The notes beneath the pieces are model-generated. The model had not been told where the DNA came from. It did no database searches and saw only the letters and a list, made by a program, of their open reading frames with translations. 64,000 nt of DNA, from contig NC_081841.1 in the NCBI RefSeq assembly GCF_963259705.1, forward strand, positions 114,798,979-114,862,978. The letters run 5' to 3'. Origin of the DNA: Myotis daubentonii (Eukaryota; Chordata; Mammalia; Chiroptera; Vespertilionidae). The translations under genes and the position numbers were made by a program. Positions 1 to 64,000 of the stretch are shown here, piece by piece; the stretch's first letter is position 1, and each line of letters begins with the position of its first letter.

Positions 1-294
1 AAGGAAGCAAAGAAAATAAAGGTAAGAAATATCTCAGAGAAATAATTCAGAGCAATGGCCATAAGGACGCTGAAAAGGATAGAGGACAAATTCAACAACA
101 TGTGTAAGAACCAAGAAGAAATGAAGAAAAACCATGAAGAAATGAAGAATGACATAGATGCAACAGAAAGCATCAAGAGTAGACTAGAAGAAGTGGAAGA
201 CCACATCAGTGAGCTAGAAAACAATGTAGAACAGAATACCCAAGCAGAGCAGCAACTGGGAAAAAAACCCCAACAACTTAAAAATCAGGTGGAG

Positions 295-509
295 CCAAAA
301 CTGCTTTGGCTCAGTGGATGTAGCGTCAGTCTGCAGACTGAAGGGTCCCAGGTTCGATTCCGGTCAAGGGCATGTACCTGGGTTGCGGGCACATTCCCAG
401 TGGGAGATGTGCAGGAGGCAGCTGATCAATGTTTCTCTCTCATCGATGCTTCTAACTCTCTATCTCTCTCCCTTCCTCTCTGTAAAAAATCAATAAAATA
501 TATTTTTAA
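295..509 (+). mobile_element. Ves SINE (tRNA-derived)
   Basis: The element begins with a tRNA-like head: A-box-like TGGCTCAGTGGATG and B-box GGTTCGATTCC. It then has the Ves body, a CT-rich stretch, and an AATAAAATATATTTTTAAA tail. Target duplication aaaatcaggtggag is present at 281-294 and 510-523, both inside L1-1 ORF1. It is a non-autonomous Pol III SINE mobilised by L1. Confidence 0.95.
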
Positions 510-1037
510 AAAATCAGGTGGAGAACATAAGGAAGCTTTAGATCAACATGAAACAAAACAACACCCACAAAATATGGGTTCCAGAAGGAGAGGAATCTGA
601 GCAAGGAACAGAAACCCTGTTTGAATAAACAATGACAGAAGGAGGGTGCGCTGATATTGGGAAGAAAAAACTACACAAGTTCATGAAGCTCATGGAGTCC
701 CAAATAAGATGAGCCCCAAAAGACCAACACCAAGACACATCATAATTAAATTGGCAAACATCAATGACAAAGTAAGAATCTTAAAGGCTTCCAGAGAGAG
801 ACAGACAGTTACCTACAAGTGATCTATAATTAGACTGTAAACTTATTTCTCAACAGAAACACACCAGGCCAGAAGGGAATGGAATGAAATATACAAAGTC
901 ATGTAAAACAAAGGTCTGAATCCAAGAATAATTCACTCAGCAAGGCTATAATTCAAAATTAAAGGTGAAATCAGGAGCTTCACAGACAAAAAAGGAGCAA
1001 GGGAGTTTATTACCACCAAACCAGTAATGCAAGAAAT

Positions 1038-1474
1038 TGCCCCGACCCGCGGGACAACAACGGGGGAACGAAGAGACACCCTAGGAGAATGAAACAAACA
1101 AGGGACACGAAAGAATGGAGGCAAGACAAGTCCTGATCAAGCCTCCAACTTTATTCTCACCACGGCAGAATATATACTGTTTTAGGGAAGGGGGGTGGGT
1201 AAAGGGGTCTATGGGCAGTAACCTATTACTAGAGATTTATTAGGCTCCTGATGGCTGTGCTTATCAGCGGGTGATATAGCAGGCTCCGGATGGCTGTGTG
1301 CTTATCAGTGGAGATGTGTGATTTAGCGGCTGTGGGAGGGTAGTTTATCTTTAACTGCTGGCCAATTTGCAAGACACAGGTGGTTTCTGGTAATTAGGAG
1401 TTTCTGGAGGAACCAGAAACTTATAGTTTTTAAGATGGCTTTGTCTAAGCCAATATCTCTAATGGCTCCCAACA
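1038..1474 (-). mobile_element. Solo LTR, class II (ERV2/betaretrovirus-like)
   Basis: On the minus strand the 437-bp element starts TGTTGGGAGCC and ends GGGTCGGGGCA, with TG...CA termini. It is flanked by a perfect 6-bp duplication agaaat at 1032-1037 and 1475-1480, the usual size for class II endogenous retroviruses. A TATA-like run near 1165-1172 and an AATAAA near 1150 (minus strand) mark the promoter and polyadenylation region. No internal viral sequence remains, so it is a solo LTR left by LTR-LTR recombination. It lies inside L1-1 ORF1. Confidence 0.88.
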
Positions 1475-4428
1475 AGAAATCATAAAGGGACTGTTGTAAA
1501 AGAATAAATAGGAAGGGAAGAAGGAACACAGGCATAAAAATTAAAAATTGCGACAAACATGTACCTATCAATAATAACTTAAATTGTAAAAGAATTAAAT
1601 GCCCCAATCAAAAGATATAGGGTACTTCAATGAATAAAAAAATGACCAATATATCTGCTGTCTACAGGAGACCCACTTCAGAACAAAGAACTAACACAGT
1701 CTGATAGTGAAGAAATGAAAAAAAAATTTTTTTCAGGCGAACGAAAATGAAAATAAATCTGGGGTAGCAATACTTGTACCTGACAAAATAGACCTCAAAG
1801 TGAAAGCCATAACAAGAGATAGCAAAGACCACTTCATAAGAATAAAGGGAGCATTCAACAAGAAGACATAACTCTGGTAAATACATATGCACACAATATA
1901 GGAGCACCCAAATACATAAATAAACTTCTGGAAGATATAAAGGAAGAGGTAGACAGAAATACAGTCATAGCAGGGGACTTTAAAACCCCACTAACACCAC
2001 TGAATAAATCCTCTAAACAAAAAATTAGCAAAGAAACAGCAAACCTAAATGACACACTATATGAGATGGAATTAATTATTATCTTCAGAACATTTCCTCC
2101 CAAAGCCACAGAATATATATCTTCTGAAGTGCACATGGTTAATTTTAAAAGAATGACAACATATTGGGACACAGGCAAAGTCTCTTCAAATTCAAGAAGA
2201 TAGAAATCATATCAAGCATCTCAGATCACAATGATATAAAATAAGAAATTAACAACAATAAAAGCAATGAAAAAAATCAAACACTTGGAGGGTAAATATC
2301 ATGCTATTAAAAAATGTTTGGGTTACCAAAGAGATCAAAGAAGAAATAAAAAGCATCCTGGTAACAAACGACAATGAAAACATAATAATCCAAAATCTAT
2401 GGGACAAATGAAAGCAGTCTTGAGAGCAAACTTCATAGCTCTCCAGGCCTACCTCAAACAACAAGAAATAATGGTAATAAATTATCTAACCCTACAACTC
2501 AAAGAGTTAGAAAAAGAGCAACAAGAAAGCCCAGTGTAAGCAGAAGGAAGGAAATAATAAAGATCAGAGCAGAAATAAACAACATAGATACAAAAAACCA
2601 AACGCAATACAAAAGATCAACAAAGCCTAGAGTTAGTTCTTTGAAAGGATAAGCAATATTGATGAACCTCTAGCCAAGAAACCAAGAAACAAAGAGAGAG
2701 GACCGTAATAAACAAAATCAGATGAAAGAGGATTCCATAAATATACAAAGTATTGTAAAAACATACTATGAACAACTCTATTCCAACAAAATGAACAACC
2801 TAGACAAAATGGACATATTCCTAGAAAAATAAAGATTGCAAAACAGAATCAGGAAGAATAAAGAAACCTGAATGGGCCAATAACTACCAAATAAATTAAA
2901 GCATTAATCAGAAGTCTTTCAGCAAACAAAAGGCCTAGTCTGGATGCTTTACAGGGGATTTCTACCAAGCATTCAAAGAAGGACTAAAACCTATCCTCCT
3001 CAGACTATTCCAAAAAATTCAAGAGGAAAGCACATTCCCAAGCTCTTTCCCTGAAGCCAGCATTACCCTAATTCCAAAACCAGTTAAAGACAATACAAAG
3101 AAAGAGAATTACAGGCCAATATCCCTCATGAATATAGATCACAAAATCCTCAACAAAATACAGGCAAATCAGACTCAGCATTACATCAGAAAGATTATAC
3201 ATCATGACCAAGTGAAATTTATTCCAGGGATGCAAGATTGGTACAATATCCACAAATCAATAAACATGATACATCACATAAACAATGTGAAATCCAAAAA
3301 TCACGTAAACATATCAATCTATGAGAAAAAAGCATTTGACAAAATCCAACACCATTTCTTGGTAAAAACCCTCAGAAAATGGGAATAGAGGGATCATACC
3401 TCAACACAATAAAAGCCTTATATGACAAACCTACAGCCAATATCATACTCAATGGGCAAAAACTAAATCCATTTCCCCTAAGAACAGGAACAAGACAGGG
3501 ATGCCCACTGTCACCACTCCTGTTCGATATAGTACAGGAAGTGCTAGCCATACCAATAACACAAGAAGAAGAAATAAAAGGCATTCAAATGGGAAAAGAC
3601 AAAGTAAAGCTGTCAATATTCACAGATGACATGATTCTGTATTTTGAAAACCCCAAAGACTCCATCAAAAAACTACTTGACCTAATAAATGAATTTGGAA
3701 ATGTAGCAGGATACAAAATTAATACCCAGGAATCTATGGCCTTTTTATACACCACTAATGGACTCACAGAAAGAATAGAAGAACATACCATTTTCAAGGA
3801 TTGGTGGAATCAATATCATTAAAATGTCCATACTATCCAAAGCAATCAACAGGTTCAATACAATCCCCATTAAAATACCAAAATCATATTTCAAAGATCT
3901 AGAACAAACTGTCCAAAAATTTATCTGGAATAAAAAAAGACTCCGAATAGCTCCAGCAATCCTGAGAAAGAAGGAAAAAGTTGGAGGGATCACATACCTG
4001 ATATCAAGGTATATTACCAAGCCATGGTTCTGAAAACTGCCTGGAATTGGCACAAGAACAGACATATAGACCAATGGAACAGAACAGAGAACCCAGAAAT
4101 CAACACAAACCATTATGCTCAATTAATATTTGACAAAGGAGGCAATAGCATACAATGGACTCAAGACAGTCTCTTCAATAAATGGTGCTGGGAAATTTGG
4201 TCATATACATGCAAAAAAATGAAACTAGATCACCAACTTACACCATACACAAAAACAAACTCAAAATGGCTAACGGACTTGAATGTAAGATGGGAAACCA
4301 TGACAATCCATAGACAGCTAAATAGCAGACGTATGTCATAGCAATATCTTTGCTGATACAACTGCTAGGGCAATGGAGACTAAGGAGAAAATAAACAAAT
4401 GTGACTACATCAAAATAAAAATCTTCTG

Positions 4429-6730
4429 GGAAATGAAGATGGCGACATAGGTAAACACCTGAAATTGCTGCCTCGCACAACCACTTAAAAACTGCAACTA
4501 AAATACAAAACAGACATCATCCAAAACCACAGGAAGGCTGGCTGAGTGGAAATTCTACAACCAGAAGGAAAGAGAAAAGCACACTGAGACTCAGAGGAGT
4601 TGCGGAAGTAAAGTGCAGAGGTATGGAGGTGCACTCGGAAAGGGCTGGCAACTGAGGATGTGGTTATCTTTTTCAATAGGGAGGGAGACACAAGCTCCTG
4701 ACTGCTCTGAACTGCAGTTCCGGGTGAGTCTCTGGAGACCCAGACTCATACAGGGAGAAACTAGACTGGCATTGGCAGAACTCGAGGACGGCTTTCTCTC
4801 AGAGGTGCTTGCAGTGATTACCACAGGACACTGAGACCTGGGGCCTCTTAGGGCAGGGCTGAGGATCAGCCATAGCTGTTTGCTCCACTTGGTTGATTCC
4901 CTGAAACCTTGCCCCACCCAAGATGTGTGCAGAGACTTTTGCATATGAATGGCCTGGCCCTTTGCAATCTAAAATTACCTAACAAGCTGCAGCTGGGTCA
5001 GAGAGACCCAGAACATCCAAAAGAAGGCCCAAAGCCCCACAGCAGCTTGCATCGTTTCACAGCTGGGCCTCATCTGGGCACCTCCAAACCCCAAACAAGA
5101 AAGAGGAATCTGCAGATCTCTTTGTAGCTCCTGCAGGGTAGCCTCAGGCAGAAGCTAAATTAGGACATCCTTAGAGATCCAAGAGCCAGTGTACCCAGTG
5201 GTCAGAGTGGGACCATCCAGATTACAACTCCTCAGATCCATAAGGGACACACTCAGAGGGAAGATTCAGTGAGCACCAAAGCCCAACTGAAGCTAGTCGT
5301 GCCTCATAAGGGTGTCTTCAGCACAGAAGTCCTCCCACTGTAGACATAGCTGATTCTCACAGCCAATTGGCCAGGAGGTCAATTCCTCCCAGTGATACCA
5401 ACAACAATCAAGGCTTAACTACAACAAGATTGTGCACATAGCCCACAAAGGGGTGCACCAAGAGTCCACCTCAGATAATTGGGAGGCTGAGCCACTGGGC
5501 CCTATAGGACACAGCCAAAATGTAGAGACAAAGAAACAGGTCACAAATGACAGAAATGGAGGAAAGCAAACTACTGGATATAGAGTTCAAAACCACGGTT
5601 ATAAGGTTTTTCAAGAATTTCCTAGAAACTGCTGATAAATTTAGTGAGACCCTCGAGGATATGAAAAAGGACTAACTGGAAATTAAGCATACACTTACTG
5701 AAATAAAGAATAATATACAGAGATAAAACAGCAGACTAGAGGATCACAAGAATCAAGTCAAAGATTTGAGATACGAAGAAGCAAAAAACACCCAACTGGA
5801 AAAGCAAAAAGAAAAAAGAATAAAAAAATATGAAGATAGTGTAAGTAGCCTCTGAGACAACTTCAAGAGTACCAACATCAGAATTTTGGGGGTGCCAGAA
5901 GAAGAGAGAGAACAAGATATTGAAAACCTATTTGAAGAAATAATGACAGAAAACTTTCCCTACCTGGTGAAAGACATAGACTTACAAGTCCAGGAAGCAC
6001 AGAGAACCCAAACAAAAGGAATCCAAAGAGGACCACAAGACACATCATAATCAAAATGCCAAGAGCAAAAGACAAAGAGAGAATCTTAAAAGCAGCAAGA
6101 GAAAAACAGTTAGTTCCCTACAAGGGAGTACCCATACAACTGTCAGCTGATTTCTCAACAGAAACTTTGCAGGCCAGAAGGGAGTGGCAAGAAATATTCA
6201 AAGTGATGAATGCCAAGAACCTACAACCAAGATTACTTTACCCAGCAAGGCTATCATTCAGAATTGAAGGTCAGATAAAGAGCTTCACAGATAAGAAAAA
6301 GCTAAAGGAGTTCATCACCACCAAACCAGTATTATATGAAATGCTGAAAGGTATTCTTTAAGAAGAGGAGGAAGAAGAAAAATATAAAGATAACAATTAT
6401 GAACAAATACATATCTATCAACAAATGAATTTAAAAATCAAATGAATAAAAACTTTGATGAACAGAATGAACTGGTGATTATAATAGAATCAGGGGCATA
6501 GAAAGGGAGTGGACTGACAATTCTTGGGGGCAAATTTGTTTCTGGGGTTGGGGGAAGAGACTGGACTAAAATCGTACACCTATGGATGAGGACAGTGGTG
6601 GTGGTGGGGGGGGGGTAAGGGCAGAGGGTGGGGTGGGAACCAGGTGGAGGGGAGCTATGGGAGGAAAAAAGACGAACAACTGTAATAATCTGAACAATAA
6701 AGATTTATTAAAATTAAAAAAAATTAAAAA
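4429..6730 (+). mobile_element. HAL1-1: ORF1-only 'half-L1' element
   Basis: A 2.3-kb unit interrupts L1-1 ORF2 with imperfect 17-bp duplications (aaaataaaaatcttctg at 4412-4428, aaaataaaaagctcctg at 6731-6747). It begins near AAGATGGCGACATAGG, has a roughly 1.1-kb leader, one ORF1-like region (5521-6361), then a roughly 360-bp 3'UTR with G-rich GGTGGGGGGGGG and GGGTGGGGTGGG stretches and a poly(A) tail. There is no ORF2 between ORF1 and the tail. This is the architecture of HAL1 (half-L1) families known from mammals. A second copy at 14235-16137 has the same start and end. Confidence 0.88.
5521..6361 (+). pseudogene. HAL1-1 ORF1 (broken)
   Basis: An ORF1p-like frame runs to a TAA at 6361. 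The C-terminal 101 residues are open (6056-6361) and hold ORF1p C-terminal-domain landmarks: MPRAKDKERILKAAREK, ARREWQEIFKVMN, YPARLSFRIEG and a terminal MLKGIL. Upstream, an RRM-like IRILGVPEEEREQDIENLF segment is near 5876-5935. Several stops and a frameshift separate these parts. At the place where HAL1-2 has a TGA this copy has CAA. Confidence 0.85.
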
Positions 6731-7186
6731 AAAATAAAAAGCTCCTGCACAGCAAAAGAAACTATCAACAAAACAACAAGAAAGCCCACTGCATGGGAGA
6801 ACATATTTGCCAATGCTATTTCAGATAAGTGTTTAATCTCCAAAATTTATAGAGAATTCATACAACTTAACAAAAGGAAGATAAAAAAAATCCAATTAAA
6901 AAATGGGCAAAGGACCTAAATTGACACTTTTCGAAAAGAGGACGTACTGAAGGCCCAGAAACATATGAAAACATGCTCAAAGTCACTAATCATCTGAGAG
7001 ATGCAAATGAAAACAAAATGAGATACCTTCTCACACCTGTTAGAGTGACTATCATCAACAAATCAACAAATGACAAGTGCTGGTGAGGATGTGGAGAAAA
7101 AGGACCCCTTGTGCACTACTAGTTCAAATGCAGACTGGTACAGCCATTGTGGAAGAAGTATGTAGTTTCCTCAAAATGTTAAAAAT

Positions 7187-9159
7187 GGGGAGGGGAAGAT
7201 GAGGGATAGCAGGATTGAGGTGAGGGAGAGGGTGTGAATGAGTTAAGGATTGAAGGGAAAGTGTGTGAACGAGTGAGGTATATTTGTGAGTGAGTGTGGG
7301 ACACTTAAATCTGGCAGGAGTATCAGGGTATGGTAGACCAGGCTCTCTTGACCAGGGAGCACCTACCACCACCGTGGGTACTCCCCAGGCTGTGAGGGTC
7401 AGGCCCGAGCCCATGCCATCTTGAAGGGGAGAGCAGCCTCTTTTAGGAACTCATCAGTACCACCACCCAGACTGGCCTTGGACACTGCCTGCGACCCCTG
7501 CAGAAACTCCAGCCAAAATTCTGCTGTGCTGCCAACCTGCAGATCTGCAGACCTGCAGACACTAGGATGTCCACCTCCAAGGCTGCACAGCTCCTGCAGC
7601 AGTAACTTCAACTTCCCTCTCCCCGGCTGCCAACCTCTGGACACCTCAGTTGCGCCTTCCTAGAGTGCAGGCCTCCTGAGCCCACCGCCCCACAGGCTGT
7701 TCTTGGGTGCCTCTGTTAGCCCCTGCTGGGTGTGCTCGTATCCAAACAAGGGCACATGGCCCCTGCAACAGAAACTTGGTCTTACACCTTCCCACCTACC
7801 TGTACACAGACACTGCAGTCATGTGGCTTCTGCCCCTCTGAGTGTGCTGCCCTGGCAAAGGACTCCTGGGTGTGTCTGTGAGCTGCTGCTGGGTGTGCAC
7901 AAATCCAACCAAGGTGCAATGCCCCAGCAGAAAAAAACTGAGTCTTCCCCCTCCACAGCTGCTGACTGCTGGACACTGCAGTCATGCCTTTCCAGTGCAC
8001 AGGCCTACTTAGCCTTGCCACCCCTACAGGTAGATCCCAGGATCCTCTGTGAACCCCCACAGAGAATGCATAAATTCAACCAAGGATGCAAGGCAGCAAA
8101 AATTGGAACTTCCCTCTCCCAGGCTGCTGACCTCTGGGCACCACAGTTACAACTTTCCAGCATGCAGGCAACTGAGCCTGCTGCCCCTATAGATAGTTCC
8201 TGGGTGCCTCCTTGGGCCCCCACTGAACGTACTCATATCCAAACAAGGGTGCATAGCCCAGGCAGTAGAAATTGGAACTTACCCCTTCTCAGCTGCCTAC
8301 CCAAGGGCACTAGAGTTGTGTGGTTTTAGCACACAGGCCCCTTGAGGCTGCCACCCTGGCAGATGACTCCTGGGTGCCTCTGTGAGCCGCTACTAGGTGC
8401 ACTCATATCCAACCAAGGGCACAAGGCCCCAGCATCAGAAACTCGGACTTCCCACTCCTTGGCTGCCCACCTCTAGTCACTGCAGTTGTACCTATCCAGC
8501 ACCCAAGCTCCCTGAGCTTGCTGCCTTGGCAGGCAAAACCCAGGTGCTTTACTGAGCTGCCTTAAGGCACAACCCAGGCTTCCGGCATCCAGTGGCCACA
8601 ATAGCACTGCTCAAGCACATAGGACCCCAGTGCCCATTGTCCCAGCAGACAGCTCTTGGGTGCCTCTGTAAGCAGCCACTGGGCATGTGTAGCCAACCAG
8701 GGATGCACATCTCCCAAAGCAGAAACTGGGACTCTCCCTCCATGGGACCGGTGGCACACCACAATTGCTCTTATCCAGCATGTGGCCCCCATGAGCACCC
8801 ACCCATGGTAGATGCTCCTGGGCACCTCTGTGAGTTGCCACTGGGTGTGTGCCTCTCCAACCAAGGATGCACATCTGCCTCAGCAGGATCCACAACATTA
8901 CCCTCTAAGCTACCTACCTTTGGACAGCTTGGTAAGTTACTGAGGACTCACCTCACTGGATAGGTTCGCATTGTTTCAGCCACACTCCAAGATTCCCACA
9001 TCCTCAGCTGCTGGATCCTGAACACCTTCATGATTCAGAGAGGGAAATCACTTTTGTTAGAGTCCCACTGCCTCAACCACAGACTATGAGACATCCTCCC
9101 CCCACTGTCACAGGCTTTGGGACCCTTGTAGTGAGTTGCAGAGTGATGCTAATCCAGCC
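7187..9159 (+). mobile_element. L1 5'UTR-only insertion within L1-1
   Basis: About 1.97 kb matches the 5' end of the L1-D family (compare the minus strand of about 37440-39012): a GAGGTGAGGGAGAG / GTGTGAATGAGT start, then GAGCCCATGCCATCTTGAAG, then a tandem monomer region. It lacks ORF1, ORF2, 3'UTR and poly(A), and no target duplication is visible. L1-1 resumes at 9160 with TACATCTACACAATGG, and about 175 bp of L1-1 ORF2 is missing compared with L1-A. Right and left edges are good to about 5 bp. Confidence 0.72.
7540..8930 (+). repeat. Tandem 5'UTR monomers, about 165 bp each
   Basis: The anchor CCAA[A/C]CAAGG or its decayed form recurs at about 7742, 7906, 8069, 8240, 8408, 8568, 8695 and 8858. 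Most spacings are 160-171 bp. Each unit has the order 'GGGTGCCTCTGTGAGC - (T)CCAACCAAGG - CAGAAACT(T/C)GGACT - CTGCAGT(T/C)'. This resembles the promoter monomers known from other mammalian L1 5'UTRs, though the bat sequence is different. Long overlapping frames here (for example 7703-8329) are by-products of the repeat. Confidence 0.75.
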
Positions 9160-9555
9160 TACATCTACACAATGGAACACTATGCCTCTATAAAAAAGAA
9201 GGAACTTTTACCATTTGCTATAGCATAGATGGAACAGGAGAGCATTATGCTAAGCGAAATAAGCCAGTCGAAGAAATATAAATATCACATGATCTCACTC
9301 ATATGTGCGATATAATGATCAACATAAACTGATGAACAAAAATAGATCCAGAGACAAATGGCTGGGGAGGTGGGGGGTTAGTGATCAACCAAAGGACTTG
9401 TATGCATGCATATTAGCATAACCAATGAACACAGACACTGGGACAGTGGGGGCTTGCCCTCAGGGGTGGGAATGGCTGAGGGGGGGGTCAATTGGGGGAA
9501 AAGGATACATATGTACAATTTTCAACAAAAATAAATAAATAAATAACATCTAGGC

Positions 9556-10013
9556 CTCAGTTGTCTTTAAGCTCCAAGTCCAGGAAAGCAATAAAACTAG
9601 ACAAGTGACCTGTGGCAGCCTCAAGACCAGCTTTTATCTCCCAAGTCACTCAACAGGAATGCTTTCAAGCTTTCTCCAACCAGTCTCTCAGGGAAATTAT
9701 GCTGTTGTGACCTTCCACCCAACCAGGAGAAATATATACAGTGTTCCAGCCAACTACAATAAAACTCCCTCCCCCTATTATCTTTATGTCCCCCCTCAGC
9801 AGGAAGTAACTATGGAAGATATGACCTTCATCGCTATTCCATAAAACAAAAAGGCTAGAATGTTAGGTTTGATCAAATAATTGAATCAATACCTATCCCC
9901 TGGGAACTGACCTTTATGCCACTTCACAATGGACATTCCCTTTCACTTAGACCATATTGCATTTGCTAAGACCATTATCTCTCCCCTTTGAACCTTCCCA
10001 GAATCCAAACCTG
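9556..10013. other. Unassigned sequence, maybe outer LTR element
   Basis: No gene is recognised. A 79-codon frame at 9605-9844 has no family signature I know. The stretch from about 9861, starting TGTTAGGTTTG, may be the 5' part of an LTR that is interrupted by the LTR at 10014-10433 and continues to about 10605. Confidence 0.4.
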
Positions 10014-10605
10014 TGTAAAGTTTCCCCCCCACCCCCTGCCACATCCCGTGTGGTTCAGGGTTCAGGATCTGGAAGAGGAGCCACACACAAATGAAAGAGA
10101 AGAGACAAGAGATAATTTGGAAATACTGGGGGGCAAGGCGGGCAAGTCCAACTCAAGGGGAAGGACTTCCACTGGTGCTCAGGCCTCACCCACCTTTTAT
10201 TGGTTTGGGATACACCCATAGCCCTTAGTCAGGCAATTTCCAGTAACAGGCAGACTAGCCCATCAGCAAGGATTTACAAAATAATAAATGGGGAAGTTGC
10301 TTCAGCTACTATTGTCTGGACTAACAGTGGGTGCACAGCCCCGACCTTTGCCAGGCCTTCAAGGGTCACCAGCCTTCCGGGTTCCGTGTCCACACCTCTC
10401 TGCTAGTGAAGACAATAGGTGGCTTCCCACACAGACCTGCACAAAGAATTCTCCACCCAGAAAAATCCCACCTAGAGTCCTTTAAAACCTCTGACTCCCC
10501 ATCCCTGAGTGCTGGCGCTCTTTTGGGGCTCAGCCCATCTGGTATCCACATGACCTAATAAATTCATAATCGCTCACCACTCAGCCTTATGCATGAGTGA
10601 CCCTA
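9861..10605 (+). mobile_element. Possible outer LTR split by the nested LTR
   Basis: Around the nested LTR the sequence has a promoter-and-terminator-like layout on the plus strand: TTTAAAACC at about 10480, a GC-rich GGCGCTCTTTTGGGGCTC at about 10513, and AATAAA near 10557. The two halves join at the duplicated acctg. The start TG at 9861 is a guess, and I found no flanking duplication. It could equally be unrelated sequence. Confidence 0.3.
10014..10433 (-). mobile_element. Solo LTR, class II, same family as 48443-48959
   Basis: On the minus strand it begins TGTGTGGGAAGCCACC and ends ACTTTACA (420 bp), flanked by aacctg (10008-10013) and gacctg (10434-10439), a 6-bp duplication with one mismatch. 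The minus strand carries CCAATAAAAGG (polyadenylation) followed by GGCTCCTCTTCCAGATCC. The order CTTCACTAGC - GGCAAAGGTC - AATAAAAG - GACTTGCCCGCCT is shared with the LTR at 48443-48959. No viral coding sequence is present. Confidence 0.8.
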
Positions 10606-10887
10606 CACTTTTCATTTTACTCATTGTTTCCTTTGTTATGGTGAAATTTTTTATTCTGATGAAGTATCAAATTTTATTTTTGCTTCTTTTGCCTTCATTT
10701 TTGGTGCCAACTCCAAAAAAATCATTGTTTATGATATACACTAAATTATTTTTCATTACTAGATTATTACTAAAATATGTGCCTTAGTTGCTTTTATACC
10801 ACCCTAATTCTCCTAAATCTCTTAATTATCTTGTCATATATACTCCAAAATATTTATTGAGAAAAACTAAGAAGAGATTAGAGAAGA

Positions 10888-11518
10888 TCCTATATAATAA
10901 AAGGGTACTATGCAAATAGAACAAAAGGCAGAACAACTGAATAATCAATCAAAGTGTAATATGCTAATGATATGTTAAGGCTGCTCAATAGCTGCTATGA
11001 GGTGCACTGACCACTGGGGGCAGACAGTCAACTGGTCAGTCAGTCGCTATGAAGTGCATAGACCACCAGGGGTTATGCTCCAACCAGTAAGTTCATTTAC
11101 TGCTGGGGTCCAGCTGATCAATTGGGACTGAGCAAGATGGGACAGAAATGCCCTGGAGCCCTATGGCGGTCCCTCTCCAGCCCGATCATGCACTGGTGTG
11201 GTCCCTCAGCCTGGCCTGCACCCTCTCACAATCTGGGACCCCTTGGGGGATGTCAGAGAGCTGATTTCAGCCTGATCGCAGGCCACTCCTCTTGGGAGGG
11301 CACCAAACACAGGGCTCATGGGAGGGAGCCAGATGCAGGGCTCATGGCTGCAGCAGTGCAAGCCACTCCTGATTGGGACTGATTGGGCATGAGCCCACAG
11401 CAAGCACAGTGGGGCCAGGATGAATGGGAGTGGCAGGTAGTAGCTGCAGGCAGCATTGGACTGTGAGGCCACCCAGAGGGACCCCACCTGTGCACAAATT
11501 CTTACACCAGGCCTCTAG
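10888..11518 (+). mobile_element. Non-autonomous HeliBat Helitron
   Basis: Starts TCCTATATAATAAAAGGG directly after a host A (10887) and ends CCAGGCCTCTAG before a host T (11519), the A|T insertion rule of Helitrons. A decayed 3' hairpin (GTGCACAAATTCTTACACC) lies just before the CTAG end. It contains the usual HeliBat middle motif GACCAC(C)AGGGG. No coding capacity: it depends on a Rep-helicase supplied by another element. Confidence 0.92.
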
Positions 11519-12639
11519 TTTAATAATGAAATGATATAAGTACTATAGGAGAAAATTAGTTTTTCTACTTACAAATCTTCATTAAATTAAAAAGCATGGG
11601 TTTATATGAGTAGTTTCAGTGTTTACATAATTATTTCAATGGCATAGTATTTTACCTTAATATTTGTGTCTGCTCTTTTGGAGGTTATTTTGTTTACATT
11701 GATATTGTTTTCTAAAAGGTTTCTTTTTTTCTCGCATACCTTATATACACAGACATTGCCTTCATTTTACAGTTAAACTTTTATTAATTTATGGAATAGC
11801 AATTCCAATATTCCCCAAAAGAAATACCAGTTTCACAAATACAGCATTGCAAACACCTGGTTTAACAACCCATCACCTTGTGAATTATTCTTCTGCTATG
11901 GTAGACAGAATTCTAAGATGAGTCACCTTCACACCCCACCCAATATTTCTACTCCTTGATGTATAAACCTATTTATCATTCTCTCCTCTTGAGTGTTGGT
12001 GAGGACTGTGTTGGTTACTAATTAGTTGGCTTGAGGTAGTCATAATAGAGACCTAATCTTACCTAACCTACCTTTTTTTTTTTTTTTTATCCCATTCAAG
12101 TTGTTGCTGGGACTTAGTTCCTTGCTGTTTGTTGGGTGAATGTTTCTGTTTTTTTGGTGTATGTCGATAGAAGGCCAATTTGTAGAGACTGTCTGAAATT
12201 TCCATGAACCTAGCCACAATGTGATGATGATAGGTATAAGATAGAGAGATAGGTTATGTACAGGTTACACATCACTTCAAACACTCAAAGAAAGTTCCTA
12301 ATGTCACCCTTTTATAGGCATAGTATCTGCCCAACCTAAATTTCTGGCAACATATGATCTATTTTTATCACTATGATTTTGTCATTTTTGAGTATAATTT
12401 ATAAATAAAATAATATAGTACATAACCTTATGGTATTGTATTTTTGTGGGTATTTTCACTCTTTTAATTTTTAGTAATTCTAAAATTACTAAATTCTCGT
12501 TTATCATGACTTTAAATAGCATTTCCGTAATAAATAATGGTGCTGAATATGATTTTATATGGCATTGCCATCTCTATATCCTCTTTGGCAATGTGTCTGT
12601 TCAAGTCTTTCTTCTTACTTTCTAAAGAAATTATTTTAT
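11519..12639. other. AT-rich intergenic or intronic sequence, nothing recognised
   Basis: No reading frame or repeat that I can name. A 17-T run lies near 12073-12090. Confidence 0.5.
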
Positions 12640-13085
12640 TTCAGATTAGTTCTACTATTTAAATGATATGAACTGATTTTTCAAAATCCACAAAGAGAAG
12701 AATACAAAATCTTTTCTCCAGGATGAATCAGACAACCAGAAAAATTATCTAACTATTTATTGAATTTATTGTCAAAATTGAGTTTATGATCAAAGAAATT
12801 GACTCCACATTATAAAATGTTCTGGAAACAAACAAACAAACAAACAAACAAAAACAGCTACAGTTTCAGATGTTTTCATGGGTGAATTCTACACAATCTC
12901 TTTCAGAAAAACAGAAAGGAGGAAATATTTCCCAACTCATTTTATGAGGCCAGATTTATCCTAATATCACAAACAGATAGTTCCAAACATAAGAAAATGA
13001 AAGAGCTTCACAAATATAGATAAAAAAACAAAATATAAAAATCCCTCATGAACATAGATGCAACAACCCTCAATCAAACATTAAT
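12640..13085 (+). mobile_element. Ancient L1 ORF2 fragment
   Basis: Strongly decayed text follows the L1 reverse-transcriptase order: GGTGAATTCTACACAATC, AACTCATTTTATGAGGCCAG, CCTAATATCACAAACAGATA and ATCCCTCATGAACATAGATG. An (AAAC)n run sits at about 12828-12851. It is much more diverged than the other L1s here. Confidence 0.75.
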
Positions 13086-13223
13086 CTACTTATATAAAAA
13101 CCCTGGGTGTAACATCACCACCTGAGGCACGACCAACCAGAAGGAAGTCAGTCCTGCAGAGGTTATCTTGGAAACGGCTACACCCTCTCCTGAGCTGTTT
13201 CCTGGAGCTGTTTCCGGTAAGGG

Positions 13224-13712
13224 TGAGGTTTGAGGCAGGAACCCACCTTTGGAGCATGGAGGCATAAAGTGTGCCGCGCCAGCATGGCCAAGGGTGAACC
13301 TGAGTGGGGGTGGCTGAAAGGCTTAGAAAAGACAGACAAGAGAATGAAAGATGGGTCTCGGTGGGATGCTGCTTCTCTGAGAGACAGCGACCACACCCAC
13401 AGCCATGTCTTTATTTTATAGCAGATGCCACAAGGCCAAGTAAGAGCATGACCAAGATGTTTACAACATTCTCCTGGGTTTCAATCCTACTCAACTACAT
13501 GCACCTGAACTCTATCAAGCCTACATCACTCAGGCACATGGGGCCATGTGTTTGGACCATAGGTTCAAGCTTACAACTATAACTGTTGGTTATAATTGTG
13601 CTGGTAGAGCCCTGCCCTCCAAGCTGGGACTTGCATGTGACAATGAGAGGACTGCGCACTCTCATCAGTTCAAGGCTTGACCCTGTCCAAAACACTGTAG
13701 TGGCTCCCCACA
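13224..13712 (-). mobile_element. Solo LTR, class II-like, in HeliBat
   Basis: The minus strand begins TGTGGGGAGCCACTACAG, close to the TGTKGGGAGCC start of the other two class II LTRs here, and has TATAAAATAAAG near 13415 followed by a GTGTGGTCGCTG segment. Flanks are gtaagg (13217-13222) plus an extra G, and gtaaag (13713-13718), a plausible decayed 6-bp duplication. No coding viral sequence. Confidence 0.66.
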
Positions 13713-13718
13713 GTAAAG

Positions 13719-14234
13719 TTTTAATACATGATATTAGAGGTTGTGGTGGTACTGTTTTACCCACAGTGTCTACAGGAATTGCTGAAAATTTACTTCTTGG
13801 TGGAAGAACCTTTCATTGCCAATATAAACGACCAATTCCATTAAATGAAACTTTAATTTCTAGACTTGATATAAACAGTGAAGTTGCTAAAACTATTAAA
13901 AAGGCCCAACTTCTCATTATTGATGAATGCATCCAGTCATGCTATAAATGCCATAGACAGATTACTAAGAGAAATTACGAATTTGAATGTTATATTTGGT
14001 GAGAAACTTCTTCTTCTTGGAGGGGATTTTTGACAATGTCTCAGTATTGTACCACATGCTATGGGATCGGTCATAGTACAAACGAGTTTAAAGTACTGTG
14101 ATGTTTGGGGATGTTTCAGAAAGTTGTCTCTTAAAACAAATATGAGATCAGAGGATTCTGCTTATAGTGAATAGTTAGTAAAACTTGGAGATGGCAAACA
14201 TGATAGCAGTTTTCATTTAAGAATGGATACTATT
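13719..14234 (+). pseudogene. Helitron Pif1-like helicase remnant
   Basis: The translated text matches the Helitron helicase order: TVLPTVSTGIAENLLLGGRT (motif Ia region), PIPLNET, AQLLIIDE (Walker B, motif II) at about 13898-13930, then, in shifted frames, LLLGGDF (motif III region) near 14010-14030, SLKYCDVWGCFRKLSLKTNM and DSSFHLRMDTI up to 14234. Pif1-like helicases unwind DNA during rolling-circle transposition. Stops and at least one frameshift disable it, and the N-terminal Rep domain and Walker A are not found. HAL1-2 cuts it at RMDTI. The sequence next to L1-B, read on the minus strand from 28305, continues the same frame with E-I-N-P. Confidence 0.82.
14219..14234 (+). repeat. Target-site duplication, copy 1 (HAL1-2 left)
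   Basis: aagaatggatactatt. It is the left flank of HAL1-2. The same 16-17 bp recurs at 16138-16154 and, inverted, at 28305-28321. Confidence 0.9.
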
Positions 14235-16137
14235 AGAACCAAGATGGCTGCATAGGTTAACGCTGGAGTTTGCTGCTTTGAACAACTACTTCAAAAGTGA
14301 AACTAAAAAACGGAAAGGACATCACCCAGAACCACAGGAACGCTGGCTGAGTGGAAGTCCTACAACTAGGAGGAAAGAGAAACGCATACGGACACTCAGA
14401 GGAGGCGCAGTGCTGAAGTCAAATTCTGAGGTGCGGAGTGCGCGGAGCGGGCTGGCGGCGGAGGGTGCGGTTGTTGTTTTCAATCGGGAGGGAGTTGCAG
14501 ACTCTGAGCTCCAGATACAGGCGAGTCTTTAGGGACCCAGACTCAAACAGGAGAAGCGGGACTGTCTGGCTTTGGTCAGAGCGAGTGCAGCTTTCTCTCC
14601 GAGCTTTGCAGCGGGTGCTGGGACTCAGAGAGGCAGAGCCCCTAGGGACAGGACTGACAGCCGCCATAACTGCTCTCTCTGGCCCACCCTGTTGATCCTG
14701 TGCAACCTGCCCTACCCAAGCCCTGCACAGAGGCATTTGCCGGATAGCCTCAGGCAAAGGCTAGATTAGCACCTCCCTAGAGGACAGAAGTTCTCTCACT
14801 GCAGACACAGCTGATTCTCATAGCCACTTGGCCTGGAGGTCAAACCCTCCCTGGGATTAGCTACAACAATCAAGGCTTAACTATAAAACTGTGAACAAAG
14901 ACCACTAGGAGGTGCACCAAGGAAGCATAACAAAATGCGGAGACAAAGAAACAGGACAAAATTGTCAATGGAAGATATAGAGTTCAGAACCACACTTTTA
15001 AGGTCTCTCAAGAACTGTTTAGAAGCCGCCAATAAACTTAATGAGATCTACAAGAAAACTAATGAGACCCTCGATGTTATATTGGGGAACCAACTAGAAA
15101 TTAAGCATACACGGACTGAAATAACGAATATTATACAGACTCCCAACAGCAGACCAGAGGAGTGCAAGAATCAAGTCAATGATTTGAAATGTGAGGAAGC
15201 AAAAAACACCCAACTGGAAAAGCGAAATGAAAAAAGAATCCAAAAATGCAAGGATAGTGTAAGGAGCCTCTGGGACAGCTTCAAGCGCACCAACATCAGA
15301 ATTATAGGGGTGCCAGAAGATGAGAGAGAGCAAGATATTGAAAACCTATTTGAAGAAATAATGACAGAAAACTTCCCCCACCTGGTGAAAGAAATGGACT
15401 TACAGGTCCAAGAAGCGTGGAGAACCCCAAACAAAAGGAATCCAAAGAGGACCACACCAAGACACATCATACTTAAAATGCCAAGAGCAAAAGATAAAGA
15501 GAGAATCTTAAAAACAGCAAGAGAAAGTAACTCAATTACCTACAAGGCAATACCCATATGACTGTCAGCTGATTTCTCAACAGAAATTATGCAGGCCAGA
15601 AGGGAGTGGCAAGAAATATTCAAAGTGATGAATACCAAGAACCTACAACCAAGATTACTTTATCCAGCAAAGCTATCATTCAGAATTGAAGGTCAGATAA
15701 AGAGCTTCACAGATAAGGAAAAGCTAAAGGAGTTCATCACCACCAAACCAGGATTATATGAAATGCTGAAAGGTATCCTTTAAGAAGAGGAAGAGGAAGA
15801 AAAAGGTAAAGATACAAATTATGAACAACATATATGCATCTATCAACAAGTGAATCTAAGAATCAAGTGAATAAATAATCTGATGAACAGAATGAACTGG
15901 TGATTATAATAGAATCAGGGACATAGAAAGGGAATGGACTGACTCTTCTTGGGGGGGAAAGGGGTGTGGGAGATGTGGGAAGAGACTGGACAAAAATCGT
16001 GCACCTATGGATGAGGACAGTGGGTGGGGAGTGAGGGTGGAGGGTGGGGAGGGAACTGGGAGAAGGGGAGTTATGGCGGGGGAAAAAAGAGGAACAAATG
16101 TAATAATCTGAACAATAAAGTTTTAATTAAAAAAAAA
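14235..16137 (+). mobile_element. HAL1-2: ORF1-only 'half-L1' element
   Basis: A 1.9-kb element with the same architecture as HAL1-1: start AACCAAGATGGCTGCATAGG, G-rich leader, one ORF1 (14935-15783), about 350 bp of 3'UTR with GGGTGGGGAGTGAGGGTGG and a poly(A) tail (16128-16139) after AACAATAAAG. No ORF2 follows ORF1. Flanked by aagaatggatactatt at 14219-14234 and 16138-16153. It is less decayed than HAL1-1, so activity of this family extended to a later time. Movement would need ORF2p from an autonomous L1. Confidence 0.9.
14935..15783 (+). pseudogene. HAL1-2 ORF1, one internal stop
   Basis: From ATG at 14935 the frame runs 208 codons to TGA at 15559-15561, then continues in the same frame without another stop to TAA at 15781-15783, giving an expected length of about 282 residues. 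That is somewhat short of typical mammalian L1 ORF1p. Landmarks: coiled-coil-like N-terminus (residues 20-120), RRM with IRIIGVPEDEREQDIENLFEE (residues 121-141), RHIILKMPRAKDKERIL (residues about 177-193) and C-terminal YPAKLSFRIEG. The TGA sits where HAL1-1 has CAA, which suggests an ancestral CGA (Arg) changed by CpG decay in both copies, in different ways. Confidence 0.85.
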
Positions 16138-16154
16138 AAGAATGGATACTATTG
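16138..16154 (+). repeat. Target-site duplication, copy 2 (HAL1-2 right / L1-A left)
   Basis: aagaatggatactattg lies between the HAL1-2 poly(A) and the 5' end of L1-A and serves both insertions. Confidence 0.92.
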
Positions 16155-17375
16155 GAGAGAAAAATGGCGACCAGCAGGAAGGTAGGGAGGGAGAGAGTGT
16201 GAGAGCGCAAGGAAGTGATAGAGGAGTGTGTGGACGTGTTTGGTGTGTGTGTATGAGCTAGGGACAGTTAGATTCTGCAGGTCTTCTAAGGGGCTGCTAA
16301 ACCGGGCAATCTTAGGCGGCGGAGTCCCGCTCCCTGCATGAACACTCCTGGGTGGCCAGCACAGGCATAGCGACCACGCCATCTTGGGAAACAGAGCTGC
16401 TTGAGACTAGGATCCTGGCCTCAGCACCACCCAGTCTGATCTCAGATGCATACCAGGACCCTGCAGCCACTGGGGACAGAGACCTGTGACCACAGCTACA
16501 GACCTGCAGACAACAAAAGTTCAGAAATCCCCGTGGGAGATCAGTGAGTACCAGAGCCCATCCCCCCTTCCCGCAGGCTCGCAGGCAGCCCCAGAGTAAC
16601 TAACTAATAGCCCCACCCTTTGCCGGGGCCTCAGCACTGCAGGAACTTTGGCCTGGAAGTGTGTGACCACCTTGGAACTGATCCCGTGTAGGGCCTGGTT
16701 CAGGAATCCTGGGCTGGGAGCAATCACGCTAACACCAGGAACTGGTCCTACGCGCACTGCCAGCTTCAGAGCTGGAGCCCTGGGCTGGGAGAAAATGCGT
16801 GAACCCCAGGAACTGATGTTATGCTCACTGCCGGCTTTGGAGCCCTGGGCTGGGAGCAATCACACGAACACCGAACACCGGGAATTTGTCCCGCGTAGCA
16901 CAGGCCCAGGGACCCCGATTCTCTGGGCAGGAGGCAGCACCAAGCACCAGTGACTTGGCTGTGTTTCTTATCACCTGCGCCTGAGATCCTGATTCCCTGT
17001 GCATTCATACTAAGAGCCTGTGACTCCAATTCCTGGTGCAAGGGCACACAGGGAACCTGATTCTCAAGGCAAGGTTGCACGAGGCAACAGAGACTCTGAT
17101 ACTGGATTCTTGGGGAACTCTGACTCCTGGCACACGCTAGGGGGCTCTGGTTTTCAACACGCTCCAGGGGGGTCTCTGTTTCAGAACAGTGCAGGCAGGG
17201 TCCTGATTCTAAGGGCGCGTACGAGGCCACATTGAGTGCTGACAACACTGACTCTGAGAGAGCCTGGTTCCCACCAACCCACAACAACCCCACATCTTAT
17301 TGTCAGAACTCTTCAGTGACACTAGGGTGGTGGGAGGATCCCACTGCACACGGCCAGGGCCACGCAACTTGATGT

Positions 17376-18246
17376 TTGAACCAATGGGAGATAATCAGAA
17401 TGAAGAGACCACACAACACCCAGAGGAAAGACAATGAGGAGTCGCCAAGAAAGGAAATTAATGAAGTTGAAGCATGCAACATGACAGAAAAAGAATTCAG
17501 AATAATGGTTGTACAATTCATTCACCGGATGGATGAGAAAATCAACAACATATGCAAGAATCAGGAAGAAATGAAAAGTGATATAGCTACAATGAAAAAC
17601 ACCATGGAAAGTTTCAACAGCAGACTAGAAGAAGCAGAGGACCGAATTAGTGAGTTAGAAGATAAGGCAGAGAAACAAGGTCAATCTGAACAGCAACTGG
17701 AGAAAAAAATTAAAAAACAGGAGGAGAGCCTAAGGGAGCTTCGGGACAACATGAAATGAAGTAACATATGCATAATAGGGCTGCAAGAAGGACAAGAAGA
17801 GCAGCAAGGATTAGAAAATCTATTTGAAGAAATAATGTCAGAAAAATTCCCAGATATGGGGAAGAAAAAAGTTACAAAAGTACAGAGAGCCCCAAGCAAG
17901 ATGAATCCCAAAAGACCCACAAAAAGACACCTCATAATAACAATGGCAAATGTACAAGACAAAGAGAGAATCTTAAAGGCTGCAAGAGAGAAACAGAGTT
18001 ACCTACAAAGTATCCCCCGGAAGATTATCAAATGATTTCTCAACAGAAACACATCAGGCCCGAAAAGAATGGACAGAAATTAACAAAGTGATGCAAAGCA
18101 AAGGACTGAATCCAAGAATACTCTATGCAGCAAGGCTATCATTCAAAATTGAAGGGGAAATAAGAAGCTTCACAGACAAAAAAAGGCTAAGGGAGTTTAT
18201 CACCACCAAGACAACAATGCAAGAAATGCTAAAGGGACTGGTGTAA
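17376..18246 (+). pseudogene. L1-A ORF1 (broken)
   Basis: Starts ATG at 17376 (MNQWEIIRMKRPHNTQRK). Residues about 30-125 form a coiled coil (KNQEEMKSDIATMKNTMESF, SRLEEAEDRISELEDKAEKQ). A TGA at 17757-17759 stops the frame after residue 127. Downstream in other frames are ICIIGLQEGQEEQQGLENL-like RRM text, RHLIITMANVQDKERILKAA, and the end at MLKGLV with TAA at 18244-18246. A frameshift lies near 18020. The same TGA and frameshift occur in L1-B. Confidence 0.9.
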
Positions 18247-18295
18247 AAAGAAGAATTAAAAAGCCCAGAAAGAAAACAGCCACAAAAAAATAGAA

Positions 18296-21200
18296 ATGGC
18301 TACAAACAAGTACCTTGGAATAATAACTTTAAACGTAAATGGACTAAATGGTCCAATCAAAAGACATTGAGTGGCTGAATGGATAAAAAAACATGACCCA
18401 TATATTTGTGGTCTACAAGAGACCCACCTCATTAGAAGGGACTCACACAGACTGAAAGTGAAGGGATGGAAAAATATCTTTCAGGCAAATGGAAATGAAA
18501 AAAAAAAGCTGGGGTAGCAATACTTACATTGGACAAAACCGACCTCAAAGTGAAGCCTATAACAAAGGATAAGGAAGGCTACTTCATAATACTAAAGAGA
18601 TCAATACAACAAGAGGATATAATCCTGATAAACATATATGCACCCAATGCAGGAGTACCCACATACATAAGAAAACTCCTGGAAGAAATCAGGGGAGAGA
18701 TCGACAACAATACAATCATACTAGGGGACATTAATACACCACTGACATCACTGGATAAATCAGCTAGACAAAAACTCAGCAAAGAAAAAGCAATCCTAAA
18801 TGACTCACTAGATCAGATGGACTTAATTGACATCTTCAGAACACTTCACCCCAAAGCCACAAAATATACGTTCTTCTCAGGTGCTCACGGGACATCCTCA
18901 AAAATAGACCAATATTGAGTCACAAACAAAGTCTCCCCAAATTCAAGAAGATTGAAATCATACCAAGCACCTTCTCAGACCACAAGGGCATAAACTACAA
19001 TAAAACGAACACAAAATACTCAAACACTTGGAAGCTGAATAGCATGCTATTAAATATTGATTGGGTTAGCAATGAGATCAAAGAAGAAATTCAAAACATC
19101 CTGGAAACTAATGACAATGAAAACACAACAATCCAAACCTTTGGGACACAATGAAAGCAGTCCTGAGAGGGAAGTTTATAGCTCTACAGGCCTATCTCAA
19201 CAAACAAGAAAAAATGGTAGTAAATCATCTAAATCTACAGGTCAAAGAATTAGAAAGAGAGCAACAAGAAAAGTCCAGAGTGAGCAGAAGGAAGGAGATA
19301 ATAAAGATCAGAGCAGAAATAAATGACATAGAGACCAAAAAACCAATACAGAAAATCAATGAAACCAAGAGCTGGTTCTTTGAAAGGTTAAACATAATTG
19401 ACAATCCTCTGGCCAGGCTCACCAAGAAGCAAAGAGAGAGTACCCAAATAAACAAAATCAGAAATGATAGAGGCGAAATAAAAACAGACCCCACAGAAAT
19501 ACAAATGATTGTTAAAAAATACTATGGACAACTCTATTCCAACAAACTAGACAACCTGGAGGAAATGGACATATTACTAGAAAAATACAACATTCCAAAA
19601 CTTAATCAAGAAGAGTCTAAAAACCTTAATAGGCCAATAACTATGGAAGAAATTGAAGCAGTCATCAAAAAGCTTCCATCAAACAAAAGCCCAGGACCAG
19701 ACGGCTTCACAGGGGAGTTTTACCAAACATTCAAGGAAGAACTAAAATCTATCCGCCTCAGACTACTACAAACAATCCAAGAGGAAGGAAGACTTCCAAG
19801 CTCATTCTATGAAGCCAGCATCACCCTAATACCAAAACCAGGTAAAGACAACACAATGAAAGAGAATTACAGGCCCATATCCCTCATGAACATAGATGCC
19901 AAAATCCTCAACAAAATCCTAGCAAATCAGATCCAGCAGTACATCAAAAAGATCATACACCACAACCAAGTAGGATTTATCCCAGGGATGCAAGGATGGT
20001 ACAATATCCGCAAATCAATAAACGTGGTACATCACTTAAACAAATTGAAATTAAAAAAAAACACATAATCATATCAATTGATGCAGAAAAAGCGTTTGAC
20101 AAAATTCAACACCCATTTTCGATAAAAACTCTCAGTAAGGTGGGAGTAGAAGGATCATAACTCAACATAATAAAAGCCATATATGACAAACCAACAGCCA
20201 ACATCATACTGAATGGACAAAACTAACACCATTTCCCCTAAGAACAGGAACAAGACAGGGATGCCCACTCTCACCACTCCTGTTCAACATAGTACTGAAA
20301 GTATTTGCCATTGCAATTAGACAAGAAGAAGAAATAAAAGGCATCCAAATTGGAAAAGAAGTAAAACTGTCCTTATTTGCAGATGACATGATATTATACT
20401 TAAAAAACCCTAAAGACTCCATCAAAAAGCGATTAAACTTAATAAAAGAATTTGGCAATGTATTAGGATACAAAATTAATGCCAAGAAATCTATGGCATT
20501 TCTATACACCAATAGTGAATTTGCAGAAAGAGAGACTAAAAAAGCAATCCCAATTACCATCGCACCAAAAAAATTAAGCTACCTAGGAATAAATTTAACT
20601 AAAGAGGTAAAAGACCTCTACTCAGAAAACTACAGGACATTGAACAAAAAGAGATAGAGGAAGACATAAAGAGATGGAAGAACATACCATGTTCTTGGAT
20701 TGGTAGAATCCACATCATTAAAATGTCCATACTACCCAAAGCAATCTATAAATTCAGTGCACTTCCCATTAAAATACCAATGGCATATTTCACAGACCTA
20801 GAACGAACTCTCCAAAAATTCATCTGGAATGAAAAACGACCCCGAATAGCTGCAGCGATCCTGAGAAAGAACAAAGTAGGTGGGATCTCAATACCAGATA
20901 ACAAGCTGTATTACAAAGCAACTGTTCTCAAAACTGCCTGGTACTGACAAGAACAGACATATAGATCAATGGAATAGAATAGAGAGCCCAGAAATCAGCC
21001 CCAACCAAAACGCTCAATTAATATTTAACAAAGGAGGCAAGAACATACAATGGAGTCAAGATAGTCTCTTCAATAAATGGTGTTGGGAAAACTGGACAGA
21101 TACATGCAAGAAAATGAAACTAGACCACCAACTTACACCATACACAAAAATAAACTCAAAATGGATAGAGGACTGAAATATACGACGGGAAACCATAAAA

Positions 21201-22100
21201 ATACTAGAAGAATCCTAAGGCAACAAAATCTCAGACATATGCCGAAGCAATTCCTTCACACATACAGATCCTAGGGCATTGGAAACTAAAGAGAAAATAA
21301 ACAAATGGGACTACATCAAAATAAAAAGTTTCTGCACAGCAAAAGAAACCATCAACAAAACAACAAGAAAGCCCACTACATGGGAGAACATATTTGCCAA
21401 TGTTATCACTGATAAGGGTTTAACCTCCAACATTTATAGGGAACTCATACAACTCAACAAAAGGAAGATAAACAATCCAACCAAAAAATGGGCAAAGGAC
21501 CTAAATAGACACCTTTCAAAAGAGGACATGCAGAAAGCCAAGAGACATATGAAAACATGCTCAAAGTCGCTAATCATCTGAGAGATGCAAATCAAAACAA
21601 CAATGAGGTACCATCTCACACCTGTCAGAATGGCTATCATCAACAAATCAACAAACGACAAGTGCTGGAGAGGATGTGGAGAAAAAGGAACCCTCCTGCA
21701 CTGCTGGTGGGAATGCAGACTGGTGCAGCCACTATGGAAGACACTATGGAGTTTCCTCAAAAAACTAAAAATGCAACTCCCATTTGACCCTGTGATCCCA
21801 CTTCTAGGAATATATCCCAAGAAAACAGAAACACCAGTCAGAAAGGATACATGCACCCCTATGTTCATAGCAGCACAATTCACCATAGCTAAGATCTGGA
21901 AACAGCCTAAATGCCCATCTGGAGATGAATGGATTAGAAAACTGTGGTACATCTACATGATGGAATACTATGCTGCTGTAAAAAAGAAGGAACTCTTACC
22001 ATTTGCAATAGCATGGATGGAACTGGAGAGCATTATGCTAAGTGAAATAAGCCAGTCAATGAAGGAAAAATACCACATGATCTCACTCATTTATGGATAA
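18296..22100 (+). pseudogene. L1-A ORF2 (endonuclease / reverse transcriptase, broken)
   Basis: ATG at 18296 (MATNKYLGIITLNVNGLNG), about 50 bp after ORF1. Endonuclease: LQETHL near 18412 and ILGDINTPL near 18718. Reverse transcriptase: [20 protein letters not shown] near 19867-19926, [13 protein letters not shown] near 20250 and an intact FADDMILY near 20377. C-terminal Cys-rich motif [18 protein letters not shown] near 21663 (C-x3-C-x7-H-x4-C). Disabling changes include a TGA in the early endonuclease frame (near 18367, from CGA), TGA at 18916-18918, a frameshift near 20060 and one near 20222. L1-B shares the ones I checked. Confidence 0.92.
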
Positions 22101-22360
22101 TAAAGACCATTATAAACTTATGAACAAAAATAGATACAGAGGCAGAGCTGCCTCGAACAGATTGTCAAACTACAGCAGGAAGGCCGGGGAGGGTGGGAGG
22201 GCAGGAGGGGTTGGTGGTAAGAGATCAACCGAAGGACTTGTATGCATGCATATAAGCATAACCAATGGACATAAGACACTGGGGGGTAGGGGAGGCCAGG
22301 CGATTGTCATGGGCAGGGAAAGAAAAAGGAGACATATGTAATACTCTTTGTAATACTTTA

Positions 22361-22361
<1 letters not shown>

Positions 22362-22403
<42 letters not shown>
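22362..22403. repeat. (TA)n microsatellite at the L1-A 3' end
   Basis: About 21 TA units directly replace a normal poly(A) tail. L1-B has instead a tail of AATAAATAAATAAAT type. Confidence 0.95.
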
Positions 22404-22405
<2 letters not shown>

Positions 22406-22416
22406 CAAGTTAGGAG
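22406..22416 (+). repeat. Swapped target duplication at the L1-A 3' side
   Basis: caagttaggag. Its partner is caaattaggag, read on the minus strand at 34574-34564, the 5' flank of L1-B. It is also normal L1 ORF2 sequence at the point where L1-D stops and L1-C begins. Confidence 0.88.
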
Positions 22417-23333
22417 ACAAAAATCACATAAACATATCAGTCTATTGCGGGCGGGGGGGGGAAGCATTTGACAAAATCCAACACCCTTTCTTGGTAAAAA
22501 CCATCAGCAAATGCGAATAGGGGGTCATACCTCAACACAATAAAAGCCGTAAATGACAAACATACAGCCAACATCGTACTCAATGGGCAAAAACAAAAAT
22601 CTTTCCCTTAAGAACAGGAACAAGACAGGATGCCTGCTTTCACCATTCCTGTTCAACATAGTACTAGAAGTTCTAGCCATAGCAATCAGACAAGAAGAAG
22701 AAATAAAAGGCATCCAAATTGGAAAAGAAGTAAAATTGTCATTATTCGCAGATGCCATAATACTGTATATAGAAAATCCTAAAGACTCCATCAAAAAATT
22801 ATTATACTTAATAAATGAATTTGGCAATGTAGCAGGATATAAAATTAATACCAAGAAATATTTGGCATTTTTATACAACAATAGTGAATTTACAGCAAGA
22901 GAATTTACAAAAACAATCCCTTTTACCACTGCACAAAACAAAAATTAAGATAAACTCAACTAAGGAGGTAAAAGGCCTGTCCTCAGAAAACTACAGGACA
23001 CTGAATAAAAAGATAGAGGAAGACATAAACAGATGAAAGAATATACCGTTTTCATGGATTGGTAATATCAACATGATTAAAATGCCCTTACTACCCCAAG
23101 CAATCTATAGATTCAATGCCCTCCCCATTAAAATACCAACAGCATATTTCACAGAGCTAGGAAGAACTCTCCAAAAATTCATCTGTAATAAATAAAGACC
23201 ACAAGTAGCTGCAGTGATCCTGAGAAAGAAGAACAAAGTAGGAGGGACCTCAATACAAGATATCAAGATGTATTACAAAGCCACTGTACTCAATACTGCC
23301 TGGTACTGGCACAAGAACAGAAATATAGACCAA

Positions 23334-24098
23334 CTAAGGCCCGGTGCATGGAATTCATGCAGGGGATTGTCCCTCAGCCCAGCCTGCACCCTCTCCAATC
23401 TGGGACCCTTTGGGGGATGTCCGACTGCCTGTTTAAACAGGCAAGGCAATCAAACATCCTTCTCACAATCCAGGATTGCTGGCTTCCAACCACTCGCCTG
23501 CCTGCCTGATTGCCGCTAACCACTTCTGCCTGCCAAGCCTGATCACCCCCTAACCACTCCCATGCCAGCCTGATCGACGCCTAACTGCTCTCCTACAGGC
23601 CCGATTGTCCCTAACTGCCCTCCCCTGCTGGCCTTGTCGCCCCTAACTTTCTTCCCTTGTAGGCCTGCTCGCCCCTAACTGCCCTCCCTTGACAGCCTGG
23701 TCACCCATAACTTCCCTCTCCTGCTGGCCTAGTTGCCCCTAACTGTCCTTCCCTGCCGGCCTGGACACCTACAACTACCCTCCCCTGCTGGCCTGGTCCC
23801 CCGCAACTGCCCTCCTCTGCAGGCTTTGTCCCTCCCAACTACCTTCCCCTGCCAACCTGGTCTGTCCCAACTAACCTCCCCTGCAGACCTGGTTACCCCT
23901 AACTGTCCTCCAATGCAGGCCTGTTCACCCCCAACTGCCCTCCCTTACAGGCCTGGTCCCTCTCAGCTGCCCTCCCTTGTAGGCCTGATCACCAAGAACT
24001 TGCCCTCCCCTGCTGGCCATCTTGTGTCCACATGGGGGCAGCCACCTTGTGTGTTGGAGTGATGGTAAATTTGCATATTACTCTTTTATTACATAGGA
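23334..24098 (-). mobile_element. Non-autonomous Helitron inserted in L1-C
   Basis: Reading the minus strand: 5' TCCTATGTAATAAAAGAG, 3' hairpin GCATGAATTCCATGC then ACCGGGCCTTAG. The host is L1 ORF2, where the uninterrupted sequence in L1-A reads ATCAATGGAATAG. Here the insertion falls exactly between A (23333) and T (24099). The middle (23500-24050) is a pyrimidine-rich tandem array of about 50-bp units containing CCC(C)TAACTGCCCTCCC(C)TGC(T/A)GGCCTG. Confidence 0.93.
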
Positions 24099-25474
24099 TG
24101 GAATAGAATAGAGAACCCTGAAATCGACCCAAACCATTCTGCTCAATTAATACTTGACAAAGGAGTTAAGAACATAAAATGGAGTAAAAACAGTCTCTTC
24201 AATAAATGGCGCTGGGAAATTTGGTCAGATACATGCAAAAAAATGAAACTAGACCACCAACTTACATCATACACAAAAATAAACTCAAAATGGATAAAGG
24301 ACTTAAATGTAAGAGGACAAACCATAAAAATATTAGAGGAATCCACAGGCAGCAAGATCTCAGAAATATGCTGAAGCAATATCTTCACCAATACAGCTCC
24401 AAGGGCAATGGAAACTAAAGGGAAAATAAACAACTGGGACTACATCAAAATAAAAAGCTTCTGCACACCAAAAGAAACCATCAACAAAACAACAAGAAAG
24501 CCCACTGCATGGGAGAACATATTTGCCAATGATATCTCTGGTAAGGGTTTAATCACCAACATTTACAGGAAACTCATGCAACTTAACAAAAGGAAGACAA
24601 ACAACCCAATCAAAAAATGGGCAACAAACCTAAATAGACACATTTTGAAAGAAGACATACAGAAGGCTGAGAGACATATGAAAACAAGCTCAAAGTCACT
24701 AATAATCCAAGAGATGCAAATCAAAACAACAATGCACCATCTCATACCTGTCAGAATGGTTATCATCAACAAATCAACAAATCACAAGTGCTGGCGAGGA
24801 AGCAGAGAAAAAGGAACCCTTGTGCACTGCTAGTGGGATGCAGACTGGTGCAGCCTCTGTGGAGAACAGTATGGAATTTCCTCCAAAAACTGAAAAAGGA
24901 ACTCCCATTTGACCCAAAGATTCCACTTCTGGGAATATATTCCAAAAAAACAGAAACACCATTCAAAAGGATATATGCACCCCTATGTTCATAGTAGCAC
25001 AATTTACAATAGCTAAGATTTGAAAACAGCCTAAGTGCCCATCAGCAAATGAGTGGATTAAAAAACTTTGGCACATCTACACAATGGAATACTATGCTGC
25101 TATAAAAAGGAAGGAACTCCTACAATTTACAACAGCATGGATGGAGCTGGAGAGCATTATGCTAAGAGAAATAAGTCAGTCAGAGGAAGATAATTATTCA
25201 TAATCTCACTCATCTGTGGATTATAATGAACAACATAAACCGATGAACAAAAACAGATCCAGAGGCAGAGAAGCATCGATCAGATGCTCAAACCTCAGAG
25301 GGGAGTTAGGGGAGGGAGGGAGAGATCAACCAAAGGACTTTTATGCATGCATATAAGCATAAGCGATGGATGCAGACAACACGGGGTGAGGGTGCGGGCA
25401 GAACTGGGGGGATGAGGGGACAATGGGGGGATAAAGAAACATTTGTAATACCTTAATCAATAAAAATTAATAAA

Positions 25475-26117
25475 TCCTGTCTAATAAAAGAGAAACATGG
25501 TAATTAGCCGTACCTCCGCTACCCTTCCCATTGGCTAATCAGGGCGATATGCAAATTAACTGTCAGCCAAAATGGTGGCCGGCAGCCAGGCAGCTTGAAG
25601 CGAACATGAGGCTTGCTTGCTTCAGTGACAGAGGACTCGAACGTTCCCCGCCTGCCGCTGCCGGCCTCTGAGCTTGCAGTTTGACACATTGTTACAAATA
25701 TAGAAGCTAAACAAAACCCCAGAAACCTGCTTTCAGCCAGCTGGGATCTCAGAGCTGGAGTTGAAACAGTGTTTCGATTATAGAACCCAAACAAACCAGA
25801 TACCTGCTTTCAGCAGCCGAGGCCTAAGAGCTGGAGCCAAGCCTCAGAGCTAAAGCTGGCCCAGAATTAAAAAAGAGAGAAAAAGGAGCAGTTGGGAGCC
25901 TCAGTCACCCGCCAGCCTGAAAAGAGCCCTCAGCCCCTCACCCAGACTGGCCAGGCACCCCAGTGGGGACTCCCACCATGAAGAGTGTGTGACCAGCTGC
26001 AAATAGCCATCATCCTCTCATCCAGGCTGGCCAGGCACCCCAGTGGGGACCCCCACCCTGATCCAGGACACCCTTCAGGGCAAAACAGCCGGCACCCACC
26101 CACGCACCAGGCCTCTG
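25475..26117 (+). mobile_element. Helitron, unit 1 of a head-to-tail trimer
   Basis: Starts TCCTGTCTAATAAAAGAG after host A 25474, in the tail of L1-C, and ends GCACCAGGCCTCTG. The next Helitron starts with the next base. The 5' part (CTAATCAGGGCGATATGC) is of the same subfamily type as the units ending at 39929 and 61196. Confidence 0.88.
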
Positions 26118-26981
26118 TCCTATATAGTAAAAGGGTAATATGCCTCCCAGCACAGGGATTAGTGGAGCCGCGAGGCCTCCCAGCACCGAGATCAGCATGA
26201 CAGGGGGCAGCGCCCAAACCCCCTGATTGCCCTTTGGCTCTGTGTGTGACAGGGGGCGGGGCCACAACCTCCCTATCCACCCTGCTCTGTTCGTGACAGG
26301 GGAAGGCACCCCAACCCCATGATCAGCCGTGCTCTGTGCCTGATAGGGAGGAGCTCACCAACCCCCTGATCGCCCTGCAGCTCTGTGTGTGACAGTTGTG
26401 GTGCCCTAAACCCCTGATCGGCCCTGCTCTGTGGGTGATAGAGGGCGGCGCCCCAACCTCCCCGCACCGGCCCTGCTCTGTTTGTGATGGGGTAGAGCCA
26501 TAACCTCCCCATTGGCCTTGCCCTGAGTGTGACAGGGTGCGGCGCCCCAACCCCCTGATCCGCCCTGCTCTGTGTGTGATGGGGGCGGTGCCCCAACTCC
26601 TCTATCGGCCCTACTCTGTGAGTGACAGAGGGGAGCTCCTCAACCCCCTGATCAGCCCTGCCTTGAGTGTGACAGGGGACGGTGCCCAAGCCCCCAATCG
26701 GCCCTACCCTGAGCGTGACTGAGGGTGGCATCGCAACCTCCCGATCTTCCCTGCTCTGTGCATGACAGGGGGCGGTGCCCCAACTCCCCAATCAGCCTTG
26801 CTCTGAGCCTGACCAGGGGCTGCACCTAGGGATTGGGCCTGCCCTCTGCCACCAGGGAGCGGGCCTAAGTCAGCAGGTCGTTATCTCCTGAGGGGTCCCA
26901 GACTCCGAGAGGGCACAGGCCGGGCTGAGGGACCTCCCCATCCCCCCCAAGTGCACAAATTTTTGTGCACCAGGCCTCTAG
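26118..26981 (+). mobile_element. Helitron, unit 2 of the trimer
   Basis: Starts TCCTATATAGTAAAAGGG and ends with hairpin GTGCACAAATTTTTGTGCAC then CAGGCCTCTAG. The centre (about 26180-26810) is a minisatellite-like array of about 58-60 bp units built on 'CTCTGTGTGTGACAGGGGGCGGTGCCCCAAC'-type text, about ten copies, which produces long minus-strand frames with no biological meaning. Confidence 0.88.
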
Positions 26982-27431
26982 TAAATATATAAAATATAAG
27001 CATAATATGCAAATTGACTAGACTGAGGAACGGCCAGTCGCTATAATGAGCACTGACCAGTTGCTATAGTGCTTCCTCCTGACCACAGGCCCCAAGCAAC
27101 AGGTCAGAGCCTGCTGGGCAAACTCTGGGCACCTACCCCAGCCAGCAGGCTCTTATCACCTGATGGTGAATGGGGAACTGGGGGTGGGTGACGGCATACC
27201 CATGTAGCACCAGGCCAAGGCAGGTGTGAGCAGGGCCCTGATCGTTCCACCACTTGCCCCACACACAGAGGGTGACCGGAGGTGGTGGCAGCAGGGGCGG
27301 TGTGGGGGAGTGGAGGGCTGCAGCAGCAGGGGGGCTGGGCCAGCTACCAGCAGTCTTTTCAGATCAACCCTGATTCCAGGCCAGGCCTAGGGACCCTACC
27401 CGTGCACAAATTTTGTGTGCTGGGCCTCTAG
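26982..27431 (+). mobile_element. Helitron, unit 3 of the trimer
   Basis: Decayed 5' end (AAATATATAAAATATAAGC) at once after the CTAG of unit 2, then AATATGCAAATTGACTAGAC, and a 3' hairpin GTGCACAAATTTTGTGTGC with GGGCCTCTAG before host T 27432. Shorter and more decayed than units 1 and 2. Confidence 0.82.
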
Positions 27432-27955
27432 TATAAAGAATAAAAATTTATATTAAGGTGAGGTAAAATTTCTGATAAGTAAGACCAGAAATAATTCACT
27501 ACCACAGATTTGCACTATCAGACACACTAAATAAATTAATTTGAAGGAACAAAAGATATATATAAAAAAGGAAAAGAACTAGAAGTTGAAAGCATGTAGA
27601 GAATATGTATATAAATATATGTCCATGAATCTATATTGTATACACTTTATTATCTTATTTTTTAAAAGTATGAAACTATTTAAAATAATATAGGTATTAT
27701 TTTAATTATATATATTAATTAATATATATTACATTATTGTGGAAAATTTCTCACATTGTTTATCATGAATAGGTATTGTATTTTATCAAATGACTTTCCT
27801 GCATCAATTGATATACTTATCTGTTGCTTTAATCTAGACTGTAAATATGATAGAATATAGTAGTTGACTTTCAAAATTGAACTCATTTTCCATTCTTGCA
27901 AAAAATGCCATTTCCTAATGGAATATTACTCTTTAATACACTGTTATATTCTAAT
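27432..27955. other. Old sequence with ancient L1 scraps
   Basis: About 27480-27590 resembles the end of an old L1 ORF1 on the plus strand (AATAATTCACTACCACAGA). About 27760-27860 resembles old ORF2 on the minus strand (TTTTATCAAATGACTTTCCTGCATCAATTG). Nothing else recognised. Confidence 0.5.
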
Positions 27956-28304
27956 AGTAGCCCGGTGCACAAAATTTGTGCACATTAAAAGGGAATTAAT
28001 TAGCAGAAATATTTTAATATTGCTATTTGCCCTTTCTCTATAATAGAAGTGTGAGAGATGAAAGGAAATTAGTAAAATGTATATGAAATAATATATAAAT
28101 TTATTAATAAATAGTAACAAAAGGATATAAAAGCAACAGAGGCATGATATAAAAACGACAAAAACATGAAATGAAAACAACAAAAACATGATATAAAAAC
28201 AACAGTGATGCAAACAATGACTGATAAAGTGATTCATCTTATTCTAATATCTCCCTGTACACCACATTAAGAGTGAAAACACTTTCAGAGTGCTGGATTA
28301 ATTT
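27956..28304 (-). mobile_element. HeliBat 3' end (partner of 13719-14234)
   Basis: The minus strand ends TTTTAATGTGCACAAATTTTGTGCACCGGGCTACTAT: a palindromic 3' hairpin and Helitron terminus with a decayed CTAG. Read on the minus strand from 28304, the sequence carries on the helicase frame that stops at 14234 (RMDTI then EINPALES), followed by a 3'UTR-like AT-rich region with repeated ACATGATATAAAAACAAC units (28140-28205 on plus). It is now separated from its 5' part by the inversion. Confidence 0.8.
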
Positions 28305-28321
28305 CAATAGTACCCATTCTT
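28305..28321 (-). repeat. Target-site duplication, copy 3, at the L1-B 3' side
   Basis: Minus strand reads aagaatgggtactattg, one mismatch from the L1-A 5' flank at 16138-16154. Confidence 0.9.
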
Positions 28322-28642
28322 TTTTTTGTTGTTGTTTATTGTGCTATTATTTTTTATTTATTTATTTATTTTTATTGCTTAAAATATTACAAAGAGTATT
28401 ACATATGTCTCCTTCCCCCCCCCCCCCCACGCTTGACAATTGCCTGGCCTCCCCTACCCCCCAGTGTCTTATGTCCATTGGTTATGCTTATATGCATGCA
28501 TACAAGTCCTTCGGTTGATCTCTTACCACCAACCCCTCCTGCCCTCCCACCCTCCCCGGCCTTCCTGCTGTAGTTTGACAATCTGTTCGAGGCAGCTCTG
28601 CCTCTGTATCTATTTTTGTTCATAAGTTTATAATGGTCTTTA

Positions 28643-31600
28643 TTATCCATAAATGAGTGAGATCATGTGGTATTTTTCCTTCATTGACTGGCTTATTTCA
28701 CTTAGCATAATGCTCTCCAGTTCCATCCATGCTATTGCAAATGGTAAGAGTTCCTTCTTTTTTACAGCAGCATAGTATTCCATCATGTAGATGTACCACA
28801 GTTTTCTAATCCATTCATCTCCAGATGGGCATTTAGGCTGTTTCCAGATCTTAGCTATGGTGAATTGTGCTGCTATGAACATAGGGGTGCATGTATCCTT
28901 TCTGACTGGTGTTTCTGTTTTCTTGGGATATATTCCTAGAAGTGGGATCACAGGGTCAAATGGGAGTTGCATTTTTAGTTTTTTGAGGAAACTCCATAGT
29001 GTCTTCCATAGTGGCTGCACCAGTCTGCATTCCCACCAGCAGTGCAGGAGGGTTCCTTTTTCTCCACATCCTCTCCAGCACTTGTCGTTTGTTGATTTGT
29101 TGATGATAGCCATTCTGACAGGTGTGAGATGGTACCTCATTGTTGTTTTGATTTGCATCTCTCAGATGATTAGCGACTTTGAGCATGTTTTCATATGTCT
29201 CTTGGCTTTCTGCATGTCCTCTTTTGAAAGGTGTCTATTTAGGTCCTTTGCCCATTTTTTGGTTGGATTGTTTATCTTCCTTTTGTTGAGTTGTATGAGT
29301 TCCCTATAAATGTTGGAGGTTAAACCCTTATCAGTGATAACATTGGCAAATATGTTCTCCCATGTAGTGGGCTTTCTTGTTGTTTTGTTGATGGTTTCTT
29401 TTGCTGTGCAGAAACTTTTTATTTTGATGTAGTCCCATTTGTTTATTTTCTCTTTAGTTTCCAATGCCCTAGGATCTGTATGTGTGAAGGAATTGCTTCG
29501 GCATATGTCTGAGATTTTGTTGCCTTAGGATTCTTCTAGTATTTTTATGGTTTCCCGTCGTATATTTCAGTCCTCTATCCATTTTGAGTTTATTTTTGTG
29601 TATGGTGTAAGTTGGTGGTCTAGTTTCATTTTCTTGCATGTATCTGTCCAGTTTTCCCAACACCATTTATTGAAGAGACTATCTTGACTCCATTGAATGT
29701 TCTTGCCTCCTTTGTTAAATATTAATTGAGCGTTTTGGTTGGGGCTGATTTCTGGGCTCTCTATTCTATTCCATTGATCTATATGTCTGTTCTTGTCAGT
29801 ACCAGGCAGTTTTGAGAACAGTTGCTTTGTAATACAGCTTGTTATCTGGTATTGAGATCCCACCTACTTTGTTCTTTCTCAGGATCGCTGCAGCTATTCG
29901 GGGTCGTTTTTCATTCCAGATGAATTTTTGGAGAGTTCGTTCTAGGTCTGTGAAATATGCCATTGGTATTTTAATGGGAAGTGCACTGAATTTATAGATT
30001 GCTTTGGGTAGTATGGACATTTTAATGATGTGGATTCTACCAATCCAAGAACATGGTATGTTCTTCCATCTCTTTATGTCTTCCTCTATCTCTTTTTGTT
30101 CAATGTCCTGTAGTTTTCTGAGTAGAGGTCTTTTACCTCTTTAGTTAAATTTATTCCTAGGTAGCTTAATTTTTTTGGTGCGATGGTAATTGGGATTGCT
30201 TTTTTAGTCTCTCTTTCTGCAAATTCACTATTGGTGTATAGAAATGCCATAGATTTCTTGGCATTAATTTTGTATCCTAATACATTGCCAAATTCTTTTA
30301 TTAAGTTTAATCGCTTTTTGATGGAGTCTTTAGGGTTTTTTAAGTATAATATCATGTCATCTGCAAATAAGGACAGTTTTACTTCTTCTTTTCCAATTTG
30401 GATGCCTTTTATTTCTTCTTCTTGTCTAATTGCAATGGCAAATACTTTCAGTACTATGTTGAACAGGAGTGGTGAGAGTGGGCATCCCTGTCTTGTTCCT
30501 GTTCTTAGGGGAAATGGTGTTAGTTTTGTCCATTCAGTATGATGTTGGCTGTTGGTTTGTCATATATGGCTTTTATTATGTTGAGTTATGATCCTTCTAC
30601 TCCCACCTTACTGAGAGTTTTTATCGAAAATGGGTGTTGAATTTTGTCAAACGCCTTTTCTGCATCAATTGATATGACTATGTGTTTTTTTTCTTTCAAT
30701 TTGTTTATGTGATGTATCACATTTATTGATTAGCGGATATTGTACCATCCTTGCATCCCTGGGATAAATCCTACTTGGTTGTGGTGTATGATCTTTCTGA
30801 TGTACTGCTGGATCCGATTTGCTAAGATCTTGTTGAGGATTTTGGCATCTGTGTTCGTGAGGGATATGGGCCTGTAATTCTCTTTCATTGTGTTGTCTTT
30901 ACCTGGTTTTGGTATTAGGGTGATGCTGGCTTCATAGAATGAGCTTGGAAGTCTTCCTTCCTCTTGGATTGTTTGTAGTAGTCTGAGGAGGATAGGTTTT
31001 AGTTCTTCCTTGAATGTTTGGTAAAACTCCCCTGTGAAGCCGTCTGGTCCTGGGCTTTTGTTTGATGGAAGCTTTTTGATGACTGCTTCAATTTATTCCA
31101 TAGTTATTGGCCTATTGAGATTTTTAAACTCTTCCTGATTAAGTTTTGGAATGTTGTATTTTTCTAGTAATATGTCCATTTCCTCCAGGTTGTCTAGTTT
31201 GTTGGAATAGAGTTGTCCATAGTATTTTTTAACAATCATTTGTATTTCTGTGGGGTCTGTTGTTATTTCGCCTCTATCATTTCTGATTTTGTTTATTTGG
31301 GTCCTCTCTCTTTGTTTCTTGGTGAGCCTGCCTAGACGTTTTTCAATTGTATTTAACCTTTCAAAGAACCAGCTCTTGGTTTCATTGATTTTCTGTATTG
31401 TTTTTTTGGTCTCTATGTCATTTATTTCTGTTCTAATCTTTATTATCTCCTTCCTTCTGCTCACTATGGGCTTTTCTTGTTGCTCTCTTTCTAATTCTTT
31501 GATCTGTAGATTTAGATGATTTACTACCATTTTTTCTTGTTTGTTGAGATAGGCCTGTAGAACTATAAACTTCCCTCTCAGGACTGCTTTCATTGTGTCC

Positions 31601-32449
31601 CAAAGGTTTTGGATTGATGTGTTTTCATTGTCAGTAGTTTCCAGGGTGTTTTTAATTTCTTCTTTGATCTCATTGCTAACCCAATCAATATTTAATAGCA
31701 TGCTATTCAGCTTCCAAGTGTTTGAGTATTTTGTGTTCGTTTTATTGTAGTTTATGCCCTTGTGGTCTGAGAAGGTGCTTGGTATGATTTCAATCTTCTT
31801 GAATTTGGGGAGACTTTGTTTGTGACTCAATATTGGTCTATTTTTGAGGATGTCCCGTGAGCACCTGAGAAGAACGTATATTTTGTGGCTTTGGGGTGAA
31901 GTGTTCTGAAGATGTCAATTAAGTCCATCTGATCTAGTGAGTCATTTAGGATTGCTTTTTCTTTGCTGAGTTTTTGTCTAGCTGATTTATCCAGTGATGT
32001 CAGTGGTGTATTAATGTCCCCTAGTATGATTGTATTGTTGTCGATCTCTCCCCTGATTTCTTCCAGGAGTTTTCTTATGTATGTGGGTACTCCTGCATTG
32101 GGTGCATATATGTTTATCAGGATTATATCCTCTTGTTGTATTGATCTCTTTAGTATTATGAAGTAGCCTTCCTTATCCTTTGTTATAGGCTTCACTTTGA
32201 GGTCGGTTTTGTCCAATGTAAGTATTGCTACCCCAGCTTTTTTTTTTCATTTCCATTTGCCTGAAAGATATTTTTCCATCCCTTCACTTTCAGTCTGTGT
32301 GAGTCCCTTCTAATGAGGTGGGTCTCTTGTAGACCACAAATATATGGGTCATGTTTTTTTATCCATTCAGCCACTCAATGTCTTTTGATTGGACCATTTA
32401 GTCCATTTACGTTTAAAGTTATTATTCCAAGGTACTTGTTTGTAGCCAT
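28643..32449 (-). pseudogene. L1-B ORF2 (broken)
   Basis: Starts ATG at 32449 (minus). The endonuclease, reverse transcriptase (intact FADDMILY near 30365) and C-terminal [18 protein letters not shown] motif are all visible. It shares with L1-A the early TGA (AGACATTGAGTGG), the TGA after KIDQY, and the frameshift around AAACTAACACC. It also differs: FNTIEKRLGRL-type text where L1-A has IDNPLARL. Confidence 0.92.
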
Positions 32450-32498
32450 TTCTATTTTTTTGTGTCTGTTTTCTTTCTGGGCTTTTTATTTCTTCTTT

Positions 32499-33369
32499 TT
32501 ACACCAGTCCCTTTAGCTTTTCTTGCATTGCTGGCTTGGTGGTGATAAACTCCCTTAGCCTTTTTTTGTCTGTGAAGCTTCTTATTTCCCCTTCAATTTT
32601 GAATGATAGCCTTGCTGCATAGAGTATTCTTGGATTCAGTCCTTTGCTTTGCATCACTTTGTTAATTTCTGTCCATTCTTTTCGGGCCTGATGTGTTTCT
32701 GTTGAGAAATCATTTGATAATCTTCCGGGGGATACTTTGTAGGTAACTCTGTTTCTCTCTTGCAGCCTTTAAGATTCTCTCTTTGTCTTGTACATTTGCC
32801 ATTGTTATTATGAGGTGTCTTTTTGTGGGTCTTTTGGGATTCATCTTGCTTGGGGCTCTCTGTACTTTTGTAACTTTTTTCTTCCCCATATCTGGGAATT
32901 TTTCTGACATTATTTCTTCAAATAGATTTTTTAATCCTTGCTGCTCTTCTTGTCCTTCTTGCAGCCCTATTATGCATATGTTACTTCATTTCATGTTGTC
33001 CCGAAGCTCCCTTAGGCTCTCCTCCTGTTTTTTAATTTTTTTCTCCAGTTGCTGTTCAGATTGACCTTGTTTCTCTGCCTTATCTTCTAACTCACTAATT
33101 CAGTCCTCTGCTTCTTCTAGTCTGCTGTTGAAACTTTCCATGGTGTTTTTCATTGTAGCTATATCACTTTTCATTTCTTCCTGATTCTTGCATATGTTGT
33201 TGATTTTCTCATCCATCCGGTGAATGAATTGTACAACCATTATTCTGAATTCTTTTTCTGTCATGTTGCATGCTTCAACTTCATTAATTTCCTTTCTTGG
33301 CGACTCCTCATTGTCTTTCCTCTGGGTGTTGTGTGGTCTCTTCATTCTGATTATCTCCCATTGGTTCAA
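32499..33369 (-). pseudogene. L1-B ORF1 (broken)
   Basis: ATG at 33369 (minus), MNQWEIIRMKRPH. Same coiled coil as L1-A, with an extra stop after SRLEEAED (33100-33102) where L1-A has Arg (CGA to TGA). The later TGA and the frameshift before the C-terminal domain are shared with L1-A. Confidence 0.9.
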
Positions 33370-34563
33370 ACATCGAGTTTAGTGGGCCTGGGCCATGTGC
33401 AGTGGGAGGCTTCCACCACCCTAGTGTCACTGAAGAGCTCTGATACTAAGATGTGTGGTTGTTGTGGATTGGTGGGAACCAGGCTCGCTCAGAGTCAGTG
33501 TTGCCAGCTCTCAATGTGGCTTCGTGCGCGCCCTTAGAATCAGGACCCTGCCTGAACTGTTCTGAAACAGAGACCCCCCTGGAGTGTTTGAAAATCAGAG
33601 CCCCCTAGCGTGTGCCAGTAGAGTTCCCCAGAATCTAGTATCAGATTCTCTGTTGCTTTGCTCGATCTCGCCTTGAGAATCAGGTTCCCTGTGTGCCCTT
33701 GCACCAGGAATTGGAGTCACTGGCTCTTAGTATGAATGCACAGGGAATCAGGATCTCTGGTGCAGGTGATAAGAAACACAGTCAAGTCACTGGTGCTTGG
33801 TGCTGCCTCCTGCCCAGAGAATCCTGGTCCCTGGGCCTCTGCTATGCAGGACAAATTCCTGGTTTTCGCACGATTGCTCCCAGCTCAGGGCTTCGAATCC
33901 GGCAGTGTGAGCAAGACCAGTTCCAGGTGTTTGTGCCCAGGCCAGGACTCCTGGAGCAGGTAGTGTGTGTCGGACCAGTTACAGGTGTTTGAGCATTTGC
34001 TCCCAGCCCAGGACTCCTGAACCCTGCCCTACGTGGGATTAGTTCCAAGGTGCTCCAGCACTTCCAGGCTAAAGTTCCTGTGGCACTTAGGCCCCGGCAA
34101 AGGGTGGGTCTATCAGTTACTATAGCGCTGCCCATGAGACTGCGGGAAGGGGGAATGGGCTCTATTACTCACGGATCTGCCATGGGGATTTCTGAAATTT
34201 TGGTGTCTGCAGGTCTGTGGCTGTGGTCACAGGTCTCTGTCCCCAGTGGCTGCAGGGTCCTGGTATGCTTCTGAGATCAGACTGGGTAGTGCTGAGGCAA
34301 GGATCCTAGTCTCAAGCAGCTCTTTTTCCCAAGATGGCATGGTTGCTGTGCCTGTGCTTGCCGCCTAGGAGTGTCCACGCAGGGAGCAGTACTCCGCTGC
34401 CTAAGACTGCCCAGTTTAGCAGCCCCTTAGAAGACTTGCAGAATCTAACTGTCCCTAGCTCATACACACACACCACACACGTCCACACACTCCTCTATCA
34501 CTTCCTTGCACTCTCACACTCTCTCCCTCCCTACCTTCCTGCTGGTCGCCATTTTCTTTCTCT

Positions 34564-34574
34564 CTCCTAATTTG
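34564..34574 (-). repeat. Swapped target duplication at the L1-B 5' side
   Basis: Minus strand reads caaattaggag. It matches the L1-A 3' flank (22406-22416). Confidence 0.88.
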
Positions 34575-36330
34575 TTTATGTGATGTATCATGTTTATTGA
34601 TTTGCAGATATTGTACCAGCCCTTCATCCTTGTAATAAATCCCAGTGGGTGTATGATCTTTCTAATGTAATGCTGGATCCGGTTTGCTATAATTTTGTTG
34701 AGGATTTTGTCATCTATGTTCATGAGGGATATTGGCCTATAATTCTCTTTCTTTTTAGTGTCTTTATCTGGTTTTGGATTAGGGTAATGCTGGCTTCATA
34801 GAAAGAGCTTGGAAGTATGCCTACCTCTTGAATTTTTTGGAATAGTCTGAGAATTTTTTTGTTTTAGTTCTTTGAATGTTCAGTAAAACTCCCCTATGAA
34901 GCCATCTGGTCCAGGGCTTTTATTTGCTTGAAGCTTCTTGTTTACTGTTTCAACTTCATCAGTAGTTATCGGCCTATTCAAATTTTTTTATTTTTCCTGA
35001 TTGAGTTTTAGAAGCTTGTATTTTTCTAGGAATGTGTCCATTTCAACGAGGTTGTCCAGTTTTTTGGAGTTGAGTTGTTCATAGTATTTTTTTTTTTAAA
35101 TCCTTTGTATTTCTGTGGGATTGGTTGTTACTTCACCTCTTTCATTTCTGATTTTGTTTATTTGAGTCCTCTCTCTTTGTTTCTTGGTGCGCCTGACTAT
35201 CAATCTTGTTTATCCTTTCAAAGAATCAGCTCCTGGTTTCATTGATCTTTTGTATTTTTTTTTGTCTCTATGTTGTTTATTTCTGCTCTGATCTTTATTA
35301 TTTCCTCCCTTCTGGATATTGAGGGTTTTTTTTTTTTTGTTCTCTTTCTAATTCTTTAAGTTGCAAGGTTAGTAGTTCATTACCAGTTTTTTTTTTGGTT
35401 TTTGTGATAGGACTGTAGAGCTATGAACTTGCCTCTCAGGACTGCTTTTATCATGTTCCATAGATTTTGGATTGCTGTGTTTTCATTGTCATTTGTTTCC
35501 AGGATGCTTTCGATTTCTTCTTTGATCACTTTGGTAACCCAATAATTGTTTAATAGCATGCTATTTAGCCTCCAAGTGTGTATTTTTTCATTGTTTTTAT
35601 TGTAGTTGATTTCGATTTCTAGTTTTATGCCATTGTGATCTGGAAGATTCTCGTTATGATTTCTATCCTTTTGAATTTAAAGAGACTTTTCCTGTGCCCT
35701 AACATGTAGTCTATCTTTGAAAATGTCCAATGGTACTGGAGAAGAATGTATATTCTCTAGCTTTGAGGTGAAATATTCTGAAGATGTCAATTAAGTCCAC
35801 CTGATCTAGTGAGTCATTTAGGATTGCTGTTTCTTTGCTGAATTTTTTGTTTAGGGGATTTATCCAGTGGTGTAAGTGGGGTATTAAAGCCCCCTACTCT
35901 GACTGTATTGCTATCTATATCTCCCTTGATATCTTCCAGAAGTTGTTTTATGTATTTGGGTGTTTCTGCATTGTGTGCATATATGTTTACCAGAGTCATA
36001 CCTTCTTGTTGAATTGCTCCCTTTAGTATTATGTATTGGACTTCCTAATCTCTTATTGTGGTCTTCATTCTGAGGTATATTTTGTCAGATATAAGTATTG
36101 CAACCCTAGCTTTTTTCTCATTTCCATTTGCCTGAAAAATTTTTTCCATCTCTTCGCTCTCAGTCTGTGTGAATCTTTTGTTCTGAGGTGGGTCTCTTGC
36201 AGACAGCAAATATATGGGCCATGTTTTCATATCCATTCAGCTACCTTTTGTCTTTTGATTGGTGCATTTAATCAATTTATGTTTAATGTTATTATTTATA
36301 AGTACTTATTTGTTGTCATTTTTATTCTTA
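34575..36330 (-). pseudogene. L1-D ORF2, N-terminal part
   Basis: Decayed endonuclease and reverse-transcriptase text. For example ITLVNIYAHNAETPKYIKQL near 36000 and [11 protein letters not shown] near 34723. Many stops; it is truncated by L1-B, not by its own end. Confidence 0.82.
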
Positions 36331-36389
36331 ATGTTTGTGTTTCTTCTTGCCTTTCTGTTTCTTCTTTTTACAGCAGTCCCTTTATGATT

Positions 36390-37250
36390 TCTTGCATTGC
36401 TATCTTGGTAGTAATAAACTTTCTTAGCCCTTTTTTGTCTGTGAAGCTCCTGATTCCACCTTCAATTTTGAATGATAGTTTTGCTGGATATAGTATTCTC
36501 GAATTCAGTCCCTTGTTTTGCATCACTTTGTATATTTAATTCAATTCCCTTCTGACCTGGTGTGTTTCTGTAGAGAAACCAGTTGATATTCTAATAGGAG
36601 CTCCCTTGTAGGTAACTTTTTGTCTCTATCTGGCAGCCTTTAAGATTCTTACTTTGTTGCTGGTGTTTGCCAATTTAATTATGATGTGTCTTGGTGCTGG
36701 TCTTTTGGGGTTTATCTTATTTGGGACTCTATGTGCTTCTTGGACTTGCATAGTTTTTTTCTTGCCAATATCAGGGAAGTTTTCTGTCATTATTTATTCA
36801 AACAGGTTTTCTATTCCTTGCTTCTCTTCCTCTCCTTCTGGTACCCCTATTATGCAAATGTTGTTTTGTTTTGTATTGTCCCAAAGCTCCCTTAGGTTCT
36901 CCTCTTGCTTTTTAAGTTTTTTCCTGTTGTTCCTGTCTTTGTGTTTATTTTCCTACCTTGTCTTCTAATTCGCTGATGCGGTCCTCAGACTCTGGTAGTC
37001 CACTGTTTAAGTCTTCCATTGTGTTCTTTATTGCAGCTATGTCATTCTTCATTTACTCTTGGTTCCTTTTGATGTTGGTGACATTCTCATTCAGCTCCTT
37101 GCAATTCTCATTGAGTTGTGTGTATTTGTCATTGAGTTGTGTGTATTTGTCATCCGGCCATTTGAGCATCCTTATAACCATTACTCTGAATTCTTTCTCT
37201 GAAAAGTTGCTTGTCTCAGTTTCATTTAACTCCCATTCTGGTGATCTTCT
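36390..37250 (-). pseudogene. L1-D ORF1 remnant
   Basis: Minus-strand coiled-coil and RNA-binding text in several frames (for example EELEDHISELE-like text around 36960-37200 and RHIIIKLANTSNK-like text near 36660-36720). A 20-bp stretch, GAGTTGTGTGTATTTGTCAT, is tandemly repeated at about 37112-37151. Confidence 0.7.
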
Positions 37251-37439
37251 TTTTCTTTCCTTTCGGGATTGCTTTTTTGTCTTCCCATGTTTTGCTGTAA
37301 GGTTTTAATTGTAGATCCAATTGCTTTGCTAACCAGGTTCTTTTGGGAATGGTGCTACTGGTGTGATCTCTCAGGTCTCCTGGGCTTGGTAATCTAGTGT
37401 AGCTCCCTACTTGAGCTATTTGAGTTCTCTTGATGTAGG

Positions 37440-38760
37440 CCTGCGAGCAGGAAAGGTGCAACTGTGGTGTCTAGAAGTCAGCAGCCGTGGAGTGGGGTCC
37501 CAATTTTTGCTGTCTTGGACCCTTGGTTGAAATCACCCATGCCCAGCAGGGACTCACAGTGGCACCCAGGAACCACCTGTTGGGGTGGTGGGGCTCAGGA
37601 GACCTGCACTCTGGAAAAGCGTGACTGTGGTGTCCAGAGTTCTGTAGTTGTGGGGTGGCCAGATTCAGCTTTTGCTGCTGCTTCTGTGATTAGATACACG
37701 TTCCCCCAGTGGCAGCTCAGAGGGACATCCATGGTGCGTTTGCCAGCAGGTTGTACTGATGCACTCTGAAGGGCCCTGGCGCTGAAGCCATGGGATTGTG
37801 TTGTCTGTGGGCTGGTATTCCAGAAGAGGGAATTCAGCATGTTTACAACCCAGCAGTGCTCCCTGTTTGCATAAGTGTGTGCCAGTGGGGGCTTACAGAG
37901 GTGCCCAAGAGCTGCCTGTGGGCTTAGGAGGCTTGTGCTCTGGAAAGGTGAGACTGTGGAGTCCAGAGTTCTGCAGCTGTGGGGTGGGAAGACTTAGTTT
38001 TTGCTGTTGCACCTGTGGTGGATAGGTGCGCACTCCCAGTGGCGGCTCACAGGGGCACCAGCTGTGCGTTTGTCATCACAGCGCACTGAAGCACTCTGAA
38101 GGGCCCTGGCACTGAAGCCGCATAATTGAGGCATTGTGGGCAGGTATCCAGGATGAGTGAATTCAGGATTTCTACTGCCCTGGCAGGGGTGGGGGGGTGG
38201 GGGGTGGGGGAGGGGAGTGCGTCCCTGTTTGTCCAAGATCGCACCCAGCAGGGACTCACAGCGGCTCCCAGGAGCGCCCTGTGGATAGATGGGCTCTGGG
38301 TGCCTGCTTGTTGAAAATGCATGACTGTGGCAGTGCCTTTGCCAGTGCAGAGCTCTGAATCACTCTGGGAAGCCCTGACACTGAAGTTGCACAGCTTGGT
38401 TGTCTGTGGGCAGTTATTTAGGAAGCGGAAGTTAAGAATTTCTACTGCAGGGCAGCATGGCCTTGTCTGTACAAAATCACACTCAGCTGGGGCTCACAGC
38501 AGCATTCAAGAGCTACCTACGAAGTGTTGTGCCCTGGATGCCTGTGAGCTGGGAACACATGAATGTGGTGTCTGGAATTCTACCGCTGGGGAGAGGGGAT
38601 GTTGCACTTACTGCTGCAGAAGCAGTGCACCTTTGGAGGTGGAGGTCCCAGGGTCCACAGGTCTGCGGGTGGGGCAGCAGGATTTTGGCTGGAGTCACTG
38701 CTGGGTCACGGGCAGTGTCCAAAGCCTGTCTGTGTGGTGGTGCTGATGAGTTCCTAGAAG
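37440..38760 (-). repeat. L1-D 5'UTR tandem monomers, two alternating types
   Basis: On the plus strand the anchors GCACTCTGAAGGGCCCTGGC (about 37754 and 38089) and [GC]CTCTGGAAA[AG] (about 37608 and 37931) alternate, giving single units of about 150-175 bp and a dimer period of about 325-335 bp. Same family of units as at 7540-8930. Confidence 0.7.
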
Positions 38761-39035
38761 AGGCCCCTCTCCCCTTCAAGATGGCGTGGGCTCTGTGCCA
38801 GAGTCCTGCAGTCTATAGAGTGCCTGCAGTGGTGGTAGTCTCTCCCTGTTCAAGAGAACCTGGTCTGCCAGCCCCTGCTGCTCCTGAAGGATTTAACTGT
38901 CCCTTACTCACTCACACACACACACACCACACACATCCACACACTCTCCTTTCATTCCCTCACTCACTCACTTTCTCTCCCTCACCTCACCCTGCCAACC
39001 ACCATCTCTTAAGGCTATGCTTTTATATATATAGA

Positions 39036-39496
39036 CTAGAGGCCCGGTGCACAAAAATTTTTGCACTTGGGGTGGTCCCTCAGCCCGGCCTGGGCCCTCT
39101 CACAGTCTGGGACCCCTCAGGGGATGACCACCTGCTGGCTTAGGCCTGCTCCCCAGGGGACTGGGCCTATGCTGGCAGTCAGACATCCCTCTGGCAGCCT
39201 GGGAGCCCTCAAGGGATGTCCACTTGCCAGCCGGGAGCAGGTCTAAGCTGCAGTCAGACATCCTTAGTGCTGCTGAGGAGGCGGGAGAGGCTCCTGCCAC
39301 CACCACTGTACTGGTAGCCAGCAGCCTGGCTTGTGGCTGAGCAGAGCTCCCCCTGTGGAATCACACTGACCACCAGGGGGCAGCTCCTGCATTGAGCATC
39401 TGCCCCCTGGTGGTCAGTGTGTGTCATAGTGACCAGCCATTCCCAGTCATTCTGCTGATAGGGTCAATTTGCATATTACTCTTTTATTATATAGGA
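39036..39496 (-). mobile_element. Helitron, unit 2 of a minus-strand dimer
   Basis: Minus strand: 5' TCCTATATAATAAAAGAG (39496), inner inverted pair CCCCTGGTGGTCAGTGTG / CACTGACCACCAGGGGGC, hairpin GTGCAAAAATTTTTGTGCAC, end CCGGGCCTCTAG (39036), next to host A 39035 (on plus). A classic HeliBatN1-like copy. Confidence 0.92.
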
Positions 39497-39929
39497 TAGA
39501 GCCCTGGTACATGGGTGGGGGCTCGCTGGTTTGCCCTGAAGGGTGTCCCAGATCAGTGTGGGGTTCCCATTGGGGTGCCTGGCCAGCCTGGGTGAGGGGT
39601 TGATGGCTGTTTTCATGCTGACCATGGCCTCCAGCCACCCAAGCTCCCAGTGGAGGCTGGCTGGAAGCAGATATCTGGGATTTATTTATCTTCTATAATT
39701 GAAACTTTTTTGCCTTGAGCGGTGATCACAGCCGGCCAGGGCAGGCAGGAAGCTTGGCTTCCTCCATCGCTGGGGCAACCAAGCCTCCTGCTTGCTCCAG
39801 CTCTGTGGCTGCTGGTCACAATCTTGGTTGGGTTAATTTGCATATAGTTGCTCTGATTGGCTTGTGGGCGTGGCTTGGGGCATAGTGGAGGTGTGGCCAA
39901 TTTGCATGTTTCTCTTTTATTAGGTTAGA
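39497..39929 (-). mobile_element. Helitron, unit 1 of a minus-strand dimer
   Basis: Minus strand: 5' TCTAACCTAATAAAAGAG (39929, host T at 39930 on plus) and 3' end GTACCAGGGCTCTA directly joined to the TCCTAT of the neighbour. The final G of CTAG is missing at the junction. Confidence 0.87.
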
Positions 39930-42821
39930 TCATTTGGAACTGATGTTTTGTCCTTTTTTATTATTTCAGAACTTTAAAGATTTTTTTAAATGTTTTTTTG
40001 CTCTCTTTCTTTCTGATAATAAAATGCAGTAATTCCTATTGCTATTTTACTACATGTAATGTCTTTTTACTTTGGCTTCTTCATATTTTTTTGTCCTTGG
40101 TCATCAGTAATTTTAACATGATGCACCTGTTTGTAATTTTTGCTGTCTTTATCTTATTTGACATTTGCTGAACTTCATAATATGGAAGATATGTGGCCAT
40201 TATTTACTTGCATATTTATTCTGCCTGGTATTCTTTTTTCTCCTTTTAGTAATTCCAATTACATATATGTATTAAACAGTATTGTCCCACAATTTACTAA
40301 GACTACTTATATTTCACATCCTATTTTTTTTCTATTTGTTCTTCTAATCAAAGAATTTCAAACTATAATTTGAAGTTCACTTCTTTTTTCTTTTTATATC
40401 CCAGTCTGCAATAACCTCATCCAGTACTGTTTTTTTAATATAACTATGTTGTTTTGAAATTTCTCATATTTTTGTTTTTCTTTTTCATATTTTCTATCTC
40501 ATTGTGTATTATTACCATAAGTTTAATTGAGTCCTTAAAATATTCATAGTTTCAGCTTTATGCTATATATTTTTCTTCTGCTCCTTCTAATATCTGAAGT
40601 ATCTGCTTTATCTTTTGACAGAATGTTACTTAATCATTATTTTTCTTTGCACATTTGGTAATTTTGTATTCTAAGCTGGACACCAAGTATGATAGTTGTA
40701 TGGCTTCTGGATAACGTTAAGTTCCCTTAAAGTATGTTGAATTTTATTTTGGCAGATAAGTTGTTGGTAGATAACTAAGACTTGAATTCATTTGTTACTG
40801 AGGAATATTTATTTTGTTTTCATTCTTACTTAATACTAAGGCTTTACCCTTACTCTTGCATATGGCCTTTACAAAAATGTATGATCTTTTTGGGTTTCCA
40901 TTGAAGACCAATGAGCTGCATAATTTCCTCCTACTTTAGACAAAATGTCATTCCTTTCACAGGTCAGCTCCACAATAACTATTTTCTTCTAGGAATCCCA
41001 GACAGATCTCAACCCTTTGCTTTTTCAACCAAATCATTTTAAAAATGAAAGAGTAGAAATATCCTTTCCATCTTACATACTTTTCCTACAATTCCAACTG
41101 CCTCAGTAGCCTGTAAATCTAGACTCTGTCTCCACAGTTAAGCAAGACTTTCACTCAAGTTTGTTTCTATTTCTATGCTCTCTGTCAGTAAAGTACTCTA
41201 GACAAAGTTGTGGCAATTGTTGAAATACTGGGGCTCACATTATATTCTTTTCTTTCCCCAAGGATAGTTGTCCTCAACTGCCTCTTTTACAATGTCTGAA
41301 AATATTGATTTCAAAATTTGATACAATTTTACTGGAGTTAGTGTTGGAATGCCAAGTCCTATACTAGCTACTCTTTCAAAACAGAAATACATTTTAACTG
41401 TTGTCAAAATAAGAAAGCTTAAATGAAGAAAAGCTGTTATTTGCTTATTGTGACAGAGTGATAAAAAAGATGAATTTTAACTCAGGTCTTCTGATTTTAT
41501 ATCTAAAGTATTTCTACTGCATATATCTGCTTTGCAAGTGAATAGTTCTAGAAAAATATAGATTGGGGTAGGTTTTCTAACTCAGTGGTTTATCAACTTT
41601 TCAGTTCATAAAATTTTAAACACTTTATATGAAATACATTTTGTAATGCTGCTTTTTTCTAGATATTAAGTGCATATATAGCAATAATAATAATAATGAT
41701 TTCTACTTAGGATTAATATTTCACAAAAAAGCTTATGCCATGTAGTCACCAAAATGGCATAAGCTAGCATATCTTTCTATCTCTTTGTATATTATCACCA
41801 TAAGTTTAATTAAGTTCTTTAAAACATTCATAATAGCAGCTTTATGTTTTATATTTTTTCTTCTGCTCCTTCTAATATCTGAAGTATCTGCTTTATTTTT
41901 TGACAGAATGTTATTTATTCATTTTTTTGCACATTTGTATTCTAAGCTGGACACTGAGTATGATAGTTGTAGAGCTTCTGGATAATGTTAAGTTCCCGTA
42001 AAGTATGTTGAATTAAAGATCTTAGCTTATGCCATGTGGTCACCAAAATGGCATGAGCTAACATATCTTTCATAATAAAAGAGAATTCTAGCTAATGAAT
42101 TAATAATTTTGTTTTACAGATGATGAATCTGATGTGTAGAAAACAAAATATTATGCCCAAGGTTACACAACTGATAAGCAATAGAGCTAAAATTGCCACC
42201 CAGGGGATAAGAATCTTAAACTTTGCTCCTTTTCTCCAATTATTCCTTTTGAAATGGGAGGCTGAGTAGAAATGTACACATGTGTTATGAAAATATTTTC
42301 AAAAAGTATCACTCCAAAATATATCTTCCCATAATATACAATTGTGTTAAAAATTGTGATTTTCAAGTCTTAAAATTTTATCTCAGATGAAATAACAATA
42401 CACTATATAGGAAGAATACACCATTGAATAAAAAGCACATTGCAAATAGATGTAATTCAGAAGGTTAAAATTCTACTTAAGGCTAGTTTTTAAAATGCTA
42501 ACCAATATTTTAAAAATTTAATCAAAATAAATGTATGGTACAAAGAAGTAGATAAAATACTTCCCCAAAATGAAGGAAGTCATGCATAAAAGAGCACCAT
42601 GATGTAGTGCTCTAATGCAAATAGAAAGTATTGATTCAGGGTAGCAGCTCAGAATAGGAAGAAAAGAAATAAATGTTACTCTTTCAGGTTTGATTTTATA
42701 AGAAAATAAAATGTATTTCTTAATCAAAATGTACTTACAGTCATTCAATGATTTATATAACAATTTTAAAATAATTAAGCATATGTGGCAGTTTATTATT
42801 AAAATTATGAGCATTAAGAAT
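39930..42821. other. Old AT-rich sequence with ancient L1 pieces
   Basis: No gene. About 40140-40730 resembles the ORF1 or 5' region of a very old L1 or HAL1 on the minus strand (ACATTTGCTGAACTTCATAA, CTGCTCCTTCTAATATCTGAAG). Part of it is duplicated at about 41776-42020 (separate entry). 42080-42821 holds nothing I recognise. Confidence 0.55.
41729..42072. repeat. Local duplication: 250-bp copy inside a 45-bp direct repeat
   Basis: About 41776-42015 repeats about 40500-40745 (for example CTTCTGCTCCTTCTAATATC, AAGCTGGACACC/TGAGTATGA and GCTTCTGGATAA). It is flanked on both sides by an about 45-bp repeat containing CTTATGCCATGT[A/G]GTCACC (41729-41773 and 42028-42072). Confidence 0.75.
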
Positions 42822-42835
42822 AGGAGCAAAGAAAA
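42822..42835. repeat. ASB6 retrocopy target duplication, left
   Basis: aggagcaaagaaaa; partner at 46480-46494 with one extra A. Confidence 0.9.
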
Positions 42836-43429
42836 TTTTTTATTTTTTATTTTTATAAAAGGGTTTTTTTCAAGAGGAAGGTTGAAGCTTTGGCTGTCCC
42901 TGCTATTGGCAATAAGCCGGCTTTGCCATCATGTACTGCACCCTCTTGGCCTAACAACACGTGCAGGGTGCTCTGCCCAGACTGCTGGTCTTGAGCAGGC
43001 CACTGTGCCAGTGGTCAGCCACCCTCCCAGACAGGCAGCACCACCCTATGGGACCTACTGCATCTGGCCCTGTATTCTGTGGTCCCAAAAAGCCTGTCTG
43101 GAGTTCTAATGGAGGGAATGAACTGTTGGGTACACCGCCCTGGTCCAGGCCTAGGAGGGTGGGTAGCATGTGGAGTGATTTGTCAGGCAGGGCCTAAAGT
43201 CACTGGTCAGGGTGGAATCCCAGCTGCACATTTCATGGCTGCCTGTGGCTCAGTGTCTTCGACCCAGTCTCCTCTTTCACAAAATGGGCTTCAGTGACCC
43301 CCCTGGACTGTTGAGGGCAGTTGGCCCTATGTGTCAATCATAAAATGCAAAGTGGAATGAGCAGTGGCTGAGGAGCAGCCAGTGGAGAGTGTGCCCGCAC
43401 CATCTTGTTCCCATGTCTCTGCCTTCCAG

Positions 43430-43689
43430 GCCACCTGACAGATCAGCACCTGGCCGAGTTTCTGCGGTGCTGCAAGCAGGGCCTGCGCCCCAACAGCATC
43501 ATCATCATCATCAAAGACAACATGGCCCAGGAGGGCGTGATCCTGGACGATGTGGGCAGCAGCCTGTGCTGGGACCTCGAGGTGGTCCACGGCATCGCCC
43601 GCAGTGCAGGCCTCAGCCTCCTTGCCCAGGAGCGGCAGGAGAACCTCCCCAATGAGATCTACCACGTCTACAGCTTGGCCCTGAGATGA
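43430..43689 (+). pseudogene. NTMT1: NTMT1 last-exon sequence, carried antisense in the ASB6 retrocopy
   Basis: The plus strand has an acceptor-like CTCTGCCTTCCAG before GCCACCTGACAGATCAGC, then an open frame of about 85 codons ending at TGA 43687-43689. Residues GHLTDQHLAEFLR, IKDNMAQEGVILDD, SAGLSLLA and ERQENLP.EIYHVYS.ALR match the C-terminus of the N-terminal Xaa-Pro-Lys methyltransferase NTMT1. A polyadenylation signal AATAAA follows at 44221. No other NTMT1 exon is present, so it cannot make the enzyme. The ATC run near 43498-43513 adds extra Ile codons. The intron-like upstream sequence is expected if it came in as antisense 3'UTR. Confidence 0.88.
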
Positions 43690-45097
43690 GCAGGGCTGCA
43701 GGGCAAGAGGGACTGGCGGGGGCGGACAGCTGGCAGCCAGGTGCCATCAGAGGCTCATGCCGATGGTTCGCAGGAGTTGAGTGATGCCAGTAAATGTACC
43801 TGCCTGCCATCCACTGGCTATACAGGCTCTTTTTAACCACAGGACCCACCGGGGAGGAGTGCCATCCAATGGGCAGTGAGGCAAGCGCCTGGCTCCTCTG
43901 CCCTCAAGTGGGGCCTGGGCAGTGCAGGTCTGTGGGGTATGGCGACCCATCAGAAGCGGAGACTCCTGGTTTCCATCACCAGCCACAGGCCTGGTGGCCT
44001 TAAGAGGAAGAGAACCCTGACCGCAGCTGAGGACATGACATCTGGGGAGAGGCGCGGCCGCTGTATCACAGCTGGTGGCAGGTTCATGCTCCAAGTCCTC
44101 TGGTGATGGGCCCTCATGTCCCTAATGTGGTGGTCACAGCAGCCAGCAGCCAGAAGAGGCCCACAGCTCACTCTTGGCCATGCCTTGTGGTTCCTCCTTG
44201 GCGGACGTTTTCAGTCAGAAATAAAAAGGGTGAATACCTGTGTTGGAAGGCCCCACGGTCTGGAGTGGCGTTTTTGTTATGGGACAAGTGTTACTTGAGC
44301 CCTAATGCACTGTCTGCTCGTGCTGACCCCCTCTTCCAGGACACTGTGAGGTTCCTCATCCTGAAATGGGGGGCAGAGATGTTATCAAGGACCTTTTAAG
44401 TCCAGAGAAGTCAGTCTAATTGGGTAATATAAATATGCTTTTAGTTGCCTTAGCTTATATCTGAGGCATTTACACAATTCACAAGGACCATCGTGACAGC
44501 TTTGTGAGGCTCAGCACCAGGCAGGAGTCAGCCTTCAGTCCTGGTAGCTTTCGTCCTCAGGGGAGACATTTTGGAATGTCCCTGGTCATGCATGATTGAT
44601 TTTTAGCAGAAGGCATGGTCCCCAAGAGCTGGGTTTGGCACAGCCCTGTGCCCTGGTGGGCGGGGCGGCGACACCAGCAGGAAGCAGCTCCGCTCTCTCC
44701 CCGCCCACCAAAGCCCTTCTGTGGAGTAAAGGGCTGCACCCACAAAGGCCCACTCAGTTCCTTCTGGCTTCAGCTCTGTCCATGCAGCTCACAGGAGTCC
44801 TGTGCTCAGGAATGCCCACCAGTCCTTTCACGCCTGTCCCAAAGCCCTGTCATTTTCTGCCATGTGGGTTGAGAACTGGGTCACTGTCAAAGGGATGGGG
44901 GCCATCTTCCTGAAGACACAGCCTTTCCCACAGGAATGACCGCAGCTGCCGGCTCTCCTGTACCAGCCTACACCTTCTGACAGGCAGCCTGCGCCTTCTC
45001 ACAGGTGGGACCGAAGGTTCCCCCAAGACCGCCGGGACTTTAGTCCACCAGCGGGCTGGCTGAGGGGCCCAGACTGTCCTTTCGGTCTGGAGTGGTC

Positions 45098-46336
45098 AGA
45101 TGTCAGCCTCCAACGGGGCTGCTGTGCTCACTGAGGAGGTACCACTTCAGCCTGTCAGGCAGAGGCAGGGCTTGGACCTTCTCATCCACCGGGCTGAAGG
45201 TAGAGCCGGATGTGAACATGACACAGGTGCTTGAGGGGCGGGGGGTAGCTCTCCAGCTGCCTCAGGGCGGAGTGAAGGGCCTGAATATTTTCTGCCAGGC
45301 TGCCCACGGGATGGATGTCGAAGTTTTCCGGCAGCTTCAGTTTTGGGGAATTAGTCACCATGAGATCCAGGATGGTCTCGGCTTTGCGCAGGAGGTCCCC
45401 GTGGCTCTCGTCCTCGGCGCAGCCTGGGTGGGAGCAGAGCCTATCGAAGACCACGTGGAAGCCAGACTAGCAGGATGCTCCGTGGAGGGAACAGTTATAG
45501 GCGGCTCCGGACTCAAGCAGGAAGTGCAGGAGAGGGAAGTGCACTTGGAAGCTCTTGAGGCAGATGTGCGTGAGCGATTCGTGGGCTGGGCACTCGCTGG
45601 GGTCGGCCCCCGTGAGCCAGAAGCAGCTGCGTGACTTGGAAGCAGAAGTGGTTGATCATCTGGGCCTCCTTTTTGTCCCCTCCAACCATCTCCCGGAACA
45701 GGAAGATGATGCAGGTGAACATGGTGTCCCTGTCTTTGGTGGTCGCCTTCATGTTTGCCCCTCCCTCCAGCAGCAGCCGGATGTTCTTGGTGTTGTGGAT
45801 CTGCACACCATCACTGCTGGCCAGAGCGTGGAGCAGAGCAGTCTTCCAATTGACGTCTGCCCCAAGGTCCAGGAGGCGCTGCAGGCAGGGCAGACGCTCC
45901 GGCTCCTCGCTCGCCAGGTCCAGGAGGCTGTTCTCATGGATCCGGTCCCTCCGGTTAATGTCGGCCCCGTGTGGCGCACCAACAGCTCCACCATGTCAGG
46001 CTGGTTTCGCAGGACAGCGATGTGCAGGGCCGTGTAGTAGGTGTCCGGGTCTTCAAAGTTGAGGTTGGCCCCGTTTCGCAGGAGAACATCGGCCGCCTGG
46101 GTCAGCCCCAGCTCGGCCATCTTCAGCAGCGCATTGCTCACGCCCTCCTGGTAAGTGGGCCTTTCTCTCCAGAAGCTCGGTGAGAACAAGGAGCCGGCTC
46201 TCCTCGCTGGGCACATAGCTGGGCCCCTCCAGCGGCTCCTGGCCCCCGGGTCCTGGATCCCCAGGGAGCCCAGAATCGCATCCACCAGCGGCTGGTACTC
46301 GAAGATGATCCTCCGGAAGCCATGCAGGAAGAGCAT
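45098..46336 (-). pseudogene. ASB6: ASB6 coding region, frameshifted retrocopy
   Basis: ASB6 is an ankyrin-repeat and SOCS-box substrate adaptor of Cullin-RING E3 ligases, normally about 420 residues. Here ATG at 46336-46334 starts MLFLHGFRRIIFEYQPL. Ankyrin text is visible (NALLKMAELGLTQAADVLL, YYTALHIAVLRNQPDMVELL, NIRLLLEGG) and the C-terminal SOCS region reads HPVGSLAENIQALHSALRQL, then PPPLKHLC and, in another frame, LPLPDRLKWYLLSEHS. Length matches the parent without introns. The frame changes several times (near 46250, 46170, 45980, 45590, 45180), so it is a pseudogene. CpG-rich codon use reflects the parent. Confidence 0.9.
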
Positions 46337-46479
46337 CCCGGCGGCCGCCCCTCCCGCCAAGGGGACCCGAGAGGGTGCGCGGAGCTGCTGTGGGCCTGGC
46401 CTCCCCGGTGCCGGTCCAGCCCCCGCACCCGCTGGTTCCGCCGCTGATCCAGCTGCTCCGCATCGGAAGTGACTGACTC

Positions 46480-46494
46480 AGGAGCAAAGAAAAA
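46480..46494. repeat. ASB6 retrocopy target duplication, right
   Basis: aggagcaaagaaaaa, partner of 42822-42835. Confidence 0.9.
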
Positions 46495-46674
46495 TTTGCA
46501 GAGATATATCTGTAAAGTTAGAAACTTTATATTATTTGTAGTTTATTCATATTCCTATTCTCTAGGAAGAAAACATAATTTGGATAAACTTAAGTTGAAA
46601 ATGTAAAAGTAAATTACTTAGACTATTTTGCTGCACATTCTTTTATGGGAAAAACAAATAAAAATTAAGCTGGC

Positions 46675-48027
46675 AACAGAGAAGCCAGAAATAGCCCCAA
46701 GCTATTATGCTCAATTAATATTTGACAAAGGAGGGAAAAAGCATATAATGGAGTCAAGACAGTCTCTTCAATAAATGGTGCTGGGAAATTTGGTCAGATA
46801 GATGCAAAAAAATGAAACTAGATCACCAACTTACACCATACACAAAAATAAACTCAAAATGGTTAAAGGACTTAAATGTAAGACTTGAAACCATAAATAC
46901 CTTAGAAGACTCCATAGGCAGCAAAATACCAGACATGTCATAGCAATATCTTTACCGATACAGCTCCTAGGACAATGGAAACTAAGGAGAAAATAAACAA
47001 ATGGGACTATATAAAAATAAAAAGCTTCTGCACAGCAAAAGAAACCATCAGCAAAACAACAAGAAAGCCCACTGGATGGGTGAATATATTTGCCAATGTT
47101 ATCACCGATAAGGGTTTAATCTCCAACATTTATAGGGAACTCATACCTTAACAAAAGGAAGATAAACAATCTAATCAAAAAATGGGCAAAGGACCTAAAT
47201 AGACACTTTTCAAAAGAGGACATTCAGAAGGCTGAGAGACATATGAAAACAAGCTCAAAGTCCCTAATCATCCAAGAGATGCACATCAAAACAAGGCACC
47301 ATCTCACACCTGTCAGAATGGCTATCATCAACAAATGAATGAAGGACAAGTGCAAGCGAGGATGTGGAGAAACAGGAACCCTCATGCAATGCTGGTAGGA
47401 ATGCAGACTGGCGCAACCAGTGTGGAAAACAATATGGAGTTTCCTCAAAAAGTTAAAATTGGAACTCCCATTTGACCCAGTGATCCCACTTCTAGGAACA
47501 TATCCAAAGAAACCAGAAATACGAATCAGAAAGGATATATGCACCCTTATGTTCGTAGCAGCACAATTTACAATAGATAAGATTTGGAAACAGCCTAAGT
47601 GTCCATCAGCAAATGAGTGGATTAAAAAACTGTGCCACATCTACACAATGGAATACTATGCTGCTATAAAAAGAAGAAACTTTTGCCATTTGCAACAGCA
47701 TGGGTGGACCTGGAGAGCGTTATGCTAAGAGAAATAAGCCAGTCGGAGAAAGATAAATATCACATGATCTCACTCATATGTGGGATATAATGATCAACAT
47801 AAACTGATGAGCAAAAATGGATCCAGAGACAAGGTGCCACTGAGCAGACCGTCCAACCTCAGGGAAAAGGCAGGGGAAGTAGGGGAGTGTTAGAGATCAA
47901 CCAAAGGACTTGTACGCATGACCAATGGACACAGATACTGGGGCGGCGGTGGCTTGCCCTTGATGGTTGGAGTGGCTAGGGAGTCAATCGGGAAAGAAGG
48001 AGACATGTAAGACTTTAAACAATAAAA
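46675..48027 (+). mobile_element. L1-E: 5'-truncated L1 (ORF2 C-terminus and 3'UTR)
   Basis: Begins in ORF2 at AGAGAAGCCAGAAATAGCC and runs through the C-terminal region and 3'UTR to AATAAAAAAA at about 48027. A short duplication aaaattaag[c]tgg / aaaattaagttg flanks it (about 46661 and 48028). Stops and frameshifts are present; the longest open frame is 47420-47728. Confidence 0.88.
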
Positions 48028-48041
48028 AAAATTAAGTTGCA

Positions 48042-48436
48042 GATATCAGGATTTTAACAATTGGTAAAATAAAGTCTATATACAGAAAGCTATCTTTCAA
48101 ATATATTTAGTAGTACAAGACTATCAGTATGGCTTTAATAAAAATTCCATAGCAGAAAGATGTTATGGTTGAATTTTAGCCCCTAAATAAAACCTGTGTT
48201 AGAGCTGAACTATGCAACTCCTCTGAGATGTTACCTTCCACCTTTTGTACCTATCCCTTCAGAACCTGGCCTAGTGTATTTTCTAGTCAATCAGGAATGA
48301 GACTTAATTGAGTAAATTAAGATGCATTGTGATATGTGATTAACTTGATTCACCTGCTCTTTCAGATTCTGAATTAAAATCTACCAATATTAATGCAACA
48401 TTTTCCCCATAGAATAATAATTGATAAACATTTACT
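48042..48436. other. Low-copy sequence, nothing recognised
   Basis: No frame or repeat recognised in this interval. Confidence 0.5.
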
Positions 48437-48442
48437 TTTAGG

Positions 48443-48959
48443 TGCCGGAGTCCATTCATTGTCTTCACTAGCTGAGTTTAGACAGAGACCCCCAAAAGCT
48501 AGTAACCTTTGAAGTCCTAGCAAAGGTCAGGACTGCGCACCACCCAGTTAATCTAGGAACCACCCAGTTAATTTAGGTAATAATAGTTGAAGCATCATCC
48601 CCACCTTAGTTCACTTAATTCCTTAGATACTTATGTGGATCCTTGTTGATTATTGTTGATCAGATACTCTGCCTATTCCTGGAAATCATCTATTGATGAG
48701 CTAATCAGATACTTTGTCTATTCCTGGAAATTGTCTGCTGATCTGTGTGTCATTGAAACCTCCTTACCCTAAGGGCTACTCCAGATCAATAAAAGATTGG
48801 AGCGGCCTGAGCCTGGGTGGAAGTCCTTCAGGACTTGCCCGCCTGGTCCCCCAATATTGCAAAATTATCTCGTGTCTTTTTCTCTCATTTGTTGTGCGGC
48901 TCCTCTTTCAGATACCGAACCCTATTCCACGCAGAATGTGGAGGGAGTGTTACTTGACA
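48443..48959 (+). mobile_element. Solo LTR, class II, same family as 10014-10433
   Basis: Starts TGCCGGAGTCC and ends GTTACTTGACA (517 bp), flanked by tttagg (48437-48442) and gttagg (48960-48965), one mismatch. It shares CTTCACTAGC, GCAAAGGTCAGGACTG, AATAAAAGA (48789), GACTTGCCCGCCTGG and CGGCTCCTCTTTCAGATACC with the minus-strand LTR at 10014-10433. An internal tandem, GATCAGATACTCTGCCTATTCCTGGAAAT-like, occurs at about 48658 and 48706. No coding viral sequence. Confidence 0.82.
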
Positions 48960-48965
48960 GTTAGG

Positions 48966-49740
48966 TGTATCTTATTTTCTTGTTTTTGGGAAATTCAATA
49001 TTTCAGATACTCAAACTCCCAGTCTAGCAAAGTGGCCAATGAAAACCACTTTTGAACACTCTTTTTAAGTGGAAACTAGTTTGTAAGCATTATGTGTCTT
49101 GAAATAACAGTTTCCTGGATCTCAATTAATATCCACTTTCTCAGTTCCTTTGCCAGCTCATTGACCTCTGTCAAGAAGTTAAACAAAAAGTAATCTCAAT
49201 ATTTATCTAGAAACTTTTCTTTTTTTACTTTACATTCTCAACCTAGACAATGTTATCAACTAGTATGGTTGTGATTATTTGGTGTATGTTGACAAATCCC
49301 AAATTAATATATCCCCCCAAAATTCCATTATGAGCATCAGACTCTTACATAGAAGTATCTATTAAACATCTTTGCCTAGATATCTCAAAAGTATCTTACT
49401 CTCAACTTTGTCTAAAGTTCAAAAATATTAATGTAAACATACTCTATGCATTCCTTCAGGTGTGAGGATCATCTGGTCATGGGCTAAGGACTCAAAATAA
49501 TTTGGTGAGGCCCTGCCAAGGCATTAGGGGTGAGTTCATTAAACTTTTGACAAAATGTAGCTGGCTAATTTTTAAGTTGGTAATTTTATATGGACTGAGA
49601 ATGATGTTATAAATATCCAAATGGCCCTTGGCAGAATAAAGATTCCTATCCTTGTAACCCTCCCATCTTGTAGCTGCTATGGAAGAATCTGAAGCAGACT
49701 ACTTTTTTTCTTGGGGCTTATTTAAATTAAAATAAGGGGA
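48966..49740. other. Low-copy AT-rich sequence, nothing recognised
   Basis: No gene or named repeat seen. Confidence 0.5.
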
Positions 49741-49749
49741 AAAGAGTCC

Positions 49750-49900
49750 AACCAATATGGCTCAGTTGGTTGAGCATCGTCCCATGCACCAAGAGGTTAC
49801 CTGTTTGTTTCCTAATCAGGGCACATGCCTTGGGTTGCAGGCTCAATCCCCAGTAGGGCAATTGCAAGAGACAACCAATTATTTCTCTCTCATTGATGTT

Positions 49901-49956
<56 letters not shown>

Positions 49957-49997
49957 TGTCCCTTCCTCTCTCTCTAAAAATCAATAAAAATATTTAA
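49750..49997 (+). mobile_element. Ves-type SINE, older copy, with (TC)n expansion
   Basis: tRNA-like head ATGGCTCAGTTGGTTGAGC, B-box region CAGGCTCAATCCCC, then CTCTCATTGATGTTTCTG and an expanded (TC)n of about 24 units (49903-49951), ending AAAAATCAATAAAAATATTT. More decayed than the Ves copies at 295 and 56539. Confidence 0.85.
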
Positions 49998-51629
49998 TTT
50001 TTTTAAATTAAAAGAAAAGGGAGGAAGAGCAAGACCAGAAATAAAGGTTGGAAGTAAAGATTATTTTACATTGTGTAACAGATGTAAGAGAATTAGGGGT
50101 GGTGGAGACAGAGGACACAAAAAAACACAGACCCATTTTTGGGATAAAATATTATTTGGAACTCAATAATGAGTTTGAGAAAGGTTTGGGGGTAGTGACA
50201 ACTATTTCTGTGGAGGATATAATGTATGGCACAAATCTCAGTAAAAGAGATATTTGTGTGTTTTCCTGGACATTATAAAAGCATGCTTCTCCATTAAATT
50301 AAAAGTTAAATTTTCTTTACATTATTTTTAGAAAGTGTTTTCTCTTCAAATCCATAGTTTATAGGGATGATTATATATTTGAATCACATGCTCTATTAGT
50401 TATGCTCTATTTTAAATTCATATAAAAGAAAAAATAGCAATATCAAAAGAAGTCAGGATAAGGGGATCTGGGGTTAAAGCTCAGAGCAGATAAACATTTA
50501 ATTCTCTGTTATGAAAAAATAAGTCCAGAGGTATGCAGTCTTAAACTGTTTTTGGAAAATCTAGATATATCAAGGATTGGATTGAGGCTGCTTCTTCCTC
50601 CCTCTTCTACCATACTAATAGTAACTGTAACTCCAGCCACAATAACCTCATTTCAGACAAAAGGAAGGGATAGAGCTGACATGCACCTTCCCTTTTAGAT
50701 AACCCTATTAGAAGTCCTATTCAAAATTTATGATATCATTTCATTGGAAAAATCTATTCAACATGACCACACTTCTGCAAGTAAAATTGAAGCATCTAGT
50801 CTTATTCTAGGAGGAAAGATGCTCACCTAAGAATTAGGGTTCAGTTTCTAAGAAAAGAGATAACAGATCTTTAGTGTATAACAGGTTGATTCTGCTACAT
50901 ATTCACAAACCTGAATCATTATCTCTCCTATTCTCAAAGTGACTTTTCTAACTTTGGTTCCTATCTTAAGAAACTACGAAATTGCTGAAGACAAAATCCC
51001 AGGAATTATCACTGGTTAACTTTGTATTATCCATCTTCATCACTTCTATATCCAATTAAGCAGTATAACTTATTCAATATCTCTTTTCATATTCCTTCTT
51101 CATTATAACCATTGACTCTAGGTTATAATACCTATTCTCTCATCTAAATTTAGAATGTAAGCCTTGAAATTGAATTTTGTGTTTGTGAATTTAGCCTTTC
51201 TCTCTCCATGCTCAAATACATCGTGAATACCACAGACTTTGTGCCTTTATATAAAGCAAATCTGATCACTTTGCTGCCCATATAAAATTACTGAGGGACA
51301 TCTCAACGTTTTAAGATAGAGCTCCAAACCATAAAATGTACTAGATAGTCTTGCATAGTATAAAACTCATTGTTTTAGTTAATATGTTGCTCTGTAACAA
51401 TTATCTTTCAAATATGCATAATTTCTTTTCTTTTTCTTGACTTACTATAATCCAAAGGTTTTAACATGGATGTTGAGTAAAACTGATAAAATTGAAAATC
51501 TTGTTTACAAATCAAAGTGAGAAGAAACTTTGGAAGAAGAGGTGGAGGGAGAGGAGGAAGAAAATGAGTAGGCTCAATTCACCACCTTAAAATATTCTCA
51601 TCTCTCTCAGTATTTGAAAATTGCTTTTG
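49998..51629. other. Low-copy sequence, nothing recognised
   Basis: Short frames only (for example 50048-50278), no family signature, no repeat I can name. Confidence 0.5.
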
Positions 51630-54600
51630 AGAAACTATTTAGGAGATATTAAAAATGGCAGTGGAGTAATTGGATGCTGTATGAACATGCTCCCAGGACC
51701 AAACTGGAATTACAACTAGAATACAGAAAAACTTCCTGAATAATCAACAGAAGACTTGCTGGAGAGAATCCTGATAACCAAGGACAGAAAGTGGAGACCC
51801 CATAGAGACTGGTAGAAGGGGCAGAGGCACAAAAGGGCTGGCCTGGCTCTCACAGACATTAACTAAAGCTCTGGAGAGATATATCAGCTGTGGAGGGTTT
51901 CCACTGAGAACTCTGGAGTCTATTCCCCAAGCTAGACCCCCAGCAGAGAACACCAGAACTGATAAGAGTACCCACAAACATCTAGCTATGAAAAGCAGTG
52001 GGGCTGCTGTCTGCCAGGGAGAGACTGTTGGAAAGCAAGCACCCTCTTAAAGGACCAGCACACAAAATTCCCTGTGGAACCAATCATCTTAGGGCAGACT
52101 GGACTGGAGCTGTGTGAGCAGAAGTCAGGATAAGGGACCTGGGGTAAGAGGTCAGAGGGCAGACACCCCCTTTCCTGTGCTGAGTAATTCCCTGATGCTG
52201 CTGAGATCATTTTCTCAGGCAGAATTTTACTATACAGGCAACTTTACCTGGGGGGAAGAAGTTGACTCATCCTATTGGAAAACATCTTGCCCCATGGTAC
52301 AGAGTTTCTGAGGCCCAATAAGAGACTGAGAATAACAGTTTACAAGCAGAAGCAATGGCCCACCCTGTTGAAAAAACTCTTACCTCACTTATAGACAATT
52401 GCTTGAGGGTTATTAAAGACTAAATCCAATCAGTCTGCCAAACGAGGTGATCTCTGGAGGCTTTGAGACTTTGCCTGACCTAATTAGTCAGAAACAGCAT
52501 TTGAAACCTTCCTGCACTAGAAATTAGAGGCATAACAGATCTACCTAATACACAGTCACAAACTCAAGCAGGCAGCCAAAGTGAGGAGACAAAGAAACTA
52601 CCCCCAAATGAAAGAACAAGAAAATTCTCCAGAAGAAGAGATAAATGAAATGGAGATAAATTTATCTTATGAAAGAAATGCTAAAGGGACTGGTGTAAAA
52701 AGAAGAAATGAAAAGGGAAGAAGAAACACAGGCACAAAAATAAAAATGGCTACAAGCTAGTACTTATCAATAATAACTTTAAATGTAAATGGACTAAGTG
52801 CTCCAATCAAAAGACATCGAGTTGCTGAATGGATAAAAAAACATGATCCATATATATGCTGTCTAAAAGAGACCCACCTCATAACAAAGGACTCACACAG
52901 ACTGAAAGTGAAGGAATGGAAAAATATCTTTCAGGAAAAGGGAGGTGAAAAAAACACACAAAAACTGGGGTAGCAATACTTATATCTGACAAAATAGACC
53001 TCAAAGTGAAGGCCATAACAAGAGATAAGAAAGGCCGCTTCATAATACTAAAGGGATCAATATAACAAGAGGATATAACCCTGATAAACATATATGCACC
53101 CAATGCAGGAGCACCCAAATACAAAAACAAACAAACAAAAAACTCCTGGAAAATATCAAGGGTGCTATCAACAATACAATCATAGTAGGGGACTTTAATA
53201 ACCAATTGACATCACTGGATGAATTATCTAGAAAAAAATCAACAAAGACACAGCAATCCTAAATGACTCACAACATAAGATGGACTTAATTGACATCTTC
53301 AGAACATTTCACCCCATGCCATGAAATATACAGTCATCTCAAGTGCACATGGGACATTTTCAAAAATAGACCACATATTGGGTCACAGGAAGGGTCTCTC
53401 CAAATTCAAGAATACTGAAATCATATCAAGGATATTCTCAAACAACAATGGCATAATAATATAAATAAAATACAATAAATGCAACAAAAATTCAAACACT
53501 TAGAAGCTGAATAGTATGCTATTAAGCAATGACTAGGTTACCAAAGAGATCAAAGAAGAAATTAAAAACACCCTGGAAATGAATGGCAATGAAAATATAA
53601 CAATCCAAAATCTACGGGACACAATGAAAGCAGTCCTGAGAGGGAAGTTTATAGCTCCACAGGCCTACCTCAAAAAAAGAAACAAACAAACAAAACAAAA
53701 CAAAAAAAAACAAGAAAAAATTGTAGTAAATCATCTTCTCTACAACTTAAAGAAATAAAAAGAGAGCAACAGTAAAAGCCCAGGGTGAACACATTGTAGA
53801 AGGATACAAAATCAACACTCAAAAAATGATGGCTTTTTAATACAACAATAATGAATTCTCATAAATAGTAATGAAAAAAAATCCCATCTACCATTGCAAC
53901 CAAAAATTAAGATATTTAGTAATAAACTTAACCAAGGAGGTAAAAGACTTGTACTTGGAAAGTTACAGGATTTGGGGGGAAAAAAGATAGAAGATGTGAA
54001 CAAGTGAAAGCATATACCGTGTTCAGGAATTGGTAGCATCAACATCATTAAAATGTCCATACTACCCAAGGCAATCTACAGATTCAATGCAATCCCTACT
54101 AAAATACCAACAGCATATTTCACAGATCTAGAACAAATACTCCTAAAATTTATATGGAGCCAAAAAGACCCAAATAGCTGCTGCAATCTTGAGAAAGAAC
54201 AAAGTTGGAAAAATCACAATGCCAGATATCAAGTTATACTACAAAGCCACTGTACTCAAAACATCCTGACACATGAACAGACATATAGATTAATGAACAG
54301 AACAGAGACCCCATAAATTGACCCAATCCGTTATGCTCATTTAATATTTGACAAAGGAGGCAAAAACATACAATGGAGTCAAAACAGTCTCTTCAACAAA
54401 TGGTATTGGGATAATTGAACAGATATAAGAAAAAAAAAATTAAACTAGACCACCATACACCAAAATAAACTCAAAATGGATAAAAGGCTTGAATGTAAGT
54501 TGGGAAACCATAAAAATCCTAAAAGAAAAATCTCAGACATCTCTCATAGCAATACATTTGTGGATACATCTCCTAGGGCAGTGGTTGGCAAACTCATTAG

Positions 54601-54660
54601 TCGACGGAGCCAAATACCAACAGTACAACGATTGAAAATTCTTTTGAGAGCCAATTTTTT

Positions 54661-55135
54661 TTTTCTTTCACTGCCTGGTTTATTTCACTTAACATAATGC
54701 TCTCCAGTTCCATCCATGCTGCTGCAAATTGTAAGAATTCCTTCTTTTTTATAGCACAGTAGTATTCCATTGTGTAGATGTACCACTGTTTTTTTTTATT
54801 GCTTAAAGTAATACAAAGGGTATTACATATGTGTCCATTTCCCCCCCCCCCACCCTAGACAGTCCCTTAGCCTCCCCTATCCCCCAGTGTCCTATGTCCA
54901 TCGGTTATGCTTATATGCATGCACACAAGTCCTTCGGTTGATCTCCTACCCCCCTACCTCCTGTCCCCCAACCCTCCCCGGCTTTCCCGCTGCAGTTTGA
55001 CAATCTGTTTGAGGCAGCTCTGCCTCTGTATCTATTATTGTTCAAAAGTTTATAATGGTCTCTATTATCCGTGAATGAGTGGGATCATGTGGTATTTTTC
55101 CTTCATTGACTGGCTTATTTCACTTAGCATAATGC
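54661..55135 (-). mobile_element. Chimeric short L1 insertion in the hAT element
   Basis: Duplicated hAT sequence ttgagagccaa(a)ttttt flanks the insert (54644-54660, 55136-55152). On the minus strand the insert is: L1 3' end from AGCATTATGCTAAGTG to the poly(A) (55135-54788), followed by a second L1 piece from a more upstream position, CAGTGGTACATCTACACAAT to AACCAGGCAGTGAAAG plus an A run (54789-54661). Both pieces have the same orientation but their order is reversed relative to L1. Confidence 0.82.
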
Positions 55136-55557
55136 TTGAGAGCCAAATTTTTAAAACTTAAACTATATAGGTAGGTACATTGTTATTAACTTAATTAGGG
55201 TACTCCTAAGCTGGCCTTTGCTAAAAACGTCCTCAATCTGATTGAGGTTGACCCCTTCCAACTCTCCCATCCACACTCGTCTTGTATACTTGTTTCATCT
55301 AACTCCTTTCGTTCATCGTCTCTATATATCCAAACCATCTCAACATACCTTTCTCAATCCTCGACACTACATTTTTTCACTCCACAACGTTCCCTAAAAT
55401 TAACTTAATAAACTTTACTTAAAGTTTTAAGTCTTAGTTAAACTATAGGTATGTTGAGTAAAACTTGATATCATAGTTAATAATTATATTATTTATTGAT
55501 AAAATTAAATTCCTTACAATATCCATAAAATTAAATCATGACAATGACTGACAAACA

Positions 55558-56188
55558 CTAATGTGAACAATGGCCTTGCATCTCCTTGGAAAGTTTGGGT
55601 AAGTCAGGTTTGTATGTTGTTGTTTTTAATTTTAGGCACGATTCCAGGTTCTCATCAATAAGACGACTTCTCAATTTACTCTTGATAAGGTTCATGCTTG
55701 AAAATGATTGTTTGCATAAATATGTAGACCCGAATAAGGAAAGAACAGCAAATGCTGGTTTTTTCAGTTGATTATATGAGTTAGGAATACTATTCCAGGT
55801 GTTAAAAATCAACATATCTTCCTTCTCCAGGTCTTTCAAAGCAGACCACTTGTGCTGTGAACTAAGTTCACATTTGTTTTTCTCCAATATTTTTATATCA
55901 GCACAAAGACGTTCAAATTTCGAGCTCCAGAGTTCTTTGTTTTTTTAAATCCAGCAATTGCATTTCAAAGTTGCCAATGTCAATATTAACGGGAGAAAAC
56001 TTTAATTCTGTTACAGTAGCATTGAGAGGTTTTTTAACAAAGGCTAACATCACTTTGCTGTTTCTGAATTCCTGAAACCTGTTGAGAAAAGCTTCCCTCA
56101 TATTTAAAAGTGTTGTTTTGAAATAGCAAATGTCAATATCAGAATTATTTTCTTGGTGATGTTTCAACAGCCTTGGAAAGTGAATCAA
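55558..56188 (-). pseudogene. hAT transposase C-terminal remnant
   Basis: Two minus-strand frames. 56188-55913 carries text typical of the region ahead of the dimerisation domain (MREAFLNRFQEFRNSKVMLA). 55887-55558 carries the hAT C-terminal dimerisation domain: AFAVLSLFGSTYLCKQSFS, MNLIKSKLRSRLIDENLES. A stop or frameshift separates them. The BED finger and catalytic DDE parts are absent, so it cannot act alone. Confidence 0.85.
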
Positions 56189-56538
56189 AGTTTCTCTTTC
56201 AAAATCTTGAGCAAAAAGAGATAATTTGTTTTCAAATGAAATAACTTATTCTAACATCGAAAAAATTGTGTTTCCTTTCCTCTGTAGTGTGGAAGAGCTA
56301 CACTCAAGGGACCAAAGAGCTGCATGTGGCTTGCGAGCCATGGTTTGCAGACCACTGTCCTAGGGCAAAGGGAACTAAGAAAAAAATAAACAAATGGGGC
56401 TACATCAAAAGTAAAAGATTCTGCACAGCAAAAGAAACCATCAACAAAATAATAAGAGAGCCCATTGTATGGAAAAACATATTTGGCAATGATACATTTG
56501 ATAAAGGGTTAATATCCAAAATATATAAAGAACTAATG

Positions 56539-56757
56539 CGCCTAGACCGGTTTGGCTCAGTGGATAGAGCGTCGGCCTGCGGACTGAAAGGTCCCGGGTT
56601 TGATTCCGGTCAGGGGCATGTACCTTGGTTGCGGGCACATCCCCAGTGGGAGATGTGCAGGAGGCAGCTGATCGATGTTTCTCTCTCATCGATGTTTCTA
56701 ACTCTCTATCTCTCTCCCTTCCTCTCTGTAAAAAATCAATAAAATATATTTTAAAAA
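56539..56757 (+). mobile_element. Ves SINE, well preserved, in L1-F
   Basis: Head GGTTTGGCTCAGTGGATAG (A box) and GGTTTGATTCCGG (B box), the Ves body, CTCTCTCCCTTCCTCTCTG and the AATAAAATATATTTT tail. Perfect 12-bp duplication aaagaactaatg at 56527-56538 and 56758-56769. Confidence 0.96.
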
Positions 56758-57917
56758 AAAGAACTAATGCAACTTAACAAAAGGAAGACGAACACTCCAA
56801 TATTTAAATGGGCAAAGCACCTAAATAGACACATCTCCAAAGTGGACACACAGATGACCAAGAGGCATACGGAGAAATACTCAAAGTCACTGACCATCAG
56901 ATTGTTTAAAATGAAAATGACAATGAGGTATGACCTCTCACCTGTCATAATGGCTACCATCAACAAGGTAACAAATGACAAGTGCTGGCGAGGATGTAGA
57001 GAAAAGAGGACCCTAGTACACTGCTGGTGGGAATTCAAACTGGTACAGCCATTTTGGAAAACAGTATGAAGTTTCCTCAAAAAATTAAATATGGAACTGC
57101 CATTTGTCCCAGTGATCCCACTTCTAGGAATGTATCTTAAGAAACCCAAAACACCCATCAGAAAGAATGTATGCACCTCTATATTCATAGCAACACAATT
57201 TACAATAGCTAAGATCTGGAAACAACCTAAGATGAGTGGCTAAAATAGCTGTGGTACATTCATACCATAGAATACTATGCAACATTAAAAAAGAAGAATC
57301 TCTTATCCTTTGAGACAGCATGGACAGACCTGCAGAGGATTATGCTAAGTGAAATAAATCAGTCAGAGAAAGACAAATATCACATGATCTCACTCATATG
57401 TGGAATCTAATTAACAAAATAACCTGATCAATGGAGCATACCCAGAGACATGGAAGCATGAAACAGAGAGCAGAATCTCAAATGGAAAGTGGGGTAGGGT
57501 GGGTAGGTGGGAGGTAATCAATCAAAGACCTTGTATGCATATATGCATAATCCATGGACACAGAGAGTGGGGTGGTGAGGGCCAGAAGTGGACTGGAGTG
57601 GGGGAAAAGGTGACATATGTAATACTTTCAACAAGACATATTTTTTTAAAAAAGATAAACTATTAAAAAATAAACAAACACACACATACCAAAACAAACA
57701 AATAAACAAAAAACCCACAAACAAAAAAACAAACAAACAAATCTAGATGGGAAGCATTCAGTTTTCCAAAATTAACTGTGATGTTAGCTCGAACTTTTAT
57801 TTTTAATAGAAGATCTTTATCATGTAAAGAAAGTTCCCATGTATGCATAGCTTACTGTGTTTTTTCATTAATGGATTTTTAATTTTCTCAAGTCCATATT
57901 ATTGTGTTTATCTAGAT

Positions 57918-58152
57918 CAGTGATGGCGAACCTATGACACACGTGTCAGAGGTGACACATGAACTTATTTTTTTGGTTGATTTTTCTTTGTTAAATGGCA
58001 TTTAAATATATAAAATAAATATCAAAAATATAAGTCTTTGTTTTACTATGGTTGCAAATATCAAAAAATTTCTATATGTGACATGGCACCAGAGTTAAGT
58101 TAGGGTTTTTCAAAATGCTGACACGCCAAGCTCAAAAGTTTCATCATCACTG
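57918..58152. mobile_element. hAT MITE
   Basis: Ends CAGTGATGGCGAACC (57918) and TTTCATCATCACTG (58152), decayed inverted repeats, with a perfect 8-bp duplication atctagat at 57910-57917 and 58153-58160. 235 bp, no coding capacity. Its family differs from the 54579 element. Confidence 0.93.
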
Positions 58153-58292
58153 ATCTAGATGATCTTATGTGTTTTTTTTTTCTTCTTTAACTGAGTATTT
58201 TGGCAAATTACATTAATTATATTCCAGAATTTGGGTAAGCATTGCATTTCCAAAGTAAAAGCAATTTGGTCATGATGTGCTTTCATTAATTG

Positions 58293-58557
58293 CTAGAGGC
58301 CCAGTGCATGATTTATTCACGGGTGGGGTCTGGTTGGTCTGCCCTGCTCAGGCAAATGGGGCTGGGGAGAGGGGATGCGGGAGGTTGGTGGGCCGGCTCC
58401 GCTCCAGATCGGGGTGGAGGAGGCCGAACGGCAATAGAGTTGGCCTGGGGGGAGGAGCCGTGGGTGGTTGGCCAGCCGACCTCACCCCTTGGTTGAACTC
58501 CTGGTCAAACTCCCTGTCTAGGGGAAAATTTGCATATTAGCCTTTTAGTATATAGGA
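58293..58557 (-). mobile_element. Short non-autonomous Helitron
   Basis: Minus strand: TCCTATATACTAAAAGGC (58557, host T at 58558 on plus), end GGGCCTCTAG (58293). The decayed hairpin is GTGAATAAATCATGCAC. 265 bp. The base before it on plus is G, not the expected A, probably a later change. Confidence 0.9.
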
Positions 58558-59643
58558 TTAAATGGATTCAGTTCCTGACTTAATTTACTCATGTTTTTAA
58601 GTACTCTTGCATTTGTACTCTTGAAGGCTGCTGCTGTATTGTATTCTTTTCTCTTATTAAATTTTTTTGGTGATATTGGTTAATATGATCATACCTGTTT
58701 CAGGTATAGATTTCTATGTTACAATATTTGTATATTATATGGTGTGCCCACCACCCAAAGTCAAATCTTCTCCCATCACCATATATTAGGACCCGTTTTC
58801 CCCCCCTACCCTCTTTCCTTGGGCAATCACACTGCTGTTTGTGTTCATGAATTTTTGTTTTATGTCTCACATATGAGTGAAATCATATGGTTCTTAGCTT
58901 TTTCTGACTGACTGACTTATTTCACTTAGCATAACATTCTCTATCCATGTTGTGGCAAATGGCAGTATTTCATCCTTTCTTATGGCTGAGTAGTATTCTA
59001 TTGTGTATATGTGCCCCATATTTTTATCCAGCTCTTTATTGCAACACACTTTGGTTGTTTCCATGTTTTGGCTACCATGAATAATGCTTTATTGAACATA
59101 GGGGTGCATATATCTTTACAAATACATGTTTGTTTGTTTTTAGTTTTTTGGCTATATACCCAGGAAAGGGATTGCTGAGTCATATGGTAGCACTATTATT
59201 AATTTTTTAAGGAATTGTCAGGATGCTTTCCATAGTGGTTATGCCAATCTGCATTTCCACCAGCAGTGAATGAGGGTTCCCTTTTTTTTCCACAACCTCC
59301 CCAACACTTGTTATTACTTATCTTGTTGATAATGGCCACCCCAACAGGTGTGAGGTGGTATCTCATTGTAGTTTTGATTTGCATTTCCCTAATTGCTACT
59401 GAGGTTGAACATCCTTTCATAAATCAATTGGTTTTGTATGTCTTCTTGAGAGAGATGTACTTTAAGGTCCTCTGCTGAATTTTTGATTGAGTTGTTTGTT
59501 TGGTGTTGAGTTTTATGAGTTCTCTATATATTTTGGAAATTAAGACTTTTCAGAGCTTCTTTTTGCAAATATTATCCCCTATATGGTTGGCTGCCTTTTT
59601 GTTTTGTTATTAGTATATGTTGTGCAGAAGTTTTATAGTTTGA

Positions 59644-60335
59644 CTAGTGGCCAGGTGCATGAAATTCATGCATGGGGAAGGGGGTGTTCCTCAGCCCAGC
59701 CTGCACCCTCTCCAATCTGGGACCCCTCAAAGGATGTCCTATTGCCGGTTTACAGGGATCGGGCCTAAACCAGCAGTTGGACATCCCTCTTGCAATCTGG
59801 ACTGCTGGCTCTTAACCACTCACCTGCCTGTCTGCCTGCCTGATTGTTCCTAACCACTTTGCCTGCCAGCCTGCTCACCCCCAACTGCCCCCTGCTGCTG
59901 GCCTGCTTGCCCCCAAATGACCCCCCCGCCAGCCTGATCATACCCAACTGCCCCCCATGCCAGTGTGCTTGCCCCCAACTTCCCTCCCTGCTGACCTGCT
60001 CATCCCCACCTCCCCTCCCCAATGTCCTGCTTGCCCCCAACTGCCCCCTGCTGGCCTGCTCACTACAAACTGCCTCTTCCCCCGCTGTCCTGATCACCTC
60101 CAACTGACCCCCACTGATGGCCTGCTTACCCCCAACTGGCCCCCCTGCTGGTCTGCTTATCCCCAAATACCCCGCCCCCCACCAGCCTGATCATCCACAA
60201 CTGCCCCCCCCCCCCTTGGCCTCTAACCACCTCTACCTCAGCCCTGCCACCATGGCTTTGTCCAGAAGAACATCTGGAAGGTCTCTTGGAAGGTCTCCCA
60301 GTCTAATTAGCATATTACCCTTTTATTAGTATAGA
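59644..60335 (-). mobile_element. Helitron, downstream unit of the second dimer
   Basis: Minus strand ends GCATGAATTTCATGCACCTGGCCACTAG (59644; host A 59643 on plus). Its 5' end TCTATACTAATAAAAGGG is joined to the next unit at about 60331-60335. The middle (59850-60210) is a tandem array of about 45-50 bp units with CCCCAACTGCCCCC-type text, like the Helitron at 23334-24098. Confidence 0.88.
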
Positions 60336-61196
60336 GGCCTGGTGCACGGGTGGAGGCCGGCTCATTTTCCCTGAAGGGTGTCCCAGATCAGGGTGGGGCT
60401 TCCCTTGGGGAGTGGGGCAGCCTGGGTGTAAGGCATGTGGTGATTTGCAAGCCAGACAGGCCCCCAAGGGGTTAGGGTCCCAGCTGGGGGTGTGTGGACA
60501 GCCTGGGTGAGGGGATTAGGGCTGTTTTTAAGCTGGCCACACCCCAATCAGGGTGGGGGTCCCTGCTTGGGTGCCTGGCCAGCCTGGGTAAGGGGCTGAT
60601 GGCTGTTTGCAGGCTGGCCACACCCCCTTCAGGGTAGGGGTCCCACTGGGATGCCTGGCCAGTCTGGGTGAGGGGCTGATGGCCATTTGCAGACTGGCCA
60701 CACCCCCTTCAGGGTAGGGGGTCCCACTGGGGTTCCTGGCCAGCATGGGTGAGGGGCTAATGGCTGTTTGCAGGCTGGCCCTACCCCCTTCAGGGTGGAG
60801 TCCCCACTGGGGTGCCTGGCCAGCCTGGGTGAAGGGCTGATGTTTGTTTGAAGACTGGCCATGGCCCCCGGCTACCCAAGCTCCCAGCCCCTCCATTTTT
60901 TCTTTTTTTTTTTAGCACCTTCTTGAGTGGAGGAAAGCAGGTATCTAGGATTTATTTATCTTCTATAATTAAAACTTTGTAGCCCTGAGTGGAGGCCAGG
61001 GATGGCCAGGGCGGGCAGGAAGCTTGGCTTCCTCCATTGCTCGGGGCAACCCAAGCCTCCTGCTCTCTCCAGCTCCGTGGCTGCCGCCATCTTGGTTGGG
61101 TTAATTTGCATGATCACTCCTGATTGGCTGGTGGGCATGGCTCATGGGTGCAGTGGAGTGACACCAATTTGCATGTTTCTCTTTTATTAGTGTAGA
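60336..61196 (-). mobile_element. Helitron, upstream unit of the second dimer
   Basis: Minus strand 5' TCTACACTAATAAAAGAG (61196; host T 61197 on plus), 3' end CCGTGCACCAGGCC at the junction. It contains four or five tandem units of about 120 bp (about 60480-60850) built on CAGGGTGGGGGTCCC...TGCCTGGCCAGCCTGGGTGAGGGG. Same subfamily as 39497-39929. Confidence 0.88.
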
Positions 61197-62390
61197 TATA
61201 GTCCCATTCATTTATTTTTGCCTTTACTTCCATTACCTTTGGGGTCAAGTTCATAAAATGTTCTCTATGATCAAGATTCATAAGTTTGGTACCTATATTT
61301 TCTTCTAAGTAACTTATTGTTTCAGGTTTTATATTTAGGACTTTGATCCATTTTGAATTAATTTTTGTACATGGGGACATATTATAATCCAGTTTTATTT
61401 GTTTGCATGTGGCTTTTCAGTTTTCCCAGCACCATTTATTGAAGAGTCTATCTTTACTCCATCGTGTTTCTGGCTCCTATGTCAACAATTGTCTGTTCAG
61501 ATACATATCGTTTTATAGCTGGACTCTCTATTCTGTCCTGTTGATCTGTGTGTCTGTTTCTCTGCCAATATCATGCTGTTTTCATTATCATGGCTCTGTA
61601 GTAAAATTTGAAGTCAGGTAGTATGATACCTCCAGCTTCATTCTCTTTTATCAGTATCGTTTTTGCTATTTGGGGTCTTTCTGGTTCCATACAAAGCTGA
61701 TGATTCTCATTCTATTTTTTTTTAAAAATGACATTGGGATTTTGATGGGGATTCCATTACAACTACATATATTACTTAGGGTAATATGGCCATTTTAACT
61801 AGATTGATTTTTTTTCAATCCATTAACATGGAATATTTTTCCATTTTGTTGTATCTTTTTCAATCTATTAATAATGTTTGTGGTTTTGGGCATACTATAG
61901 GTCTTTCACATCCTTTGTTAAGTTTATTACTAGCTATCTTATTCTTTTGGTTGCAATTACAAAATGAATTATAATTTTCATTTCTTTTCTGAAGTTTTGT
62001 TGTTAGTATACAGGAAGGGAATGGATTTTTGCACATCAATTTTGTATCCTGTAACTTGTCTGTATTTTTTTATTGTTTCTAATAGTTTTTTTTGTGTGTG
62101 GAGTTTTTATGGTTTTCTGTATCCAGAATAATGTCTTCCACAAAAAATGACAGTTTGATTTCTTTCTTCTGTATTTGGGTACCTTATATTTCTTTCTCCT
62201 GCCTTTTTGCTCTGGCTAGGACTTTCAGCACTATGTTGAATAAGAGTGGGGAGAGTGGCTTCCTTGTCTTATTCCTGGTCTTAGAGGAAAAAAAAAAGTC
62301 CTTTATCATTGAGTATGATGTTAGCTGAGGATTTATCATATATAGTCTTTATCATGTTGAGGTACTTTCCATCTATTTCCTCTTTTTATT

Positions 62391-62425
62391 TTAACTGTTT
62401 TATTGCTTAAAGTATTACAAAGAGT
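62391..62425 (-). mobile_element. 35-bp L1 micro-insertion
   Basis: Inside L1-G. The minus strand reads actctttgtaatactttaag then CAATAAAAC..., the last bases of an L1-A-like 3' end plus tail. Flanks catctatttcctctttttatt (62370-62390) and catctattcctctttttatt (62426-62445) are a target duplication of about 20 bp. Confidence 0.82.
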
Positions 62426-62826
62426 CATCTATTCCTCTTTTTATTGGGTATTTTAATCATAAATGGATGTTGTATCTTATCAAATGCTTTTCCCACATCT
62501 ATTGATAAGATCATATGATTTTACCCTTTATTTTGTTAATATGGTGTGTGATATTGATTGATTTACATATGTTGAACCATCCTTGTGTCCCTGGAATGAA
62601 CCCAAATTAATTGTGGTGTATTATTTTTTGAAGGACTGTTATATTTGATTTGCTTGTAATATGTTTAGGATTTTTGCATCAGTATTAATCAGATATATCA
62701 GTCTGTGGGGTTGTTTTGTGTGTGTCTATCCTTGCCAGGTTTTGTTATCAGAGTTATATTGACCTCATAAAATATATTAGGAAGTATTGCCTCTTCTTGA
62801 ATTTTTAGATGAGCTTGAGAAAGATA

Positions 62827-63529
62827 GTTTTTTTTTGTTATTTTTAAATAAAATTCACATTTTATTTACATCAAAATAAACTGTAAAAATTGACTTTCTT
62901 CACCAAAAATAACAGCAATATTTTCTGTATTATTTATAGATAAAGCACAAAATACATTTTTGTAGGTTTTCCAGGTGTTGCTTATAAACCAAGATGAGAC
63001 AGTAGATATAATCATGGAAAAAGACAGAATAAAACAGACAAATTTGTTGTCAGTATCCATGGATTCTGATCCTGTCTTGACCATGAAACAGAAGTGTTCA
63101 ACATGTACTTGCTAAAAAGCTTATGAATATATAGGCTCAACAAAGAAATGTAAACAGCAATATCCAGATGTGGAACAATAGCAGGTTCTTCCTTCAATGT
63201 TTAACAGTAACTTGTTTCTTTAAGATCATCAAATAAAGACAAAATCTACACTGTTTGACAAGCTCACATTTCTTTCACTATCTGGTAATTCCCTTAACTG
63301 TTCATTACAGATTTTTAATAGTATACTTAAAACTCCTGCTATTCAAATGTTAGTCGTGAGCTTCACTGTAAAATTTTATGAAACCTATTCCTTCCTCCCA
63401 CAACTCCTCAAAATTTATTTCTTCAAAGAACCGATAACTCAATACCTGACAACTGTATCCACAGTGATAATAAATGTTACGTTTAAAATGATTTAACTAG
63501 AATAATTCCAAAGTGCCGTCAGCATAGTC
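62827..63529 (-). other. Unidentified; possible 3'UTR-type retrocopy
   Basis: Minus-strand frames of 61-72 codons (63197-63012 and 63084-62866) resemble no family I can name. AATAAAATGTGAATTTTATT and an A run (62828-62836, as T on plus) at the end touching L1-G suggest a polyadenylated transcript copy. A target duplication was not found. Could also be unique genomic sequence. Confidence 0.35.
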
Positions 63530-63740
63530 CATGGTCGGCAAACTGCGGCTCGCGAGCCACATGTGGCTCTTTGGCCCCTTGAGTGTGGCTCTTCCTGAGC
63601 CTTAGGAGTACCCTAATTAAGTTAAGAACAATGTACCTACCTATATAGTTTAAGTTTAAAAAATTTGGCTCTCAAAAGAAATTTCAATCATTGTACTGTT
63701 GATAGTTGGCTCTGTTGACTAATGAGTTTGCCGACCACTG
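63530..63740. mobile_element. hAT MITE, same family as 54579-56357
   Basis: Starts CATGGTCGGCAAACTGCGG and ends ATGAGTTTGCCGACCACTG. The body (GAGCCACATGTGGCTCTTTG, CTATATAGTTTAAGTTTAAA, GAGAGCCAAA on the minus strand) corresponds to the two outer parts of the larger hAT element joined together, as expected of an internally deleted derivative. No clear 8-bp duplication. Confidence 0.87.
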
Positions 63741-63753
63741 GCCATGCAGAAAT

Positions 63754-63813
63754 GCAACATGGCACTTTCACTGCTACCTTCTGGCAACATGGCACTTTCA
63801 CTGCTACCTTCTG
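63754..63813. repeat. Two tandem 30-bp units
   Basis: GCAACATGGCACTTTCACTG... is repeated exactly twice with a 30-bp period, next to the MITE. Confidence 0.95.
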
Positions 63814-64000
63814 GAAGAATAGTTAGTTCTTCAAAGCATGAGAGTTCAAACAGGGGTAATTTAAACAGTCAGATTATCAATGGTTAATGTACTCAAGATA
63901 GTCAGTGATTAAGTGGCCTACATATACATTATAGCTTTTATATGTTTTCCAATTTCTTACGGATTTTTTCAATATCAAATATAAGAGAAAACCTCTTTTA

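Follow-up and report, generated by a model that had tools for sequence, protein, structure and literature searches.

Inversions that arise by recombination between L1 elements have been described in primates, where mismatched target-site duplications were used to infer the ancestral state (Lee et al. 2008, PMC2603318). In human genomes, the available sections of another study report eight LINE-1-mediated inversions with a median length of 5,487 bp, none of which showed extra complexity at both of its breakpoints (PMC9675761). Human inversions at inverted repeats can be recurrent (PMC3961182). Nonallelic gene conversion also takes place between transposable element copies, and its rates are raised between Alu copies within 10 kb of each other (Fawcett and Innan 2019, PMC6598467). 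Vespertilionid bats are described as the sole mammals that rolling-circle transposons have invaded (PMC13003292), and the words ‘breakpoint’ and ‘helitron’ do not occur in the accessible part of this vespertilionid karyotype paper. Among the matches listed in our literature search, no title described an L1-L1 inversion with conversion tracts in bats, which is not proof of absence.

Here, we analyse a window of 64,000 nucleotides from the Myotis daubentonii genome (assembly GCF_963259705.1, contig NC_081841.1, positions 114,798,979 to 114,862,978). It holds two full-length L1 elements on opposite strands, L1-A (16155-22405, plus strand) and L1-B (28322-34563, minus strand), which are 96.25% identical over an alignment of 6,244 columns. 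The reading frames of both are broken: the longest plus-strand frame in L1-A has 305 amino acids (with an RVT_1 match in 19151-20065) and the longest minus-strand frame in L1-B has 245. The explanation we favour, with a probability of about 0.84, is ectopic recombination between these inverted L1s, in which conversion tracts were laid down and one net crossover flipped the 5.9 kb between them.

As far as the consulted sections of PMC2603318 describe them, the primate inversions likewise have opposite L1s at their breakpoints, made chimeric, and duplications that are unmatched within each element. This locus differs in lying in a non-primate genome, in that its ancestral order can also be read from two split host elements, and in its conversion tracts; the main text of PMC2603318 does not use the term ‘gene conversion’. 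It resembles the human inversions of PMC9675761 in size (5.9 kb) and in its simple breakpoints within L1s, but those were called by comparing individuals, whereas this one is read from a single assembly. As in PMC6598467, nearby copies are kept alike; unlike there, long tracts (2.2 kb) are found, shared by dead inverted L1s that would also have crossed over. The inverted repeats of PMC3961182 are able to flip repeatedly, and for L1-A and L1-B such recurrence is only predicted. The class of mechanism is already known from primates and humans; the present locus adds proof from two host elements, conversion tracts and a bat genome.

Swapped duplications and split host elements

Homologous L1s in opposite orientation lie at both breakpoints, and their target-site duplications are evidently swapped. 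The 5' flank of L1-A (duplication 1; 16138-16154, plus strand, at the 3' end of a HAL1-like element; AAGAATGGATACTATTG) matches the 3' flank of L1-B (28321-28305, minus strand; AAGAATGGGTACTATTG) at 16 of 17 bases. In the same way, the 5' flank of L1-B (duplication 2; 34574-34564, minus strand; CAAATTAGGAG) matches the 3' flank of L1-A (22406-22416, plus strand; CAAGTTAGGAG) at 10 of 11. The preliminary description of this DNA had given these coordinates and the crosswise pairing, and both are correct.

Neither element matches its own second flank. The local scores are 5 for L1-A and 6 for L1-B, which is the level of a null built from 3,000 random places in the window (median 5; 99th percentiles 10 and 9). 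The crosswise flanks score 20 and 12. The null maxima are higher (25 and 20), probably because some of the random places overlapped the flanks themselves. With equal base use and a fixed position, chance would yield the crosswise matches with probabilities of 52/4^17 (about 3e-9) and 34/4^11 (about 8e-6). The alternative that the matches are accidental, and that each element has a duplication of its own, was checked in this way and is contradicted by own flanks at null level beside crosswise flanks that match.

Duplication 2 is short (11 bases), and each duplication carries one mismatch. Between the duplication 2 flanks, the best local match (score 12) falls on a 12-mer, ATCACATAAACA, present on both sides of the junction point in the host L1, rather than on the duplication itself. 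Because this 12-mer confounds the flank score, the weight at duplication 2 rests on aligned position and, above all, on the continuity of the host L1.

This host is an older L1 broken by L1-B. Its 3' half (22417-25349, plus strand) is the collinear continuation of its 5' half (34564-37093, minus strand), and encloses a Helitron-like insert that we read at about 23334-24097. By BLAST, the pieces from 22417 onward (plus strand) and from 37093 to 34564 (minus strand) are neighbouring parts of L1 ORF2. That is, the 5' piece stops at L1-A position 20046, the 3' piece begins at 20090, and the interval is filled by the flanks at both junctions. Once joined, the host L1 aligns through the junction with three L1s of the window (L1-A, L1-B and an L1 at 1473) and with 7 of 7 genome copies (L002-L008), which were selected by their match to the 3' half; in each of the seven, 40 bases at the join correspond to 40 bases of the locus. 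In four of these copies one alignment covers at least 2,306 of the 2,417 bases. In L002 two alignments cover nearly all of it, from base 203, and in L006 and L008 only 188 and 270 bases are aligned on the 5' side. Given this continuity, the pieces that the preliminary description called L1-C and L1-D make up a single element, which L1-B and the inversion have broken apart. The inversion proposed there is supported, with one correction: L1-C and L1-D are the 3' and 5' halves of a single L1 into which L1-B inserted.

The second split host is a HeliBat-like Helitron. Its helicase-side half (13714-14238, plus strand), host to the HAL1-like element and L1-A, holds a PIF1-like helicase match (PF05970, 13721-13999, E = 3.5e-11), matches Helitron copies in which the 28305-27941 piece is present as well, and ends at the HAL1-like insertion. 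The HAL1-like element, of L1 ORF1 type, lies inside the Helitron at 14235-16137 (plus strand; start approximate), with an open reading frame (14935-15561) that matches the L1 RBD-like domain PF02994 and an A-rich 3' end before 16138. The names HeliBat and HAL1-2 come from the preliminary description, and two of the five frames of the window submitted to Pfam had no match. The HAL1-like element is bracketed by the 16-mer AAGAATGGATACTATT at 14219 and 16138. The copy at 14219-14234 (plus strand, 16 of 16 matching), a third copy of duplication 1, serves the HAL1-like element as its 5' duplication. The motif thus goes back to the HAL1 insertion, and L1-A later duplicated it a second time.

The 3' half of the Helitron (27941-28304, minus strand), recognized by its match to Helitron copies, lies beyond the other junction. 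Downstream of 28321-28305 (minus strand), Helitron homology starts at the last base of the duplication; among 39 other scored loci, the match starts at query base 17 in 38 and at base 18 in one. Of 19 other copies compared, 17 have the helicase piece on the same strand as the right piece and upstream of it; L056 and L060 have no left piece within 1.5 kb upstream. As far as sequence can tell, this order and strand show that the right-hand half is inverted relative to the other. Host sequence is continuous only in the uninverted order, both in the older L1 (7/7) and in the Helitron (same strand and order in 17/19), and this continuation across the junctions supports the flip of 5.9 kb that had been proposed between L1-A and L1-B.

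The left join is less simple and needs a separate deletion beyond the inversion. The two Helitron halves are 669-681 bases apart in 11 of the 19 copies, 899-1422 in five more and about 626 in one (estimated from a shorter match). The halves directly adjoin in 0 of 17 copies, so the Helitron of the window has lost about 0.67 kb. In L050, both edges of this gap read GAAAT (a 5-base repeat), which could fit a microhomology deletion, and L050 matches nothing else in the window where the lost piece could lie.

Mosaic identity of the two L1s

Along the alignment, L1-A and L1-B differ at 138 of 1186 sites at the 5' end, then at 2/840, 5/70, 0/811, 41/998 and 1/2210, and at 28/103 in the tail. The apparent conversion tracts are the near-identical stretches: tract 1 (17371-18210 and 18281-19091, plus strand; partner 33374-31654 in L1-B) and tract 2 (20092-22301, plus strand; partner 30654-28442). 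Together they carry 3 substitutions in 3,861 sites (0.08%), a divergence possibly lower than the usual diversity between alleles in such bats. A single 3-base indel, at 20355, lies in tract 2 as well. Divergence is 4.1% in the unconverted block between the tracts (19092-20091; partner 31653-30655) and 11.6% at the 5' end. An unconverted patch of 70 bases within tract 1 (18211-18280) was set aside after it had been seen, and with it tract 1 has 7 differences in 1721 sites. The longest run without a difference, in tract 2, measures 1,254 bases; when as many differing columns were placed at random 20,000 times, no run exceeded 319.

Could this likeness come from one young L1 source, without any conversion? 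Such a source predicts even divergence, whereas the observed values are 0.08% in the tracts and 4.1% between them, and tract 2 differs less than the insertion duplications do (2/28 sites; Fisher p = 4e-4). Genome searches, in which the best 40 candidates of a first look were scored for each block (so that a close copy may be missed), bear on the same question. With tract 2, the 38 other scored loci were 94-96% identical in their main match and none exceeded 96% (13 of the 38 lacked more than 70 bases of the query start). With tract 1, they were 84-95% identical, the full-length ones at most 94%. Judged by identity, none of these 38 and 38 other loci carries the same tract states. At the 5' end L1-A is no special relative of L1-B: with that end of L1-B as query, the 39 other scored loci reach at most 88%, and L1-A falls outside the best 40, with 88% by direct alignment. 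Among the matches listed for tract 1, tract 2 and the middle block, no third locus reached 99-100% identity, and the assembly thus shows no second haplotype of this locus.

Some observations do lean towards a shared source. In the middle block, where L1-B scored 96% and the 38 other scored loci 95-96%, L1-B is marginally the closest copy to L1-A (4.1%, against 4.2% for the best other copy and a median of 4.7%), and six states are private to the pair even there. Some other family pairs are also close in single blocks: the closest pairs of relatives differ by 0.68% in tract 1, 0.20% in the middle block and 1.21% in tract 2. Low divergence alone is thus not proof.

States private to the two L1s are more telling. 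We compared them with 34 relatives, chosen as best matches to L1-A (6 from the tract 2 search and 28 from the middle-block search), leaving out L009, L010, L017 and L018, which are the window's own L1-A and L1-B. Columns were used if at least six relatives covered them; six of the 34 cover most of 21592-22301. Within the tracts, 64 states are common to L1-A and L1-B and absent in the relatives (35 in 17592-19091, 19 in 20092-21591 and 10 in 21592-22301), and five are unshared (two in L1-A only, three in L1-B only). In the middle block, six are shared and 30 unshared (13 and 17). Separately sourced copies would carry their own private changes, as they do in the middle block; identical ones in the tracts point to copying after insertion. 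The six middle-block states may mean that L1-A and L1-B are somewhat closer than average, or that this block was converted earlier.

Over three control blocks (17592-21591), the pair shares 60 private states, while the 528 relative pairs (of 561) with more than 2,000 comparable columns share at most 3, with a median of 0. Over the same blocks, L1-A and L1-B are each at least 3.9% from every relative. A looser rule, with 12 of the 34 relatives usable, gave 48/2/4, 10/22/20 and 33/0/1 (shared/L1-A only/L1-B only), in the same direction; the 3'-end block offered 60 comparable sites in six relatives. A fresh common source for L1-A and L1-B is rejected on the uneven divergence and on tract 2 falling below the divergence of the duplications, and we regard it as scarcely credible. 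The pattern is that of two L1s which exchanged sequence after insertion, recently and when already dead. At a substitution rate of 2.4e-9 per site per year, rough point estimates place the tracts at 0-0.5 My (upper limits 0.5-1.8) and the middle block at 8.6 My (6.2-11.5).

Near-identical inverted repeats are also a classic cause of flips in assembly. An assembler that crossed between L1-A and L1-B would have flipped the segment and produced the same swapped flanks, polishing could have homogenised parts of both, and tract 2, with one substitution in 2.2 kb, offers such an error an opening. The two L1s nevertheless have 138 differing sites in their 5' ends and 41 in the middle block. A read of about 2.4 kb is enough to connect this block across tract 2 with the 3' flank, and one of about 1.8 kb spans tract 1, so that reads over about 2.4 kb should prevent misassembly. 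The window, part of a sequence of 222.6 Mb, is free of N, and an assembly of 2.13 Gb in 121 pieces (perhaps scaffolds) suggests long reads. Wholesale collapse of the consensus, moreover, is not expected to end at sharp edges. We therefore consider an assembly error unlikely, and infer that the arrangement is present in the animal.

A second inverted pair and the probable course of events

The tract 2 genome search, rather than a survey, brought up a second pair of inverted L1s of the same family (n = 1), on C23. They lie about 7.7 kb apart, one being full length and the other the last third. Both are flanked by perfect duplications of their own (14 and 15 bases), and their flanks do not match crosswise. 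The net orientation is therefore unchanged, and the flank test works on this one uninverted pair. The two differ at 25 of 2,058 sites, compared to about 4% to L1-A, and end in an identical run of 724 bases at the 3' end. Private states (both/first only/second only) number 3/0/1 in 20239-20600, 4/5/1 in 20601-21591 and 8/0/0 in 21592-22301. This evidence for conversion is much weaker than for L1-A and L1-B, as relatives elsewhere come as close as 1.21% in tract 2.

If conversion can occur without inversion, as the C23 pair hints, the two may also have separate causes at our locus: the inversion could stem from breakage near the L1s followed by end joining or template switching, with gene conversion apart from it. 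The microhomology-type deletion near the left junction would suit such a history. Yet both junctions lie exactly at or inside full-length L1s with the duplications directly outside, an arrangement that two unrelated breaks would not keep. We hold this explanation to be very improbable.

Under ectopic recombination, the locus would have been built as follows. Two full-length L1s would have inserted independently on opposite strands, L1-A beside the HAL1-like element in the Helitron and L1-B in the older L1. Each would have gathered private changes (1.3-1.7% in the unconverted block) long before any exchange. L1-A and L1-B would then have paired by homology, with the 5.9 kb between them as a loop, and repair of a double-strand break would have copied at least two long tracts from one L1 to the other. 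One crossover, or an odd number, between them would have inverted the intervening 5.9 kb. The patch at 18211-18280 and the middle block, left unconverted, may reflect one patchy event or several. The crossover probably fell within a homogenised tract, with conversion and crossover coming from the same or related events.

Implications for old L1 pairs

A more speculative view, which we offer as possible but doubtful, is that L1-A and L1-B form a live flip-flop. Dead inverted L1s would then still exchange sequence, the segment would have flipped repeatedly and both orientations would segregate. Inverted L1 pairs across the genome might make up a class of small palindromes that evolve in concert, with the C23 pair as a second, uninverted case.

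A single locus in a vesper bat genome shows insertion order, conversion tracts and crossover together, and is unusually well documented. Conversion tracts of this kind bias the dating of L1s and their subfamily trees, and can mislead short-read assembly. Long-dead L1s are indicated to be recombination substrates still, and a pair of L1s is thus not safe just by being old. The prediction that follows is that young-looking tracts between old inverted L1s would mark segments likely to be polymorphic in orientation.

Left junction and the L1-A insertion site

At the left junction (window positions 14238 and 28305), the Helitron lacks about 0.67 kb that other copies carry. In L050, another genomic copy of this Helitron, the motif GAAAT is present at either edge of the missing piece, a pattern that fits a microhomology-type deletion adjoining the junction. 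L1-A inserted directly at the duplication that bounds the HAL1-like element on its 3' side (16138-16154), the ends of the two elements' duplications lying about 1 base apart or less; one nick site apparently served both insertions.

Host L1 and other repeats in the window

In the host L1, the older L1 split by L1-B, a G-rich run (22448-22461) replaces the usual ORF2 sequence immediately 3' of the junction within that element. The 3' half of this L1 also holds a Helitron-like insert of about 760 bases (23334-24097), as judged by eye. Elsewhere, diverged repeats occupy 7533-9025, many spaced by about 163-171 bases.

A second inverted L1 pair

Two further inverted L1s lie close together in the same genome (G000:C23:99519700-99526100, L067, and 99533500-99540000, L068). 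Each retains its own, intact duplications. At the 3' end they share 724 bases without a difference in one run and 8 private states; conversion with the orientation unflipped is a possible reading of this pair.
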